In this document: piece by piece, positions 1-64,000 of the stretch
Position numbering within the stretch: position 1 is the first letter of the stretch
Layout of the letters: each line of letters starts with the position of its first letter
Assembly (NCBI RefSeq): GCF_030816965.1
Contig: NZ_JAUSYQ010000002.1
Location: forward strand, 434,001 to 498,000
Reading direction: 5' to 3'
Length of the DNA: 64,000 bases
Source of the DNA: Streptomyces canus
Lineage (GTDB): Bacteria > Actinomycetota > Actinomycetes > Streptomycetales > Streptomycetaceae
The notes under the pieces: model-generated
The model's database searches: none
What the model saw: only the letters and a program-made list of their open reading frames with translations
Told to the model about the DNA's origin: nothing
Program-made: the position numbers and the translations under genes

Positions 1-1
1 C

Positions 2-730
2 GGCCGCAGCAAGGACACGGCGACGGTCGAGGTGGCCAACGCGGCGCCTGCCGTCGTCTCCGCCACAGGTCCGCAGTCCCCCGGGCCGGTCGGCAAGCGC
101 ACAGTCGTCACGGCGGAGTTCACCGACCCGGGCGCGAGTGACACCCACACGTGCGTGATCGACTGGAAGGACGGGAGCGCGCCGCAGTCCGGCACGGTCA
201 CCGCGTCCGGCTGCCGCGCCGAACACCCTTACACCACGGCCGGAATCCGCCGTCCGGTGATCACCGTCACCGACGACGACGGCGCATCGGACAGCAGGAC
301 GCTTCCCGAGCTGATCGTCTACGACCGCTCCGCCGGTCCCGCGCTCGGCACCGGAGTCCTCGGCTCCCCGGCCGGCGCCTACCCCGCCAAGCCGGACCTG
401 ACGGGCAAGGCCGCCTTCTCCTTCGCCGCGGCCTACCTGCCAGGGGCCTCGGCACCCGTCGGCGAGGCCTCCTTCGGCTTCGGCCCGGCCAGGCTCACGT
501 TCCGTTCGACCGGCTCCGACTGGCTCGTGGTCACCGGCTCCCGGGCCGTCTACCAGGGATCCGGCACGGTCGACGGCAAGAGCGGATACGGCTTCCGGAT
601 CACCGCCACCGACGCCCCGGACACCTTCCGCCTCAGGATCTGGAAGAAGTCCGGCGGTGAGGTCGTCTACGACAACGTCACCGGATCGAAGATCACCGGC
701 ATCATCGCCGTCGGCTGGAGCCGCCGGTAA
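2..730 (+). CDS. PKD-domain protein, 5'-truncated (C-terminal 242 residues)
   Basis: The frame is open from the left edge, so this is the end of a larger, probably extracellular, protein. The first ~95 visible residues form a PKD-type immunoglobulin-like repeat (EFTDPGASDTHTCVIDW, then VTDDDGAS), a fold used for carbohydrate or protein contacts in secreted enzymes. The remaining ~130 residues resemble the C-terminal region common in bacterial PKD proteins, with GSGTVDGKSGYGFRITA and a closing FRLRIWKK block. No catalytic domain is visible; it may lie upstream. A GTG at 32 is in frame but is not a convincing start because the frame and coding bias continue upstream. A strong hairpin follows the stop. 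Confidence 0.75.
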   Translation, partial: GRSKDTATVEVANAAPAVVSATGPQSPGPVGKRTVVTAEFTDPGASDTHTCVIDWKDGSAPQSGTVTASGCRAEHPYTTAGIRRPVITVTDDDGASDSRTLPELIVYDRSAGPALGTGVLGSPAGAYPAKPDLTGKAAFSFAAAYLPGASAPVGEASFGFGPARLTFRSTGSDWLVVTGSRAVYQGSGTVDGKSGYGFRITATDAPDTFRLRIWKKSGGEVVYDNVTGSKITGIIAVGWSRR

Positions 731-746
731 AACCCGGCACCGCAGC

Positions 747-793
747 CATGCCGAGCCCCGCCGACAGACACTTCGTCGGCGGGGCTCGGCATG
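747..793 (+). terminator. Strong hairpin terminator
   Basis: A perfect 19-bp inverted repeat (747-765 with 775-793) encloses a 9-nt loop, 17 nt after the stop of the PKD protein. There is no U-tract, which is usual for actinomycete terminators. Confidence 0.8.
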
Positions 794-932
794 GGCATCT
801 GTTCACGGACATGGCCCATTAACCGCTGCGCAACCTCTTTCGCACGGATGAACCTCGTGGCATGCTCACCGCTCAACGCAGTTATGAACGTCGTTCATAT
901 CCATGAAGAGCACATGGGAAGGGCGAACGGAC

Positions 933-2627
933 ATGAGCAATGCGCACACGGGCCCCACGGATCCTCGGAATGTCATGGGCATGACCAGACGAACCCTGCT
1001 GGGAAGCGCGGTCGCCGTGGCGGTCGGCGCCGTCACCGCGCCGACCGCCCGAGCAGCCGAAGTCCCGTCTCTGTGGCGGGAGTTCAGCCGCACTCCGCTC
1101 ACCCATCCGCAGATCCCGTACGTCGGCCGCGCCGGATGCCGCGGCGGGGCGACACGCTTTCCGCGCCACCGGGTCGTCGCCGACGTACGCGACTTCGGCG
1201 CCGTGGCGGACGGGACGACCGACTCCGCCCCCGCGATCAACCGTGCCGTCGCCGCCGCCGGAAGGGCCGGCGGTGGCACGGTCACCATCCCTCCGGGCAC
1301 GTACCGCATCGACGACGTGATCCGCGTGGACCGCTCGAACGTCGTGCTCAAGGGCGCCGGCAGCGGTCGTACGACGTTGTACGCCACGAAGAACCTCACC
1401 GAGCTGATCGGGACCTACGGCTCCCGCTACGGAGGGGACAAGTCGTCCTGGTCCTGGGCGGGCGGACTGATCTGGCTCGCGCCCCGGGCCCGCTGGGAAT
1501 CACTCGTCGCCGCGATCAGGGCCAAGGCGTGGCCCTTCGAGGGCTGGACGGGCAACCGGCGCGACGAGTGGCGGACGCTCACCGAGCTCGCCCCGGCACG
1601 ACAGGGCTCCTGGACGGTGACGGCCGCCGACACCGACTCACTGCGTCCGGGTGCCCTGGTCCTCCTCCGGCTCGCGGACGACACGGACCACACCCTGCTG
1701 GAGCACATGTGCGGCGGCGGGCCCGGCCCCGAGGCCTACTTCTGGGACGACAAGACGAAACTGACGTCGTACGTGCCCTACGAGTGGCCGGTCCGCATCG
1801 CCCGCGTCCACGGCCGGAAGGTCACCCTCGAACGCCCGCTCCCGCTCGACCTGCGCCCCGAGTGGTCCCCGCAACTGACCACACATGTGGCGGAGCTGAG
1901 CGGAGCGGGCGTCGAGGGCCTGACCCTGGAGGCGCCCGAGGCCCCGCAGCAGCCGCACCTGCTGGACAAGGGGCACAACGGCGTCGTGCTTCAGTGCGCG
2001 TACGACTGCTGGGTGGACGACGTGACGGTCCGTCATGTGGACAACGGCTTCGGCCTGGTGGCCGCCTCCGCCTGTACTCTGCGCCGGACACGCGTGGCGG
2101 GCCGCGGCTCCCATCACCCCTACTTCTGCCGCGAGGGGTCGCACGACAACCTCGTCGAGGACTTCACGATCGAGGAGCGCACCAGCCCCGCGCCCGCGGG
2201 CACCCAGCTGCACGGCATCAACGTCGAGGGGCTGTCGTCGTACAACGTCTGGTCGCGCGGCGACATGCGGATGGGCACCTTCGACAGCCATCGCGGCCTG
2301 CCCTTCGCCAATGTCCGCACCGACATCACCCTGAACAACAACGGCCGCCACGGCGGTGACGCGAGCGCGGGTCCCCTCTTCGGCGCCCGGTTCACGCACT
2401 GGAACATCCGCGTCACCAACGGCCGCGCCGGGCTGGTGAAGATCGACGGTCTGGCGCCGTACTCCGCGAGCGTCGGCATCGACGAGGTCAGGGAGTTCGA
2501 CCAGATCGACGTCCCCGACTTCACGGGTGATCTGCACACGCGCCTTGAGCTGTACGGCAGTGCGGAGGCGGTGCGGCCACGGAACCTCCACGAGGCCCAG
2601 CGCCGGCTGGACGGGGTGGTCCGATGA
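933..2627 (+). CDS. Tat-secreted pectate-lyase-superfamily (beta-helix) protein
   Basis: 564 residues. The start at 933 is preferred over the in-frame ATG at 903 because GGAAGGG lies about 10 nt upstream of it. A twin-arginine signal (TRRTLLG, residues 18-24, then a hydrophobic stretch and APTARAA) indicates Tat export. From about residue 85 (DVRDFGAVADGTTDSAPAIN, then GGTVTIPPGTYRI) it has the N-terminal rung typical of the Pectate_lyase_3 family, followed by a right-handed beta-helix-like region. Such proteins act on polyuronides or related glycans; the exact substrate cannot be read. It overlaps the next gene, a lyase, by 4 bp (ATGA), so the two are translationally coupled and probably attack the same polysaccharide. 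Confidence 0.8.
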   Translation: MSNAHTGPTDPRNVMGMTRRTLLGSAVAVAVGAVTAPTARAAEVPSLWREFSRTPLTHPQIPYVGRAGCRGGATRFPRHRVVADVRDFGAVADGTTDSAPAINRAVAAAGRAGGGTVTIPPGTYRIDDVIRVDRSNVVLKGAGSGRTTLYATKNLTELIGTYGSRYGGDKSSWSWAGGLIWLAPRARWESLVAAIRAKAWPFEGWTGNRRDEWRTLTELAPARQGSWTVTAADTDSLRPGALVLLRLADDTDHTLLEHMCGGGPGPEAYFWDDKTKLTSYVPYEWPVRIARVHGRKVTLERPLPLDLRPEWSPQLTTHVAELSGAGVEGLTLEAPEAPQQPHLLDKGHNGVVLQCAYDCWVDDVTVRHVDNGFGLVAASACTLRRTRVAGRGSHHPYFCREGSHDNLVEDFTIEERTSPAPAGTQLHGINVEGLSSYNVWSRGDMRMGTFDSHRGLPFANVRTDITLNNNGRHGGDASAGPLFGARFTHWNIRVTNGRAGLVKIDGLAPYSASVGIDEVREFDQIDVPDFTGDLHTRLELYGSAEAVRPRNLHEAQRRLDGVVR

Positions 2628-3889
2628 GCGCGCGGTCCCGCTGGTGGGTCGTTCTTGCGACAGCCCTGGCCGCGCTCACGACAGGGCTCTGCGCACCGGT
2701 GGCGGCACGGACCGCGCCCCCGCCGCACACCGCGGTCCTGGACGGTGCCCGTCTGCAGCAGACGAAAGCCCGGCTCGATCGTGGTGATCCGCAACTGCGG
2801 CGCGCGGTGAAGGCGTTGACGGTCCGCGCCGACAAGTGGCTGGACCAGGGCCCCTGGACCGTCGTGGACAAGCCCAGGCCCGCTCCGGGCGGCGACGTCC
2901 ACGACTACCTCAGCCAGGCCCCGTACTGGTGGCCCTCCCAGCCCCCCACCGCCGACAACCCATGGGGCTGCCCGTACGTCCAGCGTGACGGCGAGCGCAA
3001 TCCCGAGGTCGACTCCGGCACCGACCGCCAGGATGTCGAGAAGACCTTCGACTCCGCGTACGACCTCTCCCTCGCCTGGTACTACACCGGCGAGAAGCGG
3101 TACGCGCGGAAGGCCGGGCAGGTGCTGCGCACCTGGTTCCTCGACCCGGCCACGAGGATGAACCCCCACCTGGACCACGCGCAGTTCATCCCCTGCAAGT
3201 ACGACGGACGGGCCATCGGCATCATCGACTTCTCGCAGTCCTACACCAGTGTCCTCGACGCGCTCGCCCTGCTGGACACCGGCGCTCCGGGCTGGAGCGG
3301 GAAGGACCGCACCGGCATGACGGAGTGGAACACCGACTTCCTCGGCTGGCTCAAGGACAGTGACTTCGGCAAGCAGGAGGCGGCCGCCACCAACAACCAC
3401 GGGACCTTCTACGACATGCTGCTCGCCGGCCTCGCCTACGCGACCGGCGACAGGGCCCTGGCCCGCAGTACGGTCCTGGACGCCCGCGGCAAGCGCATCG
3501 CGCCGCAGATCGCGGCGGACGGCAGCCAGCCCCAGGAGCTGACCCGCACCCGGAGCTGGCACTACTCGACCTTCGACCTGGTCGCCTACACCCGGCTCGC
3601 GGCCATCGGCCGGCATGTCGGGGTCGATCTGTGGGCGTACCGGGGCCCGAACGGGCAGAGTCTGTTCAAGGCGGTGGACTATCTGTTGCCTGCCACGACC
3701 GGAGCCGCCGCGTGGCCCCATCCGGAGCTGGAGTTCCTCCGGTACGCGGCGACCGACGTCGTGCACGCGGCCGCCGACGCGGGCGACATGCCGGCGCGCA
3801 GGGCTGTTCCGCTGCTGGAGGCGCCGCCGGGCGGCGACCTGTGGGCCCTGCGTCCGGCGGCGGAACAGCTGGACTCCATCGCGGGGTGA
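2624..3889 (+). CDS. Secreted alginate-lyase-family protein
   Basis: 421 residues with a Sec signal peptide (RSRWWVVLATALAALTTGL, ending near APVAA). The body matches the alginate lyase family (PF05426, alpha/alpha toroid): HDYLSQAPYWWPS near residue 90, the conserved NNHGTFYD block with its catalytic-type His at about 259, and WHYSTFDLVAY with His 313. These motifs fit beta-elimination of uronic-acid polysaccharide; members also act on other polyuronides, so alginate itself is inferred. The start overlaps the stop of the beta-helix protein (ATGA). Confidence 0.85.
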   Translation: MSARSRWWVVLATALAALTTGLCAPVAARTAPPPHTAVLDGARLQQTKARLDRGDPQLRRAVKALTVRADKWLDQGPWTVVDKPRPAPGGDVHDYLSQAPYWWPSQPPTADNPWGCPYVQRDGERNPEVDSGTDRQDVEKTFDSAYDLSLAWYYTGEKRYARKAGQVLRTWFLDPATRMNPHLDHAQFIPCKYDGRAIGIIDFSQSYTSVLDALALLDTGAPGWSGKDRTGMTEWNTDFLGWLKDSDFGKQEAAATNNHGTFYDMLLAGLAYATGDRALARSTVLDARGKRIAPQIAADGSQPQELTRTRSWHYSTFDLVAYTRLAAIGRHVGVDLWAYRGPNGQSLFKAVDYLLPATTGAAAWPHPELEFLRYAATDVVHAAADAGDMPARRAVPLLEAPPGGDLWALRPAAEQLDSIAG

Positions 3890-3898
3890 GGGCCTCCG

Positions 3899-3991
3899 TC
3901 AGGGCCCAGTGGACGGGTGGATCGCCCGGTCGACGTCCTGCGGGCGCAGCACTCGCGGGATGTCTTCGAACAGGTAGTGCGCGGTGACCAT
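3899..3991 (-). CDS. Candidate 30-residue small protein
   Basis: An ATG at 3991 follows GGAGGG with 8-nt spacing and opens 30 codons with nearly all G or C third positions, ending in TGA at 3899. The peptide (MVTAHYLFEDIPRVLRPQDV and ten more residues) is acidic to neutral with no signal or membrane segment. It lies 68 bp downstream of the DUF574 methyltransferase on the same strand and may be cotranscribed. I do not recognise it. The ribosome binding site and codon bias are the only support. Confidence 0.4.
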   Translation of the reverse strand: MVTAHYLFEDIPRVLRPQDVDRAIHPSTGP

Positions 3992-4059
3992 GGCTGCCAC
4001 CCTCCGCCGCCCCGCCGAGATGAGCTGTGTGCCCCAGCGGGACGGAGCCGTCGCGGGGG

Positions 4060-4872
4060 TCACCCGCTCTTGCGGCCGACCCCCGCGTACACCCAGTACT
4101 CCGACGGGTTCTCCGGGATGTCCTCGTTCTCGTCCGGACGCCACAGCGGGACGTGGACCAGGCCCGGTTCCGTCAGCTCGAAGCCGGTGAAGAGGTCCTG
4201 GATCTCCTGGTGGGAGCGGACGGTGACCGGCGAGGCGGCCCGGGAGCGGTACAGCTGGGTGACCGCGGCGGCCGTGTCTGGGCGGTCCTGGTTGGTGGCG
4301 TGGGACAGGGCCAGCCAGCTTCCCTCGGGCAGGGCGTCCCGGAAGGCCGCGACGATGCCGGCCGGGTTCTCCTCGGGCGCGACGAAGTGCAGGATCGCGA
4401 CCATGAGCACGGCGACCGGCTGGTCGAAGTCGATCAGCTTGCGCACCTGCGGCGCGGCCAGGACGTCGGCCGGCCGCCGGATGTCGGCGTCGACGATGTC
4501 GGCGTACGGGTTGTCGGCGAGCAGGGTGGTGCTGTGGGCGACGGCCACCGGGTCCTTGTCGACGTAGACCACCCGGGCCTGCGGGCTCGCCGCCTGGGCC
4601 ACCTCGTGGACGTTGCCCTGCGTCGGGATCCCCGATCCGAGGTCGATGAACTGCCGGACACCGGAGTCGGCCAGGAAGCGCACCGCCCGGCCGAGGAAGG
4701 CGCGGTTGGCGCGGGCCAGCGTGCGCACCTGGGGGTCGATGGCCGTGACGGCCGCCACCGCCTCCCGGTCGATGGCGAAGTTGTGCTCCCCGCCCAGCAT
4801 CGCGTCGTACATCCGGGCTACGCTCGCCTTGTCCGGATCGGTCCCTGGCGGCAGAGCATCCGCGTCGGTCAC
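4060..4872 (-). CDS. DUF574-family SAM-dependent methyltransferase (copy A)
   Basis: 270 residues from a GTG at 4872, chosen because GGAAAGGA sits 5 nt upstream; a GTG 18 nt earlier would lie inside that site. Family signatures (Methyltransf_19): SVARMYDAMLGGEHNFAIDR near the N-terminus, the SAM-binding FIDLGSGIPTQGNVHEVAQ, and DADIRRP with an acidic adenosine-binding segment. Substrates of this actinomycete family are unknown. It is a paralogue of the gene at 8245-9063; together they bracket the phosphatase, ATPase and XRE genes. It diverges from the SpoIIE phosphatase across about 160 bp. Confidence 0.88.
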   Translation of the reverse strand: MTDADALPPGTDPDKASVARMYDAMLGGEHNFAIDREAVAAVTAIDPQVRTLARANRAFLGRAVRFLADSGVRQFIDLGSGIPTQGNVHEVAQAASPQARVVYVDKDPVAVAHSTTLLADNPYADIVDADIRRPADVLAAPQVRKLIDFDQPVAVLMVAILHFVAPEENPAGIVAAFRDALPEGSWLALSHATNQDRPDTAAAVTQLYRSRAASPVTVRSHQEIQDLFTGFELTEPGLVHVPLWRPDENEDIPENPSEYWVYAGVGRKSG

Positions 4873-5034
4873 CAGAAAGTCCTTTCCCACAAGGTACTTG
4901 ACGACTCATCATATAGTTGCCGTCGACGCCTGGCGATCAGTTGTCCCCCGCCGGGCTCCCGGACCCCCACCCGGAAAGGCATCACGACCCTGCGGAACGA
5001 ACCGCACAGCCGCTCCGACGACGCCTCCGCCGCC

Positions 5035-6342
5035 GTGCCCCCACCCCGTCGGTCGGCCTTCTCCCCCGCGGCCGACGTCATCGGCTCGGAACTCGACCTG
5101 GGGCTGACCGGCAGCCATGTCGTGCACGCGCTGACGCCCGGCTTCTGCGACGCGGCGTCCCTCTATCTGCTGGAGCGGTGGCGGCGTGAGGAGACCACGT
5201 ACACCGGCGCGGACCCCGCTCAGATCGAGGCCCGCAGACTGGCCCTGCGCGTGGGCACGGACACGCCCGAGTCCTGGGAGCGCACCCTGCCGGTCGGCGA
5301 GGTGCTGGTCTTTCCCCGCGAGACCCCGTACGCCCGCGCCCTGGTCGACGGACACGCGCAGTTGCTCGACTCGGTCGACGACCACACGGCCGAGCGGCTC
5401 GCGGCCTCCGCCGGTGAGGACGCGCGCATCGGCGAACTCCTCAGGACGCGCTCCTTCCTCGTGGTGCCGCTGCGGCTGCGGGGCGGGGCGATCGGCTTCG
5501 TCGCCTGCTCCCGCGGACCGGACCGCGGGCCGTTCCTGACCGCGGAGATCGCGGCCGTGGAATCACTGGCCGCGCGGGCCTCGGTCGCCCTGGACAACGC
5601 GCGCCGCTACGAGCACGAGCGCCGCACCGCCCTGGCCATCCGGGGCAGCCTGCTGCCGGGCACCATCCAGGAGGTCGAGGGCTGCCGCATCGCCCACGGG
5701 TCCCTGCCCGCCGGACAGGGCTCGATCATCGGCGGTGACTGGTTCGACGTGCTCAGACGGCCGGACGACCGGGTCAGCCTGATCGTCGGGGACGCCATGG
5801 GGCACGGCCCGGAGTCGGCCGTGGCGATGATCCAACTGCGCACGGCCGTACGCACGCTGGCCGGTCTCGACATCCCCGCCGTCGATCTCATACGACGGCT
5901 CGACGCGCTCGCCAGCGACACCCCGGGCGCGTCCTTCGCCACCTGCATCTACGCCGAGTGGGACGCCCGGCGCGGCACCTGCACCCTCGTCGGTGCCGGT
6001 CACCCTCCGCCGTTGCTGCGCGGGCCGGACCGCCGGACCGCTCCGGTCACGCTGGTCGGCGCGGGCCTGCCGCTCGGTCTCGGTGCGCAAGCCTACGAGC
6101 CGACCGTGCTGAGCATCGACGAGCCCGCGCTGCTCGTGCTCTACAGCGACGGTCTGGTCGAGTCGCGGGACGCCGACATAGACCACCAGATCGCCCGCCT
6201 AGCCCGGGCGCTCGACACGGCCGCCGTCGACCACGACCCGCTCCCCTCCCTGTGCCGACGCCTGCTGAACGCCCCCTCCGATCCGGCCGGCGCGGACGAC
6301 CGCACCCTGCTCCTCGCCGAACTCACGCCCACCAAGGGCTAG
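5035..6342 (+). CDS. GAF-SpoIIE (PP2C-type) serine phosphatase
   Basis: About 435 residues. Residues ~20-190 form a GAF-like sensor domain, ending in the FLTAEIAAVESLAARASVAL linker helix. The C-terminal ~230 residues are a SpoIIE/PP2C phosphatase: GGDWFDV, IVGDAMGHG and LYSDGLVESRD supply the metal-binding aspartates. Such proteins dephosphorylate anti-anti-sigma factors in partner-switching cascades. The adjacent anti-sigma-type ATPase gene (convergent, one base apart) fits that role. The start is uncertain: GTG 5035 lacks a clear ribosome binding site, and an in-frame CTG at 4990 has GGAAAGG upstream. Confidence 0.85.
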   Translation: MPPPRRSAFSPAADVIGSELDLGLTGSHVVHALTPGFCDAASLYLLERWRREETTYTGADPAQIEARRLALRVGTDTPESWERTLPVGEVLVFPRETPYARALVDGHAQLLDSVDDHTAERLAASAGEDARIGELLRTRSFLVVPLRLRGGAIGFVACSRGPDRGPFLTAEIAAVESLAARASVALDNARRYEHERRTALAIRGSLLPGTIQEVEGCRIAHGSLPAGQGSIIGGDWFDVLRRPDDRVSLIVGDAMGHGPESAVAMIQLRTAVRTLAGLDIPAVDLIRRLDALASDTPGASFATCIYAEWDARRGTCTLVGAGHPPPLLRGPDRRTAPVTLVGAGLPLGLGAQAYEPTVLSIDEPALLVLYSDGLVESRDADIDHQIARLARALDTAAVDHDPLPSLCRRLLNAPSDPAGADDRTLLLAELTPTKG

Positions 6343-6343
6343 T

Positions 6344-6784
6344 TCAGGCCGACAGGTTCGCCCATACCGCGTTGCCGCCGGTGAGTCTCGAGCGGTCCAC
6401 TCCCCAGGTGTCCGCGAGCTGCTCCACCAGGAACAGTCCGCGCCCGCCCTCGTCGTCGAGCCCCGCCCGGCACCGGCGCAACGTGGGGCCCGAGTGGTCG
6501 TGGTCGTGGACCTCCAGCCGGAGGATCCCGTCGGTGACCAGCCCGATGCCGCACAGGATGCGCGGGCTGAGGGTGTGGCACACGGCGTTGGTGGCCAGTT
6601 CGGACAGGAGCAGCACCGCGTCCGAGCACAGCTCGCCCGGCACGCTCCAGGCCTTGAGCCGGGTGCCGACGGAGCGCCGGGCGACACCGACGCTGGAGCG
6701 GTGGGCGGGAAGTTCGATCCAGTGGGTCCGTTCCTGGTCCACGGCGTCTAACAGCTGCGGGTACGAGGTCGTGTGGGGGGACAC
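6344..6784 (-). CDS. Anti-sigma-type ATP-binding protein (HATPase, RsbW-like)
   Basis: 146 residues from GTG 6784, which has GGAAGG 8 nt upstream; an open frame continues further but without coding character. The single domain is a GHKL ATPase: N-box LLSELATNAVCHT and G-box DEGGRGLFLVEQLADTWG. Streptomyces carry many such orphans, thought to bind or phosphorylate sigma or anti-anti-sigma factors. Convergent with the SpoIIE phosphatase, which is its likely functional opposite. Confidence 0.85.
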   Translation of the reverse strand: MSPHTTSYPQLLDAVDQERTHWIELPAHRSSVGVARRSVGTRLKAWSVPGELCSDAVLLLSELATNAVCHTLSPRILCGIGLVTDGILRLEVHDHDHSGPTLRRCRAGLDDEGGRGLFLVEQLADTWGVDRSRLTGGNAVWANLSA

Positions 6785-7045
6785 GGTGTTGGCCTTCCGT
6801 GGGGGCGGCGGCGCGGCCGGGCGAGCAGCATCGAGGGCGGCGGATGCCAACACGCCGGAGGGTGGGGACGGTTGACAGCACCATGCTCGCGTTCGGCGGC
6901 ACGGTTCACACAAGTCACTATGCTCGCACCCAAGTTCAACCTGCAACCAGCTCCCTGATAATTTCAGATAGCCGATATCCGTCTGGTGGCGTCATCAAGT
7001 CGCTGTCAGACTCGATCCGGTGACAGTCCCTCAGGAGGTCAGGGC

Positions 7046-7921
7046 GTGAGCGAAGGCCGTACGGGCACCGGTGGCACCAGTGCTCCCACCGTGCTGCGCA
7101 TGATCCTCGGCCGCCGTCTGCAGGAGCGGCGCCAGGACGCGGGGGCCTCGCTGGAGGACGCGGCCAGGGCCCTGAGGGTGACGTCCCTGACCATCCGCCG
7201 CCTGGAGAAGGCCGAGGTCGCCCTCAAGCCGCTCTACGTGGAGAAGCTGCTGGAGACCTACGGGGCGGACCGCCAGGAGATCGACGAGTTCGTCGTCCTG
7301 GCCGAGCGGGCCAACGCGCCCGGCTGGTGGCACACCTACCGGGACGTCCTGCCGAACTGGTTCAGCGCCTACGTCAGCCTGGAGGCCGGGGCCCGGACCC
7401 TGCGCACCTACGAACCCCACTACGTCACCGGGCTGCTGCAGACCCACGCGTACGCGCGCGGGGTGCTGCGCGGCGGCTTCCCGGGTGAGGCCGACGAGGA
7501 TCTGGGGCGGCGTGTGGATCTGCGGCTGCGCCGCCAGAGCCTGCTCGAGAGACCCGACGCGCCCACGCTGTGGGTGGTGATGGAAGAGGCCGTACTGCAC
7601 CGGGTGGTCGGCGGCTCCGAGGTCATGCGGGAGCAGATCGACCGGCTCCTGGAGGTCTCGGAGCTGGAGCACGTCAGCGTCGACGTGGTGCCGTTCACCG
7701 CCGGCGCCCATGTGGGTGCGTGCGCCCCGTTCAGCTACTTCCGCTTCGAGGAGCCGGAGCTGCCGGACATCGTGTACACCGAGGTCCTTTCCGGCGCGAT
7801 GTACCTGGATCAGCGCTCGGACGTGTCGGCGCATCTGGAGGCGCACAACCGCATGTCCCTGCTGACCTCGGACACGGACAGCAAGGCGCTGCTGAACCGC
7901 ATGCGCAAGGAGTACTCATGA
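7046..7921 (+). CDS. XRE-family regulator with DUF5753 domain
   Basis: 291 residues from GTG 7046, preceded by GGAGG about 9 nt upstream. N-terminal helix-turn-helix (LQERRQDAGASLEDAARALR, then VTSLTIRRLEKAE), followed by the ~180-residue DUF5753 domain (WFSAYVSLEAGARTLRTYEPH, ...YARGVL). This is the standard Streptomyces partner of a DUF397 protein. The next gene overlaps by 4 bp (ATGA) and encodes exactly that, so the pair is coupled. Such pairs tune development and secondary metabolism (for example the WhiJ-type systems); the target here is unknown. Confidence 0.9.
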   Translation: MSEGRTGTGGTSAPTVLRMILGRRLQERRQDAGASLEDAARALRVTSLTIRRLEKAEVALKPLYVEKLLETYGADRQEIDEFVVLAERANAPGWWHTYRDVLPNWFSAYVSLEAGARTLRTYEPHYVTGLLQTHAYARGVLRGGFPGEADEDLGRRVDLRLRRQSLLERPDAPTLWVVMEEAVLHRVVGGSEVMREQIDRLLEVSELEHVSVDVVPFTAGAHVGACAPFSYFRFEEPELPDIVYTEVLSGAMYLDQRSDVSAHLEAHNRMSLLTSDTDSKALLNRMRKEYS

Positions 7922-8169
7922 CGAGCACCGACTGCCAGGTCTACAACGGGATGCCGGCCACCGACCTGGGCGAGCAGGGCTGGGAGTCGCCGTGGAGCGG
8001 TCCCAACGGCGGCCAGTGCGTACAGACGAAGCTGCTGGCCGACGGCCGGGTGGCGCTGCGGCAGTCGACCGATCCGGCCGGACCCGCGCTGATCTACACC
8101 CCGCAGGAGATCGCCGCGTTCGTCGCGGGCGTCAAGCGGGGCCTCGCCGACCATCTCGCGGCCGGCTGA
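7918..8169 (+). CDS. DUF397 protein, partner of the XRE regulator
   Basis: 83 residues. It carries the DUF397 signature: W-S-x-PNGGQCVQTKLLADGRVALRQS, then a DPAGPALIYTPQEIAAFVAGVK block. The start ATG overlaps the TGA of the XRE gene. DUF397 proteins act as antagonists or co-regulators of the adjacent XRE protein in WhiJ-like systems; this is family knowledge, not shown here. Confidence 0.9.
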   Translation: MTSTDCQVYNGMPATDLGEQGWESPWSGPNGGQCVQTKLLADGRVALRQSTDPAGPALIYTPQEIAAFVAGVKRGLADHLAAG

Positions 8170-8244
8170 ACCCCGACCCGAGCCGGACCTGCCCCGGCAG
8201 CGACCTGCCCGACACCCCCACGCACACCACCTGAAAGGGACAGG

Positions 8245-9063
8245 ATGACCAACTCCCACGCCGCGCGGGAGATCGACACCAGCCGGCCCCACTCCGCCCG
8301 GATGTACGACTACTACCTCGGCGGCAAGGACCACTTCGACGTCGACACGAAGGCGGCCGAGACCGTCGCGGCCACCTACCCCGGCATCTTCACGTGCGCC
8401 CGCGAGATCCGCTCCTTCATGCACCGCGCCACCCGCGTCCTCGCGCGGGAGTACGGCGTGCGCCAGTGGCTGGACATCGGCACCGGCATCCCCACCGAAC
8501 CGAACCTGCACCAGGTCGCGCAGTCCGTGGCTCCCGAGGCTCGCGTGGTCTACGCCGACAACGACCCCCTGGTCCTCAAGTACGCCGAGCGCCTGATGCG
8601 CAACACCCCCGAGGGCCGGACGGCTTACGTCCAGGGCGACTTCACCGACCCCGAGGCGATCCTCAACTCCCCCGAGCTGGCCAGGACCCTGGACCTGAAC
8701 CGGCCCGTGGCCCTGTCCCTCAACGCCATCCTGCACTTCGTCCCGGACGACTGGGACCCGTACGGCATCGTCTCCCGCCTCCTGGACGCCCTGCCCTCGG
8801 GCAGCGCGCTGGCCGTGAGCCACTGCACGGGTGACTTCGCCCCGGAGCTGTGGGAGAAGCTCGTCGGTATCTACGCCGCCGCCGGCACCCGGGCCCAGGT
8901 CCGCAGCCAGCAGGAGGTCGCCCGCTTCTTCAAGGGCCTCGACCTGCTCGACCCCGGCGTCTCCCTGACCCACCGGTGGCGCCCGGACGACCCTCAGGGC
9001 ACCGGCCCGGAGCTCACGGACGCCGAGGTCAGCGCGTGGGCCGGGGTGGGCATCAAGCCGTGA
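8245..9063 (+). CDS. DUF574-family SAM-dependent methyltransferase (copy B)
   Basis: 272 residues, with GGGACAGG just upstream of ATG 8245. Same family as copy A: HSARMYDYYLGGKDHFDVD, the SAM loop WLDIGTGIPTEPNLHQVAQ, and YADNDPLVL. It sits 75 bp after the DUF397 gene and is probably in the same transcript. DUF574 genes are often found beside XRE/DUF397 pairs, which suggests a shared but still unknown pathway. A 9-bp-stem hairpin follows. Confidence 0.9.
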   Translation: MTNSHAAREIDTSRPHSARMYDYYLGGKDHFDVDTKAAETVAATYPGIFTCAREIRSFMHRATRVLAREYGVRQWLDIGTGIPTEPNLHQVAQSVAPEARVVYADNDPLVLKYAERLMRNTPEGRTAYVQGDFTDPEAILNSPELARTLDLNRPVALSLNAILHFVPDDWDPYGIVSRLLDALPSGSALAVSHCTGDFAPELWEKLVGIYAAAGTRAQVRSQQEVARFFKGLDLLDPGVSLTHRWRPDDPQGTGPELTDAEVSAWAGVGIKP

Positions 9064-9074
9064 CACGGCGTCGG

Positions 9075-9100
9075 CCGTGCGGGAGCACGTGCCCGCACGG
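9075..9100. terminator. Bidirectional terminator hairpin
   Basis: CCGTGCGGG (9075-9083) pairs perfectly with 9092-9100 around an 8-nt loop, between the convergent methyltransferase and imine-reductase-like genes. Confidence 0.7.
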
Positions 9101-9122
9101 CGGCCCGGACGGTCGACGGCCC

Positions 9123-10004
9123 TCAGCGGACCAGCAGGTCGATCACGCCCGTCAGGTCTTCCTCCCCGCTGCCCTCGGCCAGTCGGCGGCGCATCAACGC
9201 GAAGTACGGGCTGAGCAGTTCGGGGCTGACGCCCTGCTGCTCGGCGGTGCTCAGGAAGGCCGGTGTGCCGGCCACCTGCATGGCGAGGTTGGAGACGACA
9301 CCTCGGGTGTAGTCGCCGCTCCGCAGCTGGTCGGCGGTACGGTGCACGGCCGGAGCCATCGCGACGAGCCAGTCGGCGAGCAGCGGGGCCAGCGACGCGG
9401 GGTCGACGTCCTCCTTGCGGATCAGGGCGAAGGCGTGGGCGGCCCCGGCGAACATCCCGTACATGGCGCTGAGCAGGGCCATGTCGTACAGCGCCGCGAA
9501 GCCCGCGTCGTGGCCGACGTAGACGGTGCCGGCCGGGAGGACCAGCGTCTCCCGGTGCCGCTCGAACAGCTCCCGCGAGCCGCTGTAGAAGACGTAGCCG
9601 CCGGACTCCGGGACGCCGATCATCGGCGGGACGGCCATGATCCCGCCGTCCAGGTAGCGGGCACCGCGCTCGCGGGCCCACTCGGCACGGGCGCGGGCCT
9701 GAGCAGGGGTGCTGGTGGTCAGGTTGACCAGGTCTCGGCCGGCCAGATCGGTGCCGGCCAACGCGTCCTCGACCGAGGCGTCGTCCAACAGGCAGACGAC
9801 GACCAGGGCGTTCACGGCGACCGCGGCTGCGGCGCTGTCCGCGACCTTCGCACCCTCCGCGGCGAGCGAAGCGGCGCGGGCCGGCGTGCGGTTCCAGACG
9901 GTCAGCGGGTGACCGGCGGCAAGCCAGGTACGGGCCAGCGCGGTGCCCATCGCGCCGAGGCCCAGCAGCGTGACGGAGTCCTTCTCAACGGTGTTCTGTG
10001 TCAT
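9123..10004 (-). CDS. Imine-reductase-like NADPH-dependent dehydrogenase
   Basis: 293 residues. N-terminal Rossmann fold (LLGLGAMGTALARTWLAAGH, WNRTP, an NADPH-type pattern) and a C-terminal helical domain of the 6-phosphogluconate dehydrogenase clan. GGIMAVPPMIGVPESGGYVF and the interdomain helix AALYDMALLSAMYGMFAGAA resemble bacterial imine reductases more than hydroxyisobutyrate dehydrogenases, since the catalytic Lys of the latter is not evident. The natural substrate is unknown. It diverges from an HxlR regulator across a 96-bp region with an inverted repeat, so it is probably that regulator's target. Confidence 0.8.
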   Translation of the reverse strand: MTQNTVEKDSVTLLGLGAMGTALARTWLAAGHPLTVWNRTPARAASLAAEGAKVADSAAAAVAVNALVVVCLLDDASVEDALAGTDLAGRDLVNLTTSTPAQARARAEWARERGARYLDGGIMAVPPMIGVPESGGYVFYSGSRELFERHRETLVLPAGTVYVGHDAGFAALYDMALLSAMYGMFAGAAHAFALIRKEDVDPASLAPLLADWLVAMAPAVHRTADQLRSGDYTRGVVSNLAMQVAGTPAFLSTAEQQGVSPELLSPYFALMRRRLAEGSGEEDLTGVIDLLVR

Positions 10005-10045
10005 GCCGATCAGGCTGGTCACAGGCCCGTGGGAGATCAAGTACG

Positions 10046-10075
10046 CACTTCGGAGTGGGTGGTTACCCCGAAGTG
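10046..10075. promoter_or_regulatory. Inverted repeat, candidate HxlR operator
   Basis: CACTTCGG at 10046-10053 is repeated in inverse at 10068-10075 with a 14-nt spacer, in the only gap between the divergent reductase and hxlR-type genes. Confidence 0.5.
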
Positions 10076-10100
10076 AGCAAGCACGTCGGAGGGGTGGGGC

Positions 10101-10463
10101 ATGACAACACTGAACCGGCCGGGCGCGCCGGACGGACACGTCTGCGGGATCGACGCCGCGATGGAGGTGATCGGCGGCAAGTGGAAGGTGCTGATCCTGT
10201 GGGCGCTCCACGAGCACCCCTGCCGCCGCTTCGGCGAGCTGCGCCGACTGCTTCCGGGGATCACCGAGAAGGTGCTCGCATCCCACCTGCGCGAGATGGA
10301 GACGGACGGGGTGGTGCGCCGTGTGTCCTACGACGAGGTGCCGCCCCGCGTCGAGTACACACTGACCGAGGACGGCGAGCGTCTCAACGACGCGCTCCGG
10401 CCTCTGGCCGCCTGGGGACGCGGGCGGCCGGCCGCGCAGGGGGCGGAGGAGAGGGCGGGCTAG
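10101..10463 (+). CDS. HxlR-type winged-helix regulator
   Basis: 120 residues with GGAGGGG upstream of ATG 10101. Typical of the family: N-terminal CGIDAAMEVIGGKWKVLILW, then FGELRRLLPGITEKVLASHL (recognition helix) and RVEYTLTEDGERL (wing). Cys 15 is in the position of the redox-sensing cysteine found in many HxlR/YodB proteins. Divergent from the imine-reductase-like gene; probably represses it and itself. Confidence 0.9.
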   Translation: MTTLNRPGAPDGHVCGIDAAMEVIGGKWKVLILWALHEHPCRRFGELRRLLPGITEKVLASHLREMETDGVVRRVSYDEVPPRVEYTLTEDGERLNDALRPLAAWGRGRPAAQGAEERAG

Positions 10464-10509
10464 GAACCGGTGACCACGTCCCGCGGGGGCCGTGACAAGA
10501 TCCACTGCC

Positions 10510-11250
10510 ATGAGCATCCAACTAGGCGACGGACCCGTCGCCCTGGTCACCGGGTCCACGTCGGGGATCGGCGAGGCCGTCGCACGGCGGCTCGCGGCGG
10601 ACGGGACGCGGGTCGTCCTGCACTCGCGGCGCAGCACGGAGGCCGGGCAGGCACTGGCGGCGGAACTCGGCGGCGCCTACGTACAGGCCGATCTCGCGGT
10701 GGAGGAGGAAGCCCGGGAGCTGGTCGAGACGGCACTGGGTCACTTCGGGCGGCTGGACGTGCTGGTGAACAACGCGGGCATCAGCTGGCCGATCCCACAC
10801 GCGGACCTCGCGGCGGCGACCCCGGCGGACTGGCGGCGCCTGCTGGAGGTCAACCTCATCGCGCCCTGGGTGCTGTGCACCGCGGCCCTTCCGGCGCTAC
10901 GGCAGTCCCCCGGTGGCGGCAGCATCGTCAACATCACCAGCCACGCCGGCGTACGGCCCAAGGGTTCCTCGGTGCCGTACGCGGCGAGCAAGGCCGCGCT
11001 GAACCACGTCACCCGGCTGCTCGCGGCCGCGCTCGGGCCCGACGTGCGGGTGAACGCGGTGGCACCGGGGCTCGTGGACACGCCGATGACGAAGGACTGG
11101 GTGCAGGCGCACGAACTGTGGCGGGACCGCGCACCGATGCACCGCCCGGCCCGCCCCTCCGACGTGGCCGACCTGGTGGCGTCGGTGATCGGCAGCGGCT
11201 ATCTGACCGGGGAGGTCATCGTGCTCGACGGCGGCCTGAACCTGACCTGA
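10510..11250 (+). CDS. SDR-family oxidoreductase
   Basis: 246 residues. Classical short-chain dehydrogenase: cofactor loop TGSTSGIGEAVARRL (TGxxxGIG), NNAG, the catalytic Ser in IVNITSHAG, and the YAASK active site. The end VLDGGLNLT is typical. R-R near position 40 (HSRR) suggests NADP(H). Likely cotranscribed with the HxlR gene 46 bp upstream. Substrate not readable. Confidence 0.88.
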   Translation: MSIQLGDGPVALVTGSTSGIGEAVARRLAADGTRVVLHSRRSTEAGQALAAELGGAYVQADLAVEEEARELVETALGHFGRLDVLVNNAGISWPIPHADLAAATPADWRRLLEVNLIAPWVLCTAALPALRQSPGGGSIVNITSHAGVRPKGSSVPYAASKAALNHVTRLLAAALGPDVRVNAVAPGLVDTPMTKDWVQAHELWRDRAPMHRPARPSDVADLVASVIGSGYLTGEVIVLDGGLNLT

Positions 11251-11256
11251 GGGACC

Positions 11257-12447
11257 TCACGGCATCGGGGCGAATTCGGGCAGCTTGAGGGCTGAATGGG
11301 CCGGTCGGGTTGGCGCGGAGGGCATGGTGACGAGGTCACGCAGCATGGTGTTGCGTTGCTCCAGGGCCCGCGCCGTGGTGGGAAAGAGCGTGGCCCCACC
11401 GTTGTCGACCAGCGCCTGGTTCATGGCGACGAATGCGCGAAGAGCGCGTTCGTGGGCGGCGAAGGCCACGGCGTGATCCCGGTGGGCGGCCAGGGCGTGG
11501 GCGAGCATGTAGGCACCGACCAGCGCAAGGCTCGAGCCTTGTCCGGTGAGGAACGAGGGGGCGTACGCGGCGTCACCGACGAGAACGACGCGGCCGCTGG
11601 ACCAGCGCGGCATACGGATCTGACCGGCCATGTCGAAGAACAGGTCGTCAGCGTCGCGCATGGCGTCGACCATGCCGGGGACCTCCCATCCCGCGCCCGC
11701 GAAGATCTGGGCGACCAGGTCCCGCTGGGCGCCGGGGTTCCGGAGGGCGCCGAACGGCGGTTCTGGTCGGTGGAAGGTCAGGAACGCGTGCAGTTCGTCG
11801 TTTTTCCCGACGGCGTAGAGGGCCGCGGCCCTCCCCGGGGAGTTCCACAACATGAGCTCGCGGGAGAGCCCGAAGGTGTTCGGCATGGTGAACAGGGCGA
11901 AGCAGTAGCCGAGATAGCGGTGGAACTCTTTCTCGGGGCCGAACAGGAGCTCCCGGGTTGGTGAATGCATTCCGTCGGCACCGACCACCAGGTCGTACCT
12001 GCGCTGTCGCCCACTGTGGAACGTGACGTCGACCCCTTGTCCGGACTGGTCGAAGGTGTGGATGGAGTCGCCGAACAGGAATTCCGCATCGTCGCGGACG
12101 AGTGCGTGGAGGAGCGCGGCCAGATCCCCTCGACGCACCTCGAGGTCCTGTCCCTCGACACTGCCGACAACGGCACTCGGATGGAGCGAGGCCACTTCAC
12201 TGCCATGGGCATCGAGGAAAGTGCAGCGGCGCGAGTCGATGTGCACGTCCCGCAGTTGCAGCAGTATCCCCATGCGCCGGACCACCTCTGTCGCGGTCCC
12301 GCGAATGTCGATCGGGTATCCGCCGTCGCGCGGTGCGCCTGCCTTCTCCACCACGGTGACCGTGAATCCGGACCGGTGCAGCCAGTACGCCAGTGCGGAT
12401 CCGGAGATGCCGGCCCCGGAGATGAGGACGTTGCGCTTCGGTGTCAT
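11257..12447 (-). CDS. FAD-dependent monooxygenase (aromatic hydroxylase fold)
   Basis: 396 residues. Dinucleotide-binding VLISGAGISGSALAYWLHRS at the N-terminus, a DG-type region (DLVVGADGMHSPTR), and the FAD ribityl motif VVLVGDAAYAPSFLTGQGSS near residue 290. This is the PHBH/TetX-like class A flavoprotein fold. The start overlaps the stop of the MFS exporter gene by 4 bp (ATGA), so exporter and oxygenase are coupled. Drug modification plus efflux is a reasonable inference, but substrate-specific residues cannot be judged. Codon bias is somewhat less extreme than in neighbouring genes, possibly a recent arrival. Confidence 0.85.
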   Translation of the reverse strand: MTPKRNVLISGAGISGSALAYWLHRSGFTVTVVEKAGAPRDGGYPIDIRGTATEVVRRMGILLQLRDVHIDSRRCTFLDAHGSEVASLHPSAVVGSVEGQDLEVRRGDLAALLHALVRDDAEFLFGDSIHTFDQSGQGVDVTFHSGRQRRYDLVVGADGMHSPTRELLFGPEKEFHRYLGYCFALFTMPNTFGLSRELMLWNSPGRAAALYAVGKNDELHAFLTFHRPEPPFGALRNPGAQRDLVAQIFAGAGWEVPGMVDAMRDADDLFFDMAGQIRMPRWSSGRVVLVGDAAYAPSFLTGQGSSLALVGAYMLAHALAAHRDHAVAFAAHERALRAFVAMNQALVDNGGATLFPTTARALEQRNTMLRDLVTMPSAPTRPAHSALKLPEFAPMP

Positions 12448-13850
12448 GCCTGGGTTCCCTTCTTCGTGATGCGGACGACGAGCAGTGACAATGCGGCGAC
12501 GAGTCCGGCGGTGACGAATCCCGTGGCGAAGGCCGATTCGCTCGGCAGGCCCGTCACCGGGTGGGCCCCGGCGTCGAGGATGGCGCCCCCGATCTGGACG
12601 CCCAGGGCGACGCCGATCACGCGCGTCACCACGAGCAGGCTGGTGGCGATGCCGATGTCCCGGGTCGCGACGGCGGTGGCGGTGCCGGCGAGCAGTGCTG
12701 TGGTACCGACGCCCGCGGCGAACGCGGTCAGCACCTTGGCGAGGACGAGCTGCCATGCCGCGGTGTGCAGCGATGCCAGGGCGATCATCGTGGCCGCCGT
12801 GACGACGGTGCCCACGGCGACCACGGCACGCGGCCCGAAACGCCGCGCCGCGATCCCGCCGACCGCATCGCTCACCGCCCCCGCGACGGCGCCGGGCAGC
12901 AGGAACAGTCCGATGTCGGTGGTATCGGCACCGAAGCCGTAGCCGTCGGCCGATATCGCGAACAGCTGCGGAAGCAGAAAGAGCACCATCCCGAGACTGA
13001 CGGTGATGACGAGGGTGAGCACACCCGCGTTCCACATCGCGGGCTGTGCCAGCATGCGCAGATCGACCATCGGCGAGGCTGCCCGGCGCTCGACGGCGAC
13101 CCATCCGGCCGCGAGGGCGGCCACGACCGCCGCGAGGGCGCCGACCGCGAGTGCCGGCAGGCCGCCGTCCCTCGTCACCGTCACGAGCCCGAGCATGAAG
13201 GCGAGCAACATGCCGCTCAGCAGCACCGCACCGGGCCAGTCGATCCTGCTGTCCGACGGGATCGGCGGATCATGCGGCAGGAGGCGAGCCACGACGAGCG
13301 TCGCCGCGATGATCGCGAGCGTCGGTAACACGAACATCCCATGCCAGGACAGACCTTCCGCGATCGGCCCGGCCGTCGACGTTCCCACCATGCCGCCGCC
13401 GGTGAACAGCGCGACGACCATCCCGATCGCCACCTGTGACTGTCCTGTCGGGAGGTGTTTGCGCACCAGGATGAACGAGAGGGGCAGCGCACCCACCATG
13501 ACGCCCTGCAATACCTGACCGAGCAAGAGCACCGGCAGGTTCGGCGCCAGACCGGCCACCAGACCACCGGCCGAGACCACGGCCATCAGCCCTACCAGCA
13601 CCCGCTTTCCCCCGTAGCGGTCGCCGAGTTTTCCTGCGACGGGGGTGACGACCGCACCGGTGACGAGTAACGCGTTGGCGACCAACGCCCCTTCGGCAGG
13701 ACTGACCCCCAACTCCCGTTGCAGCAGCGGGAGCGCGGGTTCCACCACTGACTGCAGGGCACCGAGGGCGAGTGCCAGGATGCCGAGGGCTCCGATCGAG
13801 AGTCTGCCGATGCGGACCGGAGAGACCACAGTTTCAGCCACTTTGGACAT
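12444..13850 (-). CDS. MFS drug exporter, DHA2-type, 14 membrane segments
   Basis: 468 residues; start at 13850 has AGAGGA upstream. About 14 hydrophobic segments can be counted, with the motif KLGDRYGGKRVLVG after segment 2 and a PxxGP-like GTSTAGPIAEG, as in QacA/EmrB-type drug:H+ antiporters. It contains two TTA leucine codons, at 13668-13670 (codon 61) and 13326-13328 (codon 175), so full expression should need the bldA tRNA. It is first in a two-gene unit with the FAD monooxygenase. It has no dedicated regulator; the two-component system upstream on the same strand ends 134 bp before and is separated by a hairpin. Confidence 0.88.
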   Translation of the reverse strand: MSKVAETVVSPVRIGRLSIGALGILALALGALQSVVEPALPLLQRELGVSPAEGALVANALLVTGAVVTPVAGKLGDRYGGKRVLVGLMAVVSAGGLVAGLAPNLPVLLLGQVLQGVMVGALPLSFILVRKHLPTGQSQVAIGMVVALFTGGGMVGTSTAGPIAEGLSWHGMFVLPTLAIIAATLVVARLLPHDPPIPSDSRIDWPGAVLLSGMLLAFMLGLVTVTRDGGLPALAVGALAAVVAALAAGWVAVERRAASPMVDLRMLAQPAMWNAGVLTLVITVSLGMVLFLLPQLFAISADGYGFGADTTDIGLFLLPGAVAGAVSDAVGGIAARRFGPRAVVAVGTVVTAATMIALASLHTAAWQLVLAKVLTAFAAGVGTTALLAGTATAVATRDIGIATSLLVVTRVIGVALGVQIGGAILDAGAHPVTGLPSESAFATGFVTAGLVAALSLLVVRITKKGTQA

Positions 13851-13920
13851 GGGTGTCCTCTTGATTGTCGGTTGCGAGCAAGAGATGGACATGTGCGAGC
13901 AGACGGTGGACGTGCTTGAT

Positions 13921-13941
13921 GTCTGCGCTCGTGGCGCAGAC
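13921..13941 (-). terminator. Hairpin after the response regulator
   Basis: GTCTGCGC (13921-13928) pairs with 13934-13941 around a 5-nt loop. It lies in the gap downstream of the regulator gene and upstream of the MFS gene, and so separates two minus-strand units. Confidence 0.5.
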
Positions 13942-13983
13942 GAGCGCGCCGCCGTTCGGTGCGTGCGGCAGCGAGTGCGGGTA

Positions 13984-14676
13984 CTACGACAGGTGGTCGG
14001 TGCCGCTGTCGGGGGCGGCCTGGGCCAGGCCCGTCCGGTAGGCGATGACGACGAGTTGTGCCCGGTCGCGGGCGTCCAGCTTCGTCATGGCGCGCTGCAC
14101 GTGGGCGCGGACGGTGAAGGGGCTGAGGAACATCCGCTCGGCGATCTCCTGGTTGGACAGGCCGGTCGCGACCAGAGCCACCATCTCGCGTTCGCGCGGG
14201 GTGAGCACGGCGAGCTGTTCGGGGCGGTGCGACGGGACGTCGTCCGGTGTGGCCAGGAAACGGGCGACCAGGGAACGGGTCGCGGCGGGGGACAGAAGGG
14301 TGTCGCCGTCGGCGATCGTCCGCACGGCGTCCAGCAGGTCCTCGGCGCCGATGCCCTTGCCGATGAATCCGCCGGCCCCCGCGCGCAGCGCCTGGGCGAC
14401 GTACTCGTCGGTCTCGTACGTGGTCAGGATCAGGATGCGGCTGGCACGCAGTTCCGGGTCCGCGCTGATCTCCGACGTGGCGGTGAGACCGTCCACCTCC
14501 GGCATCCGGATGTCCATGATCACCACGTCCGGGCGCAGCTGACGGGTGAGTCTCACGGCCTCCCCGCCGTCGGCGGCCTCACCGACCACGGTGATGTCGT
14601 CGGCCGAGTCGAGAAGCAGCCGGAAGGCACCCCGCAGCAGGGCCTGATCGTCGGCGAGCAGCACCCGGAGCGTCAC
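13984..14676 (-). CDS. NarL/LuxR-type response regulator
   Basis: 230 residues. Receiver domain with the acidic pair in VLLADDQ and phospho-acceptor Asp in VVIMDIRMPEVDG; C-terminal LuxR helix-turn-helix (LTPREREMVALVATGLSNQE). The GTG start at 14676 overlaps the kinase stop (GTGA). Cognate to the upstream kinase; the MMPL transporter at the head of the operon is the likely target. Confidence 0.92.
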   Translation of the reverse strand: MTLRVLLADDQALLRGAFRLLLDSADDITVVGEAADGGEAVRLTRQLRPDVVIMDIRMPEVDGLTATSEISADPELRASRILILTTYETDEYVAQALRAGAGGFIGKGIGAEDLLDAVRTIADGDTLLSPAATRSLVARFLATPDDVPSHRPEQLAVLTPREREMVALVATGLSNQEIAERMFLSPFTVRAHVQRAMTKLDARDRAQLVVIAYRTGLAQAAPDSGTDHLS

Positions 14677-16004
14677 AGCGCATCCCCGGCCTCTGCGTCG
14701 CCCGTCCGTCCGTCGCCCGTCGCCGCGTCGGCCATCCGGTTCTCGACGGCTGTCGTTCCGTCCGTCCCGTGCGTCGCGTCCTTGGCGGGCGGGAGGGGCA
14801 GTTGGGCGGAGACGAGGAAACCGCCCTCCGGGCGCCTGCCCGCGGAGAGGTGCCCCCCGACCGCGGTGGCACGCTCACGCATCCCGATCAGACCGTAACC
14901 GGGCGGGCGGTCCCCCGCCGTGGACGCACTGGGCGCCGTGGCGGCGGTCGATGCCGTGCGGGCGCCCCCTCCGTCGTCGGCGACCGTGATGGTCACGCGT
15001 TCGCGGCTCCAGGCGAGGCGCACCCGGGCGCTACGGGTACCGGCGTGCTTGGTCACGTTGGTCAGGGCCTCCTGGACGATGCGGTAGGCGGTGAGGTCCA
15101 CTCCCGGCGGCAGCGGCCTGGCCGTGCCCTCCTGGTGCGCCGACACCTCCAGTCCCGCGCGGCGGAAGGACTCGAGGAGCGTGGGAAGCCGGGAGAGGCC
15201 GGGCGCCGGTTCGGCGGGCACGGCCGCGTCCCCGGACTGGCGCAGCAGACCGACCGTGGCCCGCAGTTCGTCGAGCGCGTCGCCGGTGGTCTCGACGAGT
15301 TCCTTGAGGCTCTTGCGGGTCTGCTCCGGGCGGGTGTCGAAGAGGTGGGCGGCGACCGTGGCCTGTGCGTTGGCCAGGGTGATCTGATGGGCCACCAGGT
15401 CGTGCAGCTCGCGGGCGATCCGCACCCGTTCCTCGGCCACTCTCCGGCGCGCCTCGCTGTCCCGGCTCTGCTCGGCCCGCAGGGCCCGCTCCTCCATGGC
15501 CGCCAGGTAGGCCCGTCGGTTCCGCACCGAGTGACCGAGTACGCCGGCCACCAGCGGGAACGCCGCCACCGCTCCCACCCTGCTCGCGTCCTTCCAGGAC
15601 AGGGCCCCGAACAGGGGGGTCGAGGCGACCAGCAGCGCCACGGAGATGAGCGCCACCGCGCTCGCCGCGCGCCGTTCGGTGCGCGCGGTGAGCGCATAGG
15701 AGTACGCGGTGATCACGGCAGGAGCCGCGATGAGCGGGCTCAGCAGGAGGCCCAGGAACGGCGCCAGCGCGCCGCTCGCGGTCGTGACCGCCATGGCGGC
15801 CAGGGGCGCCCGGTGCCGCACCGGCAGTACGGCACAGGACACCACGGCGATGACGTAGGCGGCGGCGGACGGCGGTGACAGCGTGCTGCCGTCGTCCTTC
15901 ACCACACCGCCGAGCAGACAGAGCGCGAACGCTGTCGCCGTGATCGCTCCCTCCCGCGCCCACGTGCCGCGTGGTCGCGGGCCACCGCCCCCTGTGTTCG
16001 TCAT
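14673..16004 (-). CDS. Sensor histidine kinase (HisKA_3)
   Basis: 443 residues. Several N-terminal membrane segments (to about residue 160) with almost no extracellular loop, suggesting an intramembrane-sensing kinase. The dimerisation motif RIARELHDLVAHQITL holds the phospho-His, followed by a HATPase_c domain (VTIADDGGG-like, GYGLIGMRER). The start overlaps nothing, but it lies only 7 bp after the MMPL stop, in one operon. Confidence 0.9.
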   Translation of the reverse strand: MTNTGGGGPRPRGTWAREGAITATAFALCLLGGVVKDDGSTLSPPSAAAYVIAVVSCAVLPVRHRAPLAAMAVTTASGALAPFLGLLLSPLIAAPAVITAYSYALTARTERRAASAVALISVALLVASTPLFGALSWKDASRVGAVAAFPLVAGVLGHSVRNRRAYLAAMEERALRAEQSRDSEARRRVAEERVRIARELHDLVAHQITLANAQATVAAHLFDTRPEQTRKSLKELVETTGDALDELRATVGLLRQSGDAAVPAEPAPGLSRLPTLLESFRRAGLEVSAHQEGTARPLPPGVDLTAYRIVQEALTNVTKHAGTRSARVRLAWSRERVTITVADDGGGARTASTAATAPSASTAGDRPPGYGLIGMRERATAVGGHLSAGRRPEGGFLVSAQLPLPPAKDATHGTDGTTAVENRMADAATGDGRTGDAEAGDAL

Positions 16005-16011
16005 GGCCGGC

Positions 16012-18264
16012 TCAGTCCCGCCCGACGGGGAGCCGCCGCACCGCCGCGTCCGACTCGGCCGCGGAGCCGGGGACATGCCTGCTCAGTGCCTCACCCTCGA
16101 TATCCACATTCGGCAGCACACGGTTCAGGATACGAGGCAGCCACCAGGCCCGGTGGCCGAGCAGCGCCAGGACCGCGGGTGCGATCGCCATCCGGACCAC
16201 GAAGGCGTCGAAGGCGACGGCGGCGGCCAGGCCGACCCCCATCGTCTGGACGGTCGGGCTGCTCATTCCGACGAATCCGGCGAACACGCTGATCATGATG
16301 ATCGCCGCCGCGGCCACCACACGGCCGCTGTGCCGGAACCCGCTGACGATCGCCTCACCGGGAGACGCGCCATGAACGTAGGCCTCCCGCATCCGGGTGA
16401 GGAGGAAGACCTCGTAGTCCATGGCGAGGCCGAACACTATGCCGATGATGAGAATCGGCATCAGCGACATGACCGGTCCGGTCTGCTCGATGCCGAGCAG
16501 GTCCGCCGCCCAGCCCCACTGGAAGACGGCGACGAGGACGCCGAATGCGGCACCCACCGACAGCAGGAAGCCGAGCGCGGCCTTGACCGGGACCAGCACC
16601 GAACGGAAGACCACCATCAGCAGGAGCACCGCCAGGCCGATGACGACGGTCAGATAGGGGACGAGCGCGTCGGACATGGCTTCGGAGATGTCGATGTTCA
16701 TCGCGGTGGTGCCGGTCACCAGGACGGCGGCGCCGGTGTCGGCCTCGACGCCCGAGACCGCGCCCCGGATCGCGTGTACCAGGTCCTTGGTCTCGCCGCT
16801 GTTCGGCGCGGTCCGGGGGACGGCGGTGAGGACGGCCGTGTCCTTGGTCCGGCTGAGCACCGGATCACCGACCGACGCGACCCCGTCCACTCCCTCTACG
16901 GTCTTGACGACCAGGTCCGTGGTGGCCCGGGTGTCCGCGGACCCCGAGGATGCCGACATGTCCACGACCACGGTCAACGGGCCGTTGAAGCCGGGGCCGA
17001 AGCCTTCCGACAGCAGGTCGTAGCCACGGCGCTGGGTGGTCTGCACCGACTTGGACTCATCTCCGGGCAGCCCGAGTTCGAGGCTCAGCGCCGGTAGGGC
17101 GACGGCTCCGAGACCGATTCCCGCGATCATCAGCACGGCCACCGGCCGACGCAGCACTAACCGGGCCCAGCGGGTGCCGAGCCCGGGCCGGCCGGCCGCG
17201 GCGGGCATCGGGTGCGGGCGCTCGCTTCCCGGCCGGGTGGCCTTGCGGATACGGCGGGACAGCACCCGCCGTCCGAAGAAGCCGAACAGCGCGGGGACCA
17301 GGGTCAGGGCGACGAGTACGGCCAGGGCCACGGCGCCCGCTCCGCCCATGCCCATCTTGGTCAGTTCGGGGATTCCGACCACTCCCAGTCCGGCCAGGGC
17401 GATGACGACGGTCGCGCCGGCGAAGACGACAGCGGATCCGGCCGTGCCCACCGCCCGGCCGGCGGCCTCTTCCGGCTCGCTGCCCTGGGCGCGCTCGTCC
17501 CGGAAGCGGGAGGTGATGAAGAGTGCGTAGTCGATGCCGACCGCCAGGCCCAGCATCAGCGCCAGGATGGCGACGGTGGACGTCAGACCCAGCGGAACGG
17601 CCAGCGCGGAGACCAGGCCGAAGGCGATGGCCACGCCCGTGAACGCGGTCAGCAGTGACAGTCCGGCCGCGACCAGCGACCCGAGAGCGAGGACCAGCAC
17701 CACCGCCGCCACCGCCACGCCGATGAGTTCCGTCGTTCCGCCCGGTTCCTCTTCCGCGTCCAGGGCCGAGCCGCCGATCTCCACGGTCAGCCCCGCGTCC
17801 CTGGCCTGGCTCGCGGCGTCCTCGAGGGCGCTCTTCGTCGACCCGGTCAGGTCGACGGCGTCCGCGGTGTAGGTGATCGTGGAGTAGGCGATGGTGCCGT
17901 CCTCGCTGACCGCGCCGGTCGTATAGGGGTCGGTGGTCGACGCGACCTGACCGCCCCCGTCCAACGAGCCGAGCGCGTCCTCGACGGCCGCCTTGTTCTC
18001 CGTGGCCGTCACCCGCTGCCCGTCCGGGGCCCGGAACACCAAGCGGGCCTCGGCCCCCTGGGAGTTGCTCTGCGGGAAGCGCTCGTCCAGCAGGTCGAAC
18101 GCCTTCTGGGACTCGGTGCCGGGCATGGAGAGGTCCTCTTCCTCCCCGCCCGGTGCCATGGCGGCGGCGGCGACGGCCAGCAGCAGGGCACCCAGCCACA
18201 GCCCACCCACGAGACGGCGCCGACGGAAGGCCCACCGTCCGATCCGGTAAAGAAAAGTAGCCAC
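16012..18264 (-). CDS. MMPL-family RND transporter
   Basis: 750 residues from GTG 18264, chosen because GGAG lies about 10 nt upstream and family alignments usually begin FLYRIGRWAFRRR. Two tandem halves, each with one segment, a large extracytoplasmic loop and about five more segments; GIDYALFITSRFRDE and GLAMDYEVFLLTRMRE are the paired motifs carrying the proton-relay Asp residues. These exporters move lipids or hydrophobic metabolites. Codon 369 is TTA (17158-17160), so expression may depend on bldA. It heads an operon with a two-component system and shows no linkage to the lipid PKS locus 22 kb away. Confidence 0.9.
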   Translation of the reverse strand: MATFLYRIGRWAFRRRRLVGGLWLGALLLAVAAAAMAPGGEEEDLSMPGTESQKAFDLLDERFPQSNSQGAEARLVFRAPDGQRVTATENKAAVEDALGSLDGGGQVASTTDPYTTGAVSEDGTIAYSTITYTADAVDLTGSTKSALEDAASQARDAGLTVEIGGSALDAEEEPGGTTELIGVAVAAVVLVLALGSLVAAGLSLLTAFTGVAIAFGLVSALAVPLGLTSTVAILALMLGLAVGIDYALFITSRFRDERAQGSEPEEAAGRAVGTAGSAVVFAGATVVIALAGLGVVGIPELTKMGMGGAGAVALAVLVALTLVPALFGFFGRRVLSRRIRKATRPGSERPHPMPAAAGRPGLGTRWARLVLRRPVAVLMIAGIGLGAVALPALSLELGLPGDESKSVQTTQRRGYDLLSEGFGPGFNGPLTVVVDMSASSGSADTRATTDLVVKTVEGVDGVASVGDPVLSRTKDTAVLTAVPRTAPNSGETKDLVHAIRGAVSGVEADTGAAVLVTGTTAMNIDISEAMSDALVPYLTVVIGLAVLLLMVVFRSVLVPVKAALGFLLSVGAAFGVLVAVFQWGWAADLLGIEQTGPVMSLMPILIIGIVFGLAMDYEVFLLTRMREAYVHGASPGEAIVSGFRHSGRVVAAAAIIMISVFAGFVGMSSPTVQTMGVGLAAAVAFDAFVVRMAIAPAVLALLGHRAWWLPRILNRVLPNVDIEGEALSRHVPGSAAESDAAVRRLPVGRD

Positions 18265-18467
18265 CTGTTGATCACTCCAGACGCCGCTAGGCAGGGGGAA
18301 CGCGCGGGATTCGCACGCCTCCAACCCTTCCTTCCGGCGCCCTGACGGGCATCGTCCTGCGCCGCCGTCTTCCCCTGGTGCACCCGGACCAGCCCCTCAC
18401 GTGTCCTAGTGCCTGCGCACCAGGCCGACTTGAGCCTCGCCGGGGCCGCCGGATGTACGTTTCCCCC

Positions 18468-18920
18468 ATGGCCGTTGATCAGGAACTCGTGGACGCCGCC
18501 ATCGGGCTGGCCCGCCACCGCTTCCCCGGACAGGACTGGTCCGGGGCCGCTGCGCTGCGTCTGGACGACGGAGCAATCCTCACGAGCACCGCCCCGGACG
18601 CACCGAACAGTGCGGTGGGCCTTTGCCACGAGACGGGCGCCATCTGTGAGGCCTTCAAGCTGGGGCGGCGCGTGGTCGCGTCCGTGTGCGTCACCGCCGC
18701 CGACAAGGACCGCGGGTACTGGATCCTTGCGCCCTGTGGTGTCTGCCAGGAGCGGCTCTTCGCCTACGGCCCGGACGTCGAGGTCGCGGTCCCGGAACCT
18801 GCCGACCCACGCCGCTGGCGAACGCTGCAGCTTCGGGACGTCCAGCCCCATTGGTTCGCGCGAGTCTTCCCGGACGACGTCTGGCCTTACGAAGCCCAGG
18901 ACCCGGAATCCCGGAACTGA
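18468..18920 (+). CDS. Cytidine-deaminase-fold protein, blasticidin-S-deaminase-like
   Basis: 150 residues from ATG 18468; an ATG at 18453 is also in frame and neither has a strong ribosome binding site. Zinc ligands and catalytic residues are visible: CHETGAICEAF (Cys and the proton-shuttling Glu) and PCGVCQERL (two Cys ligands). The length and C-C-C ligand set fit the blasticidin S deaminase/CDA group. It may salvage cytidine or inactivate a nucleoside antibiotic. Divergent from the MMPL operon. Confidence 0.8.
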   Translation: MAVDQELVDAAIGLARHRFPGQDWSGAAALRLDDGAILTSTAPDAPNSAVGLCHETGAICEAFKLGRRVVASVCVTAADKDRGYWILAPCGVCQERLFAYGPDVEVAVPEPADPRRWRTLQLRDVQPHWFARVFPDDVWPYEAQDPESRN

Positions 18921-18980
18921 CCCGGACTTCGGACACGAGACGTCAGCGCACCCCCCAACTCGACGCGCACCGCCCCCACT

Positions 18981-20225
18981 TCAGCCCGATACGTCCGTCA
19001 GCATCCGCCACCCCGGCGCATAGTTCCCGTGCAGCACGAGCGACGCCGCCCCCACAGCGCCCACCGTCTCGCCGATCACACTCTGCTCGACGGCGACCGC
19101 GCGGATCGTACGGGCGACGGATGTGCGGTTGACGGCGGCCTCGACCTCCTCGCGGATGATCGGCTCGATGCCGCGCAGCGCCTCGCCGCCGAGGACGACC
19201 CGGCTGACGTCGAGGAGGCTGGCAGCGCCGCGCGCGGCCTCGCCGATACGGCGCGCGGCACGCCGTACGACATCGCAGGCGTCGGGATCGTCCGCGCGGG
19301 CCGCTCGGCGCAGGGCCTTCCAGTCGTGGTGCACGGAGTCGGGCGTACCGGTGAGGCCGATGCGGTCGGCGGCGGTCCGGCCGTGCAGGCGCAGCAGGTC
19401 GTCGATGATCGCGGCCGGGCTGACATACGGGCCGAGGCAGTCCATCGCACCGCAGTGGCAGACACGGTCACCGGGCTCCACGGCCATGTGGCCGAACTCG
19501 CCGGCGTTGCCCGAATCGCCGTGCAGGACCGTGTTGTTGAGGACGATGCCGGCGCCGACGCCCGTGCCGAGGTAGATGAACAGGAAGCTGCCCGCCCGGT
19601 CCGCGCCACCGATCCAGCGCTCGCCGATGGCCGCGGCGGTGGCGTCGTTGTCGAGGGCGACGGGCAGGCCGGTGGCGTCGGCGAACATGTCCGCGAGGGG
19701 GACCCGGCCCCAGCCGGGGAAGTTCGGCGGGGAGACCACGGCTCCGGTGCTGCCGTCGAGGGGCCCGGGCGCGGCGATCCCGAGGCCGAGCAGGCGGGTG
19801 CGGTCCACTGCGCTGCGGTCGAGGAGGCGCCCGGTGGTGCGCGCGATGCGGTCCACCACGTCGGCCGCGTCGCCCGGATCGGTGAGCCGCAGCCGTCGGC
19901 TGCCGATCACCTCGCCGGCCAGGTCGACCACCACGATGACCGCGGCGTCGGGGTCGAGGTGGACGCCGACCGCGCATGCCCCGTCGGGCCGGATGGTCAG
20001 CAGGGTGCGGCGCTTGCCGCCGCTGGAGGGGGCCTGGCCGGATTCGGCCACGAGGCCCGCGTCGAGGAGCTTGCGGACGACGTTGGAGACGGTCTGGTTG
20101 GTCAGGCCGGTGAGGGCGGCCAGCTCGACCCGGCTCACCTGTCCCGTGGTGCGGATGGCGTCCAGGACTACGGCCTGGTTGTAGCCGCCGACCCGCGGCA
20201 GGTTCGTCCCGCTGAGCATCGTCAC
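18981..20225 (-). CDS. ROK-family transcriptional repressor
   Basis: 414 residues. N-terminal winged helix (VSRVELAALTGLTNQTVSNV), then a ROK sugar-kinase-like domain with the zinc-type motif CHCGAMDCLG and DNDATAAAIGE. Start GTG 20225 is preferred since AGGTGA lies 7 nt upstream; ATG 20219 is the alternative. The gene diverges from a sugar ABC importer and alpha-mannosidase; ROK regulators of this layout bind the imported sugar and release the operator, so it very probably controls that operon. Confidence 0.9.
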   Translation of the reverse strand: MTMLSGTNLPRVGGYNQAVVLDAIRTTGQVSRVELAALTGLTNQTVSNVVRKLLDAGLVAESGQAPSSGGKRRTLLTIRPDGACAVGVHLDPDAAVIVVVDLAGEVIGSRRLRLTDPGDAADVVDRIARTTGRLLDRSAVDRTRLLGLGIAAPGPLDGSTGAVVSPPNFPGWGRVPLADMFADATGLPVALDNDATAAAIGERWIGGADRAGSFLFIYLGTGVGAGIVLNNTVLHGDSGNAGEFGHMAVEPGDRVCHCGAMDCLGPYVSPAAIIDDLLRLHGRTAADRIGLTGTPDSVHHDWKALRRAARADDPDACDVVRRAARRIGEAARGAASLLDVSRVVLGGEALRGIEPIIREEVEAAVNRTSVARTIRAVAVEQSVIGETVGAVGAASLVLHGNYAPGWRMLTDVSG

Positions 20226-20297
20226 CTGTCGGTCACCTGATCCCCTCACATCCGCCGCCCCGGCACTCCCACGGCGAAAGTTTACATACTCGAAGCA

Positions 20298-20340
20298 TTG
20301 ACTTCATCCATCAAATGGATTTAGCTGACGCCCATCAAAT
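20298..20340 (+). promoter_or_regulatory. Promoter with internal ROK-type operator
   Basis: TTGACT (20298-20303) and TTAGCT (20321-20326) are spaced 17 nt, matching a primary-sigma promoter for the ABC operon. The whole spacer is the perfect inverted repeat ATCCATCAAATGGAT (20306-20320), and half of it recurs as CCATCAAAT at 20332-20340. A repressor bound here would block RNA polymerase directly. Confidence 0.6.
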
Positions 20341-20459
20341 TCCGGCCATCGAGGCCGATCAGCGCAGGGTGGCGCAGAGTACGGCGCGTCGTCCGGGCTG
20401 GCCTCCAGGCCGAAAAACTCGCGGCTTTCCCTCAGGTTTCGCGTCCCGGAGGAACCACT

Positions 20460-21839
20460 GTGCGCTCGAGAATCGTCACCGCCGCGGCCTTCACCGCCGC
20501 CACCGCCCTGGCCGCCACCGGCTGCGGTTCGGGCTCGTCAGGCAGCTCGGCCAAGTCCATCAAGGTCGTCTACTGGCAGAACCTGGACAGCACCAACAAG
20601 CTCCAGGCCAACTTCCTCGCCTCGATGGTGAAGGAGTTCACCAAGGCCAACCCGGGCACCAAGGTGACCCTCGTGCCGGTGACCGCCTCCGAGAACGACT
20701 ACTACACCAAGCTCCAGCTCATGATGCGCTCCCCCGCGACCGCGCCCGACCTGGTCTACGAGGACACCGCGCTCATCAACTCCGACATCGCGGGCGGCTA
20801 CCTCAAGCCGCTGGACACCTACACCGCCAAATGGGCCGACTGGTCGCAGTACGCCAAGGCCGCCAAGGGCGCGGTGACCGGAGCCTCCGACGGCAAGACC
20901 TACGCCGTACCGGACGACACCGACACCCGCGGGATCTGGTACAACAAGCAGCTCCTCCAGAAGGCCGGGATCTCCGTGCCCTGGCAGCCGAAGACCTGGG
21001 CGGACGTGATCGCCGCCGCCAAGAAGATCAAGGCGAAGCTGCCCGGCGTCACCCCGCTGAACCTCTACACCGGCCAGGCGGGCGGCGAGGCCTCCTCCAT
21101 GCAGGGCTTCGAGATGCTCCTGTACGGCACCCCGGCCGGCGACAAGTCGCTCTACGACGCCTCGCAGAAGAAGTGGGTCGTGGGCGGCCAGGGCTTCAAG
21201 GACGCACTGGACTTCGTGCACACCCTCTACAGCCAGGGGCTCGGTCCGGCCAAGGAGCAGGCGCTGGGCGCCAACTTCGGGACCGCCGTGGGCACCGAGC
21301 TCATTCCCGAGGGCAAGCTGGCGATCGACATCGACGGCTCCTGGATGCCCAACAACTGGAGCTCGTCGGCGGCCAAGCCGTGGACCGAGTGGCAGTCGGT
21401 GATGGGCACCGCGGCCATGCCGACCCAGAACGGTCAGGCGCCCGGCCGTACGAGCATGTCGGGCGGCTGGGCCTGGTCGATCCCGGCGAAGGCCAAGAAC
21501 CCCGACCTGGCCTGGAAGTTCCTGTCGACCACACTCCAGACGAAAACCAACGCCGCCAAGTGGAACGCGACCAACGCGAACATCGCGGTGCGCACGGACG
21601 TCGCGTCGGACCCGACGTACCTGAACTCGGTGCCGACCAACAAGTTCTTCACGGAGCTGGTCGCCGACACCCACTACCGGCCCGGGCTGCCCGAGTACAA
21701 CCAGGTCTCGACCGCGATCCAGAAGGCGATGGAGTCCGTGACGACCGGTCAGGCCTCCGTCGACAAGGCCGCCTCGACCTTCGATAACGATGTCAAGGCG
21801 GCGGTGGGCGACGACAAGACCGCGGAGGGCACTTCGTGA
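20460..21839 (+). CDS. Sugar ABC transporter substrate-binding lipoprotein
   Basis: 459 residues from GTG 20460 with GGAGGAA upstream. Lipoprotein signal ending in the lipobox LAATGC, so it is anchored outside the membrane. The rest is a family-1 extracellular solute-binding protein (IKVVYWQNLDSTNKL, DLVYEDTALIN, late MSGGWAWSIPAKAKNPDLAW). With the two permeases and the mannosidase it forms a CUT1 importer; the ATPase subunit is absent here and is usually the shared MsiK in Streptomyces. Sugar identity is inferred from the mannosidase. Confidence 0.92.
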   Translation: MRSRIVTAAAFTAATALAATGCGSGSSGSSAKSIKVVYWQNLDSTNKLQANFLASMVKEFTKANPGTKVTLVPVTASENDYYTKLQLMMRSPATAPDLVYEDTALINSDIAGGYLKPLDTYTAKWADWSQYAKAAKGAVTGASDGKTYAVPDDTDTRGIWYNKQLLQKAGISVPWQPKTWADVIAAAKKIKAKLPGVTPLNLYTGQAGGEASSMQGFEMLLYGTPAGDKSLYDASQKKWVVGGQGFKDALDFVHTLYSQGLGPAKEQALGANFGTAVGTELIPEGKLAIDIDGSWMPNNWSSSAAKPWTEWQSVMGTAAMPTQNGQAPGRTSMSGGWAWSIPAKAKNPDLAWKFLSTTLQTKTNAAKWNATNANIAVRTDVASDPTYLNSVPTNKFFTELVADTHYRPGLPEYNQVSTAIQKAMESVTTGQASVDKAASTFDNDVKAAVGDDKTAEGTS

Positions 21840-22768
21840 CCGCCCTCGCTCCGGCGCCCCGCGGGACCGGCGGTCACCCCCGCCGGTCCCGCGGGGCGCC
21901 CGCCCTGGCCGTCCGCTCGCTGCTGCGCGGTCTGCCGACGGTCCCGGCCGTGGTCCTGCTGGCGGTGTTCCTGGCCGGTCCGATCGCGTACTGCGTGTAC
22001 TACGCGTTCACCGACATGCAGCTCACCGGGGCCGCCGGCACCCACTTCGTCGGCGTCGACAACTTCACCAGGGCGTTCAAGGACACCGACTTCCTCAACG
22101 CGATGTGGCTGACCCTGCTGTTCGTGGTCGGCTCCGCGGTCATCGGCCAGAACACCCTCGGGCTCGCGCTCGCGGTCCTGACGCAGAAGGCCACCCAGCC
22201 GGTACGGGCCCTCGTCAACGGTGTGGTCATCGCCGCCTGGGTGCTGCCCGAGGTGGTCGCCGGCTATCTGATGTACGCCTTCTTCTACGACCAGGGCTCA
22301 CTCAACTCGCTTCTGGACGCGGTGCATCTGCCGGACCAGAACTGGCTCTACACGATGCCGATCCTCGCGGTGTGCCTGGCCAACGTGTGGCGCGGCACCG
22401 CCTTCTCGCTGATGGTCTTCACCGCCGCCATCAACGACGTACCGCAGGAGCTGGTGGAGGCCGCCGAGATGGACGGCGCGGGCCCCTGGCAGCGGCTGTG
22501 GCGGGTCGTGCTGCCGGTCATCAGGCCCTCGATCCTGACCAACCTGATGCTGATCACGCTCCAGACACTCTCCGTCTTCGGGCTGATCTACACCATGACC
22601 CGCGGCGGCCCCGGCAACAAGAGCGAGACCCTGCCGATCTTCATGTACCAACAAGCCTTCCAGAACAGCCTGATCGGCTACGGCACCGCCATCGCCCTCG
22701 TCCTGCTGGTGGTCGGCGCCCTCTTCTCCGTCGTGTACATCCGGCTGCTGAAACTGGAGGACGACTGA
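21836..22768 (+). CDS. ABC sugar permease, MalF-like
   Basis: 310 residues; GTG start overlaps the binding-protein stop (GTGA). Six or so membrane segments and the ATPase-docking EAA loop ELVEAAEMDGAGPWQRLWRV near residue 206. An N-terminal segment (VLLAVFLAGPIAYCVYYAFTD) is typical of this subunit of CUT1 importers. Confidence 0.92.
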   Translation: MTALAPAPRGTGGHPRRSRGAPALAVRSLLRGLPTVPAVVLLAVFLAGPIAYCVYYAFTDMQLTGAAGTHFVGVDNFTRAFKDTDFLNAMWLTLLFVVGSAVIGQNTLGLALAVLTQKATQPVRALVNGVVIAAWVLPEVVAGYLMYAFFYDQGSLNSLLDAVHLPDQNWLYTMPILAVCLANVWRGTAFSLMVFTAAINDVPQELVEAAEMDGAGPWQRLWRVVLPVIRPSILTNLMLITLQTLSVFGLIYTMTRGGPGNKSETLPIFMYQQAFQNSLIGYGTAIALVLLVVGALFSVVYIRLLKLEDD

Positions 22769-23658
22769 TGGCCGCCGTCGCCACTCCCCCCGCCCCGCCC
22801 GTCTCGAAGACGGTGCCGGCACCCGCCCCGAGTCCGCGCCGCGTGCGTCCCGGTCGCCTCGTGATCAACCTCGTCCTGATCGCCGTGTCGGTCCTGTACG
22901 TCCTGCCGCTGCTGTGGATGGTGCTCGCCTCGGTGAGCGACACCAACTCCTTCCGGCTGAAATGGCCTTCGGCGCTGACGCTCGACAACTTCGACGCGGT
23001 TCTCAACGTCGACACCACCTACCGGCCGATGCTCAACAGCCTGCTGCTGTGCGGCTTCGGCACGGCGGTGACCGTGGTGGCGTCGGTCCTGTGCGCCTAC
23101 CCGCTCTCGCGTTACCGGTCCCGGGTACGCCGACCGTTCCTGTACACGATCCTGTTCTCCACCGGACTGCCCATCACCGCCGTGATGATCCCCGTGTACA
23201 GCATGTTCGTGCAGGTGAACCTGATCGACTCCATGCCGGGCACGACCCTGTTCCTGGCCGCGTCCGCGCTGCCGTTCGGGATCTGGCTGATGAAGAACTT
23301 CATGGACGGCGTGCCGATCGTCCTGGAGGAGGCCGCCCGTATCGACGGCGCGAACACCATGCAGGTGCTGTGGCGGGTGGTGCTGCCGCTGATGCGGCCG
23401 GGTGTCGTCGTGGTCACCATCTTCACGTTCATCGGCATGTGGGGGAACTTCTTCGTCCCCTTCATCCTGCTGCTGTCCCCGGAGAAACTCCCCGCGTCCG
23501 TCAGCGTGTTCACCTTCCTCTCCGCCCACGACCAGACGCAGTACGGGCAGTTGTCGGCGTTCTCGCTCCTCTACTCGCTGCCCGTGGTGATGCTCTACCT
23601 GCTGCTGGCCCGCAAACTCGGCGGCGGCTTCGCGCTCGGCGGCGCCCTCAAGGGCTGA
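22768..23658 (+). CDS. ABC sugar permease, MalG-like
   Basis: 296 residues; the start shares one base with the upstream stop (TGATG). Membrane segments with the EAA loop VLEEAARIDGANTMQVLWRV near residue 190, and the C-terminal ARKLGGGFALGGALKG ending typical of MalG-type subunits. Confidence 0.92.
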   Translation: MAAVATPPAPPVSKTVPAPAPSPRRVRPGRLVINLVLIAVSVLYVLPLLWMVLASVSDTNSFRLKWPSALTLDNFDAVLNVDTTYRPMLNSLLLCGFGTAVTVVASVLCAYPLSRYRSRVRRPFLYTILFSTGLPITAVMIPVYSMFVQVNLIDSMPGTTLFLAASALPFGIWLMKNFMDGVPIVLEEAARIDGANTMQVLWRVVLPLMRPGVVVVTIFTFIGMWGNFFVPFILLLSPEKLPASVSVFTFLSAHDQTQYGQLSAFSLLYSLPVVMLYLLLARKLGGGFALGGALKG

Positions 23659-23709
23659 CCCGGACTCGTTCCCCCCACCTCGTAGTACTCGCACGGAGAC
23701 GGAAACCCG

Positions 23710-26700
23710 ATGCACAACGACCGTGAAGTCACCGAACAGCGGCTGGCCCGCGTGCTCAACGAGCGGATACGCCCCGCCGTCCATGCCCGGTCCGTCCCTC
23801 TCCACGTGGAGATCTGGAACGTCCCCGGCGAGCCGGTCCCGGTCCCCGAGGGCCTGGCGGCTCCTTACCGGCCGGCCCGGGTTGGCGAGTGGTGGGGTCC
23901 CGCCTGGTCCACGAGCTGGTTCAAGGTGAGCGGGACGATCCCGGCGGACTGGGCCGGCGAGACGGTCGAGGCCGTACTGGACCTCGGGTTCGCCACCCAC
24001 TCCGCGGGCTTCTCCGCCGAGGGATTGGTCTACCGGCCGGACGGCACCGCGGTGAAGGCACTCAACCCGCGCAACATCTGGCTTCCGGTGGCCGAACGAG
24101 CCGCAGGCGGTGAGGAGTTCGCCGCCCACATCGAGGCCGCCGCCATCCCGGTCGTCATGCACACCGCTCCCGGCGAGCTCGCGTTCGGCCCCACGTCGGT
24201 GGGCGGCCGGGCACCGTGGCTGGGCGACCCGGCCGCGGACCCCGGCGAACCCCTGTACCGACTACGGCGTCTGGACCTCGCCGTGTTCGACCGGGAGGTC
24301 CACGAACTCGTCCAGGATCTGGAGGTGTTGGGACAGCTGATGCCCGAGCTGTCCCCCGACGCCCCGCGCCGTTGGCAGATCCTTCGGGCCGTCGAACTCG
24401 CCCTGGACGAACTCGATCTCCAGGACATCAGCGGTAGCGCGGCCGCCGCGCGGGCAGTCCTCGCCCCTGTACTCGCATCGCCCGCGCACGCGAGCGCGCA
24501 CCGGATCTCTGCGGTGGGGCACGCGCACATCGACACCGCCTGGCTGTGGCCGCTGCGTGAGACCGTGCGCAAGGTGGCCCGGACGGTCTCCAACGTCACC
24601 CACCTCATGGACGGCCATCCGGAGTTCAAGTTCGTGATGTCCCAGGCGCAGCAACTCGCCTGGCTGAAGGAGCACCGCCCCGAGGTGTACGCACGGGCGC
24701 AGGAGAAGGCGAAGACCGGGCAGTTCCTGCCGGCCGGCAGCCTGTGGGTGGAGCCCGACACCAACATCAGCGGCGGCGAGGCCCTGGTGCGCCAGTTCGT
24801 CCACGGAAAGCGGTTCTTCCTGGAGGAGTTCGGCGTCGAGACCGAGGAGATGTGGCTGCCGGACACCTTCGGCTACAACGCGGCCCTGCCGCAGCTGATG
24901 AAGCTGGCCGGGGTGAAGTGGTTCCTGACCCAGAAGATGTCCTGGAACACCACCAACAAGTTCCCGCACCACACGTTCTGGTGGGAGGGCATCGACGGCA
25001 CCCGGATCTTCAGCCACTTCCCGCCCGTCGACAGCTACAACGGCGAGCTGTCCGGCGCCGACGTCGCCCACAGCGTGCGGAACTTCCAGGACAAGGCAGG
25101 CGCGAGCCACTCCCTCATCCCCTTCGGTTACGGCGACGGCGGTGGCGGCCCCACGCGGGAGATGCTCGCGCGCGCCGACCGGCTCAGGGACCTGGAGGGC
25201 TCGGCACGCATCGAGATGGAGGGGCCGGTCGACTTCTTCCGGCGCGCGCACGACGAGTACGAGGCCAACGGCGGCGCACCGGTGTGGTCCGGGGAGCTCT
25301 ACCTGGAGTTCCATCGCGGCACGCTGACCAGCCAGCTCGCCACCAAGCAGGGCAACCGACGCAGCGAACGCCTGCTGCGCGAGGCGGAGTTGTGGGCGGC
25401 GACCGCGGCCCTACGGCACGGGCAGCCGTATCCGTACGACGCCCTGGACCGGCTGTGGAAGACGGTGCTGCTCCACCAGTTCCACGACATCCTGCCCGGG
25501 ACATCGATCGCCTGGGTGCACCGGGAGGCCGAGGAGACGTACGCGGCCGTGGCCCGGGAACTGGAGGAGCTGATCGGCGCCGCTCAGGGGGCGTTGGCCG
25601 GAGATCCGGGAGGCACGGTGGCTGGAGGCACGGTGGTCTTCAACTCCGCGCCGCACTCGCGGGGCGGTGTCGCGGCGTTCGGCGCGGCCCCGCGCCCCGA
25701 GTCCGTCGCCGTGCCGGTGCCCCCGGTACCGGACGGGGACGGATTCGTTCTCGACAACGGTCTGGTGCGTGTCGTGGTGGACGACCGCGGTCTGATCACC
25801 TCCGCCTACGACCTCACCGCCGGACGGGAGGCGCTGGTTCCGGGGGCGGTCGGCAACCTGCTCCAGTTGCACCAGGACTTCCCCAACCAGTGGGACGCCT
25901 GGGACGTCGACGTCTTCTACCGCAACACCGTGCGCGACCTCACCGATGCCGAGTCCGTGACGGCGACCGCCGACGGTGTCCGGGTGGTCCGGGTCTTCGG
26001 CGCGTCGAGGATCGAGCAGACCCTGACGTTGCCGGCCGGGTCCCGCGGGCTGGTGATCGACACCGTTGTCGACTGGCACGAGCGGGAGAAGTTCCTCAAG
26101 GCGGCCTTCCCGCTGGACGTACGGGCCGCCCACTCCACCGCCGAGATCCCCTTCGGACATGTCGAGCGGCCCACGCACACCAACACCAGCTGGGACGCGG
26201 CCAAGTTCGAGACGTGCGCCCACCGTTTCCTGCACGTCGGCGAGCCCGACTGGGGAGCCGCCCTGGTCAACGACTCCTCCTACGGCCACGACGTCACCCG
26301 TGACGTGCGCCCCGACGGCGGTACGACCACCACGGTCCGCCTCTCCCTGCTGCGCGCCGCCCGCTTCCCCGACCCGGACCAGGACCAGGGCACCCACCGG
26401 CTCGGGTACGCGCTGGTGATCGGCGCCGATGTCACCGACGCGAGACGTGAGGGGTACCGCTTCAACCTGCCCGAACGTGCGGTGCCGGGCAGTGCGACGG
26501 TCGCCCCGCTGGTGTCGGTGGACCACGAGGGCGTGATCGTGGAAGCGGTCAAGCTCGCCGACGACCGCAGCGGGGACGTCGTCGTACGGCTCTACGAATC
26601 CCGCGGCACCCGGGCCGCGGCCGCACTCACCACCGGCTTCCCGCTGGCCTCCTCCCACGTGACCGACCTGCTGGAACGCCCCTTGGACGACCCTTCGAGC

Positions 26701-26787
26701 CACCAAGAACTGAAGGACGGCGTCCGTTTGACGCTGCGGCCGTTCCAGATCCTGACGCTGCGGTTGCGGCCCGCCGCGCGCGACTGA
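23710..26787 (+). CDS. GH38 alpha-mannosidase
   Basis: 1025 residues, cytoplasmic (no signal). Family 38 features: metal-binding GHAHIDTAWLWPLRETV near residue 275, the nucleophile Asp at about 385 in WLPDTFGYNAALPQL, and the C-terminal beta-sandwich domains (PNQWDAWDVDVFYRN, HTNTSWDAAKFE). It retains alpha-linked mannose by a zinc-dependent mechanism. As last gene of the ABC operon (51-bp gap) it probably breaks down the imported mannoside. Confidence 0.93.
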   Translation: MHNDREVTEQRLARVLNERIRPAVHARSVPLHVEIWNVPGEPVPVPEGLAAPYRPARVGEWWGPAWSTSWFKVSGTIPADWAGETVEAVLDLGFATHSAGFSAEGLVYRPDGTAVKALNPRNIWLPVAERAAGGEEFAAHIEAAAIPVVMHTAPGELAFGPTSVGGRAPWLGDPAADPGEPLYRLRRLDLAVFDREVHELVQDLEVLGQLMPELSPDAPRRWQILRAVELALDELDLQDISGSAAAARAVLAPVLASPAHASAHRISAVGHAHIDTAWLWPLRETVRKVARTVSNVTHLMDGHPEFKFVMSQAQQLAWLKEHRPEVYARAQEKAKTGQFLPAGSLWVEPDTNISGGEALVRQFVHGKRFFLEEFGVETEEMWLPDTFGYNAALPQLMKLAGVKWFLTQKMSWNTTNKFPHHTFWWEGIDGTRIFSHFPPVDSYNGELSGADVAHSVRNFQDKAGASHSLIPFGYGDGGGGPTREMLARADRLRDLEGSARIEMEGPVDFFRRAHDEYEANGGAPVWSGELYLEFHRGTLTSQLATKQGNRRSERLLREAELWAATAALRHGQPYPYDALDRLWKTVLLHQFHDILPGTSIAWVHREAEETYAAVARELEELIGAAQGALAGDPGGTVAGGTVVFNSAPHSRGGVAAFGAAPRPESVAVPVPPVPDGDGFVLDNGLVRVVVDDRGLITSAYDLTAGREALVPGAVGNLLQLHQDFPNQWDAWDVDVFYRNTVRDLTDAESVTATADGVRVVRVFGASRIEQTLTLPAGSRGLVIDTVVDWHEREKFLKAAFPLDVRAAHSTAEIPFGHVERPTHTNTSWDAAKFETCAHRFLHVGEPDWGAALVNDSSYGHDVTRDVRPDGGTTTTVRLSLLRAARFPDPDQDQGTHRLGYALVIGADVTDARREGYRFNLPERAVPGSATVAPLVSVDHEGVIVEAVKLADDRSGDVVVRLYESRGTRAAAALTTGFPLASSHVTDLLERPLDDPSSHQELKDGVRLTLRPFQILTLRLRPAARD

Positions 26788-26791
26788 GGCT

Positions 26792-26805
26792 CCCGCGAGC
26801 GCGGG
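26792..26805. terminator. Weak hairpin between convergent genes
   Basis: CCCGCG (26792-26797) pairs with 26800-26805; stem of 6 with a 2-nt turn, in the 18-bp gap after the mannosidase. The loop is too tight for full pairing, so it is only a candidate. Confidence 0.25.
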
Positions 26806-27492
26806 TCAGGTGGCGAGGAGGCCACCGTCCATGTGCAGGTCGTGGGCGTTGACGCCGGTGTTGCGGAGCAGGAACTCGGTGGCGTCGGCGATCTCGGCCA
26901 TGGTCACCAGCCGTCCGATCGGCGTCCGGGCCGAGTGCGGCGGGTCGGGAACGTCACGCCACTTCGGGCTGTCGCCGATCAGGCCGGGGTGCAGCGCGTT
27001 CACGCGGTGGGGGGCGATCTCCACGGCGAGGGTCCGCACCAGGCCGGTGATACCGGCGTTGAAGGTACTGACGATGGTGGAGCCGGGATACGGGCGTTCC
27101 TTGGCGAGCCCGCCGAAGAGAACGACGGAGGCGCCGGGGTTGAAGCGCTCGCGCAGCACACGGACGGTCTCGGCGTAGCCGACGAGCTTCATGGTCACCG
27201 CCGCCACGGCATCGGTGACGCTGAACTGCGCCAGGGAGTTCGCCGCCTGACCGACCGCGGTGATGACGACGTGGTCGACCTCGGTCACGTCGGCCAACGC
27301 GGAACCGATCGTCTCCGGTCGGCCGAGGTCGAGGGCCAGCCCTCGCGTGCCGGGGCCGATCCGGGCGGCGGTGGCCTCCGCCCGCGCCTTGTCTCTGCTG
27401 GTGACGAGGACGTCATCGCCGCGGTCGGCGAAGTGCTGGGCGATCACTGCGCCCAATCCGCCGCTGCCGCCTACGACGAGTGTGCTGGTCAT
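26806..27492 (-). CDS. SDR-fold protein with degenerate active site
   Basis: 228 residues. Cofactor loop VVGGSGGLGAVIAQHFADRG and VTSRDKARAEA are intact, giving an NADP-type Rossmann fold. At the place of the catalytic YxxxK the sequence reads IVSTFNAGITGLVRTLAVE, so Tyr and Lys are replaced by Val and Asn. It may therefore bind nucleotide as a sensor or use a different chemistry. Divergent from a TetR regulator, with a perfect palindrome between them; it is the likely target of that regulator. Confidence 0.82.
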   Translation of the reverse strand: MTSTLVVGGSGGLGAVIAQHFADRGDDVLVTSRDKARAEATAARIGPGTRGLALDLGRPETIGSALADVTEVDHVVITAVGQAANSLAQFSVTDAVAAVTMKLVGYAETVRVLRERFNPGASVVLFGGLAKERPYPGSTIVSTFNAGITGLVRTLAVEIAPHRVNALHPGLIGDSPKWRDVPDPPHSARTPIGRLVTMAEIADATEFLLRNTGVNAHDLHMDGGLLAT

Positions 27493-27536
27493 ACGGTGAC
27501 CGTCCCTCAGCTGCCGATTGGGCGTGTACCCAACTC

Positions 27537-27558
27537 TTAATATCCACTTGGATATTAA
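27537..27558. promoter_or_regulatory. Perfect 22-bp palindrome, TetR operator
   Basis: Two perfect 10-bp arms, TTAATATCCA and its complement, separated by CT. The AT-rich site stands out in very GC-rich DNA and lies between the divergent SDR and TetR genes, 44 bp before the SDR start and 49 bp before the TetR start. Confidence 0.75.
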
Positions 27559-27607
27559 CCATAGCGGCGCCGGTCCTCGACACCCGGGCCGGAAGTACAG
27601 TGATCAC

Positions 27608-28234
27608 ATGGAAGAGGGCGCCGCGAAAGGCCGCGAAGAGCCGGGGGGTCCACCGCGCAGACGCCGGCGGGACCCCGAGGGACACCGGGCTGCCATCCTG
27701 GACGCGGCACGCCACGCCTTCGCCGAGCGCGGTTACGCCCGCACCACCCTCAGGGACATCGCCGGGCGGGCCGGTGTCACCCACGGTCTGATCACCCGTC
27801 ACTTCTCGTCGAAGGAACGGCTCTTCCTGGCGGCGGTTCCGGGCAATCGTGATCTGGAGCAGGTGGCGGCCGGGGACCCGGCGACGTTGCCCGACCGGAT
27901 CGCCGACGCCTTCGTACGGCGGATGGAGACCGACGCCGTGGGCGACCCGCTCGTCGCCCTCGTACGGGGTGCCGCGTCGGACGAACGCGCAGCCGCCGGC
28001 CTCCTGTCCGCGATGCAGCAGCGCAGTGCCGCCGTCTACCGGTCCGTGCTCTTCCCCGACGGGACGGCGACTCGGGACGACGACCTGGACGCCCGGGTGG
28101 CGCTCGTGGGGTCCCTGATGATCGGAGTCGCCTTCAGCCGGTACATCGCGCGCACCGAGCCGCTCGCCTCGATGCCGCCGGAACAACTCACCGCATATCT
28201 CACGCGGATGCTGCGGCACATCCTCTTCGACTGA
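27608..28234 (+). CDS. TetR-family regulator
   Basis: 208 residues from ATG 27608. N-terminal TetR helix-turn-helix (ILDAARHAFAERGYARTTLR, DIAGRAGVTHGLITRHFSSK), with a C-terminal ligand domain of the TetR_C_17-like type (VALVGSLMIGVAFSRYIART). A basic tail precedes the HTH (PPRRRRRDPEG). Expected to repress the divergent SDR-fold gene through the palindrome at 27537-27558. Confidence 0.9.
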   Translation: MEEGAAKGREEPGGPPRRRRRDPEGHRAAILDAARHAFAERGYARTTLRDIAGRAGVTHGLITRHFSSKERLFLAAVPGNRDLEQVAAGDPATLPDRIADAFVRRMETDAVGDPLVALVRGAASDERAAAGLLSAMQQRSAAVYRSVLFPDGTATRDDDLDARVALVGSLMIGVAFSRYIARTEPLASMPPEQLTAYLTRMLRHILFD

Positions 28235-28239
28235 GACTG

Positions 28240-28271
28240 CCGCACAGGGCTCGACGGCTCCCGCCGTGCGG
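28240..28271 (+). terminator. Candidate hairpin after tetR
   Basis: CCGCAC (28240-28245) pairs with 28266-28271 and GGG (28247-28249) with CCC (28260-28262), leaving internal mismatches. Six bases after the TetR stop. Confidence 0.35.
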
Positions 28272-28444
28272 GCCATGCCGGCATCGGGTTCTCGCCCGCG
28301 AGCCGGTCATCGTGATGCGCCCGCCGGAACCGGACGCCGCGTTCTTCGAAACCGATTCGCCCCTGACGCTCGTCCTCCCCACCGACCACATCACGCGGGG
28401 CCGATGCACGCGTCCCGCGCCCAGCAGTTCAGGGGGAAACCGCC

Positions 28445-29239
28445 ATGCCGATCCGCGCCGCCAGGTCCACCCGTCCCGGTACGCGCACGGCCGCCGTCGT
28501 CACCACCGCCATGCTCGCCGCGGCCACGCTCTGGTCCACCGCCACTCCCGCCTCCGCGATCAAGGGCGGCGGTCCGGCCACCACGAAAGCCCGGCCGTAC
28601 GCCATGTTGATCGAGTTCGACGGCAGGCAGTTCTGCGGTGGCACGCTCGTCGCGCCCACGAAGGTGCTCACGGCAGGACACTGCGTGGAGAGCGCCGGTG
28701 ACGTGTCCACACTGCGGGTCATCGGCGGCCGCACCCAAGTGGACGGCACCGACGGCACGGTGCGGGAGGTCACCTCGGCCCGGATGGACTCGCGTTACGG
28801 CGGGCCCGGTTACGCCTATGACGCCGCGGTCCTCACTCTCGACCGGCCGATGCCGTACCGGACGATCCCGGTGGCCGGAGCCAGGGACGGCAAGCTGGTG
28901 GCCGAGGGCCGGAAGGCCACCACGCTCGGCTGGGGACGCACCGGGCCCGGTATCAGCGGAACCAGGCTCAAGCAGACCACGCTGGTCCTGTCCCCCGTCG
29001 CCGACTGTCAGCCGTACACCGACCCCGGGACCGACCCCGCCACGATGCTGTGCGGCATGCCCCGCCCCGGCTCCACCGACAGCATCTGCCCCGGAGACTC
29101 CGGCGGGCCGCTGATCAGCGGCGGCAAGGTGGTGGGAATCGTGTCGTCCGGCAACAAGTACTGCGACGAGCAGTTCCCGGTGTCCGTCATCGTCCGCGCG
29201 GACTCGGTCGCCACGGATCTGGGCATCCCCACCCGCTGA
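28445..29239 (+). CDS. Secreted trypsin-like serine protease (S1)
   Basis: 264 residues, GGGGG-rich ribosome site upstream of ATG 28445. Sec signal peptide ending near TPASA, mature N-terminus IKGGGPATTKARPYA rather than the usual IVGG. Catalytic triad visible: His in LTAGHCV, Asp in YDAAVLTL, Ser in CPGDSGGPL, with paired cysteines. The changed activation N-terminus (Ile-Lys-Gly-Gly) still keeps the Ile needed for zymogen activation. Streptomyces secrete several such trypsins for nutrient acquisition or mycelial remodelling. Confidence 0.92.
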   Translation: MPIRAARSTRPGTRTAAVVTTAMLAAATLWSTATPASAIKGGGPATTKARPYAMLIEFDGRQFCGGTLVAPTKVLTAGHCVESAGDVSTLRVIGGRTQVDGTDGTVREVTSARMDSRYGGPGYAYDAAVLTLDRPMPYRTIPVAGARDGKLVAEGRKATTLGWGRTGPGISGTRLKQTTLVLSPVADCQPYTDPGTDPATMLCGMPRPGSTDSICPGDSGGPLISGGKVVGIVSSGNKYCDEQFPVSVIVRADSVATDLGIPTR

Positions 29240-29269
29240 CGCCCGAGCCGGCCTCGTGATCGACCGACG

Positions 29270-31252
29270 TCACACGGGCCCCGGCCGCTTCCACTCCTCG
29301 CCGAGGACATGGTGGTCGAGGAAGTTCAGGGCGGTCTCGTACACGAGGCGCAGGTGGTTCGGGGCTCCGATCCCGTGGCTCTCGTCCGGGAAGTACAGGA
29401 ACTTGGCAGGAACACCCTGGCGTTGAAGGTCGTGGTGGAGGGCCAGGGACTGGCCCACCGGGACCCGGTAGTCCTTGCCGCCGTGCACGATCAGCATCGG
29501 TGTCGTCAGGTGCTCCGCGTCGAGGTGGGGCGAGTCGGCCTCGTAGCGTTCGCGCCGGGTGCGCGGGTCGCCGTAGATCTTGCGGAAGTACGTGTGCATG
29601 TCGGTGTCGCTCTGGAAGGCCTCCATGTTCCACATCCCGGCGTGTGTGACGACTGCTCTGAAGCGGTCGGTCAGGGTCGCGGCGCGGCCCGCGAGATAGC
29701 CACCGAAGGACCAGCCGGCAAGGGCCGTTCGGCCCACGTCCAGGTCGGCGCGGGTCAGCGCGGCGTCGGTGAGGGCGATGAGGTCGCGGTAGGGCCGGCC
29801 GCCGCACTGGCCGCGTCCGCGTGCCTGCATCTGCTGCCCGTATCCGGTGGACAGGGCCGGATCGGGCAGGAGTACGGCGTAGCCGCGGGCCACGAAGGGC
29901 CAGGGGTTCCACTGACAGGGCCAGCCGCTCCAGGACGACTGGGGTCCGCCGTGCGCCTCGACGAGGAGGGGTGACGGGCCGTCGGGCCCCGCGCCCTCGG
30001 GCAGGATCAGCCAGGCGCGGAGTGCGAAGCCGTCGTCCGCGGTCGTGTGCACCTCGGTCAACGTGCCGGGGAGGGGCCCGAGGTCACCCGGTGCCTTGAG
30101 AACGGCGGGCTCCTGGTCGGGCTCGGTGGCGTCCAGGCGGGCTACCTGGGGCGGACTGTCGAGCGCGCTGCGCAGGGCGTAGAGGATGGACCCGTCCGGC
30201 GTCACGCAGAGGGAGGAGTACGCGCCGGAGGCGGTGAGGCGGGTGACTGTGCCGTCCGGGTCACGGCGGAAGACCGGGCAGTGGCCCCGCTCATCGCCCG
30301 TGAACCACAGCGTGGCGTCCCCGGCGACCGGAGAGGGTATGGCCCGTCCCGGCCAGGGCCAGTTGTCGAAGTCCGGCAGGAGGTCCGTCTCTTCGCCTGA
30401 TACGGGGTCGAGAGCGACGAGGGTGACCCGCCATTCCGTGTCGTACGTCTCCTCCCGCTGGCGTTGGCAGATCAGGCGCGTGCCGTCGGCGGTGAAGACC
30501 GGGCGGTGGTACTGGTGGCCCGGCAGGGAGAAGGCGCGACGCTCCATGCCGGTTGCCGCGTCGGCGATCACCACCGCGTTCGTGTCCGGGGCGGTGCTCG
30601 TCGGGGCCCGCGTGTAGGCGACCACCGACCCGTCCGGGGAGAGGGCCATGTCCCCTGCGCCGGCGAGGCCTTGGCCGCCCGCGTCGATCGGCGGGGCTTC
30701 GCCACGACGGACGAAGGTGTGCGGTTCGGCGGGGCCGAGGTCCACACCGTTGGCTCGGGTGGGGGTCGCCTCGTACAGGACCGCGGTGACGCGTGCCCGA
30801 TGGCGCTCGCGGAGCAGGGCGGCGTGGGTGTCGGCATCCGCAGCACCTGGCAGAAGAGCGGCTGTCCAGGCGAGCGTGGACGCACGGGGGGCGGCGGTCA
30901 ACGCGGTCATACCGCCCGGGTGGTGGGCGATCCGCTCGGCCTCACCGTGCTCGGACAGCGACCACAGCGCGGCGCCCGGCGGCTCGTGCGGGCCACGTTC
31001 GGAGAGGAACAACAGGCTGCCGTCGGGGGTGAAGGCGGGGGCGAAGTCGCCCGGGACGGATCCGGACACGAGACGGGCCTCGCGCTCGCCCGCCGGATCC
31101 ACCTCCCACAGCTCGGACACGTACCGCGTGCCCTCGTCGTCCAGGGTCTGGACGGACGCCACCAGGCGGGTGCCGTCGGGAGCGAGGGCCAGGTCGGTCA
31201 GGCGCGGTTGTTCGACGAGGTGGTGGTGGAAGGGGCTCGGGGCGTTGACCAT
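29270..31252 (-). CDS. S9 prolyl-oligopeptidase-family peptidase
   Basis: 660 residues from ATG 31252 (AGGA 9 nt upstream). N-terminal beta-propeller (repeats such as LALAPDGTRLVAS, PAFTPDGSLLFLSERG, MALSPDGSVVAYTR) and a C-terminal alpha/beta-hydrolase domain with nucleophile GWSFGGYLAG, an Asp in PMLIVHGGKDYRVPV and His in DESHGIGAPNH. Cytoplasmic; expected to cleave short peptides as a dipeptidyl or acylaminoacyl peptidase. Confidence 0.92.
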   Translation of the reverse strand: MVNAPSPFHHHLVEQPRLTDLALAPDGTRLVASVQTLDDEGTRYVSELWEVDPAGEREARLVSGSVPGDFAPAFTPDGSLLFLSERGPHEPPGAALWSLSEHGEAERIAHHPGGMTALTAAPRASTLAWTAALLPGAADADTHAALLRERHRARVTAVLYEATPTRANGVDLGPAEPHTFVRRGEAPPIDAGGQGLAGAGDMALSPDGSVVAYTRAPTSTAPDTNAVVIADAATGMERRAFSLPGHQYHRPVFTADGTRLICQRQREETYDTEWRVTLVALDPVSGEETDLLPDFDNWPWPGRAIPSPVAGDATLWFTGDERGHCPVFRRDPDGTVTRLTASGAYSSLCVTPDGSILYALRSALDSPPQVARLDATEPDQEPAVLKAPGDLGPLPGTLTEVHTTADDGFALRAWLILPEGAGPDGPSPLLVEAHGGPQSSWSGWPCQWNPWPFVARGYAVLLPDPALSTGYGQQMQARGRGQCGGRPYRDLIALTDAALTRADLDVGRTALAGWSFGGYLAGRAATLTDRFRAVVTHAGMWNMEAFQSDTDMHTYFRKIYGDPRTRRERYEADSPHLDAEHLTTPMLIVHGGKDYRVPVGQSLALHHDLQRQGVPAKFLYFPDESHGIGAPNHLRLVYETALNFLDHHVLGEEWKRPGPV

Positions 31253-31416
31253 GGTGATCATCCTGCCCATGAAGGAGTGGGTTCCAGACTCGTCCCCTCG
31301 AACTTTCGCGATCAAGTCAACGTACTGGTACGGCCGTTGAGGCGCTTGTGGGTTCCTGCTGGATCACCCGACCCGGGCCCGTGCACGGCAACTTCCTGAT
31401 GCACACCACCGCACCG

Positions 31417-32118
31417 TCAGATCGAAGCCTCGACGGTCGGCGAAGGCACTGCGCATGGACGGAGCACCATGAGCGAGTCCTCCAAGGTCGCCACCATGGC
31501 AAAAGGGAACCGGTCGAGCTCAAGACAGAGCGCGACGTCATCAGGATGGACTCCTTGACGCACGCCCTCCGCCAGCTCGGCGGCGGCGCGTGACTCGCCT
31601 GCCCGGCGGAGGAACTCGGCTGCGTCCGTGCCGGCCCCGGTGGCCCTCCAAGCGATGTACTGAGCACAGGCCAGATCCTCATCGGCCTGCCCGTCCTCGC
31701 CCGTCACCACGAACGTGACATCGGCGCACTTGCGGGTCCGCAGGAGTCGAGCCGTCGCCCCCGCCACGACGAAGCTCGCGCACAGCACGAGCGACGCCTC
31801 CTTGACCGCGAGGGCGCCGACCGTCCCGGCCGTGGTCTTCTGCACGACGGTCCGTCCGCCGAGGTCGAGGGATCGCAGCAGGCCCGGCGAGTTGACGGTG
31901 TCGAAGCCGGGAGCGGGCGGACCGTCCTTGAGCGCCACCCAGTCCGGGTGGCGGTCCTTGAGCGCCAGGGCCTCGTCCAGCGACTCGGCAAGAACGATCT
32001 TTTCCGCCCCCTGGGCGAAGGCCCAGGCAGCCACCGTGAAAGCACGCATGACGTCGACCACGACCGCCACCGACGGGGTGTCGACCAGGTGAGCGATGCC
32101 AAGGAAACGAGCGTCCAT
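31417..32118 (-). CDS. ComB-like (2-phosphosulfolactate phosphatase family) protein
   Basis: 233 residues from ATG 32118 (ATG 32136 also in frame). Matches the ComB fold: [20 protein letters not shown], a central [18 protein letters not shown] and a C-terminal acidic [18 protein letters not shown]. ComB makes sulfolactate for coenzyme M in methanogens. Actinomycetes do not make coenzyme M and no ComA partner is near, so the substrate is probably another phospho-acid. Function in Streptomyces is unknown. Confidence 0.78.
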
Positions 32119-32212
32119 CCGGCCATGATCGCGCATGCCGAGTCGAAGTCCCCGGAAAGCAGTACGCCCGCGCTGAACTCAACGGCATGATCAGCGCCCG
32201 GCGTCCGATGCC

Positions 32213-32661
32213 TCAGGCGGCGAACCCGGTCGCGGTCGTGAACTCGCCCTCGTCCTCGCCCCATTGGCTGCCGAGATCCACCACCACGCGGTGAGGAGCC
32301 CTCGGCGTGCGTGCGGTGGCGCGGGCGATTTCGGTGCGGGGGGGCGCAGCCAGGACCGGAGTCCGCGCCGGGTGGTGATGAGCGTGGCGAGCGCGTCGAG
32401 TTGCCGAAGCCGGGTTCGGGGTGTCGGCGGGCTGCACCCGGTGTCCGACGGTACGACCTTCACGCCCCGCCCCGCGCTTGCGGACATGAGGGACGCCCCA
32501 CAGCGGCGGCGGTCGCGTGCGAAGTCGCCCGAGCCGTCGTCGGGGAACATCAGGTCCCACTTGACGTGTGCGGGGCAGACCTCGGCGATCCCAGGGACCG
32601 GCGGCCTCCAGGCGACGATGGCCGTGCGCGGGCGGCCAGAGGCCACGTCAAGAACGTACAA
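32213..32661 (-). pseudogene. Probable frameshifted hypothetical gene
   Basis: Reading the minus strand from a TTG at 32661 (or GTG at 32646), coding-like third-position GC continues in one frame (VLDVASGRPRTAIVAWR, then LRQLDALATLITTRRGLRSW) down to a run of seven G (plus strand, 32338-32344). After it, the coding signal moves to another frame (PRTEIARATARTPRAP, HRVVVDLGSQWGEDEG) and ends at TGA 32213. A one-base indel in the homopolymer, real or a sequencing error, would explain it. I do not recognise the product. Confidence 0.35.
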
Positions 32662-32755
32662 GACTGGCGGAGCCTGAGCGCGGCAGGCTCGTGACGCCGG
32701 CTGGATGGCCTGAGAGGCCGCTCCTCGTTGCCCGGCCCTTGAGGAGGGATTCCCG

Positions 32756-33127
32756 ATGTCCAACTCCGCTGTTCCTGTCAATCTCGCCGACAAGCTGGCG
32801 CAGTTCAGCGAGCTGTGGTCGCAGAAGAAAGTGGCTGTGCTCAACGACTACGAGGTCAAGCTGGCGAAACTGAAGGGAGAGTTCGTCTGGCACACCCACG
32901 AGGACACCGATGAACTGTTCCTGGTCATCAGCGGGCGGCTCACCATCCAGCTCAGGGATGGCGACGTGGTGGTGGAACCTGGCGAGTTGTTCGTGGTTCC
33001 CCGCGGAGTCGAACACTGCCCCCTGGCAGAGGAGGAGACCGCGATCCTGTTGTTCGAACCGGCGGGAACGATCAATACCGGTGACGCAGGGGGGCCGATG
33101 ACCAAGGCGGCCGAGATCCTCAGCTGA
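32756..33127 (+). CDS. Small cupin-domain protein
   Basis: 123 residues, GAGGAGGGA upstream of ATG 32756. Single cupin barrel: the metal-binding motif 1 HTHEDTDELFLVISG and motif 2 PRGVEHCPLAEEE are complete, giving His, His, Glu and His ligands. Such proteins serve as isomerases, dioxygenases or sugar/oxalate binders; nothing nearby settles which. Confidence 0.88.
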   Translation: MSNSAVPVNLADKLAQFSELWSQKKVAVLNDYEVKLAKLKGEFVWHTHEDTDELFLVISGRLTIQLRDGDVVVEPGELFVVPRGVEHCPLAEEETAILLFEPAGTINTGDAGGPMTKAAEILS

Positions 33128-33284
33128 CATGCGGGGCGTGGGCGGTGGGAGTTGTCCCGGAACGGACGTCACCGCCCATCCACCCCCGCTCCCACCACCG
33201 ACCCGGCGCGCCCCTCCTCGATGGGACGCAGCGGGACCTCCTGCTTCCCCTTGGCGAGCAACGCGTCGACCGCGCCGAAGCCGG

Positions 33285-33593
33285 TCATCGGGCTCCCCCG
33301 TCCCGAGCAGCGCCCGCAGGGCGCACGCCACGGCCGGCGACGCGGCGGCGCTGCGCCGACAGTGTCTCCGTGGCCCGGGTGGGCCCGGCCAGGAGGTCCA
33401 GCGGGTCGATGCCGTAGTGCGCGGCCACCGCGTCGCAGTCGGCCAGGCTCCAGGCGGCGGTTCCGGACTGACGGCGGCTCACCTGCGCCTGGCTCACGCC
33501 CAGAGCGGCGGCCAGTTCCGTCTGCGACTCGCCGGTCGCGTACAGGAGAGCGGCCACCGCCGATCGCACCCGCTCGTCCAGCGTCATCCGCAT
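33285..33593 (-). CDS. Small XRE-type helix-turn-helix protein
   Basis: 102 residues from ATG 33593. A Cro/C1-type HTH is clear (TGESQTELAAALGVSQAQVS), followed by YGIDPLDLLAGP, and then an Arg/Ala-rich tail. Small stand-alone DNA-binding protein with no effector domain. It diverges from the GH53 gene, whose 225-bp upstream region has two palindromes; a link is possible, but those look more like LacI-family sites. Confidence 0.65.
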   Translation of the reverse strand: MRMTLDERVRSAVAALLYATGESQTELAAALGVSQAQVSRRQSGTAAWSLADCDAVAAHYGIDPLDLLAGPTRATETLSAQRRRVAGRGVRPAGAARDGGAR

Positions 33594-33668
33594 GGCGCGG
33601 AACCTACCACTCCAGCCGCACCAGGTATGCGTGAAGCGCATAGAGAGTGAATCTCTCTCCCGGAAATC

Positions 33669-33682
33669 TGTGTACGTACACA
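33669..33682. promoter_or_regulatory. Distal palindromic operator of the GH53 gene
   Basis: TGTGTACGTACACA is a perfect 14-bp palindrome with a central CG. Its core GTGTACGTACAC is one symmetric change away from the proximal site at 33767-33778. Confidence 0.55.
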
Positions 33683-33766
33683 ATCCATCACCTCGACTGC
33701 CACCTCTCTAACCTCGTAGAAATGCCGCCGACACATGTATTTACAGTGCCAGAAGCACCTTCTACT

Positions 33767-33778
33767 GTGAACGTTCAC
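33767..33778. promoter_or_regulatory. Proximal palindromic operator of the GH53 gene
   Basis: GTGAACGTTCAC is a perfect 12-bp palindrome with central CG, 40 bp before the GH53 start. With the distal site it defines the consensus GTGWACGTWCAC; central-CG palindromes are characteristic of LacI-family repressors. The two centres are 97 bp apart. Confidence 0.6.
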
Positions 33779-33818
33779 GGAAATCATCCACATGGTCATG
33801 TCAGACAAGGAGGTCGGG

Positions 33819-34937
33819 ATGACCGTCAAAGGTCCGCGCCGCCTCGTGAGGGCCGCCATGCTCCTGGCGGCCCTCGCCCTGCCCGCATCCCTGCTCACCA
33901 CGCCCAGCGCCTCTGCCGCCGGTTCGCTCACCATGCTCGGTGCCGATGTGTCGACCGCCCAGCGCGCCCTCGACCTCGGTGCCAAGTACTACGACGCGAG
34001 CGGCACCGCCAAGGACCCGCTGGACATCCTCAAGGGCCTCGGCGTCAACTACGTCCGTCTGCGGGTCTGGAACAACCCCGCGAGCGGCTACAACAACAAG
34101 GCCAAGGTGCTGTCGTACGCGAAGCAGGTGAAGGCCAAGGGGCTCAAGCTGCTGGTCGACTTCCACTACTCGGACACCTGGGCGGACCCGGGCAACCAGA
34201 ACAAGCCCGCGGCCTGGGCCGGCCACACCATCAGCCAGCTGCAGACCGACGTCTACAACTACACGTACGACGTCTGCAACAGCCTCAAGTCGCAGGGCAC
34301 CACCCCGGACAGCGTGCAGATCGGCAACGAGATCAACGTCGGCATGCTGTGGAACGAGGGCAAGGTCGTCAACAACGACTTCACCAACCTCAGTCTGCTG
34401 CTCAAGTCGGGCTACAACGCGACCAAGGCGTGCAACAGCGGCACCCAGGTGATCATCCACACCGCTGACGCCGACAGTGACGCGAACGCCCGCTGGTTCT
34501 ACGACGGCATCAAGGCCAAGGGCGTCAACTGGGACATCACCGGGCTGTCCTACTACTGCCCGTGGCACGGCACGATCGCCAACATGGGCAGTGTCGTGGC
34601 CGACATGAAGTCCCGCTACGGCAAGAACGTCATCATCGCCGAGACGGCGTACCCGTTCACCTCGGCCAACGCGGACAGCACCGCCAACTCCATAACGACC
34701 GGCTGCTCGGGCTATCCGCTCAGCTGGCAGGGACAGGCGGACAACTTCACCGCCGTGCAGAACGCCGCCCGCAGCAACGGCGCGATCGGCGTCTTCTACT
34801 GGGAGCCCACCTGGTACGCGGTGACCGGCAACGGGTGGGACCCGGCCGACATCAACAACAGCGGCAACGGCTGGGACAACATGGCCGTCTTCAACTGGAC
34901 CGGCAATGTGAACCCGAACATCAAGTGGACCCCGTAA
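33819..34937 (+). CDS. Secreted GH53 endo-beta-1,4-galactanase
   Basis: 372 residues from ATG 33819, with AAGGAGG upstream; an earlier ATG lacks one. Sec signal (VRAAMLLAALALPASLLTTP to SASA). (beta/alpha)8 barrel of family 53: opening MLGADVSTAQRAL, acid/base Glu 171 in QIGNEINVGMLW, nucleophile Glu 275 in VIIAETAYPF. It cleaves beta-1,4-galactan side chains of pectin. Preceded by twin palindromes and followed by a 13-bp-stem terminator, so it is a single-gene unit, probably under galactan-responsive repression. Confidence 0.93.
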   Translation: MTVKGPRRLVRAAMLLAALALPASLLTTPSASAAGSLTMLGADVSTAQRALDLGAKYYDASGTAKDPLDILKGLGVNYVRLRVWNNPASGYNNKAKVLSYAKQVKAKGLKLLVDFHYSDTWADPGNQNKPAAWAGHTISQLQTDVYNYTYDVCNSLKSQGTTPDSVQIGNEINVGMLWNEGKVVNNDFTNLSLLLKSGYNATKACNSGTQVIIHTADADSDANARWFYDGIKAKGVNWDITGLSYYCPWHGTIANMGSVVADMKSRYGKNVIIAETAYPFTSANADSTANSITTGCSGYPLSWQGQADNFTAVQNAARSNGAIGVFYWEPTWYAVTGNGWDPADINNSGNGWDNMAVFNWTGNVNPNIKWTP

Positions 34938-34954
34938 GGGGCGACTTGGACCAG

Positions 34955-34984
34955 GAACGGCACCGCCGCCGGGCGGTGCCGTTC
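34955..34984 (+). terminator. Terminator of the galactanase gene
   Basis: A perfect 13-bp stem (34955-34967 with 34972-34984) with a GCCG loop, 17 bp after the stop. Confidence 0.85.
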
Positions 34985-35094
34985 GTCGTTCCTGCGGCTT
35001 CGCGGAGCGCCGGGGCGATAATCACCCCCCGCCATGAGGGCAGCGCAGCGGGTCACATTACGCTGGCGTAGCGCCTGACCGAGGGAAGGAAGCC

Positions 35095-36492
35095 ATGGGG
35101 GTCCAACTGAACAGCGGATCGGCAGCCGGTCACGGGTCGCTGGAGTCGATGAGTCTCGAACCGCTCATGACCCGCGACTACGAACGGGATCCGGCGATCG
35201 TGTACGAGCGTCTGCGCCGGGCGCACGGCCCGGTCGCGCCGGTCGACCTGCTGGGGGTGCCCGTCTGGCTCGTGCTGGGCTACGAGGAGGCGTTCCAGGT
35301 TCTCCGTGACGACCACGCCTGGCCGAAGGGGCTGGAGAACTGGCGGGCGCGGCGGGAAGGGCGGCTGCCCGAGGACTGGCCGCTCGCGCCGTCGCTGGAC
35401 GTCAACCACGTGCTGATCCAGGGCGGTGAGGGCTACCGGGGCCTTCGTGTCGCCTGGGACACCGCGCTCCGGCCGTTCCAGGATCCCCGGCATCCGGTGG
35501 CCAAGCGGCTCAAGGCGAAGATCACCCGTGACGCCGACGAGCTGATCACGCTGTTCTCGCAGGGCGGGCGCACCGGGTGGGCCGATCTGTCGGCGCAGTT
35601 CGCGCGGCCGTTGCCGTTGATGGTGGCGAGTCACCTGCTCGGCTTCCCCGGCTCGCAGCACGACGACGCGTTGATGGACATGTGGCGGGTGCTGGACGCG
35701 GGGCCGGACGCGGGACCCGCGCTGGAGCGGCTGCTGGCGACCCTGTCGGAGCTGGGCGCGTGGAAGATGAAGGAACCCGGCGACGACTTCCCCTCCTACC
35801 TGCTCGCCTCCCATCCCGGGCTGAGTGTCGAGGAGTTGTCGCGTGAGCTGATGATGCTGCTCGGGATGACCTCGGACCATGTCGGCATCCTGATATCCAA
35901 CACGGTCGTCGAGGTCATCACCGGGAACCTCCCCGCGAGCGCCAGTCTGTCGGCGGGGCTGATCAGGGAGACCATGAACCGGGTGGTGATGCAGAAGCCC
36001 CCGCTGATCAACTTCGTGCCCCGGTTCCCGCTGACCGACATGCGGCTCGGCGACTACACCATCGCGGCGGGCGATCCGGTGTGGGTGTCGGTCGGCGCCG
36101 CGCACGCGGACCCGGCCTTCGCGGGCAAGGTCTGCCCCGAGTCGACCATCAGTACGCGGGCCCATCTGTCCTGGGGCGCGGGCCCGCGGCAGTGTCCGGC
36201 CCGGGAACTGGCCGGTGGCACGGCGGCGATCGGGGTGAGCAGGCTCTTCGAGCGGCTGTCCGGGATGGAGTTGTCACTGCCCGTCGACCAACTGCCCTGG
36301 CGCTCATCGCCGTTCATGCGGGGTCTGAGGTCGCTTCCGGTGCGTTACACCCTCTCGGACGCGGCGGCCCTGCCGGTGCCCCCTCCCCCGGTCCTCCCCG
36401 CGCCGGTCGGCTCGGCTCCGGCCGACGAGTCCGCCGTGCGGCCGCGTTCGTCGCTGTGGCGCTACCTGGCGGGGCTGGTGCGCGGGCGCTGA
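35095..36492 (+). CDS. Cytochrome P450 with atypical ExxR and I-helix (CYP157-like)
   Basis: 465 residues. Heme-ligand Cys 367 is in LSWGAGPRQCPARELA: Trp replaces the usual Phe and Pro replaces the Gly after Cys. At the K-helix the sequence is RETMNRVVMQKPP: Glu 292 is followed by Arg at +4, not the near-invariant ExxR (+3). The I-helix reads MMLLGMTSDHVG, lacking the AGxDTT acid/threonine pair. Streptomyces CYP157 enzymes, usually next to conservon genes, are known for natural loss of ExxR; assignment to that family is inferred and no conservon genes are adjacent here. An additional Pro-rich C-terminal tail of ~45 residues ends in SSLWRYLAGLVRGR. Soluble, needing ferredoxin partners. Confidence 0.88.
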   Translation: MGVQLNSGSAAGHGSLESMSLEPLMTRDYERDPAIVYERLRRAHGPVAPVDLLGVPVWLVLGYEEAFQVLRDDHAWPKGLENWRARREGRLPEDWPLAPSLDVNHVLIQGGEGYRGLRVAWDTALRPFQDPRHPVAKRLKAKITRDADELITLFSQGGRTGWADLSAQFARPLPLMVASHLLGFPGSQHDDALMDMWRVLDAGPDAGPALERLLATLSELGAWKMKEPGDDFPSYLLASHPGLSVEELSRELMMLLGMTSDHVGILISNTVVEVITGNLPASASLSAGLIRETMNRVVMQKPPLINFVPRFPLTDMRLGDYTIAAGDPVWVSVGAAHADPAFAGKVCPESTISTRAHLSWGAGPRQCPARELAGGTAAIGVSRLFERLSGMELSLPVDQLPWRSSPFMRGLRSLPVRYTLSDAAALPVPPPPVLPAPVGSAPADESAVRPRSSLWRYLAGLVRGR

Positions 36493-36512
36493 CGACCCCT
36501 GGAACACCGGAA

Positions 36513-36544
36513 CGGGCCACGAACTCCGACGAGTTCGTGGCCCG
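36513..36544. terminator. Bidirectional terminator
   Basis: A perfect 14-bp stem (36513-36526 with 36531-36544) around a CGAC loop, between the convergent P450 and YceI genes. Confidence 0.88.
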
Positions 36545-36564
36545 CTCTTCGCGGTAGGGCCCGG

Positions 36565-37233
36565 TCAGCCGGCCGGAGGTGTGCGGATCGCGGCGATGTC
36601 GAACTGAAGGCGTACCTTCTCGCTGACCATGGCGCCGCCCTCGGCGAGCCTGGTGCTGTAGGTCAGGCCCCATTCGGAGCGGTTGATGGTGGTGGTGCCG
36701 TCGAAGCCGGCCCGTTGGTAGCCGAACGGGTCGGTGACATGGCCTATGTAGGTGAGTTCGAGGACCACGGGTCGGGTGATCGCCTTGATGGTGAGGTCGC
36801 CGCTCATCCGGTACACGTCGGGGCCGACGGCTTCCACGCCGGTGCTGACGAACCGCATGCGCGGATAGGTCGCGGCGTCCAGGAAGTCGCGGCCCACGAG
36901 GTGGCCGTCGCGCTGTTCCACGCCGGTGTCGACGCTCCCGGTGGAGATGACGATCTCCGCCTTCGAGCGGGACGGATCGCGGCCGTTGAAGTAGAGGCGG
37001 CTCTGGTACTCCAGGAACGCCCCGCGCACGGTCGTCACCATGGCGTGGCGTACCGAGAAGCCGATCCTGCTGTGTGCGGGGTCGATGGCCCACTCCCCGG
37101 TCAGGGCCGCCAGTCCAGGATCAGGAAGGACGGCTGTGGCAGTGGCCGACGACCCGGTGGGGGGCTGGGTGACGGCGGCGGGTTCCGTGCGGTCCGCGCG
37201 ACGGAACGGGGTGCCACGGTTGAACAAGTTCAT
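36565..37233 (-). CDS. YceI-family lipocalin-like protein
   Basis: 222 residues. The YceI beta-barrel begins near residue 46 with GEWAIDPAHSRIGFSVRHAM and continues with ISTGSVDTGVEQRD and the late WGLTYSTRLAEGGAMVSEKV. These barrels bind polyprenoid or other hydrophobic chains. About 45 N-terminal residues are low-complexity, with no signal peptide, so it is likely cytoplasmic here. Confidence 0.9.
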   Translation of the reverse strand: MNLFNRGTPFRRADRTEPAAVTQPPTGSSATATAVLPDPGLAALTGEWAIDPAHSRIGFSVRHAMVTTVRGAFLEYQSRLYFNGRDPSRSKAEIVISTGSVDTGVEQRDGHLVGRDFLDAATYPRMRFVSTGVEAVGPDVYRMSGDLTIKAITRPVVLELTYIGHVTDPFGYQRAGFDGTTTINRSEWGLTYSTRLAEGGAMVSEKVRLQFDIAAIRTPPAG

Positions 37234-37340
37234 ACATCACCTAATTACTGCACGGGCGTTGTTGCCGCAAGCCATGATCTGCCGTCGACGAAATATCCAC
37301 GCCTTCATCACACGATTCCCGGAAGGCGGGGGGAAATCGG

Positions 37341-38933
37341 CTAGTCGACCCCGACGAGGGTGCGCACTTCGAAGTCCTCGTAGGTCTCCTTCGTTTCCGG
37401 AGGGCTGAGCATCGAGCCCAGCCAGCCGAGGAGAAAACCGGCCGGGATGGAGACGATTCCGGGATTCTGCAAGGGAAACCAGGCGAAATCGGCGTCCGGG
37501 TAGAGCGAGGCTGGGGCGGAGGAGACGACCGGCGAGAAGACCACGAGGAGGACCGAGGTGAGCAGACCCCCGCAGAGGCTGAGGAGGGCGCCCTGAGCGG
37601 TGAACCGCCGCCAGAAGAGGCTGTAGACGAGGGTCGGAAGGATGGCGGAGGCGGCGATCGCGAAAGCGAGGAAGGCGAGGGTCGCGGAGTTGGCGCCCCA
37701 GGAGATCAGCGCGAGCGACATGCCGAGGATGCCGATGACGGCCGCCGCGAGCCGGGCCACGGCAAGCTCCTCCGTCTCCGTCGCCCTTCCCTTGCGGATC
37801 ACCTCGCCATAGAGGTCGTGGGCGAGCGAGGAAGCGGCGGCCAGGGTGAGGCCAGCGGCGACCGCGAGGAGGGTGACGAAGGCGAGACAGGACAGCAAAG
37901 CGGTCAGGACGGCGCCGCCCAGTTCGTGCGCCAGCAGCAGCACGGCCGCGTTCCCCGTGCGGTCGTTCTCCGCGATGGTGTCGCGGCCCAGGACCGCGGT
38001 GGCTCCGAGGCCGAGGATGCCGGCCGCCAGGCAGACGAGGCTGACCAGGCCCATGGCCCACACCACCGAGGTGCGCAGGACATCGACCGACTTCGGGGCG
38101 AGCAGACGCATCATCACGTGCGGGAGAGCGGCGAGGCCGAGCACGATGGCCAACTGCAGGCTGAAGAAGTCGAGTTTGCTGGTGGAGCTGGCGCCGTAAC
38201 GCAGTCCGGGCTCCAGGAACCGCGCGCCCTGCCCGCTGTTGTCCGCGGCGGCGGCGAGCAGGTTCTCGACGTTCCAGTCGAAGCGCTGGAGCACCATCAC
38301 GCCGGCCACGGTGACGCCACAGATGAGCATGACCGCCTTGACGACCTGGATGAAGGTGGCGCCGGGCATGCCTCCGATGGCGGCGTAGACGATGACGACG
38401 GTGCCGATGACGATGACGCACAGGGTGCGGGTGGCGGCGCTGGGTTCGCCGGTGAACTGGGTCAACAGTGCGACACTGCCGACGAGTTGGGCGACCAGGT
38501 AGAGGGTGGTGACGGCCAGCGTGCACAGGGCCAGGGCGAGGCGGACCGGCCGCCGCATACGCGTCAGCCGTACGGCCAGGGTGTCGCCGAGGGTGAACTT
38601 GCCGGTGTTGCGCAGGGGTTCGGCGATCAGCAGCAGCACCATCATCCAGGCGACCGCGGTGCCGCACAGGTAGAGCAGTCCGTCGTAGCCGGTCAGGGCG
38701 ACCAGGCCGGTGCTGCCCAGGAGGGTCGCGGCGGACAGGTAGTCGCCGCACATCGCCAGTCCGTTGCGCAGCGGGGACATGGCGCGGTTGCCGAGGTAGA
38801 ACTCGCCGATCTCGTCGCGTTGGGGTGCGGTGAGCAACGCGGTGAACAGGGTCACCACGACCACGGACAGGAAGAGCACGAGCGTCAGCTGCAGGCTGAG
38901 GCGGTCCACGACGGCGGCGCCGAGCGTCACCAT
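37341..38933 (-). CDS. Sodium:solute symporter (acetate/monocarboxylate type)
   Basis: 530 residues and about 13 membrane segments. SSS-family features: FYLGNRAMSPLRNGLAMCGDYLSAATLLG and SVDVLRTSVVWAMGLVSLVC near the middle. Closest in layout to ActP/MctC uptake systems, which are encoded next to a small DUF485 protein exactly as here. The ATG at 38933 overlaps the DUF485 stop by 7 bp, so translation is coupled. Short-chain carboxylates such as acetate, propionate or pyruvate are the probable substrates. Confidence 0.88.
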   Translation of the reverse strand: MVTLGAAVVDRLSLQLTLVLFLSVVVVTLFTALLTAPQRDEIGEFYLGNRAMSPLRNGLAMCGDYLSAATLLGSTGLVALTGYDGLLYLCGTAVAWMMVLLLIAEPLRNTGKFTLGDTLAVRLTRMRRPVRLALALCTLAVTTLYLVAQLVGSVALLTQFTGEPSAATRTLCVIVIGTVVIVYAAIGGMPGATFIQVVKAVMLICGVTVAGVMVLQRFDWNVENLLAAAADNSGQGARFLEPGLRYGASSTSKLDFFSLQLAIVLGLAALPHVMMRLLAPKSVDVLRTSVVWAMGLVSLVCLAAGILGLGATAVLGRDTIAENDRTGNAAVLLLAHELGGAVLTALLSCLAFVTLLAVAAGLTLAAASSLAHDLYGEVIRKGRATETEELAVARLAAAVIGILGMSLALISWGANSATLAFLAFAIAASAILPTLVYSLFWRRFTAQGALLSLCGGLLTSVLLVVFSPVVSSAPASLYPDADFAWFPLQNPGIVSIPAGFLLGWLGSMLSPPETKETYEDFEVRTLVGVD

Positions 38934-39361
38934 GAGCGGTACTCCTCACCGCGGGGGGCCGTGCGTGCCTCGAAGGCGGCGCGTTCGCGTTCCGCGGTCT
39001 CGTGGTGGCGGACCAGCCCGCGCAGACCGCGGACCACCGGAGTGACCCGGGTGCGCATGTGCACGAGGTAGCGCCACACGATCACGCCCATCAGCACGAA
39101 CTGCCCGAGCCCCAGCGCCAGTCCGACCGTGAGATGACCGCTCAGGGCGGTGTTCATCAGGCCGGGCACGAAGCTGGACAGCAGGACGTACAGCAGGAAG
39201 CCGCCGACGGCGACGGCCGTGGCCCGGACACCGAAGCGGCGGTGACTGCGGCGCAGCGACTGATACGCGGGCTCGCGGGACACCGATTGCCGGTCCGCCG
39301 GTTCGGGACCTGTTTCGTAGGGCGGCGGCGGCCCGCCGAGCCCCGTGGAGTGCCGTGACAC
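38927..39361 (-). CDS. DUF485 membrane protein, symporter partner
   Basis: 144 residues from GTG 39361, which has GAAGG 5 nt upstream (a GTG at 39367 sits too close to it). DUF485 core: SHRRFGVRATAVAVGGFLLY, two membrane segments separated by GLMNTALSGHLTVGL, then FVLMGVIVWRYLVHM. It accompanies ActP-type symporters throughout bacteria; role unproven. Confidence 0.85.
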   Translation of the reverse strand: MSRHSTGLGGPPPPYETGPEPADRQSVSREPAYQSLRRSHRRFGVRATAVAVGGFLLYVLLSSFVPGLMNTALSGHLTVGLALGLGQFVLMGVIVWRYLVHMRTRVTPVVRGLRGLVRHHETAERERAAFEARTAPRGEEYRSW

Positions 39362-39857
39362 ATGCACCTTCTTTACTGCCGCGCCGGTCGTCGCAACAAA
39401 GGCACGCCGGAGTCAAGCTCGTGCGGACTGTGGGGGGTTTGTGAATCCGGAATTCACACGATTCGAATTCGCGCTTGACGACAAGCCTGGTGGGGCGATC
39501 GGCCGGGGAGTCGGGGGTGGCGACGAGGCCAGGACCGGGATTGTTGCAGCGCCCCCGTTGAACTATCAACCGGCCGGTCGAACCGAATCGGTGAACTGAC
39601 TCATTCACGCGCTTCGATACTCCTGCGCGCCATCCCACAGCCTGCGAAAAGGCCGACCTCCGGAATAGGTCTGCACCTTCCCTGCGCCCAGGTTGTCTCA
39701 AATGCAGTGCACAGGGGGCCTCCGCGTCGGGCACAGTCCCTTGTCACTCACGGACTAAGGCCGGCCCCTCGGGACTCACCTCGCGCAAACAGAACGGCGT
39801 TGGGCTCGGCCCGCCGCGGGGGCGCTGCCATATTCGAAGGCCACTTCGGAGGTGGCT
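39362..39857 (+). other. Non-coding divergent region before the accD gene
   Basis: 496 bp with lower GC than its surroundings and no convincing gene. It must hold the promoters of the DUF485/symporter unit and of the carboxylase-FAAL-PKS operon. GTGAAT (39441-39446) and ATTCAC (39452-39457) form an interrupted inverted repeat, and GTTGA...TCAAC (about 39559-39572) a second, small one. GGAGG at 39848-39852 is the ribosome site for the carboxylase. Confidence 0.5.
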
Positions 39858-41411
39858 GTGACACTAGAGGTGACGACGACACGTCTGCCGGACCGCACCG
39901 CCGACCGCGTCCTCGCGCTCGAGGCCCGCCGGGCGCAGGCCGTGGCGGGGAACGGGCCGAGAAGACGCGGCAAGTTCGGCGCCCGGGAGCGGATCGATCT
40001 GCTGCTGGACCCCGGCTCGTTCACCGAGACCGGTCTGTTCGTACGGTCCCGGCCGACCGGGGACGGTGCCCGCCGTCCTTACGGGGACGGGGTGATCACC
40101 GGGTGCGGCACGATCGACGGCCGTCCCGTCTGCGTGTTCGCCCAGGACTCCACGGTCTTCGGCGGCAGCATGGGCGAGGCATTCGGCGAGAAGACCGTGG
40201 CCCTCATGGATCTCGCCCTCAGGACGGGATGCCCGGTCATCGGGCTGAACGACGGCGGCGGCGCCCGCATCCAGGAGGGCGTCGTCTCGCTCGCCCTCTA
40301 CGCCGAGCTGGTGCGCCGCAACGTGCAGGCGTCCGGGGTGATCCCGCAGATCTCCGTCGTCCTGGGCCCGTGTGCCGGCGGGGCCGCCTACTCGCCCGCC
40401 ATCACCGACTTCACCGTGATGGTGGACGGCGCCTCGCACATGTTCGTCACCGGTCCCGACGTCATCGAGGCGGTCACCGGGGAGCGCACCAGCGCCGAGG
40501 AGCTGGGCGGCGCCCGCACCAGCAACTCCCTCAACGGCAACGCCCACTTCCTCGCCGCCGACGAGGCGGAGGCCCTGGACACCGTACGGGAGCTGCTGTC
40601 GTACCTGCCCGCCAACAACCTGGAGCGGCCACCGCAGTACGCTCCCGTGGCACCGCCCGCCGACGTGCCGCTCGACGAGATCGTGCCGGACCGGCTCGGG
40701 CAGGCGTACGACATGCGGGACATCCTGCGGGCGGTCGTCGACGACGGTGAACTCCTGGAGGTCCAGGAGCTGTTCGCGCCGAACATCATCTGCGCGCTGG
40801 CGCTCGTCGAGGGGGCGCCCGTCGGCGTCGTCGCCAACCAGCCGTCGCACGCGGCCGGCGTGCTGGACATCGACGCCTCCGAGAAGGCGGCGCGTTTCGT
40901 ACGGTTCTGTGACGCGTTCGGCATTCCGCTGCTGACCTTCGCCGATGTGCCGGGATACCTCTCCGGGGTCCGGCAGGAGCAGGCCGGGATCATCCGGCGC
41001 GGCGCCAAGCTGCTGTACGCCTACGCCGAGGCGACCGTGCCGAAGGTGACGGTGGTGGTGCGCAAGGCGTACGGCGGCGGCTACGCGGTGATGGGCTCCA
41101 AGCACCTGGGCGCCGACATCAACCTCGCCTGGCCCACCGCACGGATCGCCGTGATGGGCGCCGAGGGCGCGGTGGGCGTCCTGCACCGGCGGGAACTCGC
41201 CGCCGCCGAGGATCCCGAGGCGCTGCGGGCCCAGCTCGTGGACGCGTACGAGAGCACGCACGGCACGCCCTATCTCGCCGCCGAGCGCGGGTACGTCGAC
41301 GCCGTGATCGCCCCGCGCGACACCCGTGACCACATCTGCCGTGCCCTGCGCGCGCTGCGCGGGAAGCGCTCCCCCATGCCGGAGCGCCGGCACGGCAACA
41401 TCCCGCTCTGA
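39858..41411 (+). CDS. Acyl-CoA carboxylase beta subunit (carboxyltransferase, AccD4-like role)
   Basis: 517 residues from GTG 39858, 5 nt after GGAGG. Biotin-dependent carboxyltransferase: [20 protein letters not shown], the acyl-CoA-side oxyanion region [32 protein letters not shown], and the C-terminal [12 protein letters not shown] with the family ending RRHGNIPL. It carboxylates an acyl-CoA to a 2-carboxyacyl-CoA and needs a biotinylated alpha subunit encoded elsewhere. First in a run with a fatty acyl-AMP ligase and a PKS, so it probably makes the PKS extender unit, as AccD4 does for mycobacterial Pks13; chain length cannot be read from the sequence. Confidence 0.9.
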
Positions 41412-41436
41412 CCTGCCTCGCGAGGAGACCTGCCCG

Positions 41437-43137
41437 ATGGACAACCGCCGTCCCCCGCTCGCCCCCGCGTTCCGGAGCCTGCCGGAGTACGTACAGCACT
41501 GGGCCCGAGCCACCCCCGACCGACGGGCGTTCACCTTCGTCGACCATCCCGCCCCGGATTCGCGTGGCGTCCACCGCACGCTGACCTGGCGCCGGCTCGA
41601 CGTGCGCGTGCGGGCGGTGGCCGCCCGGCTCGCCGAGGAGGCCGAGCCCGGGTCGCGGGTCGCCCTGCTGTGCCCCCAGGGGCTGGAGTACGTCACCGGC
41701 TTCCTGGCGACGCTCGCCGCCGGCCTCATCGCCGTACCGCTGTATCCGCCCGGTCTGCCGGGCCAAGGGGACCGGCTGACGGCGGTCCTGGCCGACGCAC
41801 GTCCTTCGGTCGTCGTGACGACGAGCCGGCACTTGGCTGAGGTACAGGAGTTGTGCGACCGGGTCGTCGCCGTGGACCAGGTCCCGGACGCCGCCGCGAC
41901 AGACCTGAAACCGGCCGACGCGGAGGTCGCCTACCTCCAGTACACCTCCGGTTCGACCCGTACCCCGGCCGGGGTGGAGATCAGTCACGCCAATGTCGTC
42001 GCCAACGCCCGTCAGGCGCTGAGCGCCTACGGCGCCGAGGCCCATCCGGTGACGTGCGTGGGCTGGCTGCCGCTGTACCACGACATGGGGCTCGTCCTGA
42101 GCATCGCCGCCCCGGTCGTGCGGGGGCTGCTGTCGGTGCTCATGGATCCGGTCGCCTTCCTGCACGAACCCGCGCGCTGGCTGCGGCTGTTGGCCTCACA
42201 TCCGCGCGCGCTGAGCGCGGCGCCCAACTTCGCCTACGACTACTGCGCCTCGGCGGTGACCGACGCGCAGAAGGCGGAACTGCGGCTGGACGGGGTCGCC
42301 GCGCTGATCAACGGCAGTGAGCCGGTCCGCCCCGGCACGGCCGACAGGTTCCAGGCGGCCTTCGCCGGTCAGGGGCTCGTCGCGGAGACGCACTGTCCCT
42401 CGTACGGGCTCGCCGAGGCGACCGTCTTCGTCAGCGCCGCCGGGCCCGGGGAACCGTTGCGGCGCTTCGCCCTCGACCGCGACGCGCTCGCCGAGGGGAA
42501 GGCGCTGCCCGCGCGCCCCGACGACCCCCGGGCCGTGCTGCTGGCGGGCTGCGGCACTCCGGCGGGGCAGCAGGTCCGTATCGTCGACCCCGTCTCCGGC
42601 GCCCCTCTGTCCGAGGGTGAGGTCGGTGAGATCCAGGTGCGGGGTCCCAACGTGGGCCGCGGTTACTGGAACCAGGAAGAGCAGACCCGGCGCGTCTTCA
42701 CAGCCGACGGCCGGCTGCGCACCGGTGACCTGGGAACGGTCCTGGAGGGGCAGTTGATCGTCACCGGTCGGCTGAAGGACCTGATCGTCGTCGACGGACG
42801 CAATCACTATCCGCAGGACCTGGAGGCCACCGTCCAGGACACCCATCCGGCGGTCCGGCGCGACCGGCTCGCCGCGTTCGGGGTCACGGGCGGCTCCGGC
42901 GAGCGGGTGGTCGTGGTGGCCGAGCACACGCGGACCACGAGCCTCGCCGAGATCGACGTACCGGCTCTGGTACGGGCCGTGCGTGCGGCCGTCTCCGGAC
43001 GGCACGGGGTGCGCCTCGCCGACGTCCTGCTCGTCCCGCCGGGCACGGTGCCGCGGACGTCGAGCGGCAAGGTGTCGCGGGCGCTGACACGTGAGCGGTA
43101 TCTGGCGGGTGCCTATGCGCCGGACGGCGCCGAGTGA
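41437..43137 (+). CDS. Fatty acyl-AMP ligase (FAAL, FadD32-like)
   Basis: 566 residues from ATG 41437, GGAGA upstream. Adenylate-forming enzyme with FAAL-type motifs: YLQYTSGSTRTPAGVEISH (P-loop, residues ~170-190), WLPLYHDMGL, CPSYGLAEATVFVSA, RTGDLG, and the hinge KDLIVVDGRNHYPQDLEATV. The terminal SSGKVSRAL supplies the catalytic Lys. It would activate a fatty acid as acyl-AMP and pass it to the N-terminal carrier of the next-encoded PKS. Its stop overlaps that gene by 4 bp (GTGA). Confidence 0.92.
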   Translation: MDNRRPPLAPAFRSLPEYVQHWARATPDRRAFTFVDHPAPDSRGVHRTLTWRRLDVRVRAVAARLAEEAEPGSRVALLCPQGLEYVTGFLATLAAGLIAVPLYPPGLPGQGDRLTAVLADARPSVVVTTSRHLAEVQELCDRVVAVDQVPDAAATDLKPADAEVAYLQYTSGSTRTPAGVEISHANVVANARQALSAYGAEAHPVTCVGWLPLYHDMGLVLSIAAPVVRGLLSVLMDPVAFLHEPARWLRLLASHPRALSAAPNFAYDYCASAVTDAQKAELRLDGVAALINGSEPVRPGTADRFQAAFAGQGLVAETHCPSYGLAEATVFVSAAGPGEPLRRFALDRDALAEGKALPARPDDPRAVLLAGCGTPAGQQVRIVDPVSGAPLSEGEVGEIQVRGPNVGRGYWNQEEQTRRVFTADGRLRTGDLGTVLEGQLIVTGRLKDLIVVDGRNHYPQDLEATVQDTHPAVRRDRLAAFGVTGGSGERVVVVAEHTRTTSLAEIDVPALVRAVRAAVSGRHGVRLADVLLVPPGTVPRTSSGKVSRALTRERYLAGAYAPDGAE

Positions 43138-46100
43138 GGGCCGTGGACGCCGGTGCGGTACGCCGCCTGGTCGCGGAGCGGGTCGCCGCGTGGTCCGGTA
43201 CGGCCGTCGCGGAGGTGGCGATGGACCGGCCGCTGGCGGATCTCGGCATGTCCTCGCGGGACGCGGTCGTGCTGGCCGGGGAACTCTCCCGGCTGACGGG
43301 ACGGGAGCTGCCGGCGACGTTGCTGTGGGAGGCGCCCACCGGGGAGGCTCTGGTGGCGCACCTGTGCCGTACGCCGTCGCAGACCACGCCGCCGGCGCCC
43401 GCCGCGCCGGCGCCGCCCACCTCGGAGCCCATCGCCGTCATAGGGCTCGGCTGCCGCCTCCCCGGCGGCGTGCACGGCCCGGCCGACTACTGGCGGCTGC
43501 TGACCGACGGCGTCGACGCGATCAGACGCGTCCCGGAGGACCGTTGGCGCGACTTCACCCCCTTCCCGCCCGAGGACGCGCTCCCCTACGGCGGCTATCT
43601 CGACGACATCGCCGGGTTCGACGCGGACTTCTTCCGGATCACCCCGCGCGAGGCCGCCGTGATGGACCCGCAGCAGCGGATCCTCCTGGAGGTCGTCCAC
43701 GAGGCCCTCGCCCATGCCGCCGTCCCGGCCGCGTCCCTCGCGGGCACGGCCACCGGTGTCTTCGTCGGGGTCTCCGCCCCGGAGTACGGCTCGCTGACCG
43801 GCGCCGACCCCGCGGCCGTCGATCCCTGGGCGCCGGCGGGCGGTGCGCTGAGCGTGACCGCGGGCCGGCTGGCGTATGTGCTGGACACGCGTGGGCCGAG
43901 CATGGCCGTGGACACCGCCTGCTCCTCCTCGCTCGTCGCGGTGCACCACGCCTGCGTGAGCCTGCGCACGGGCGAGAGCGACACGGCGATCGCCGCGGGC
44001 GTCAACCTGCTGCTCTCCCCCACCGTCACCGTGGCGTTCCGGCGGGCGGGCGCCCTCGCGCCGGACGGCCGGTGCAAGCCGTTCTCGCCGGGCGCCGACG
44101 GCATCGGCCGCGGTGAGGGCTGCGCGGCCGTGCTCCTGAAGCGGCTGTCCGACGCCGAGCGGGACGGCGACCGAGTGCTCGCCGTCATCCGCGCCACGGC
44201 CGTCAACTCCGACGGCCGCTCCAACGGTCTCCTCGCCCCCAACCCGGCCGCCCAGCAGGCCCTGCTGACCACCGCGTACGCCCGGGCCGGGCTCACCCCC
44301 GCCCACATCGACTACGTCGAGGCGCACGGCACCGGCACCCCGCTCGGCGACCCGATCGAGGCGGGCGCGCTCGGCGCCGTGCTCGGTGCGGGCCGCGACC
44401 CCGACCAGCCGCTGCTCCTCGGCTCGGTGAAGTCGAACCTGGGGCACCTGGAGTCCGCCGCGGGCATCGCCGGGCTGGTGAAGACCGTGCTCGCCCTGCA
44501 CCACGACGTCATCCCGCCCTCCCTGCACTGCTCCGAGGGCAGCGCCCTGGACGACGTCCGGCTGCGGGTGGTGTCCGAGGACGAGCCGTGGCCGCGCTAC
44601 GGCGGCACCGCCACGGCCGGGGTCTCCGGGTTCGGGTTCGGCGGCACCAACGCCCATGCGGTGCTGGAGGAATGGCGACCCGGCGTGCTGCCCGCGCGAC
44701 CGAGTGAGGAGCCCGGGGCCCGGCTCCATCTCCTGTCCGACGTGGACGAGGAGCGGCTGCGGGACACCGCGTCCCGGCTCGCCGACTGGCTCCGGACGGC
44801 GGCCGCGCATCCTGCCGACGTGGCGCGCACGCTGGCCGGACGGACCGGCCGCGGAGGGGTGCGGGCGGCGGTGGTCGCCCGGGACCGCGACGAACTCGCC
44901 GACGGGCTGGACGCGTTGGCGCAGGGCCGCCCGCACGGGCAGGTCGTGACCGGTGAACGTGACCTCGTGGGACCGGGTCCGGTGTGGGTCTTCTCCGGGT
45001 ACGGCAGCCAATGGGCAGGGATGGGACGCCGGTTGCTGACCGAGGAGCCCGCCTTCGCCGCCGCCGTGGAGAAGCTCGACGCGGAGTGCGGGCTGTCCCT
45101 GTACGACCGTCTCGCGTCCGGCAGCGAACTCGACAGGCTGGAGGTGGCCCAGCCCGTTCTGTTCGGACTCCAGGTGGCGCTGGCCGAGTTGTGGCGCTCC
45201 TACGGCGTCGAGCCCGCCGCCGTCATCGGCCACTCCCTGGGCGAGGTGGCCGCCGCGGTGTGCGCGGGGGCGCTGGACGTGTCGGAGGGCGCCCGGATCG
45301 TCGCCGTACGGGCCGGGCTGCTCAGCAGGCTCCAGGGCGGGGCCATGGCGGTGGTCGATCTGGACGACAGTGAACTCGACGCCCTGGCCCGGGACTTCCC
45401 CGGTGTGCATGTCGCCGTTCACTCCTCGCCCGGGCAGAAGGTCGTCACCGGTGAGGAACCGGCGGTGGCGCGGCTCGTGCGGTGGCTGGAGCGGCAAGGG
45501 CGGGCGGCCCGGTCCATGCGGGTCGTCGGTGCCGGGCACTCGCCCCATGTCGAGCCGCTGCTCGCGGAGTTGACCGAGTCCTTGGCCGACGTCGGAGGCA
45601 GAGCGCCCCTCGTGCCGGTCTACTCCACCGTCCTGGACGACCCGCGCGGCGACTGTGTCTTCGACGCCGCCCACTGGGCCGCGAACCTGCGGCGGCCGGT
45701 ACGGCTGGACCGGGCCGTCGCCGCGGCCGCCGCCGACGGCCACACCGCCTTCGTCGAGATCTCGCCCCACCCGGTCCTGGCCCGGGCCGTCACCGACAAC
45801 GTGCCCGGTGCCCTCACGATCGGCACGCTCCGGCGGGAGGCCGACGGATGCGCCGACTTCCTCACGCAGGTGGCGACCCTGTACTGCGCGGGCGGACGGC
45901 TGCCGCTGCCGCCGGGGCGGGTCGTCGACCTGCCCCAGCCGCGCTGGAAGCACGTGCGGCACTGGTGGACGGACGGGCAGGGAGCGGCACCCACGAAGGT
46001 GCGGACGGAGGTACCGCCGGAGGTACCCGCGAACACTGAGGACACCTCTCTCGCCGCCCGTCTGTGCCATCACATCGCCACGGTCACCGGCCACCCCGCC

Positions 46101-47072
46101 GGCCGGGTCACCCCCGCCACCGCGCTGGCCGACCTCGGACTCGACTCGCTGATGGCGGTCCGAATCCGCACCGCCCTGGAGCGCGAGTTCGCCGTCGAGC
46201 TGCCGCTGCGCGACCTGCTCGGCGCCACCACGGTCCAGGAGGTGGCCGACCGGGTCCGGACCGGACCGGTACGCCCGCTGCGCGTCACCGGCAGCGGCCC
46301 CCCGCTCTTCCTCGTGCACGCCGCCGGTGGAACGACCGACGTCTACCGGGCACTGGCCGAACGCCTCGGCGACGAGCGGCCCGTGTACGGTCTCGAACGC
46401 CTCGACGACGCCCCCACGGTGACCGAGAAGGCGCGCCGCTACGCCGAGGCCATCACAGCCGTACACCCCGACGGGCCGTTTCTGCTGGGCGGTTGGTCCT
46501 TCGGCGGCTTCGTCGCCCAGGAGACCGCGCGGCAACTGACCGCGGCGGGGCGGGACGTGGAGCTCGTGGTCCTCATCGACTCCGTACGCCCCCTCCCCCA
46601 GCCGGACCGGACACCGGCCGAGCGGCTGCGCGCCCACTTCGAGGGGTTCGCCCGACACGTCCGCGACGCCTACGGGGTCCGGCTCGAGCTGCCGTACGAC
46701 GACCTCGTCGCGATGGACGACGACGGAGAACGCATCGACACCGTGCTGGAGATCCTGCGCGCGTCCGCCGATGTGCCGCCCGCCGCTCTGGAGCACCAGC
46801 GCTCCTCCTACCTGGACCTGAGGATCGGCGAGGCCCACCGGCCGGGCCGTCACGACGGGCGGGTGGTCCTGTACCGGGCCACGGAGCCCGCTCCGCACAC
46901 CGTGCGTGACCCCGCCTACGAACGCGACGACCAGGCGCTGGGCTGGGACGAGGTGTGCCCGCGCCTGACCGTCGTACCGGTCGCGGGACACCACCTGTCG
47001 CTGCTCGACCCGCCGCATGTCGACGAGATCGCCGCCCGTCTGGGGCGTGAGCTCGCCGAAGGGACCCGCTGA
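43134..47072 (+). CDS. Pks13-like single-module polyketide synthase, ACP-KS-AT-ACP-TE
   Basis: 1312 residues, GTG start coupled to the FAAL. Domains: N-terminal ACP (1-80; phosphopantetheine Ser 41 in LADLGMSSRDAV), KS (~97-520; Cys 263 in DTACSSS, His 398 in EAHGTGTPLGD, His 438 in SNLGHLE), AT (~610-900; Ser 701 in GHSLGE, His 802), ACP (~965-1045; Ser 1005 in LGLDSLMAV) and TE (~1058-1305; Ser 1122 in GGWSFGG, Asp 1149 in VLIDS, His 1286/1287 in GHHLSLLDPP). There is no KR, DH or ER. This is the Pks13 order: FAAL loads a chain on ACP1, AT loads a carboxyacyl unit on ACP2, KS condenses them, TE releases an alpha-alkyl beta-ketoacyl product. The AT specificity box reads GAGH (799-802) instead of YASH or HAFH, so an ordinary malonyl or methylmalonyl unit is not predicted. 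Confidence 0.93.
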   Translation: MRAVDAGAVRRLVAERVAAWSGTAVAEVAMDRPLADLGMSSRDAVVLAGELSRLTGRELPATLLWEAPTGEALVAHLCRTPSQTTPPAPAAPAPPTSEPIAVIGLGCRLPGGVHGPADYWRLLTDGVDAIRRVPEDRWRDFTPFPPEDALPYGGYLDDIAGFDADFFRITPREAAVMDPQQRILLEVVHEALAHAAVPAASLAGTATGVFVGVSAPEYGSLTGADPAAVDPWAPAGGALSVTAGRLAYVLDTRGPSMAVDTACSSSLVAVHHACVSLRTGESDTAIAAGVNLLLSPTVTVAFRRAGALAPDGRCKPFSPGADGIGRGEGCAAVLLKRLSDAERDGDRVLAVIRATAVNSDGRSNGLLAPNPAAQQALLTTAYARAGLTPAHIDYVEAHGTGTPLGDPIEAGALGAVLGAGRDPDQPLLLGSVKSNLGHLESAAGIAGLVKTVLALHHDVIPPSLHCSEGSALDDVRLRVVSEDEPWPRYGGTATAGVSGFGFGGTNAHAVLEEWRPGVLPARPSEEPGARLHLLSDVDEERLRDTASRLADWLRTAAAHPADVARTLAGRTGRGGVRAAVVARDRDELADGLDALAQGRPHGQVVTGERDLVGPGPVWVFSGYGSQWAGMGRRLLTEEPAFAAAVEKLDAECGLSLYDRLASGSELDRLEVAQPVLFGLQVALAELWRSYGVEPAAVIGHSLGEVAAAVCAGALDVSEGARIVAVRAGLLSRLQGGAMAVVDLDDSELDALARDFPGVHVAVHSSPGQKVVTGEEPAVARLVRWLERQGRAARSMRVVGAGHSPHVEPLLAELTESLADVGGRAPLVPVYSTVLDDPRGDCVFDAAHWAANLRRPVRLDRAVAAAAADGHTAFVEISPHPVLARAVTDNVPGALTIGTLRREADGCADFLTQVATLYCAGGRLPLPPGRVVDLPQPRWKHVRHWWTDGQGAAPTKVRTEVPPEVPANTEDTSLAARLCHHIATVTGHPAGRVTPATALADLGLDSLMAVRIRTALEREFAVELPLRDLLGATTVQEVADRVRTGPVRPLRVTGSGPPLFLVHAAGGTTDVYRALAERLGDERPVYGLERLDDAPTVTEKARRYAEAITAVHPDGPFLLGGWSFGGFVAQETARQLTAAGRDVELVVLIDSVRPLPQPDRTPAERLRAHFEGFARHVRDAYGVRLELPYDDLVAMDDDGERIDTVLEILRASADVPPAALEHQRSSYLDLRIGEAHRPGRHDGRVVLYRATEPAPHTVRDPAYERDDQALGWDEVCPRLTVVPVAGHHLSLLDPPHVDEIAARLGRELAEGTR

Positions 47073-47094
47073 ACGTGATCCGAGGAGAGCCGCC

Positions 47095-48018
47095 ATGCAC
47101 CGTCGCACCACCGGAGTGTCCCGACGTACCGTCACCAAGGCCGCGGCCGGTGCCGGTCTGGCCGTCCTGTTCGGCGCCCGGACCGCCGCCGCGCTGGGGT
47201 CACGCACCGTCGACGTGTCCGTGTCCTCCGCCGCACTGGGCCGCAGTGCGCCGGTGCGCCTGATCCTGCCGTCGGGCTTCGGCTCGCAGCCCACACGCAC
47301 CTACCCCGTGCTGTACCTGCTGCACGGCGCCCACGACGACTACACGTCCTGGACGCGGGAGACGGACATCGAGGCCTTCACCGAGGGCCGGGACCTGATC
47401 GTGGCGATGCCCGACGCGGGGCCCACCGGGATTCCCACCGCCTGGCGCGGCGGGCCCGACTACGAGACCTTCCAGCTGAAGGAGGTTCCGGCGCTGCTCG
47501 CCCGCGACTACCGGGCCTCCGGAGTACGGGTCGTCGCAGGGGTGTCCACCGGCGGCTACGGCGCCATGGCGCACGCGGCACGGCACCCGGGCATGTTCAC
47601 CGCGGCGGCCTCCTACAGCGGGATCCTCGACACCATGGCGCCCGGTGTCCCCACCCTGATGGACGCCATCGTGGCCCGCGAGAACCTGGTGCCCACGTCG
47701 CTGTGGGGCAGTCCGTTCCTGAACCTGCTCACCTGGCTCGACTTCAACCCGCGGAACCGGGCCGCGGGACTGCGCGGCACCGCCCTGTACGTCTCCAGCG
47801 GCAGCGGGCTGGCGGGAGGCACGGGTGACTGGCTGCCCGAGGCCCTGGAGAGCGCCCTGTGGCCCTCCGCCCACAGCTTCACCGACATGCTCGCGCTGCA
47901 GCGCATCCCGGTCACCACACACTTCTACGCAGGAGGAGGGCACAGCTGGGCCTACTGGAAGCAGGAGTTCACCGCGTCGTGGCCGTTGCTCGCCCGAGGC
48001 CTGGGGGTGCCGCAGTGA
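47095..48018 (+). CDS. Tat-exported antigen-85/esterase-D-like acyl esterase
   Basis: 307 residues from ATG 47095 with GAGGAGA upstream. Twin-arginine signal (VSRRTVTKAAAGAGLAVLFG). Alpha/beta-hydrolase of the PF00756 family: VRLILPSGF, YPVLYLLHGAHDDYTSW, nucleophile Ser 151 in AGVSTGGYGAM, and His 283 in GGGHSWAYWKQEF, which resembles the HSWEYW end of mycobacterial antigen 85 mycolyltransferases. The family also includes plain esterases. Encoded 22 bp after the PKS, so transfer or hydrolysis of the PKS lipid outside the membrane is a fair inference. Confidence 0.85.
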   Translation: MHRRTTGVSRRTVTKAAAGAGLAVLFGARTAAALGSRTVDVSVSSAALGRSAPVRLILPSGFGSQPTRTYPVLYLLHGAHDDYTSWTRETDIEAFTEGRDLIVAMPDAGPTGIPTAWRGGPDYETFQLKEVPALLARDYRASGVRVVAGVSTGGYGAMAHAARHPGMFTAAASYSGILDTMAPGVPTLMDAIVARENLVPTSLWGSPFLNLLTWLDFNPRNRAAGLRGTALYVSSGSGLAGGTGDWLPEALESALWPSAHSFTDMLALQRIPVTTHFYAGGGHSWAYWKQEFTASWPLLARGLGVPQ

Positions 48019-48140
48019 TGTCGGTACCGTCGGAACACGGAACGCAACGCAGGGGTCGTCCGTCCAACACAGGACTTGCCCCTCGCCCCACGGGCAACAG
48101 CCCGCGGGTGAGCCGCTTCCGGGTGAAAGGAGGGCCCCCC

Positions 48141-49373
48141 TTGGCCACCGCCGCCCCGCACGGCGTCCCGGAGGGCCGCGGCGCCGCCGCGGTCCCGCCC
48201 GACCTGGCCGAACTGCTGCGCGCCCAGCTGGAGGAGGTCGCCGACGAGGTCGAGGAGGAGGTCCGCCGGCAGGTGCCCGAGTACGCGCGTCCGGCCGACG
48301 GAACCTACCGCGAACACCTCAGAGCCGGTGTGGTGCAGGCGCTCACCCTGTTCGTCGACCACATCGCCGACCCGCGCGGCCGCGGGGAGGCGATCGCGGC
48401 GACGTACTACGAACTCGGGCGCGGTGAGGCCCTGGAGGGGCGCAGTCTGGACGCCTTGCAGTCCGCGCTGCGGGTCGGCGGGCTGCACGCCTGGCGCCTG
48501 ATGGGCCGTACGGCCGAGCAACTCGGCCTCGACTCCGCGGTGGTCACGGCGCTGGGCGAGCTCGCCTTCCGCACCGTGCACGAGGTCGCGGAGGCGGCTG
48601 CGGCCGGGTACTCCGAGGCACGCGCGCACAACACGGACGAGCTGGAGCGGCGCCGCAGACGCCTGCTGGACCTGCTGCTCGGCGAGGGGCCGGTCGCGCC
48701 GGCGGCGGTGCAGGACATGGCGCACGGTGCCCGGTGGTCGGTGCCCAGGCAGGTCGCGGTCGTCGCGCTCGCGGCCACGCCGGACCAGCGGGAGGAGGAG
48801 TGGCCGCTGGCCGCCGCGGGAGCGCTGGTGGACATGGAGTCGCGGCCGCCGCGGATGCTGATCCCCGACCCGGACGGCTCCGGGCGCTTCGGGGGCCGGG
48901 CGTTCAGCCTCGCGCTGCGCGGGCGGCCGGCCGCGATCGGGCCGACGGTGCCGCTCGCCGAGGCCGCCCGGTCGCTGCGCTGGGCCACCCGCGCGCTGGG
49001 GTTGATGGGGCGCGGGATCCTTCCCCGGCAGGGGGTGGTGCGCTGCGCGGACCACTTGTCGACCCTGCTGCTGCACAGCGACGAGCCGATGCTCGACCAG
49101 CTGCGGGGGCGGGCCCTCGCACCGCTCGAGACGGTGTCGGAGGGGCAGCGCGAGCGGCTCGCCGAGACGCTGCTGGCGTGGCTGCTCAGCGGCAGCAATG
49201 TGCCCGACGTCGCCGCCCGTCTCCACGTCCATCCGCAGACGGTGCGTTATCGGCTGCGTCAGCTGGAGAAAGTCTTCGGTGATGCGCTGCACGATCCCGG
49301 CGCCCGTCTGGATCTCATTCTGGCACTCACCACGGCACAAAAGAGCGAGGAATTTCTGAATTCCCGTCCATAA
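48141..49373 (+). CDS. PucR/CdaR-type transcriptional regulator
   Basis: 410 residues from TTG 48141, chosen because AAAGGAGG lies 6-8 nt upstream; an ATG at 48018 overlapping the esterase stop would add 41 low-complexity residues. An N-terminal sensor region (LAELLRAQLEEVADEVEEEV, ELGRGEALEGRSLDALQ) and a C-terminal HTH_30 domain (LAETLLAWLLSGSNVPDVAA, RLHVHPQTVRYRLRQLEKVF) define the family. Inside the operon and thus the likely pathway regulator of the lipid locus. Confidence 0.88.
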   Translation: MATAAPHGVPEGRGAAAVPPDLAELLRAQLEEVADEVEEEVRRQVPEYARPADGTYREHLRAGVVQALTLFVDHIADPRGRGEAIAATYYELGRGEALEGRSLDALQSALRVGGLHAWRLMGRTAEQLGLDSAVVTALGELAFRTVHEVAEAAAAGYSEARAHNTDELERRRRRLLDLLLGEGPVAPAAVQDMAHGARWSVPRQVAVVALAATPDQREEEWPLAAAGALVDMESRPPRMLIPDPDGSGRFGGRAFSLALRGRPAAIGPTVPLAEAARSLRWATRALGLMGRGILPRQGVVRCADHLSTLLLHSDEPMLDQLRGRALAPLETVSEGQRERLAETLLAWLLSGSNVPDVAARLHVHPQTVRYRLRQLEKVFGDALHDPGARLDLILALTTAQKSEEFLNSRP

Positions 49374-49453
49374 CACCGGGCACGGTCCAGCGAATAAGTT
49401 TCGGGACGTCCTTTCCGCAGGCGTTTCACACGCCCCACCCTCAAAGGATCCCC

Positions 49454-50095
49454 ATGCGTATTCGCTTGTACCTCGCCGCGCTGTCGCTGGTCGGCGGCGC
49501 CGGTGTGGCCACCGTCTCGGCACCACCGGCATCCGCCGCGGCCTGCTCGGACATCGACGTCGTCGCCGCTCGCGGCACCTTCGAGCCCGGCACGCTCGGC
49601 CTGATCGTCGGCGACCCGGTGTACTCCGCCCTCCAGAGGAAACTCACGGGCCGGAGTGTGACCAGCTACAAGGTGAACTACCCCGCGGACCTTTCCCTCA
49701 CCTCGGCCGCGCAGGGCAACGCGGATCTGGTGAACCACGTGAAAAGCCAGGCGGCCGCCTGTCCGAATCAGCGTTTCATTCTGGTCGGCTATTCGCAGGG
49801 CGCGAACGTCGTCGACAACTCCATCGGCATCAGCAGCGCCGGTGCCGTGGTCGGCAGTCCCATCGTGGCCACCATTCCCGCCGCGCTGGAGTCACGGGTG
49901 GCCGCGGTGCTGCTGTTCGGCAACCCGATCCGGGCGATCGGCAAGAGCGTCACCGGCACGTACCAGAGTCGCACCATCGACTTCTGCGCCAAGGGTGACC
50001 CCGTCTGCGAAGCGGGCGGCAACGACACGCTGGCGCACCTCGGCTACACGGCGAACGCCGACGCGGCGGCGACCTTCGCCGCGGGCAAGGTCTGA
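49454..50095 (+). CDS. Secreted cutinase-family esterase
   Basis: 213 residues, AAAGGA upstream of ATG 49454. Sec signal ending at ASAAA. Cutinase fold: opening ACSDIDVVAARGTFEPG, nucleophile Ser 114 in LVGYSQGANVV, Asp 182 in CAKGDPVCE, His 195 in DTLAHLGY, with conserved cysteines. Cleaves acyl esters. In mycobacteria a cutinase-like lipase gene (Rv3802c) sits between fadD32 and the antigen 85 genes; here a cutinase closes the corresponding group. A plant-cutin role is the ordinary alternative. Confidence 0.9.
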   Translation: MRIRLYLAALSLVGGAGVATVSAPPASAAACSDIDVVAARGTFEPGTLGLIVGDPVYSALQRKLTGRSVTSYKVNYPADLSLTSAAQGNADLVNHVKSQAAACPNQRFILVGYSQGANVVDNSIGISSAGAVVGSPIVATIPAALESRVAAVLLFGNPIRAIGKSVTGTYQSRTIDFCAKGDPVCEAGGNDTLAHLGYTANADAAATFAAGKV

Positions 50096-50099
50096 GCGA

Positions 50100-50150
50100 C
50101 GGCATGAAGAAGGGCCCGGGAGGAGTTCCTCCCGGGCCCTTCGCATGCCG
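50100..50150. terminator. Strong bidirectional terminator
   Basis: A perfect 15-bp stem (50110-50124 with 50127-50141) extended by an outer 7-bp stem (50100-50106 with 50144-50150), between the convergent cutinase and lipase genes. Confidence 0.9.
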
Positions 50151-50155
50151 TCGGG

Positions 50156-51868
50156 CTATCGGGGTGTGCGGGCGAATTCCGTGAGGGCGGTGGACACCGG
50201 CTCGGGCCGGCCGTTGTTCTGTACCGGCGCCGCGGTCAGCACATCGAGGTGCTGGTAGCCGTCCGCGACCACGGGGTGCAGGTCGGCGGGGACCCGGCCG
50301 GCGAGCAGTCCGTCGCCCGCGAGGACCGTGAGCGTCGGGTTGGCGGTGAGCCCGTCGGGGTGCACGACGAGCCGCTTCACCTGCGGGGAGGTGGCCAGTT
50401 CGATGTCGGTGACGAGTTTGGTCGGGAAGTACTGCTCGGTGAAGTCCAGCGGCTGCGCGGCCATGCTGCGCGCCAGCTCCTGGATGTCGGTGACCTCCTT
50501 GCCCGCCGCGGTGAACGGCGTCCCGTCCGACGACCGGTGACCGGGGTCGTCCGGGTCGCCGACACGGTCGTAGTTGCGCCAGGTGTAGAGCGGACCGTGC
50601 GGCTCGGCGGGAATGGCCTTGTACTCGGTGCCGAAGAGGCCAGGCTGCGACGAACTCCCGTTGGCCGCGGGGAAGTTCTTGTCGGTGATGGGCCCGCCGT
50701 CGAAGAAGCCCACGCTGCTCTGGAGGAACGCGAGCGGGACGGACTGGTCGTCCATCAGCGAACCGAGGATCGCCTCGTTGGTGAGCCGGAAGTCCTTCAC
50801 CGCGGGTGAGCCGGTGAGGAAGGTGGCGGTGTCCTTGGAGAACAGGAAGCGGTTGGTGGCCTCGATGTTGGTGTTGGCGGGCAGGTAACTCGGCAGGTCG
50901 GCCTCGCCGCCCGGATCCTGCAGGGCACCCACGCCCGCGATGGCGAGCAGGGTCATGGTCTCGGGGTTGAGCAGGACGGGCGCGGACAGCGAGCGCGGGA
51001 GCAGTCCGCTGTCGAGTCCGGCCTGGACGACGCCGTAACCGAGGCCGACGTCCGGCAGGTTGGTGTCGTCCGGGATGCTGCCGCTCAGGTCGGCGAGCGA
51101 GGTGGAGACGGTGGTGTCGAGGGCGAAGTAGCCGGCGCACTGGTTGTGTCCGGCGTCGGCGGTGGTGGCGGGGTTGCCGTCGAAGTCGGCGGCGGCGAAG
51201 TACCCGGTGATGACACCGCCGAGCGAGTGGCCGCCGCACAGCACCTTGTCCTTGCGGACCCCCTGGTCGGGCAACTCGGCGGCCAGCAGGTCGTATTCGT
51301 CGCGTACGGTCTGCTCGATGCCGAGCTTCGCCATCCATCCGAGCTTGTCGTTGCCGACGAACCCGGCGAAGGTGCGGCCCTGGACCTGTTTGCCGCGGTA
51401 GTAGTAGTCGACGGCGGTGTGCTGGTTTCCGGAGGCGATTCCGGTGCGGTCCTCGAGGCAGTTGGAGCGCCGGTCCAGGGCCCAGAACTCGATGTGCCGG
51501 CCCTGCTCGGCGGCGCGGGTCACGGTGTTGCGGGCGACGCTGTCGAAGGCTCCGGCGCCCTCCAGGATGCCCGGTTGGGCGACGAGGACCCGGTCGGCGT
51601 CGGCTGATGACGCAGGCCCCGACGAGGACCGGTAGCGCAGATACGACAGCCAGTCGCACGCCGCCGGACGGGCCCCGAAGGACGCCGGCAGGGGAGCCTT
51701 CACGCGTACGACGGTCTCGGTCACACCCCCGCTCGTCCCGACGGGTGTCTCGGTTCTCGCGCTGTCCGCGGACGCCGACGGGGTGAACGCCCCGGTGGTC
51801 AGCAGCACCGCCAGCGCCGCGGCACCCAGCGTCCTCGGGGTTCTTCCTCTGCTGCGACTCGTTTCCAT
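50156..51868 (-). CDS. Large secreted alpha/beta-hydrolase (lipase-like)
   Basis: 570 residues from ATG 51868. Signal peptide (TLGAAALAVLLTTGAFTPSAS). Nucleophile box CGGHSLGGVITGYFAAADF near residue 205, and a late VADGYQHLDVLTAAP His. Length and cysteine pattern (ACDWLSYLRYR, NCLEDRTGI, NQCAGYF) match a secreted actinomycete hydrolase family with no firm substrate. It is the third exported esterase/lipase in 5 kb, convergent with the cutinase. Confidence 0.75.
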   Translation of the reverse strand: METSRSRGRTPRTLGAAALAVLLTTGAFTPSASADSARTETPVGTSGGVTETVVRVKAPLPASFGARPAACDWLSYLRYRSSSGPASSADADRVLVAQPGILEGAGAFDSVARNTVTRAAEQGRHIEFWALDRRSNCLEDRTGIASGNQHTAVDYYYRGKQVQGRTFAGFVGNDKLGWMAKLGIEQTVRDEYDLLAAELPDQGVRKDKVLCGGHSLGGVITGYFAAADFDGNPATTADAGHNQCAGYFALDTTVSTSLADLSGSIPDDTNLPDVGLGYGVVQAGLDSGLLPRSLSAPVLLNPETMTLLAIAGVGALQDPGGEADLPSYLPANTNIEATNRFLFSKDTATFLTGSPAVKDFRLTNEAILGSLMDDQSVPLAFLQSSVGFFDGGPITDKNFPAANGSSSQPGLFGTEYKAIPAEPHGPLYTWRNYDRVGDPDDPGHRSSDGTPFTAAGKEVTDIQELARSMAAQPLDFTEQYFPTKLVTDIELATSPQVKRLVVHPDGLTANPTLTVLAGDGLLAGRVPADLHPVVADGYQHLDVLTAAPVQNNGRPEPVSTALTEFARTPR

Positions 51869-51964
51869 GCTGGGACCGTAGAACTGCGCGGGCACGGCTC
51901 TCGGCGGTTGCTCACAAGAACGCAGGTCTCGGTGGACGCTTTGTCACCCACCGCAGAGGAGACG

Positions 51965-52924
51965 TCAGCCGTCGTGCAGGGTACGGCGCGGTGAGCGGTC
52001 GTAGGAGTGCCGGTAGAGGGTGGCGAAGCGGCCCGGGTGGTAGAAGCCCCAGCGGGCGGCGATGTCGCTGACCGTGGCTCCGTCCCCGGGGTCGGCGGCC
52101 CCCAGCTCGTCATGCGCGTGGGACAGGCGGACCTGCCGGACGTACGCGAGCGGCGTGGTGTCCAGGTGCCGGCGGAAGGCGTACTGCAGCGCGCGGACGC
52201 TGATGTGGGCCGCCTCCGCGATCTGGGCGGCCGTGAGGGGCTGGTCGGCGTGGTCGTCGATGTGGGCGAGGGCGCGGCGCAGGGCGGCGGGGTGGGCGTC
52301 CTGGCGCTCGCAGCCGGTGGGGTCGGCGGAGGCCGTGTGGGGGAACGTGGCCAGGACGGTCGCGGCGAGGTGCTGGGCGGCGGTGGAGGCGACGAGCGGC
52401 TGGTCGGCGACCGCGGGATCCGACAGCACGTGGTCCTGCACATAGCGGATGGTCGACCGCAGCCGGTCGCCCGCGGCGGGGGTGTGCGGCCGGTGTCCGG
52501 TCAGCCGGACCGGTTCCGGGCGCCGTCCGCCCGTGGCCCCCGCGACCTGGGTGAGCAGTTCCGGGTCCAGCATGGTGATGTTGTAGCGGGCCGCGTGGAC
52601 ACGGCCCGCGTAGGACAGTTCCGGAGGGGCGAAGGACACCACGTCACCGGGGCCGAAGGAGTCCGAGACACCCTGGTAGACGTGGTCCTCGATGGTGCCC
52701 TCGTGGACGACGCACAGGCAGATCCGGCCCAGCGGGGTGACGGCGTAGCTCATGTCGAAGTCGAGTTCGAGTTCGTCGACGCTGACCGAGTCGATGGCAG
52801 TGCGGTGGATCCGGGCACGACCGCTGTCCGAGGTACCGCTGCCGATCCGCATCTTCGCGTAGGCATGACTGAGGAAGTCCTCAGTACGGTCCAGGTCGTC
52901 GCTGTCGAATGTCAGCGTCTCCAT
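51965..52924 (-). CDS. AraC-family regulator
   Basis: 319 residues. N-terminal AraC-binding-like domain (cupin-like; DELELDFDMSYAVTPLGRI, PGDVVSFAPP) and two C-terminal HTH motifs (LTAAQIAEAAHISVRALQYA, VSDIAARWGFYHPGRFATLY). Same strand and 96 bp upstream of the lipase gene, so that is the probable target. Confidence 0.88.
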   Translation of the reverse strand: METLTFDSDDLDRTEDFLSHAYAKMRIGSGTSDSGRARIHRTAIDSVSVDELELDFDMSYAVTPLGRICLCVVHEGTIEDHVYQGVSDSFGPGDVVSFAPPELSYAGRVHAARYNITMLDPELLTQVAGATGGRRPEPVRLTGHRPHTPAAGDRLRSTIRYVQDHVLSDPAVADQPLVASTAAQHLAATVLATFPHTASADPTGCERQDAHPAALRRALAHIDDHADQPLTAAQIAEAAHISVRALQYAFRRHLDTTPLAYVRQVRLSHAHDELGAADPGDGATVSDIAARWGFYHPGRFATLYRHSYDRSPRRTLHDG

Positions 52925-53134
52925 CGCAGCGAGGTCCTCCTGCTCTCGGCTCGGCTCCTCTTTCGCACATACCCGCGAATGTCACGATGCTTCGCGACCG
53001 CGTTTCGTTTTCTGTCCTGCCAGGTCACAAGGTGTGCGTCCGGTGACTCGTCGCGGACGGGCCCATCCGTCCAGGCTGGACGGGCGGTGGCTGCGAAGTC
53101 GCCGGGCAACAGAGGGAGAGGGCGACAGGACTGC

Positions 53135-53506
53135 ATGACGCAACGCGAAGAGCCGGCCGACAAGATCGAAGAACTTGAGGAGGAAATCGCCCAGCTCCGG
53201 CAGGCCCTTGTCTCTCACGCCGTCGTCGACCAGGCGATCGGTGTCGTCCTCGCCCTCAGCGGTCTCCGTCCCGACCAGGGGTGGGAGGTCCTCAAGACCG
53301 TGTCCCAGCGCACCAACACCAAGCTGCGTGACATCGCCCAGCACGTCGTGCGCTGGCCCGACCTCGGCAGCCTGCCGGCGGAGATCCACCCCGCACTGCG
53401 CATCGCCCTGACCGAGGCGCACGCGGCGCACGGAGGCCGGTCGCTGATACGGCAGGAACAGCGGTGCAGGCGCTACCGCAGGGCCCCCTCCGGGAAATCC
53501 GAGTGA
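53135..53506 (+). CDS. ANTAR-domain RNA-binding protein
   Basis: 123 residues from ATG 53135, AGGA upstream. A short coiled coil (DKIEELEEEIAQLRQAL) leads into an ANTAR domain (VSHAVVDQAIGVVLALSGLR, GWEVLKTVSQRTNTKLRDIA). ANTAR proteins bind paired hairpins in nascent RNA and prevent termination. No receiver or GAF domain is fused, so the signal input is unclear. The next transcript, 210 bp on, starts with a hairpin-rich leader. Confidence 0.85.
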   Translation: MTQREEPADKIEELEEEIAQLRQALVSHAVVDQAIGVVLALSGLRPDQGWEVLKTVSQRTNTKLRDIAQHVVRWPDLGSLPAEIHPALRIALTEAHAAHGGRSLIRQEQRCRRYRRAPSGKSE

Positions 53507-53539
53507 CGAGCCGGGGCGCCTGTGCGTACCGTTGACCGT

Positions 53540-53608
53540 ATGGAGATCAGCAGCGGTACCCACACCGCAGCCGCGCGAGCGACCAGCTCGCCGGCTGCCG
53601 ACGCCTGA
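53540..53608 (+). CDS. Candidate alanine-rich leader peptide
   Basis: ATG 53540 opens 22 codons, seven of them Ala, including Ala-Ala-Ala-Arg-Ala at 10-14, ending at TGA 53606-53608. A hairpin (53568-53573 with 53592-53597 and 53576-53580 with 53586-53590) covers those Ala codons. It lies upstream of an alanyl-tRNA-synthetase-like gene. No ribosome site is seen; the transcript could be leaderless. Confidence 0.3.
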   Translation: MEISSGTHTAAARATSSPAADA

Positions 53609-53621
53609 CCTCCCCACTCCC

Positions 53622-53701
53622 CCGGCGGCCGGAAACGGACCGCCGGTGCAGGACCTCTGGTCGCCGTCTGTTCCCGCGGTCGTTTCCGGTCCCACGAGAC
53701 C
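53622..53701 (+). promoter_or_regulatory. Candidate attenuator with competing hairpins
   Basis: Stem A pairs CCGGCGG (53622-53628) with 53640-53646. Stem B pairs 53629-53643 with 53676-53689, 14 base pairs with one bulged G. They share 53629-53646 and cannot form together. A small 4-bp hairpin (53688-53701) precedes the ribosome site. The arrangement suits an attenuation switch. Confidence 0.4.
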
Positions 53702-53715
53702 GAAGGACCACTGCC

Positions 53716-54885
53716 ATGGACACGGACCGGACCGTACGCGTCTTCACCGACTTCTACCGCGAGCGCGGACACCACCTGATCACGGGCAGCACACTGCTGC
53801 CACCGCCCGGGGACCCGGTGCTGTTCACCACCTCGGGCATGCATCCGCTCACGCCTCATCTGGAGGGCCGCCCCCATCCCCGGGGCAGCCGCCTCGTCAA
53901 TGTGCAGCGCTGTCTGCGCACCACCGATCTCGACGAGATCGGCGACTCCACCCACCTGACGGTGTTCGAGATGCTCGGCTCGTGGTCGCTCGGCGACTAC
54001 GGCCACTCGCAGAGCCTGCGCTGGGGCTACGAGCTGCTCCGTGACGGGTTCGGCATCCCCCGGGAGAGACTCCACGTCACGGTCTTCGGCGGTGACGAGC
54101 AGGTGGGCCCCGATCTCGAATCGCTGCGCACCTGGCAGAAGTCGGGGGTGCCCGTGGAACTCACCCGGGAGGACAACTGGTGGTCCAACGGGCCCGTCGG
54201 CCCGTGCGGCCCCGACTCGGAGATCTTCGTGTGGACCGGCGGCACCCCGCCCCAGGGCACCCCCACCACGGACCCGCGGTGGGTGGAGATCTGGAACCAC
54301 GTATTCATGCGGTACCGCCGCCTCGAGGACGGCTCTCTCCGGCCCCTCGATCGTCCGAGCGTCGACACCGGCATGGGGCTGGAGCGCCTGGTCACCATCC
54401 TGCAGGGCCATGACTCGGTCTACGACACCGACCTGTTCGAGCCGTGGATGCGACTGCTGCCTCCCCTGTGGGGGCTCGACGAGCCGTCGCTGCGTCTGGT
54501 CTGCGACCATCTGCGCTCCGGTGTCGTCGTGATCGGCGACGGGGTACGGCCGTCCAACACCGGCCGCGGTTACGTCCTGCGCCGCGTCGTCCGCCGCCTG
54601 CTCACCACCCTGCGGCGCAACGACCCGTCCCGCACCCTCTCCGACCTGCCGGTGGAGCTCCTCCAGCACACGCTGGACCACTTCCGTACGAGCTGCGGGA
54701 CAGGGCTCGTCCGTGACGTGCTGCTGGAGGAGGAACGCCGGTTCGACAGGCTGCTGGAACGCGGTCGGCGTCTGCTGTCCGGGCCGCGGTACCGGGGGCC
54801 GCTGAGCGAGGAGGACTACGAGTACCTGCACGACACTCACGGCCTGCCCCGCGACCTGGTTCTCAGCCTGTGCCGGGAAGGGTGA
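53716..54885 (+). CDS. Stand-alone alanyl-tRNA synthetase catalytic core
   Basis: 389 residues from ATG 53716, GAAGGA upstream. It aligns with only the first ~380 residues of AlaRS (about 880): TSGMHPLTPHLEG, motif 2 FEMLGSWSLGDYG, NGPVGPCGPDSEIF, motif 3 DTGMGLERLVTILQG, SNTGRGYVLRRVVRR. It stops just after HDTHGLPRDLVLSL, which corresponds to the LYDTYGFP region. The editing, zinc HExxH and C-Ala domains are missing. E. coli AlaRS fragments of this size are known to form aminoacyl-adenylate but charge tRNA poorly, so amino-acid activation for another acceptor is possible. The canonical Cys in CGPC is Asp here. A housekeeping AlaRS must lie elsewhere. Confidence 0.85.
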   Translation: MDTDRTVRVFTDFYRERGHHLITGSTLLPPPGDPVLFTTSGMHPLTPHLEGRPHPRGSRLVNVQRCLRTTDLDEIGDSTHLTVFEMLGSWSLGDYGHSQSLRWGYELLRDGFGIPRERLHVTVFGGDEQVGPDLESLRTWQKSGVPVELTREDNWWSNGPVGPCGPDSEIFVWTGGTPPQGTPTTDPRWVEIWNHVFMRYRRLEDGSLRPLDRPSVDTGMGLERLVTILQGHDSVYDTDLFEPWMRLLPPLWGLDEPSLRLVCDHLRSGVVVIGDGVRPSNTGRGYVLRRVVRRLLTTLRRNDPSRTLSDLPVELLQHTLDHFRTSCGTGLVRDVLLEEERRFDRLLERGRRLLSGPRYRGPLSEEDYEYLHDTHGLPRDLVLSLCREG

Positions 54886-54888
54886 CGG

Positions 54889-57237
54889 CTACTCCGTGCG
54901 CAGAGCCGTCGCCGTACGGGCCCTGGCCGCCCAGCCCGCCGGGAGCATCGCGCCCAGCAGGGCGATGACGAGACCGGCCAGGCCCAGCAGGATCAGCTGC
55001 GGGGTGTCGTAGACGTCAAGGACGGACCTGGGCAGATCGGTGCCGGCCGCGTGTCCCATCACCGGGAGCACGAATCCGTGCAGGGCGTATCCGGCGGGGA
55101 CACCGACGAGACCGCCGATCACGCCGATGCCGGCCACCGAGGCGAGGACGAGGCTCACGGTCTGCCGGGGTGACATGCCGAGCGCCTTGCACACGCCCAG
55201 GTCGTGGACGCGCTCCCGGGTGTCCAGAACCACGGAGTTGAGGACGCCGAGTCCTGCGACGGACACGAGCATCAGGGTGAGGAGTGCGGCCATCGTGTTC
55301 AGGATGAGCACGAAGTTGTCCTGCTCGGACGGCGCGTTGGCCCGGGCGTCGGCGCCGAGGGGCTCGATCCGCGCGGCGAGTTTCTCGGCGTACGCGACCG
55401 CGGAGACGCCCGGTTTCACGTCGACGAGGAACACCTGGGGCCTGGTCGCGGGAAAGTCGGCGGAGTTCGCATGGATCTCCAGCACGTCGTCCGAGGTGCC
55501 GAAGGCCTCTCCGACGATCCGCAGGACGACCGTCTCCTTCCCGACGGTCACGCGTACGGTGTCGCCGATCTCGGTACCGGTGGTCTCCAGGAACTGTCCG
55601 GGCACGACGACCTGGCCCGCGCCGGTGAGCCAGTGCCCGGAGATCATGGCGTAGGCGCCACGAGTGGAGTCGCCCTGGTAGAGGGTCGCCCGGACGGTTC
55701 CGGAGACCCCGGCCACCGTGGCGTCCTGCCCGCTCATGCCGTAGTACGAGGCGGTGCCCGACTGCGCCTTGATGGCGACGCTCACCTGTGCCGGGTCGGC
55801 CGGCTCGGGCTCCGCAGTGCCCGGAGCGGGGACGTGCTCGCCGCCCGCGACGGACGGACCGCCGGTGAAGACGGTCACCGCGGAACGGCTCTCGGGGTCC
55901 TGTATGGAACTGACCTCGTTCAGGGAGGAGGTGAGCCCGACGGCGAAGGTCGCCGCGATCGTGCCGAACGCCACGGCGAGCAGCATCGCGAGCGTGCGGA
56001 CCGGATGCGCGAACGGACTGGCGAGACCGTAGGTCACCGCCCTGGGCAGCGGCAGCCGTCCCGCCGCGCGGTGCGCCCACTGGCCGCGCCCGGTGCGCGG
56101 GGCCCGGCCCACCGCGATGGCCTCGACCGTGCGCAGCCGCCCGGCCCGCAGCGCGGGGACGAAGGCCGCGATCCCGACGACCAGCAGGGCGCCCGCGGGG
56201 ACCACCACGTCCACCCACCAGGCGACGGACAGGGTGGCGGTGCCGTACGCCTGCTCGGTGTCGTCGAGGAGCGGCACGGCCAGGAGATTGCCGAGGACCA
56301 CTCCGAGCGCGATGCCCGCGGTTGCCGGGATGATCGCCTGGGCCACGTAGGCGCCGACGACTTCGCGTGGGGTGAAGCCGATGGCCTTGAGGATGCCGAT
56401 CCTGCGCAGGCTGGTGCCGACCGCGCCGCTGATGACGCTGCCGACGATGATCACCGACATGACGATGCCGAGGACCCCGAAGGCGACCAGGAACGGGATG
56501 GTCGGGGCGGCGCCCCGGTCGGCGGCGCGCTTGGTGTCGAGGTACGACTGGGTGCCGAGGAGCGCACCGGCCGGGACGGCGGCGAGGAGCTTCTTGCGGC
56601 CGGCGGCGATGTCGCCCTTCGAGCCCGCCGAGGCGAAGCGGTAGAGCATCTGGCTGGTGACGGGGTGTTCCTCGGAGGCAAGGGCCCTGACTTGCGCGGG
56701 AGTCGCCCACAGGTCGGCGGTCTTGCTGGCCGAGGTGGCGAAACCGACGACCGTGAGAGTCGTGTCGGAGGCTGTCAGAGTGTCGCCCAGCTTGAAGGCG
56801 GGCCCCTGGTAGGAGGAGCTCAGCACGATCTCGCCCGGTTTCCTCGCCCACCGTCCGGACGTGAGGTCCAGGTCGTCGACGGCCGCGTGCGGACCGGTGC
56901 GTCCGACCAGGGTCATGGCCGGGGGCCGGCGGCCGGACGAGTCCGTCGCCTCGACGACCGTGGAGGGGTACGGCCCCGCGCTCGCGGTGACTTCGTCCAG
57001 CTGCCCGGTGGCCCCGAGCTGTTCGGCGGTGACCTTCGCCGGGTCGAACTCGGCGGTGAGGTGGGCGCCCTGCTGCGCGGCGAAGGCGTGGTCGAAGGGC
57101 GCGTTGGAGACGACCATGAGGGAACCCGCGACCACCGCCGCCGCCACGGCCATCATCGTGGCGATCGCGATGACGACGGTCTGCACGCGGCGCCGGCCCA
57201 CTCCGGAGCGGACGACGCGGATGAGCGGTCCGGTCAT
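54889..57237 (-). CDS. FtsX-type ABC permease, two-domain
   Basis: 782 residues. An N-terminal membrane segment and a ~200-residue extracytoplasmic domain are followed by three segments, a second large domain and three more: two FtsX/MacB repeats (IPFLVAFGVLGIVMSVIIVG, and MLVSVAGLGVLNSVVLDTRE near the end). The start overlaps the ATPase stop (ATGA). Such exporters handle antimicrobial peptides, lipoproteins or cell-wall signals. Confidence 0.9.
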   Translation of the reverse strand: MTGPLIRVVRSGVGRRRVQTVVIAIATMMAVAAAVVAGSLMVVSNAPFDHAFAAQQGAHLTAEFDPAKVTAEQLGATGQLDEVTASAGPYPSTVVEATDSSGRRPPAMTLVGRTGPHAAVDDLDLTSGRWARKPGEIVLSSSYQGPAFKLGDTLTASDTTLTVVGFATSASKTADLWATPAQVRALASEEHPVTSQMLYRFASAGSKGDIAAGRKKLLAAVPAGALLGTQSYLDTKRAADRGAAPTIPFLVAFGVLGIVMSVIIVGSVISGAVGTSLRRIGILKAIGFTPREVVGAYVAQAIIPATAGIALGVVLGNLLAVPLLDDTEQAYGTATLSVAWWVDVVVPAGALLVVGIAAFVPALRAGRLRTVEAIAVGRAPRTGRGQWAHRAAGRLPLPRAVTYGLASPFAHPVRTLAMLLAVAFGTIAATFAVGLTSSLNEVSSIQDPESRSAVTVFTGGPSVAGGEHVPAPGTAEPEPADPAQVSVAIKAQSGTASYYGMSGQDATVAGVSGTVRATLYQGDSTRGAYAMISGHWLTGAGQVVVPGQFLETTGTEIGDTVRVTVGKETVVLRIVGEAFGTSDDVLEIHANSADFPATRPQVFLVDVKPGVSAVAYAEKLAARIEPLGADARANAPSEQDNFVLILNTMAALLTLMLVSVAGLGVLNSVVLDTRERVHDLGVCKALGMSPRQTVSLVLASVAGIGVIGGLVGVPAGYALHGFVLPVMGHAAGTDLPRSVLDVYDTPQLILLGLAGLVIALLGAMLPAGWAARARTATALRTE

Positions 57238-57926
57238 CGCACGGCCTCCGCGCGGGAGTCGAGGGCGACATGGCCGTCGACGAGGTGGACGGTGCGGCTC
57301 GCGCAGGCCTCGGCCAGGGCCGGGTCGTGGGTGACGAGCACGATGGTCTGGCCGCCGCGGTGCAGGTCGACCAGCAGGTCCCGGACGTCCTGGCCCGAGA
57401 CGCTGTCGAGGGCGCCGGTCGGTTCGTCGGCGAGCAGCAGTGCGGGCCGGTTCACCAACGCCCGGGCGACGGCGACCCGTTGGCGTTCGCCGCCGGAGAG
57501 GCGGCCCGGGTAGGCGCGGGCGTGCTTCTGGATGCCCAGGACCTCCATGAGCTCGTTCGCCCGGCCCTCCGTCTTGCGCCGTGAGCTTCCCGTGAGCTGG
57601 GCGGGAAGCTGGATGTTGTCGAGGACGGTGAGGTCGTCGAGGAGGTTGAAGAACTGGAAGACCATGCCGATCCGTTCACGGCGGAACCGGGCCAGGGCGT
57701 GCTCGCCGAGCCGGTCGACCTGCTGCCCGGCGACGGTCACGGTGCCCTCGGTCGGCTTGTCGAGCCCTGCGACGAGGTTCAGCAGCGTGGACTTGCCGCT
57801 GCCGGAGGGGCCGGTCACGGCGAGGGCCTCACCCTGAGCGACGGAGAGGTCGAGCGGTCCGAGCGCGGGTGCGCCGGCGTTGTCGTAGCGCTTGGCCACG
57901 CCCTTCAGTTCGATCACTGCGGTCAT
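57234..57926 (-). CDS. ABC transporter ATPase, LolD/MacB type
   Basis: 230 residues from ATG 57926. Walker A GPSGSGKSTLLN, Q-loop FQFFNLLDDLTV, signature LSGGERQRVAVARAL, Walker B LLLADEPTGALD, H-loop VTHD. Pairs with the coupled FtsX-type permease. Divergent from a histidine kinase/regulator pair that probably controls it. Confidence 0.93.
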   Translation of the reverse strand: MTAVIELKGVAKRYDNAGAPALGPLDLSVAQGEALAVTGPSGSGKSTLLNLVAGLDKPTEGTVTVAGQQVDRLGEHALARFRRERIGMVFQFFNLLDDLTVLDNIQLPAQLTGSSRRKTEGRANELMEVLGIQKHARAYPGRLSGGERQRVAVARALVNRPALLLADEPTGALDSVSGQDVRDLLVDLHRGGQTIVLVTHDPALAEACASRTVHLVDGHVALDSRAEAVR

Positions 57927-58144
57927 GGGAGGTGCCCGTCCTGTCGGTCGTCGGGTCGTGTCCTTGTCGGCCTGGCGAAGGTATGGAAGGACGGGTCGCG
58001 GGCGCGTCGGCCGGAGCACCGAGATGCGGCCCTCCGTGCGGAGGACGCGCAGGCGGGGTCATCCCTGCGAAGTACGCCCGGCGGAGGGGACGCTGGTCGT
58101 GCAGACGGACGCGGCACGGGCCCGGGGACCGCGACAATGACCGC

Positions 58145-59443
58145 ATGGAGACGGAGTACCTGCGGGGATGGCGTCGGCAGGTGCGTGTCGCGCTGCGGCC
58201 GGAGGCGAAGGGCGCTGGGCTGTCACGGCGGTCGGTGTGCTTCGACGTGCTGCTGGCCGTGCTGCTGACGGTGGTCGCGCTGGTGGTGGCGTCGCGTTAT
58301 CCCGGTGACGGACCGGTACAGGTGTCGAAGATGGAGTACGGGGTGCCGGTTCCGCCCCGGCCTCCCGTTCTTCCGGGCGGGCGGATCGAGCCGCCGGTCT
58401 CCTCACCGCCGTGGGGACTGATCATGCTGTCGGCACTGCCGCTCGCGGCACGGCGGCGGTTTCCGCTGACCGTGTTCGCCGTGGTGCTCTGCGCGGGGCT
58501 GGCCATCGGCGACGACGCCTCCTGGATCAACGTGCTGACCTGCGTCATCGGCACCTACAGCGCGGTGATGCACAGCCGGCACCGGGCGGGAGCCATGGCC
58601 GGCCTTGTCGTCGCCGCCGTCCTCGCCGGCGTGGCCTTCCGGTCGACGCAGCCGGTGCTGCCCGGCTGGTCGAGTCCCGGGGTGGTGCTGCTGGTCGCCG
58701 GGGTGCTGGCCACCGTGGTCCGGTCCGGGCGACGGCGGCTTGCGGCCAGCCGCGACCGGTTCACGGCACTGGAGCGAGCCCACGAGGAGACGACGCGCAG
58801 GGCCGTGGAGGAGGAACGGGCCCGGATCGCCGCCGAGTTGCACGACGTCGTGACCCACAATGTGAGCGTGATGGTCATCCAGGCGGGCGCCGCGCGCAAG
58901 GTCATGGACGCGGCCCCGGAGCGGTCCAAGGAGGCGCTGCTCGCGGTCGAGGCCGGGGGCCGGGCCGCGATGGCCGAACTCCGGCATGTGATGGGCCTGT
59001 TGGCCGCGCCGGACACCGGCCGCCCGGACTCCCCCGCCGACGGCCTCGAACCGCAGCCGGGTCTCGGGCAGTTGGACGCGCTGATCGACCGGGTGCGGGC
59101 CGCCGGGACACCGGTCGGCGTCGCGGTCTCGCTGCCCCCGGAACCACTGCCGCCCGGCGTGGACCTCACGGCGTACCGCGTGGTCCAGGAGGCGCTGACC
59201 AACACCATCAAGCACGCGCCCGGCGCCGAGGCCGTCGTCACGGTCGGCTGGTCCGGTGACCGGTTGGAGATCGAGGTCATGGACACCGGCGGAGTGCGCG
59301 ACGGGGTGCCCGCGGACGGGAACGGCCGCGGGCTGATCGGTCTGCGGGAGCGCCTCGCGGTCTACGGCGGCGAACTGACGGCCGGCCCGACCCTCGCCGG
59401 GGGCTTCCGGATCAGGGCGGAGGTGCCGTGGCGGACAGGATGA
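58145..59443 (+). CDS. Sensor histidine kinase (HisKA_3)
   Basis: 432 residues from ATG 58145. Several N-terminal membrane segments (CFDVLLAVLLTVVALVVAS onward), phospho-His in RIAAELHDVVTHNVSVMVIQ, and a HATPase_c domain (NTIKHAPGAEA, GRGLIGLRER). Its stop overlaps a short reading frame (ATGA at 59440-59443) that leads to the regulator gene. Confidence 0.92.
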   Translation: METEYLRGWRRQVRVALRPEAKGAGLSRRSVCFDVLLAVLLTVVALVVASRYPGDGPVQVSKMEYGVPVPPRPPVLPGGRIEPPVSSPPWGLIMLSALPLAARRRFPLTVFAVVLCAGLAIGDDASWINVLTCVIGTYSAVMHSRHRAGAMAGLVVAAVLAGVAFRSTQPVLPGWSSPGVVLLVAGVLATVVRSGRRRLAASRDRFTALERAHEETTRRAVEEERARIAAELHDVVTHNVSVMVIQAGAARKVMDAAPERSKEALLAVEAGGRAAMAELRHVMGLLAAPDTGRPDSPADGLEPQPGLGQLDALIDRVRAAGTPVGVAVSLPPEPLPPGVDLTAYRVVQEALTNTIKHAPGAEAVVTVGWSGDRLEIEVMDTGGVRDGVPADGNGRGLIGLRERLAVYGGELTAGPTLAGGFRIRAEVPWRTG

Positions 59444-59520
59444 GCGTCCACGGTTCCACGGGGCGGCTCTGGCAGCGGTGGCGCGGGGTGGCTTCGGCGA
59501 ACGGCATGGGCAAGGGGTGA
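59440..59520 (+). CDS. Coupled 26-codon reading frame between kinase and regulator
   Basis: ATG 59440 overlaps the kinase stop; 26 codons end at TGA 59518-59520, which overlaps GTG 59517. The peptide is Trp/Arg/Gly-rich (MSVHGSTGRLWQRWRGVASA and six more). It may be a true small protein or only a translational-coupling relay. Confidence 0.35.
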   Translation: MSVHGSTGRLWQRWRGVASANGMGKG

Positions 59521-59580
59521 CTGCGTTGGCCGACGACGTGAACGGCATGGGCGAGGGGTGACTGCGTTGGCCGACGACGT
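59499..59580 (+). repeat. 41-bp tandem duplication at the regulator start
   Basis: 59499-59539 and 59540-59580 are nearly identical (one mismatch seen, CAAGG versus CGAGG). Each copy contains GGGGTGACTGCG, so the regulator's start region is duplicated; 41 is not divisible by 3, so the upstream copy runs into a stop. Confidence 0.85.
59517..59561 (+). CDS. 14-codon decoy frame created by the duplication
   Basis: GTG 59517 opens 14 codons identical at first to the regulator N-terminus (MTALADDVNG), then ends at TGA 59559-59561, which overlaps the regulator start GTG 59558. Probably a by-product of the tandem repeat that keeps a GTGA coupling chain. Confidence 0.3.
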   Translation: MTALADDVNGMGEG

Positions 59581-60283
59581 GAACGGCGACAGGCTGCGGG
59601 CCGTCATCGCCGACGACCAGGCCCTCGTACGGACGGGGTTCGGGATGATCCTGACCGCGGACGGCATCGAGGTGACGGCGGAGGCGGCGGACGGGGCGGA
59701 GGCGGTCGCCGCGGTCCGGCGCACGCGCCCCGACGTCGTCCTCATGGACATCCGGATGCCGGGCATGGACGGCATCGAGGCCACCCGGCGGATCCTCGCC
59801 GACGACACCGCGGGCGAGATCCGGGTGATCATCCTGACCACGTACGACCTCGACCACTACGTCTACGCCGCGCTCACCGCCGGGGCCAGTGGCTTCCTCC
59901 TCAAGGACGTCACGCCCGAGCATCTGGTGGCCGCCATACGGCTGGTGCGGTCCGGCGACGCCCTGCTGGCGCCCACGATCACGCGCCGTCTGATCGAGCG
60001 CTTCGCCCGGCGTGAGGAGGCCGCCCCCTCGGCCGGCCCGCACCGGGAGCTGTCCGGACTGACACCACGTGAGCTGGAGGTGTTGCGGCTGCTGGCGACG
60101 GGGCTCAGCAACGCCGAGCTCGCGGAGCGGCTGTTCCTCAGTCCGACGACGGTGAAGACGCACATCGGCCGGATCCTGTCGAAGCTGGAGCTGCGCGACC
60201 GTGTCCAGGCGGTGGTCCTCGCCTACGAGAGCGGGCTGATCACACCGGGCGGCACCGCGGAAGGTGCCCTCCGCGGCCCCTAG
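59558..60283 (+). CDS. NarL/LuxR-type response regulator
   Basis: 241 residues. Receiver domain with VIADDQALVR and phospho-Asp in VVLMDIRMPGMDG; C-terminal HTH LTPRELEVLRLLATGLSNAE. Start GTG 59558 lies in the second copy of the 41-bp repeat; GTG 59579 is a possible alternative. Cognate to the kinase upstream; likely target is the divergent ABC exporter. Its TAG stop shares the palindrome CTAG with the stop of the convergent gene. Confidence 0.9.
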   Translation: MTALADDVNGDRLRAVIADDQALVRTGFGMILTADGIEVTAEAADGAEAVAAVRRTRPDVVLMDIRMPGMDGIEATRRILADDTAGEIRVIILTTYDLDHYVYAALTAGASGFLLKDVTPEHLVAAIRLVRSGDALLAPTITRRLIERFARREEAAPSAGPHRELSGLTPRELEVLRLLATGLSNAELAERLFLSPTTVKTHIGRILSKLELRDRVQAVVLAYESGLITPGGTAEGALRGP

Positions 60284-60732
60284 GACATCAGTCCTGCCGC
60301 GACCGTCGCCCCCAGTTCCCAGCACGCCTCGATGTCGGCCTTGGCCGGTTCGCCGGTGACGGTCACCGGTTCGGCCGCGCTGCGCCAGCCGAGACCCGTC
60401 GTGATCGACTCGATGCCGCGCAGGGCTCCGGTGACGTCGTTGCCGCCGTGCACGTAGACGCCGAACGGGCGGCCGCGCGTCTCGTCGAGGCAGGGGTAGT
60501 AGACCTGGTCGAAGAAGTGCTTGAGGGCTCCGGACATGTACCCGAGGTTGGCCGGGGTGCCCAGCAGGTAGCCGTCCGCCTCCAGCACGTCCGAGGCCGT
60601 GGCGGACAGGGCCGCGCGGCGCACGACACGGACGTCCTCGATCTCCGGCGCCGTCGCACCGGAGACGACGGCTTCGAACATCGCCTGGCAGTTGGGCGAG
60701 GGCGTGTGATGCACGATCAGCAGGGTGGCCAC
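60280..60732 (-). CDS. Flavodoxin-like NAD(P)H-dependent reductase
   Basis: 150 residues. Flavodoxin-fold FMN site (LLIVHHTPSPNCQAMFEAVV), then ADGYLLGTPANLGYMSGALK and the aromatic-flanked FFDQVYYPC. The nearest family is the WrbA/flavodoxin_2 group of small reductases. Redox partner unknown. Confidence 0.82.
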   Translation of the reverse strand: MATLLIVHHTPSPNCQAMFEAVVSGATAPEIEDVRVVRRAALSATASDVLEADGYLLGTPANLGYMSGALKHFFDQVYYPCLDETRGRPFGVYVHGGNDVTGALRGIESITTGLGWRSAAEPVTVTGEPAKADIEACWELGATVAAGLMS

Positions 60733-60830
60733 GGTCGAACCCTGCCCGCCTCGGCTTTCGTCCGCAAGCCGTGCCGTGGTCGGGCACTGCCGGGCTACGA
60801 TGCCCGGACACCGCGAGGGGGGAGCAGGTC

Positions 60831-61472
60831 GTGGCGGACAAAGGGCAACGGGCAGCAGCGGTCTTCGACGCGCTGGGGCTGACGTACGAGAAGGCGTTCG
60901 CGCGTTCCGAGGCTCACCTGGCGTCCCTGGAGTGGCTGCTCGGGAGGCTCGGCCCCGGGAGCCGGATCCTGGACGTCGGCAGCGGAACCGGCCGCCCCAC
61001 GGCGTCGACGCTGGTGGCAGCGGGCCACGAGGTGCTGGGAGTGGACGTCTCGCCCGTCATGGTCGACCTCGCCGCCCGGCAGGTGCCGCAGGCCGTGTTC
61101 CGCCAGGCGGACATCCGCGAACTGCCGTTGGAGAAGGACTCGTTCGACGCGGTGTGCGTGTACTTCTCGCTGCTCCAGATGACTCGCGCGGAGCAGTCGG
61201 AGGTGCTGGGGCGGTTGGCGCGGGCCCTGCGGCCGGGCGGGAGCCTCGTGCTTGCCACCGTGCCCGCGGACGTGGAGGACCTGGCGGTCGAGTTCATGGG
61301 ACAGCCTGTCCGGGCCACGAGTTTCGCCGCGGAGGACGTGGTGACCGTAGTGCGCGACGCGGGTCTGGCCGTGCAGCACGAGGAGGCAGTGGAGTTCACC
61401 CCGGACCATCCCGAAGGCGCCACCGAACCGCATCTGTTCCTGTACTGCGGGCTTCCTGCGCGAGCACATTGA
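60831..61472 (+). CDS. Class I SAM-dependent methyltransferase
   Basis: 213 residues from GTG 60831 (GGGGGGAG upstream). SAM motif I ILDVGSGTGRPTASTL, motif II VLGVDVSPVMVDLA, and the post-motif ADIRELPLEKDSFDAVCVYF. Methyltransf_11/25 type; small-molecule substrate, not identifiable. Confidence 0.88.
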   Translation: MADKGQRAAAVFDALGLTYEKAFARSEAHLASLEWLLGRLGPGSRILDVGSGTGRPTASTLVAAGHEVLGVDVSPVMVDLAARQVPQAVFRQADIRELPLEKDSFDAVCVYFSLLQMTRAEQSEVLGRLARALRPGGSLVLATVPADVEDLAVEFMGQPVRATSFAAEDVVTVVRDAGLAVQHEEAVEFTPDHPEGATEPHLFLYCGLPARAH

Positions 61473-61776
61473 ACGCAGTGATCAGGGCTGTGACTCCTCC
61501 GCCGTCTTCCGCCGACGGCCGTGGCCGTGGCCGCGAGCCTGTCCGCCGTCGTCTCCCCCAGGCACGCCTCCGGCCCGACACCGAGCGCCTGTGGGCCCGT
61601 TGTCGCCGCCGAGGCCTCCCTCACACCGGCCAGGACGACGACGGCGCGTAGGGGGATCCGGCCGTCGACGGCCCCGGTACACCGGACAACCGACAGCGAC
61701 GGCGTGGCGCCGACTCGTCTCCACGCCATCCGCTCCCGGGGCGCGCCCGGCACAGGAAGGGGGCGCCCTTCGTCGG
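61473..61776. other. Gap without recognisable gene
   Basis: 304 bp between the convergent methyltransferase and GH106-like genes. Open frames exist but none shows a conserved domain or consistent codon bias. It contains the hairpin at 61756-61771. Confidence 0.5.
61756..61771 (-). terminator. Hairpin after the GH106-like gene
   Basis: GAAGGG (61756-61761) pairs with 61766-61771 around a 4-nt loop, 5 bases past the stop of the minus-strand glycosidase. Confidence 0.5.
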
Positions 61777-64000
61777 TCAGCGCACGGCCGCCTGCACATA
61801 CGGAACCAGTCTCACCGGCCCCACCAGACCGTGGTCCTGGCGGGCGACCCCGCCGAACACCGTGGGCTGCGCGACCCTGAGCCGGTTGATGAGCGGGGTC
61901 GCCACCTCTATCTCGAGCGTGTTCTCACCGCGCCGCAGGAAGGGGCCGAGGTCGACGACGGGGTGGAGCCGGTCGGCCGCGGGCAGGCGCCTGCCGTTGA
62001 CGCTCACCCGGAAGGTGTCGCTGATCTGCCCCAGCTCCAACTCGGCGCCGTGGGACGACGTCCAGTCGGCCGGCAGGGTGACCGTGGTGCGGTACCGGCC
62101 GATGCCCGCGGAGTCGGCCAGTTCGGGGATCTGCGACCAGGGCCGCAGCGGGTCGAGCGTGAGGCTGTGCCGGACGTGTTCGGTGCGGGTGGCGTCCGAG
62201 CCCGGGTACCAGTCCTCGACGTCCAGTTCCCAGCGGGCCGGTGTGATCGGCGCGGGCACGGCGGGGGTCCTGGTGGTGGCGGTACGGCCCTGGGACAGGC
62301 GTGTGGTCCAGGTACCGGCGGTGCGGGCACGCAGGGTCAGCCCTCGGTCGGTGAACAGCACCGCGTCGGCGTCGGTCGCCTCGGCGTGCGCACTGGTGCC
62401 ATGGCGGTCGCCGAACAGCCCCGGCCGTCCCAGGGCGACGATCATCGTCTGCCCCGGCTGGAGCGTGACCCGCAGGGTGATGTCGGCCCCGTCCTCGGTG
62501 TAGCGCGCGATCCGGACCGCCTCGCCCGTCCAGGGATCGAGCAGATACGGCACCGTCCTGCCGCCGTGGCTGCGGCGCAGGGTGACGTCGTGGTCGATCG
62601 CGGCCACGGGCGGCTTGACCGTCTCGGCGTGCTTGCCGTTGCAGAGGTAGTAGAAGTCCGCATCGGCGGTGACGCGGTGGGCGTTGAGGAGCGTGGACGC
62701 GGTGGCGTGCCGTACGTCGGCGCTCACCCCGAGCCCGGCGAGGGCGTCGCCGACCGCGGCCTTGTCGGTGACCCGGATGACGTGGGGCAGCGTGAGCAGC
62801 CGGGCGAGGATGTCGCGCAGCCGGTCCGTCTCCCCCTGGTCCGGGACGCCGGGAGTCAGCGCCTGGTCGAAGGCTCCGAACAGGACCACGGGGAGTCCCG
62901 CCTCGGCCAGGGCGAGGATCTTGCGGGCGTCCTCGACGGCGAGCGTGGGGGTGGAGCCGTAGAAGAAGTCGCCCTCGACGAACAGGGCCTTGTAGGCGGG
63001 GCCGTCGGGGGCGAGCCGGCCGTCCGAGACGGTGGCGGAGGGCAGGTCGAGGAGGGGGCCGCTGAGGAACTGGTGGGTCCAGCCGAGGGGGACGCCGGTC
63101 GCCGTGAACCAGGAGGCGCCGATTCCGGTGGCGGTGTAGCCGGTCTGCCGGAACACGGCGACGTCCGCTCTGGCGGTACCGGTCTGCAGCACCTGGTGGA
63201 CGCGGCCCAGGTATCCGGAGATGTCCTGGACGTGCCGCCAGGTGGGCTGGCGCGGGCCCCACGACTCGCCGTAGCCGGCGGTGCCGTTGTACGGGCTGAA
63301 GGCGGCGAATCCCGGCCAGTTGACGCCGGGGGCGGTGGCGTAGGAGAAGCCGTGCACGACGGTCTGGTTGACGCCGGCCGCGTAGGCGCCACCCATGGTG
63401 CGCAGGAAGCGGTCCCAGGTGGTGCTGTACGCGGATCCGTTGTAGGCGCCCGCCTCGCAGGACAGGACGGTCCGTCCGGCCATGTCCCGGCCGCCGGCCA
63501 GGCAGCGGTAGTCGTCCAGGTTCTTGAAGCCGAGGGACTCGCCCTCGGGGACGTCGAGGATCGCGGCCGCGGCGATGGCGTCCGTCTGGAGGCCGTAGGG
63601 CTGCGAGCGCAGGGTCATGCCGAGGATGTGCGCCCAGTCCCGCAGGGCCGTCAGGTGGTGGCGGTTGAAGAGGCCGGAGACGGTCTCCCAGAAGTCGTGG
63701 CGGATCTGGCGGGTGAACTGGGCCTCGAAGGCGAAGACCTGGTTGCTGTTGTCCAGGACGAGGGCGGGCAGGTACGGCAGCAGCGGCCGTCCGGTGTGCT
63801 TCTCGAAGGCCTCGGGCAGCAGGGGTGTCCAGGTCAGGCCGTCGGTCTCCAGCTCCACGGAGTCCTCGAAGAAGGAGCCGCCCGCGGCTCGCAACAGGCG
63901 CCGCACGGAGGGGGTCAGCAGGTGGTCCTGCCAGTAGGAGGTGACCGCGGTGGTGCCGGCCGGGCTGAAGTGGTCGACGGCATAGGCGGCCGGGGCGGAG
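61777..64000 (-). CDS. GH106-like alpha-L-rhamnosidase family protein, 5'-truncated
   Basis: About 740 C-terminal residues are visible; the frame stays open to the right edge (upstream VDHFSPAGTTAVTSYWQDHL), so the GTG at 63906 is not the true start. GH106-type features: SFFEDSVELETDGLTWTPLL, then HTGRPLLPYLPAL, a central DVAVFRQTGYTATG and a Rossmann-like GLPVVLFGAFD region, and a C-terminal galactose-binding jelly-roll (GRYRTTVTLPADWTSSHGAE, LRRGENTLEIEVATPLINRL). Family members release rhamnose from pectic side chains. It fits with the galactanase and polyuronide lyases elsewhere in the window. Confidence 0.8.
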   Translation of the reverse strand, partial: SAPAAYAVDHFSPAGTTAVTSYWQDHLLTPSVRRLLRAAGGSFFEDSVELETDGLTWTPLLPEAFEKHTGRPLLPYLPALVLDNSNQVFAFEAQFTRQIRHDFWETVSGLFNRHHLTALRDWAHILGMTLRSQPYGLQTDAIAAAAILDVPEGESLGFKNLDDYRCLAGGRDMAGRTVLSCEAGAYNGSAYSTTWDRFLRTMGGAYAAGVNQTVVHGFSYATAPGVNWPGFAAFSPYNGTAGYGESWGPRQPTWRHVQDISGYLGRVHQVLQTGTARADVAVFRQTGYTATGIGASWFTATGVPLGWTHQFLSGPLLDLPSATVSDGRLAPDGPAYKALFVEGDFFYGSTPTLAVEDARKILALAEAGLPVVLFGAFDQALTPGVPDQGETDRLRDILARLLTLPHVIRVTDKAAVGDALAGLGVSADVRHATASTLLNAHRVTADADFYYLCNGKHAETVKPPVAAIDHDVTLRRSHGGRTVPYLLDPWTGEAVRIARYTEDGADITLRVTLQPGQTMIVALGRPGLFGDRHGTSAHAEATDADAVLFTDRGLTLRARTAGTWTTRLSQGRTATTRTPAVPAPITPARWELDVEDWYPGSDATRTEHVRHSLTLDPLRPWSQIPELADSAGIGRYRTTVTLPADWTSSHGAELELGQISDTFRVSVNGRRLPAADRLHPVVDLGPFLRRGENTLEIEVATPLINRLRVAQPTVFGGVARQDHGLVGPVRLVPYVQAAVR

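Follow-up and report, generated by a model that had tools for sequence, protein, structure and literature searches.

The mycolic acid condensation locus consists of accD4, pks13, fadD32, Rv3802c, fbpD and fbpA (Rv3799c–Rv3804c). A 2018 review, in its available part, speaks of the mycomembrane's origin as a mystery and describes mycolic acids as narrowly distributed in one lineage (PMC6194230). A figure legend in another paper presents the mycolate cluster as conserved "in all actinomycetes", and in the available text of that paper the groups named are limited to mycobacteria, corynebacteria, nocardia and rhodococci (PMC2625445). Among the matches listed, no title or abstract beginning describes a Pks13-type locus in Streptomyces, and SCO6826–6827, which the earlier note had put forward as a possibly related locus of S. 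coelicolor, appears in excerpts of two papers just as "another polyketide" or by gene number.

Here we describe an operon of Streptomyces canus, located in a window of 64,000 nucleotides, the whole stretch of DNA that was analysed. Judged from sequence, it probably encodes a pathway for the condensation of two chains into a lipid and for the export of the product, and it is probably a sister of the mycolate condensation locus rather than a member of it. All five gene types of the mycolate locus are present in the operon. It differs in its host, a Streptomyces, and in carrying a PucR regulator among its genes.

The six-gene operon and its conservation

Reading frames and Pfam families define six collinear genes on one strand of S. 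canus, in the order AccD, FAAL, PKS, esterase, PucR and cutinase (Table 1). The earlier note had read a collinear group of five: a carboxyltransferase, a fatty acyl-AMP ligase, a synthase of the order ACP-KS-AT-ACP-TE, a Tat-exported esterase and a secreted cutinase. All five are present, and the gene types and their order stand, while the PucR gene between esterase and cutinase had been left out. The 4-bp coupling of FAAL and PKS was also read correctly, as the FAAL stop overlaps the PKS start at 43134–43137. The PucR start also overlaps the esterase stop (TGATG). The FAAL reading frame is open from GTG 41326 (41326–43137), and the start is more probably the ATG at 41437, after the AccD stop. 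By Pfam, the six genes include no reductase, such as the CmrA type of the mycolate pathway, and no exporter, such as its MmpL3 type. The inverted repeat behind the cutinase gene is possibly the end of the operon; it is absent from the terminator scan because it has no T run.

We compared the 34 Streptomyces rows in which the best PKS segment reaches at least 70% identity. Order and strand of the six genes are kept in all 34, up to the contig ends; 27 carry all six genes, and the remaining seven are cut by contig ends. L043 and L189 are the same locus, as are L067 and L080, so at most 32 rows are independent. A synteny comparison across Streptomyces had been suggested as a check; with the order unbroken in all 34 rows, chance or artefact is rejected as the source of the gene set. 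The operon is patchy in the genus, with esterase orthologues (at least 74% identity) in 43 of 392 Streptomyces genomes.

An upstream SSF transporter was rejected as an operon member: just 10 of the 34 rows carry it with at least 70% identity, and these 10 include a row truncated at its right contig end and the duplicate L189. In 27 of the 34 rows a match covers 90% or more of the convergent protein downstream, which has a GHSLGG motif; six of the others are cut by a contig end, and L051 has a 6% piece only. This secreted-looking protein, whose motif is alpha/beta-hydrolase-like, is possibly an accessory part.

Table 1. Features of the S. canus operon and its downstream flank (positions in the window)
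Feature	Position	Strand	Basis
AccD carboxyltransferase	39852..41411	+	Pfam Carboxyl_trans, 612 bits; tree; specificity residues
FAAL, fatty acyl-AMP ligase near FadD32	41437..43137	+	Pfam, NCBIfam, PDB sequence matches, tree
PKS, 1312 aa, ACP-KS-AT-ACP-TE	43134..47072	+	Pfam PP-binding (two), KS, AT, Thioesterase
KS domain (Pfam span; PKS residues 98–466)	43425..44531	+	Pfam; tree
AT domain: GHSLGE, conserved Arg, GAGH replacing YASH/HAFH	44982..45893	+	Pfam; alignment
Second ACP, LGLDSL	46059..46256	+	Pfam
TE domain, GWSFGG	46266..47057	+	Pfam; Ser, Asp and His align with Pks13 TE
Secreted esterase, mycolyltransferase (Ag85/Cmt) fold, twin-arginine-like signal	47095..48018	+	PF00756; predicted fold
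PucR/CdaR-type transcriptional regulator	48018..49373	+	PF13556; conserved position
Secreted cutinase, CE5/CULP type, not Culp6	49454..50095	+	PF01083, 142.5 bits; tree and AU test
GC-rich perfect inverted repeat after cutinase	50112..50139	no strand	Read from sequence
Convergent conserved protein, signal-like N-terminus, GHSLGG	50156..51895	-	Translation; no Pfam match

Synthase, ligase and carboxylase compared with the mycolate genes

The domain order ACP-KS-AT-ACP-TE of the operon PKS, with active-site residues in place, is that of Pks13. Pks13 is also its best PDB match, with 825 bits versus 645 for MAS and 628 for DEBS, and the best NCBIfam match is mycolic_Pks13 (NF040607) at 1172.6 bits, below the cut-off of 2100. 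The AT motif GA[G/S]H, which none of 48 other ATs contains, is common to the operon PKS and Pks13. On the other hand, Pks13 has a DH* region after the AT and a long ACP-TE linker, as described in the available parts of PMC11649247 and PMC9210659, and the operon PKS is without both. The distance from the AT Ser to the ACP is 303 residues versus 443–468 in three Pks13 proteins, and that from the ACP to the TE Ser is 118 versus 304–348. The whole protein has 1312 aa, compared with 1782–1888 in the three Pks13 frames.

Like the PKS and the cutinase, the FAAL stays below the NCBIfam cut-off, in which all three differ from the mycolate locus. It reaches 488.4 bits against the FadD32 model (NF038339; cut-off 975), and two general FAAL models (531 bits) score higher. 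Its best four PDB sequence matches are FadD32 or acyl-CoA synthases, which we take to be FadD32 orthologues. In the FAAL tree, from which rows below 30% identity or 72% coverage were excluded, FadD32 is its neighbour with moderate support (82/88).

In the KS tree, Pks13 forms its own clade (100/100), and the operon KS lies beside this clade and not inside it, in a joint clade supported at 96/94. This tree dropped the non-target rows of 11 loci, four other row sets (L075, L077, the second KS of L073, and L104) and near-duplicates, and retained just six rows of the S. canus type. With the KS alone, a grouping of Pks13 with the mycobacterial FAAL-PKS proteins is not rejected (AU p 0.454), and one clade of the operon and its relatives without Pks13 fits at least as well (p 0.648). 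The KS tree alone is not enough as proof, and therefore KS, AT and FAAL were concatenated. In the combined tree, which took in 10 of the 13 related loci, the operon falls together with Pks13/FadD32 (95/96) and away from the remaining FAAL-PKS pairs; the AU test rejects the alternatives by a narrow margin (p 0.043 and 0.049), and long branches and odd amino-acid make-up were flagged, Pks13 rows included. Mycobacterial pairs L069, L070, L245 and L249 likewise have a FAAL adjoining an ACP-KS-AT protein, but they fall outside the clade of the operon and Pks13. The earlier note had proposed KS and FAAL phylogeny as a check, and no unrelated clades appeared: KS, FAAL and the combined set all group with Pks13/FadD32.

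AccD has Ala at residue 412, the position of PccB Asp421/422, and Val at residue 154, the position of a conserved Phe. Both chain-length positions match AccD4, in 13 of 13 rows versus 0 of 27 other AccDs. According to the available part of PMC5187497, the two positions are associated with longer acyl chains, and the Phe is universal in carboxylase subunits known for substrates of at most four carbons. The same source describes MccB, the medium-chain acyl-CoA carboxylase of stambomycin, which has the same Ala replacing Asp421 and also lacks that Phe; MccB differs in carrying Gly161 where the operon AccD has Val, and in serving a modular macrolide PKS. This comparison places the Phe/Gly161 position via alignment with PccB-type proteins rather than with MccB itself. 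In raw score the operon AccD is nearer to PccB (700 bits) than to the AccDs beside Pks13 (494–538 bits). In the tree, from which rows below 30% identity or 75% coverage were excluded, it groups with the AccD beside Pks13 (AccD4) with moderate support (84/92). Because of this placement and the specificity residues, we reject a plain PccB: Ala at 421/422, the missing Phe and the tree position are those of an AccD4-type subunit.

The secreted enzymes and the related loci

The esterase carries SRRTVTK near the N-terminus and, as the earlier note had read, HSWAYW near the C-terminus. A twin-arginine-like pattern was counted in 21 of 27 orthologues by a crude regular expression, which overlooks variants such as PRRTVAK. 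Ser151 and His283 are invariant in 23 rows, and Glu252 is nearly so; the catalytic triad of mycolyltransferases is Ser-Glu-His. The predicted model, whose alignment contained six mycolyltransferase rows, is best matched by mycolyltransferases, so that the esterase presents both their triad and their predicted fold. Its second-best PDB match is an ordinary esterase (75 bits). A first tree that included short generic esterases had long branches and was therefore rebuilt without 16 generic rows and two others. One clade of the linked esterases and the mycolyltransferases, without other esterases, is absent from the best tree and costs 8.2 log units, and the AU test does not reject it (p 0.141).

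The cutinase had been taken as the counterpart of Rv3802c in the mycolate locus. This does not hold: a sister position to the Pks13-locus cutinases is rejected (AU p 0.00094), the match to the Culp6 model NF050160 is 24.5 bits of 570, and the tree and the AU test rule out a Culp6 (Rv3802c) orthologue. As the cutinase belongs to another branch, this part of the parallel looks convergent.

A PKS with a terminal TE, a related esterase and a KS of the same clade occur in the Streptomyces loci G014 and G026, in a family of the same taxonomic order (G043/G044/G046), and in members of the same class (G106, G150, G161, G248, G105, G201 and G265). The thirteenth tree locus, G008, lies on a 12 kb contig with FAAL-PKS and without an esterase. 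The FAAL is about 10 kb away in G105 and G201, and none lies within the 20 kb examined for G265. No match to the S. canus cutinase is found in the 13 stretches, and an AccD is found in one of them, G106. Its order is FAAL-PKS-AccD-esterase, and the first three genes are ordered as in Pks13 loci. The S. canus order, in contrast, differs from the FAAL-PKS-AccD of three Pks13 loci in the direction of transcription.

DH-KR lies between AT and ACP in four of the five related PKSs scanned; relatives of this kind are found in other families of actinobacteria. Pfam finds no DH in two Pks13 proteins. By hhalign, the post-AT region of Pks13 matches the DH_N part of the relatives (probability 93, E 3e-7, a single pair with thin profiles), which is suggestive only of a DH origin of this region.

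Proposed pathway and alternatives

Most likely, an activated fatty acid and an alpha-carboxyacyl-CoA would be joined into an alpha-alkyl-beta-keto lipid, which the esterase would move outside; this chemistry we infer from the encoded enzymes. The FAAL would adenylate a fatty acid and load it on the N-terminal ACP, as FadD32 does for Pks13, and the chain would pass to the KS. AccD, together with cellular alpha and epsilon subunits, would carboxylate an acyl-CoA longer than C4, and the AT would put the alpha-carboxyacyl unit on the second ACP. One decarboxylative Claisen condensation by the KS would give an alpha-alkyl-beta-ketoacyl-ACP. The TE would release it, probably by transfer to a polyol as Pks13 does, or else as a free acid, which would give a ketone on loss of CO2; a beta-keto ester or a ketone is thus the product we infer. 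Outside the membrane, the mycolyltransferase-like esterase would hand the acyl group on to an acceptor, and trimming or recycling of esters would fall to the cutinase. PucR would regulate the operon. The AccD4-type residues, the GA[G/S]H of the AT and the esterase's Ser, Glu and His in a predicted mycolyltransferase fold are the further points of likeness to the mycolate locus.

The raw similarity of AccD to PccB, the FAAL adjoining a PKS in several other loci and the strong similarity of the PKS to modular PKSs would also suit a single-module, FAAL-loaded PKS with malonyl, methylmalonyl or ethylmalonyl as its short extender. Such an enzyme would make a simple beta-keto or alpha-methyl-beta-keto specialised metabolite, with esterase and cutinase as ordinary secreted hydrolases that came along. 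We consider this unlikely, as AccD has Ala at 421/422 and lacks the Phe universal for short substrates, the AT has the Pks13-type GAGH instead of YASH or HAFH, and malonyl or methylmalonyl units should need no dedicated AccD. The product might otherwise be a bioactive lipid in free form, such as a beta-lactone or ketone with an alpha branch, perhaps of the lipstatin kind, with the secreted hydrolases serving self-protection or maturation rather than the envelope. Four serine-hydrolase-type domains in or beside the operon (TE, esterase, cutinase and the GHSLGG protein), MFS transporters near five related loci (L084, L085, L086, L089 and L092) and the patchy spread fit this idea. By Pfam, however, the six genes include no lactone synthetase or NRPS, and the predicted esterase fold is nearest to acyl transferases acting on envelope sugars, which makes a free lipid improbable.

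Independent assembly of FAAL-PKS, carboxylase and secreted hydrolases would leave the likeness to the mycolate locus uninformative on ancestry. The origin of the cutinase from another branch than Culp6, the moderate single-gene support of FAAL and AccD, the other placement that the KS leaves standing and the differing gene order all point this way. Against it, the KS, FAAL and AccD trees each set the mycolate genes beside the operon family, the concatenation agrees and narrowly rejects the alternatives, and G106 keeps the first three genes in Pks13-locus order; we regard convergence of the whole set as very improbable. A parallel or ancestral two-chain condensation pathway, as originally proposed, is the best reading of the KS, FAAL, combined and AccD trees.

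A bolder and tentative reading, which we think doubtful as a whole, is that about one Streptomyces species in ten makes a mycolate-like lipid of two chains, placed outside the membrane by a dedicated mycolyltransferase-like enzyme, and that the mycobacterial locus forms one branch of an older system of FAAL-PKS-esterase loci in actinobacteria; the ancestor of that system would have had DH-KR and left the Pks13 DH* as a relic. The DH-KR relatives would offer an origin for this region. From the operon we predict a lipid of two chains, so far undescribed and handled on the outer side of the cell membrane; such a lipid would form a new class among the envelope or secreted lipids of actinobacteria. 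Harmless and tractable, Streptomyces would serve as a safe system for mycolate-type condensation chemistry, and a sister set in Streptomyces and other actinobacteria would give the mycolate pathway an ancestry outside the mycolate lineage.

Organization and conservation of the operon

The operon comprises six genes, from AccD to a cutinase. The earlier note had read AccD, FAAL, PKS, esterase and cutinase in series; the reading frames agree, and a PucR-type regulator, which it had omitted, is added here. The FAAL end and the PKS start have 4 bp in common, and the start of the regulator overlaps the esterase stop. The PKS is 95% identical to a PKS named from Streptomyces canus. Behind the cutinase, a GC-rich inverted repeat may mark the transcript end; it is missing from the terminator-scan list because no T run follows it.

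Features of the operon and of other genes in the window
Feature	Position	Strand	Basis or remark
AccD	39852-41411	+	reading frame, Pfam
FAAL	about 41437-43137	+	reading frame, Pfam
PKS, 1312 residues	43134-47072	+	reading frame, Pfam
Esterase, predicted secreted	47095-48018	+	reading frame, Pfam
PucR-type regulator	48018-49373	+	reading frame, Pfam
Cutinase, predicted secreted	49454-50095	+	reading frame, Pfam
Inverted repeat, GC-rich	50112-50139		read from sequence
Protein with signal-like N-terminus and GHSLGG motif	50156-51895	-	convergent, adjoins cassette; without Pfam match
MMPL-family membrane protein	16012-18324	-	PF03176
Weak P450 match, 465 residues	35095-36492	+	25.3 bits; cut-off 22.8
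Alanyl-tRNA synthetase-type domain, 389 residues	53716-54885	+	PF01411; shorter than full synthetase
Polysaccharide-degrading enzymes	903-3889, 23710-26787, 33792-34937, 61777-63906

We compared gene order in 34 Streptomyces rows whose best PKS segment is at least 70% identical, at most 32 of them independent, since L043 and L189 are one locus, as are L067 and L080. All six genes keep their order and strand in 27 of the 34 rows, and contig ends interrupt the remaining seven. The upstream transporter is common to just 10 of the 34 (at least 70% identity); the unit therefore starts at AccD. The convergent GHSLGG protein lies downstream of the cassette in 27/34 rows, with 79–97% identity among the 26 loci listed; six contigs stop short of the gene, and L051 holds only a fragment. 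Of 392 Streptomyces genomes surveyed, 43 have a match of at least 74% to the esterase; 11 additional matches lie at 54–61% and five at 41–44%. Linkage to the PKS was checked in the fetched loci only, and contig-cut loci such as that of G001 escape the survey.

Elsewhere in the window, the MMPL-family protein, a candidate lipid exporter, is encoded beside a histidine kinase about 21.5 kb from the operon. The protein with the weak P450 match has a relative near the cassette in locus L093. The polysaccharide-degrading enzymes around the operon are of pectate-lyase-like, alginate lyase, GH38, GH53 and GH106-like types.

Affinity of the PKS, FAAL and AccD with the Pks13 locus

Among solved structures, the window PKS matches Pks13 best (825 bits, vs 645 for MAS and 628 for DEBS). 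In NCBIfam, the mycolic_Pks13 model scores highest, with 1172.6 bits against a requirement of 2100. The domain order is ACP-KS-AT-ACP-TE; in the AT, the TE and the two ACPs, the active-site residues are aligned with their counterparts in the relatives or in Pks13.

In a KS tree of 68 rows, the window PKS and its orthologues (6), 13 related loci and Pks13 (7) form one clade (support 96/94), from which the other 11 FAAL-linked KS and the 31 remaining KS are excluded. With KS only, a grouping of Pks13 with mycobacterial FAAL-PKS stands unrejected in the AU test (p 0.454). The tree of concatenated FAAL, KS and AT, built from 31 rows over 1308 columns and covering 10 of the 13 related loci, recovers the clade of the KS tree (95/96) and narrowly rejects two alternatives (AU p 0.0425 and 0.0494), and it is flagged for long branches and uneven amino-acid make-up, including the Pks13 rows.

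The AT specificity position (YASH/HAFH) reads GAGH in 36/36 orthologue rows, which include repeats of the same genome. Pks13 has GASH in four rows and GAGH in three; the 13 related loci have GAGH (5), AAGH (3), GGAH (3) or AASH (2). None of 48 other ATs carries GA[G/S]H. An AT arginine, which we take to be the carboxylate-binding residue, is conserved in 104/104 rows.

The best four solved sequences for the window FAAL are FadD32 or acyl-CoA synthases that we take for FadD32 orthologues, and the FAAL tree places it near FadD32 (82/88). In NCBIfam, two general FAAL models (531 bits) score above the FadD32 model (488 bits; cut-off 975).

By raw score, the window AccD is closer to PccB (700 bits) than to the AccDs beside Pks13 (494–538 bits). 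In the 40-row tree it groups with the latter and with the AccD of one related locus (84/92). PccB with Ala for Asp421 is described as accepting a longer chain, butyryl, and Gly161 of MccB as replacing a Phe present in every subunit known to carboxylate chains of up to four carbons (PMC5187497). We located this Phe, in an alignment including PccB-type proteins, through the one Phe conserved in that part of the sequence, rather than residue by residue from MccB. The window AccD and its orthologues (5), that of genome G106 (1), the six encoded next to Pks13 and a single relative of these six combine Ala at the 421 position with absence of the Phe (13/13). The other 27 have the Phe in 27/27 and the Ala in 0/27. 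These residues predict a substrate longer than C4 for the window AccD, whose Phe position holds Val, not Gly as in MccB. In L212 (genome G081), a second AccD, away from the Pks13 locus, shows the AccD4-type pattern, with Ser in place of the Phe and Ala at 421/422.

Related loci in other actinobacteria

A related PKS also accompanies this esterase type in the Streptomyces genomes G014 and G026, in G043, G044 and G046 from a different family of the order, and in members of two more families of the class (one with G105, G201 and G265, one with G106, G150, G161 and G248). FAAL adjoins the PKS in 9 of these 12 loci, lies about 10 kb away in G105 and G201, and falls beyond the fetched stretch in G265. 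G008 has the FAAL-PKS pair and no esterase on its short contig. In G106 (L092), FAAL, a DH-KR PKS, AccD and esterase stand in a tight row (2012-15095), continued by MFS; its FAAL-PKS-AccD part is in the order of the Pks13 loci. In this AccD, Gly occupies the Phe position and Ala is found at 421/422. The fetched stretches of the 13 related loci hold no other AccD and no match to the window cutinase (0/13).

PucR-type regulators with 46% identity to that of the window lie beside the related PKS in L091 (G105, 16049-17173) and L172 (G201, 954-2078). In L245 (G116, 5497-17599), two cutinase matches lie near a mycobacterial FAAL-PKS pair, which makes it another cutinase/FAAL-PKS neighbourhood.

Possible domain loss, predicted product and classification

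KR and DH-type domains lie between AT and ACP in four of the five related PKSs scanned (G026, G150, G106, G105) and are absent in G014. Pks13 is described as containing a half-dehydratase, DH* (PMC11649247). The weak profile match of this region to the relatives' DH suggests an ancestor with a DH-KR unit, lost separately in Pks13 and in the window PKS.

The Pks13 TE is reported to release an alpha-alkyl-beta-keto product onto polyols, with trehalose preferred (PMC9210659). By analogy, the operon would make an alpha-alkyl-beta-keto lipid. Because Pfam finds no ketoreductase among the six genes, a beta-keto ester, or a ketone once CO2 is lost, would be expected; an outcome of this type is described on deletion of the mycobacterial reductase (PMC2568869).

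As read from its genes, the operon resembles the mycolate condensation locus in its working outline. In contrast, it falls below the curated cut-offs, lacks two Pks13 regions and has a different cutinase. We therefore consider that it is best classed as a sister, not a member, of the mycolate condensation locus.
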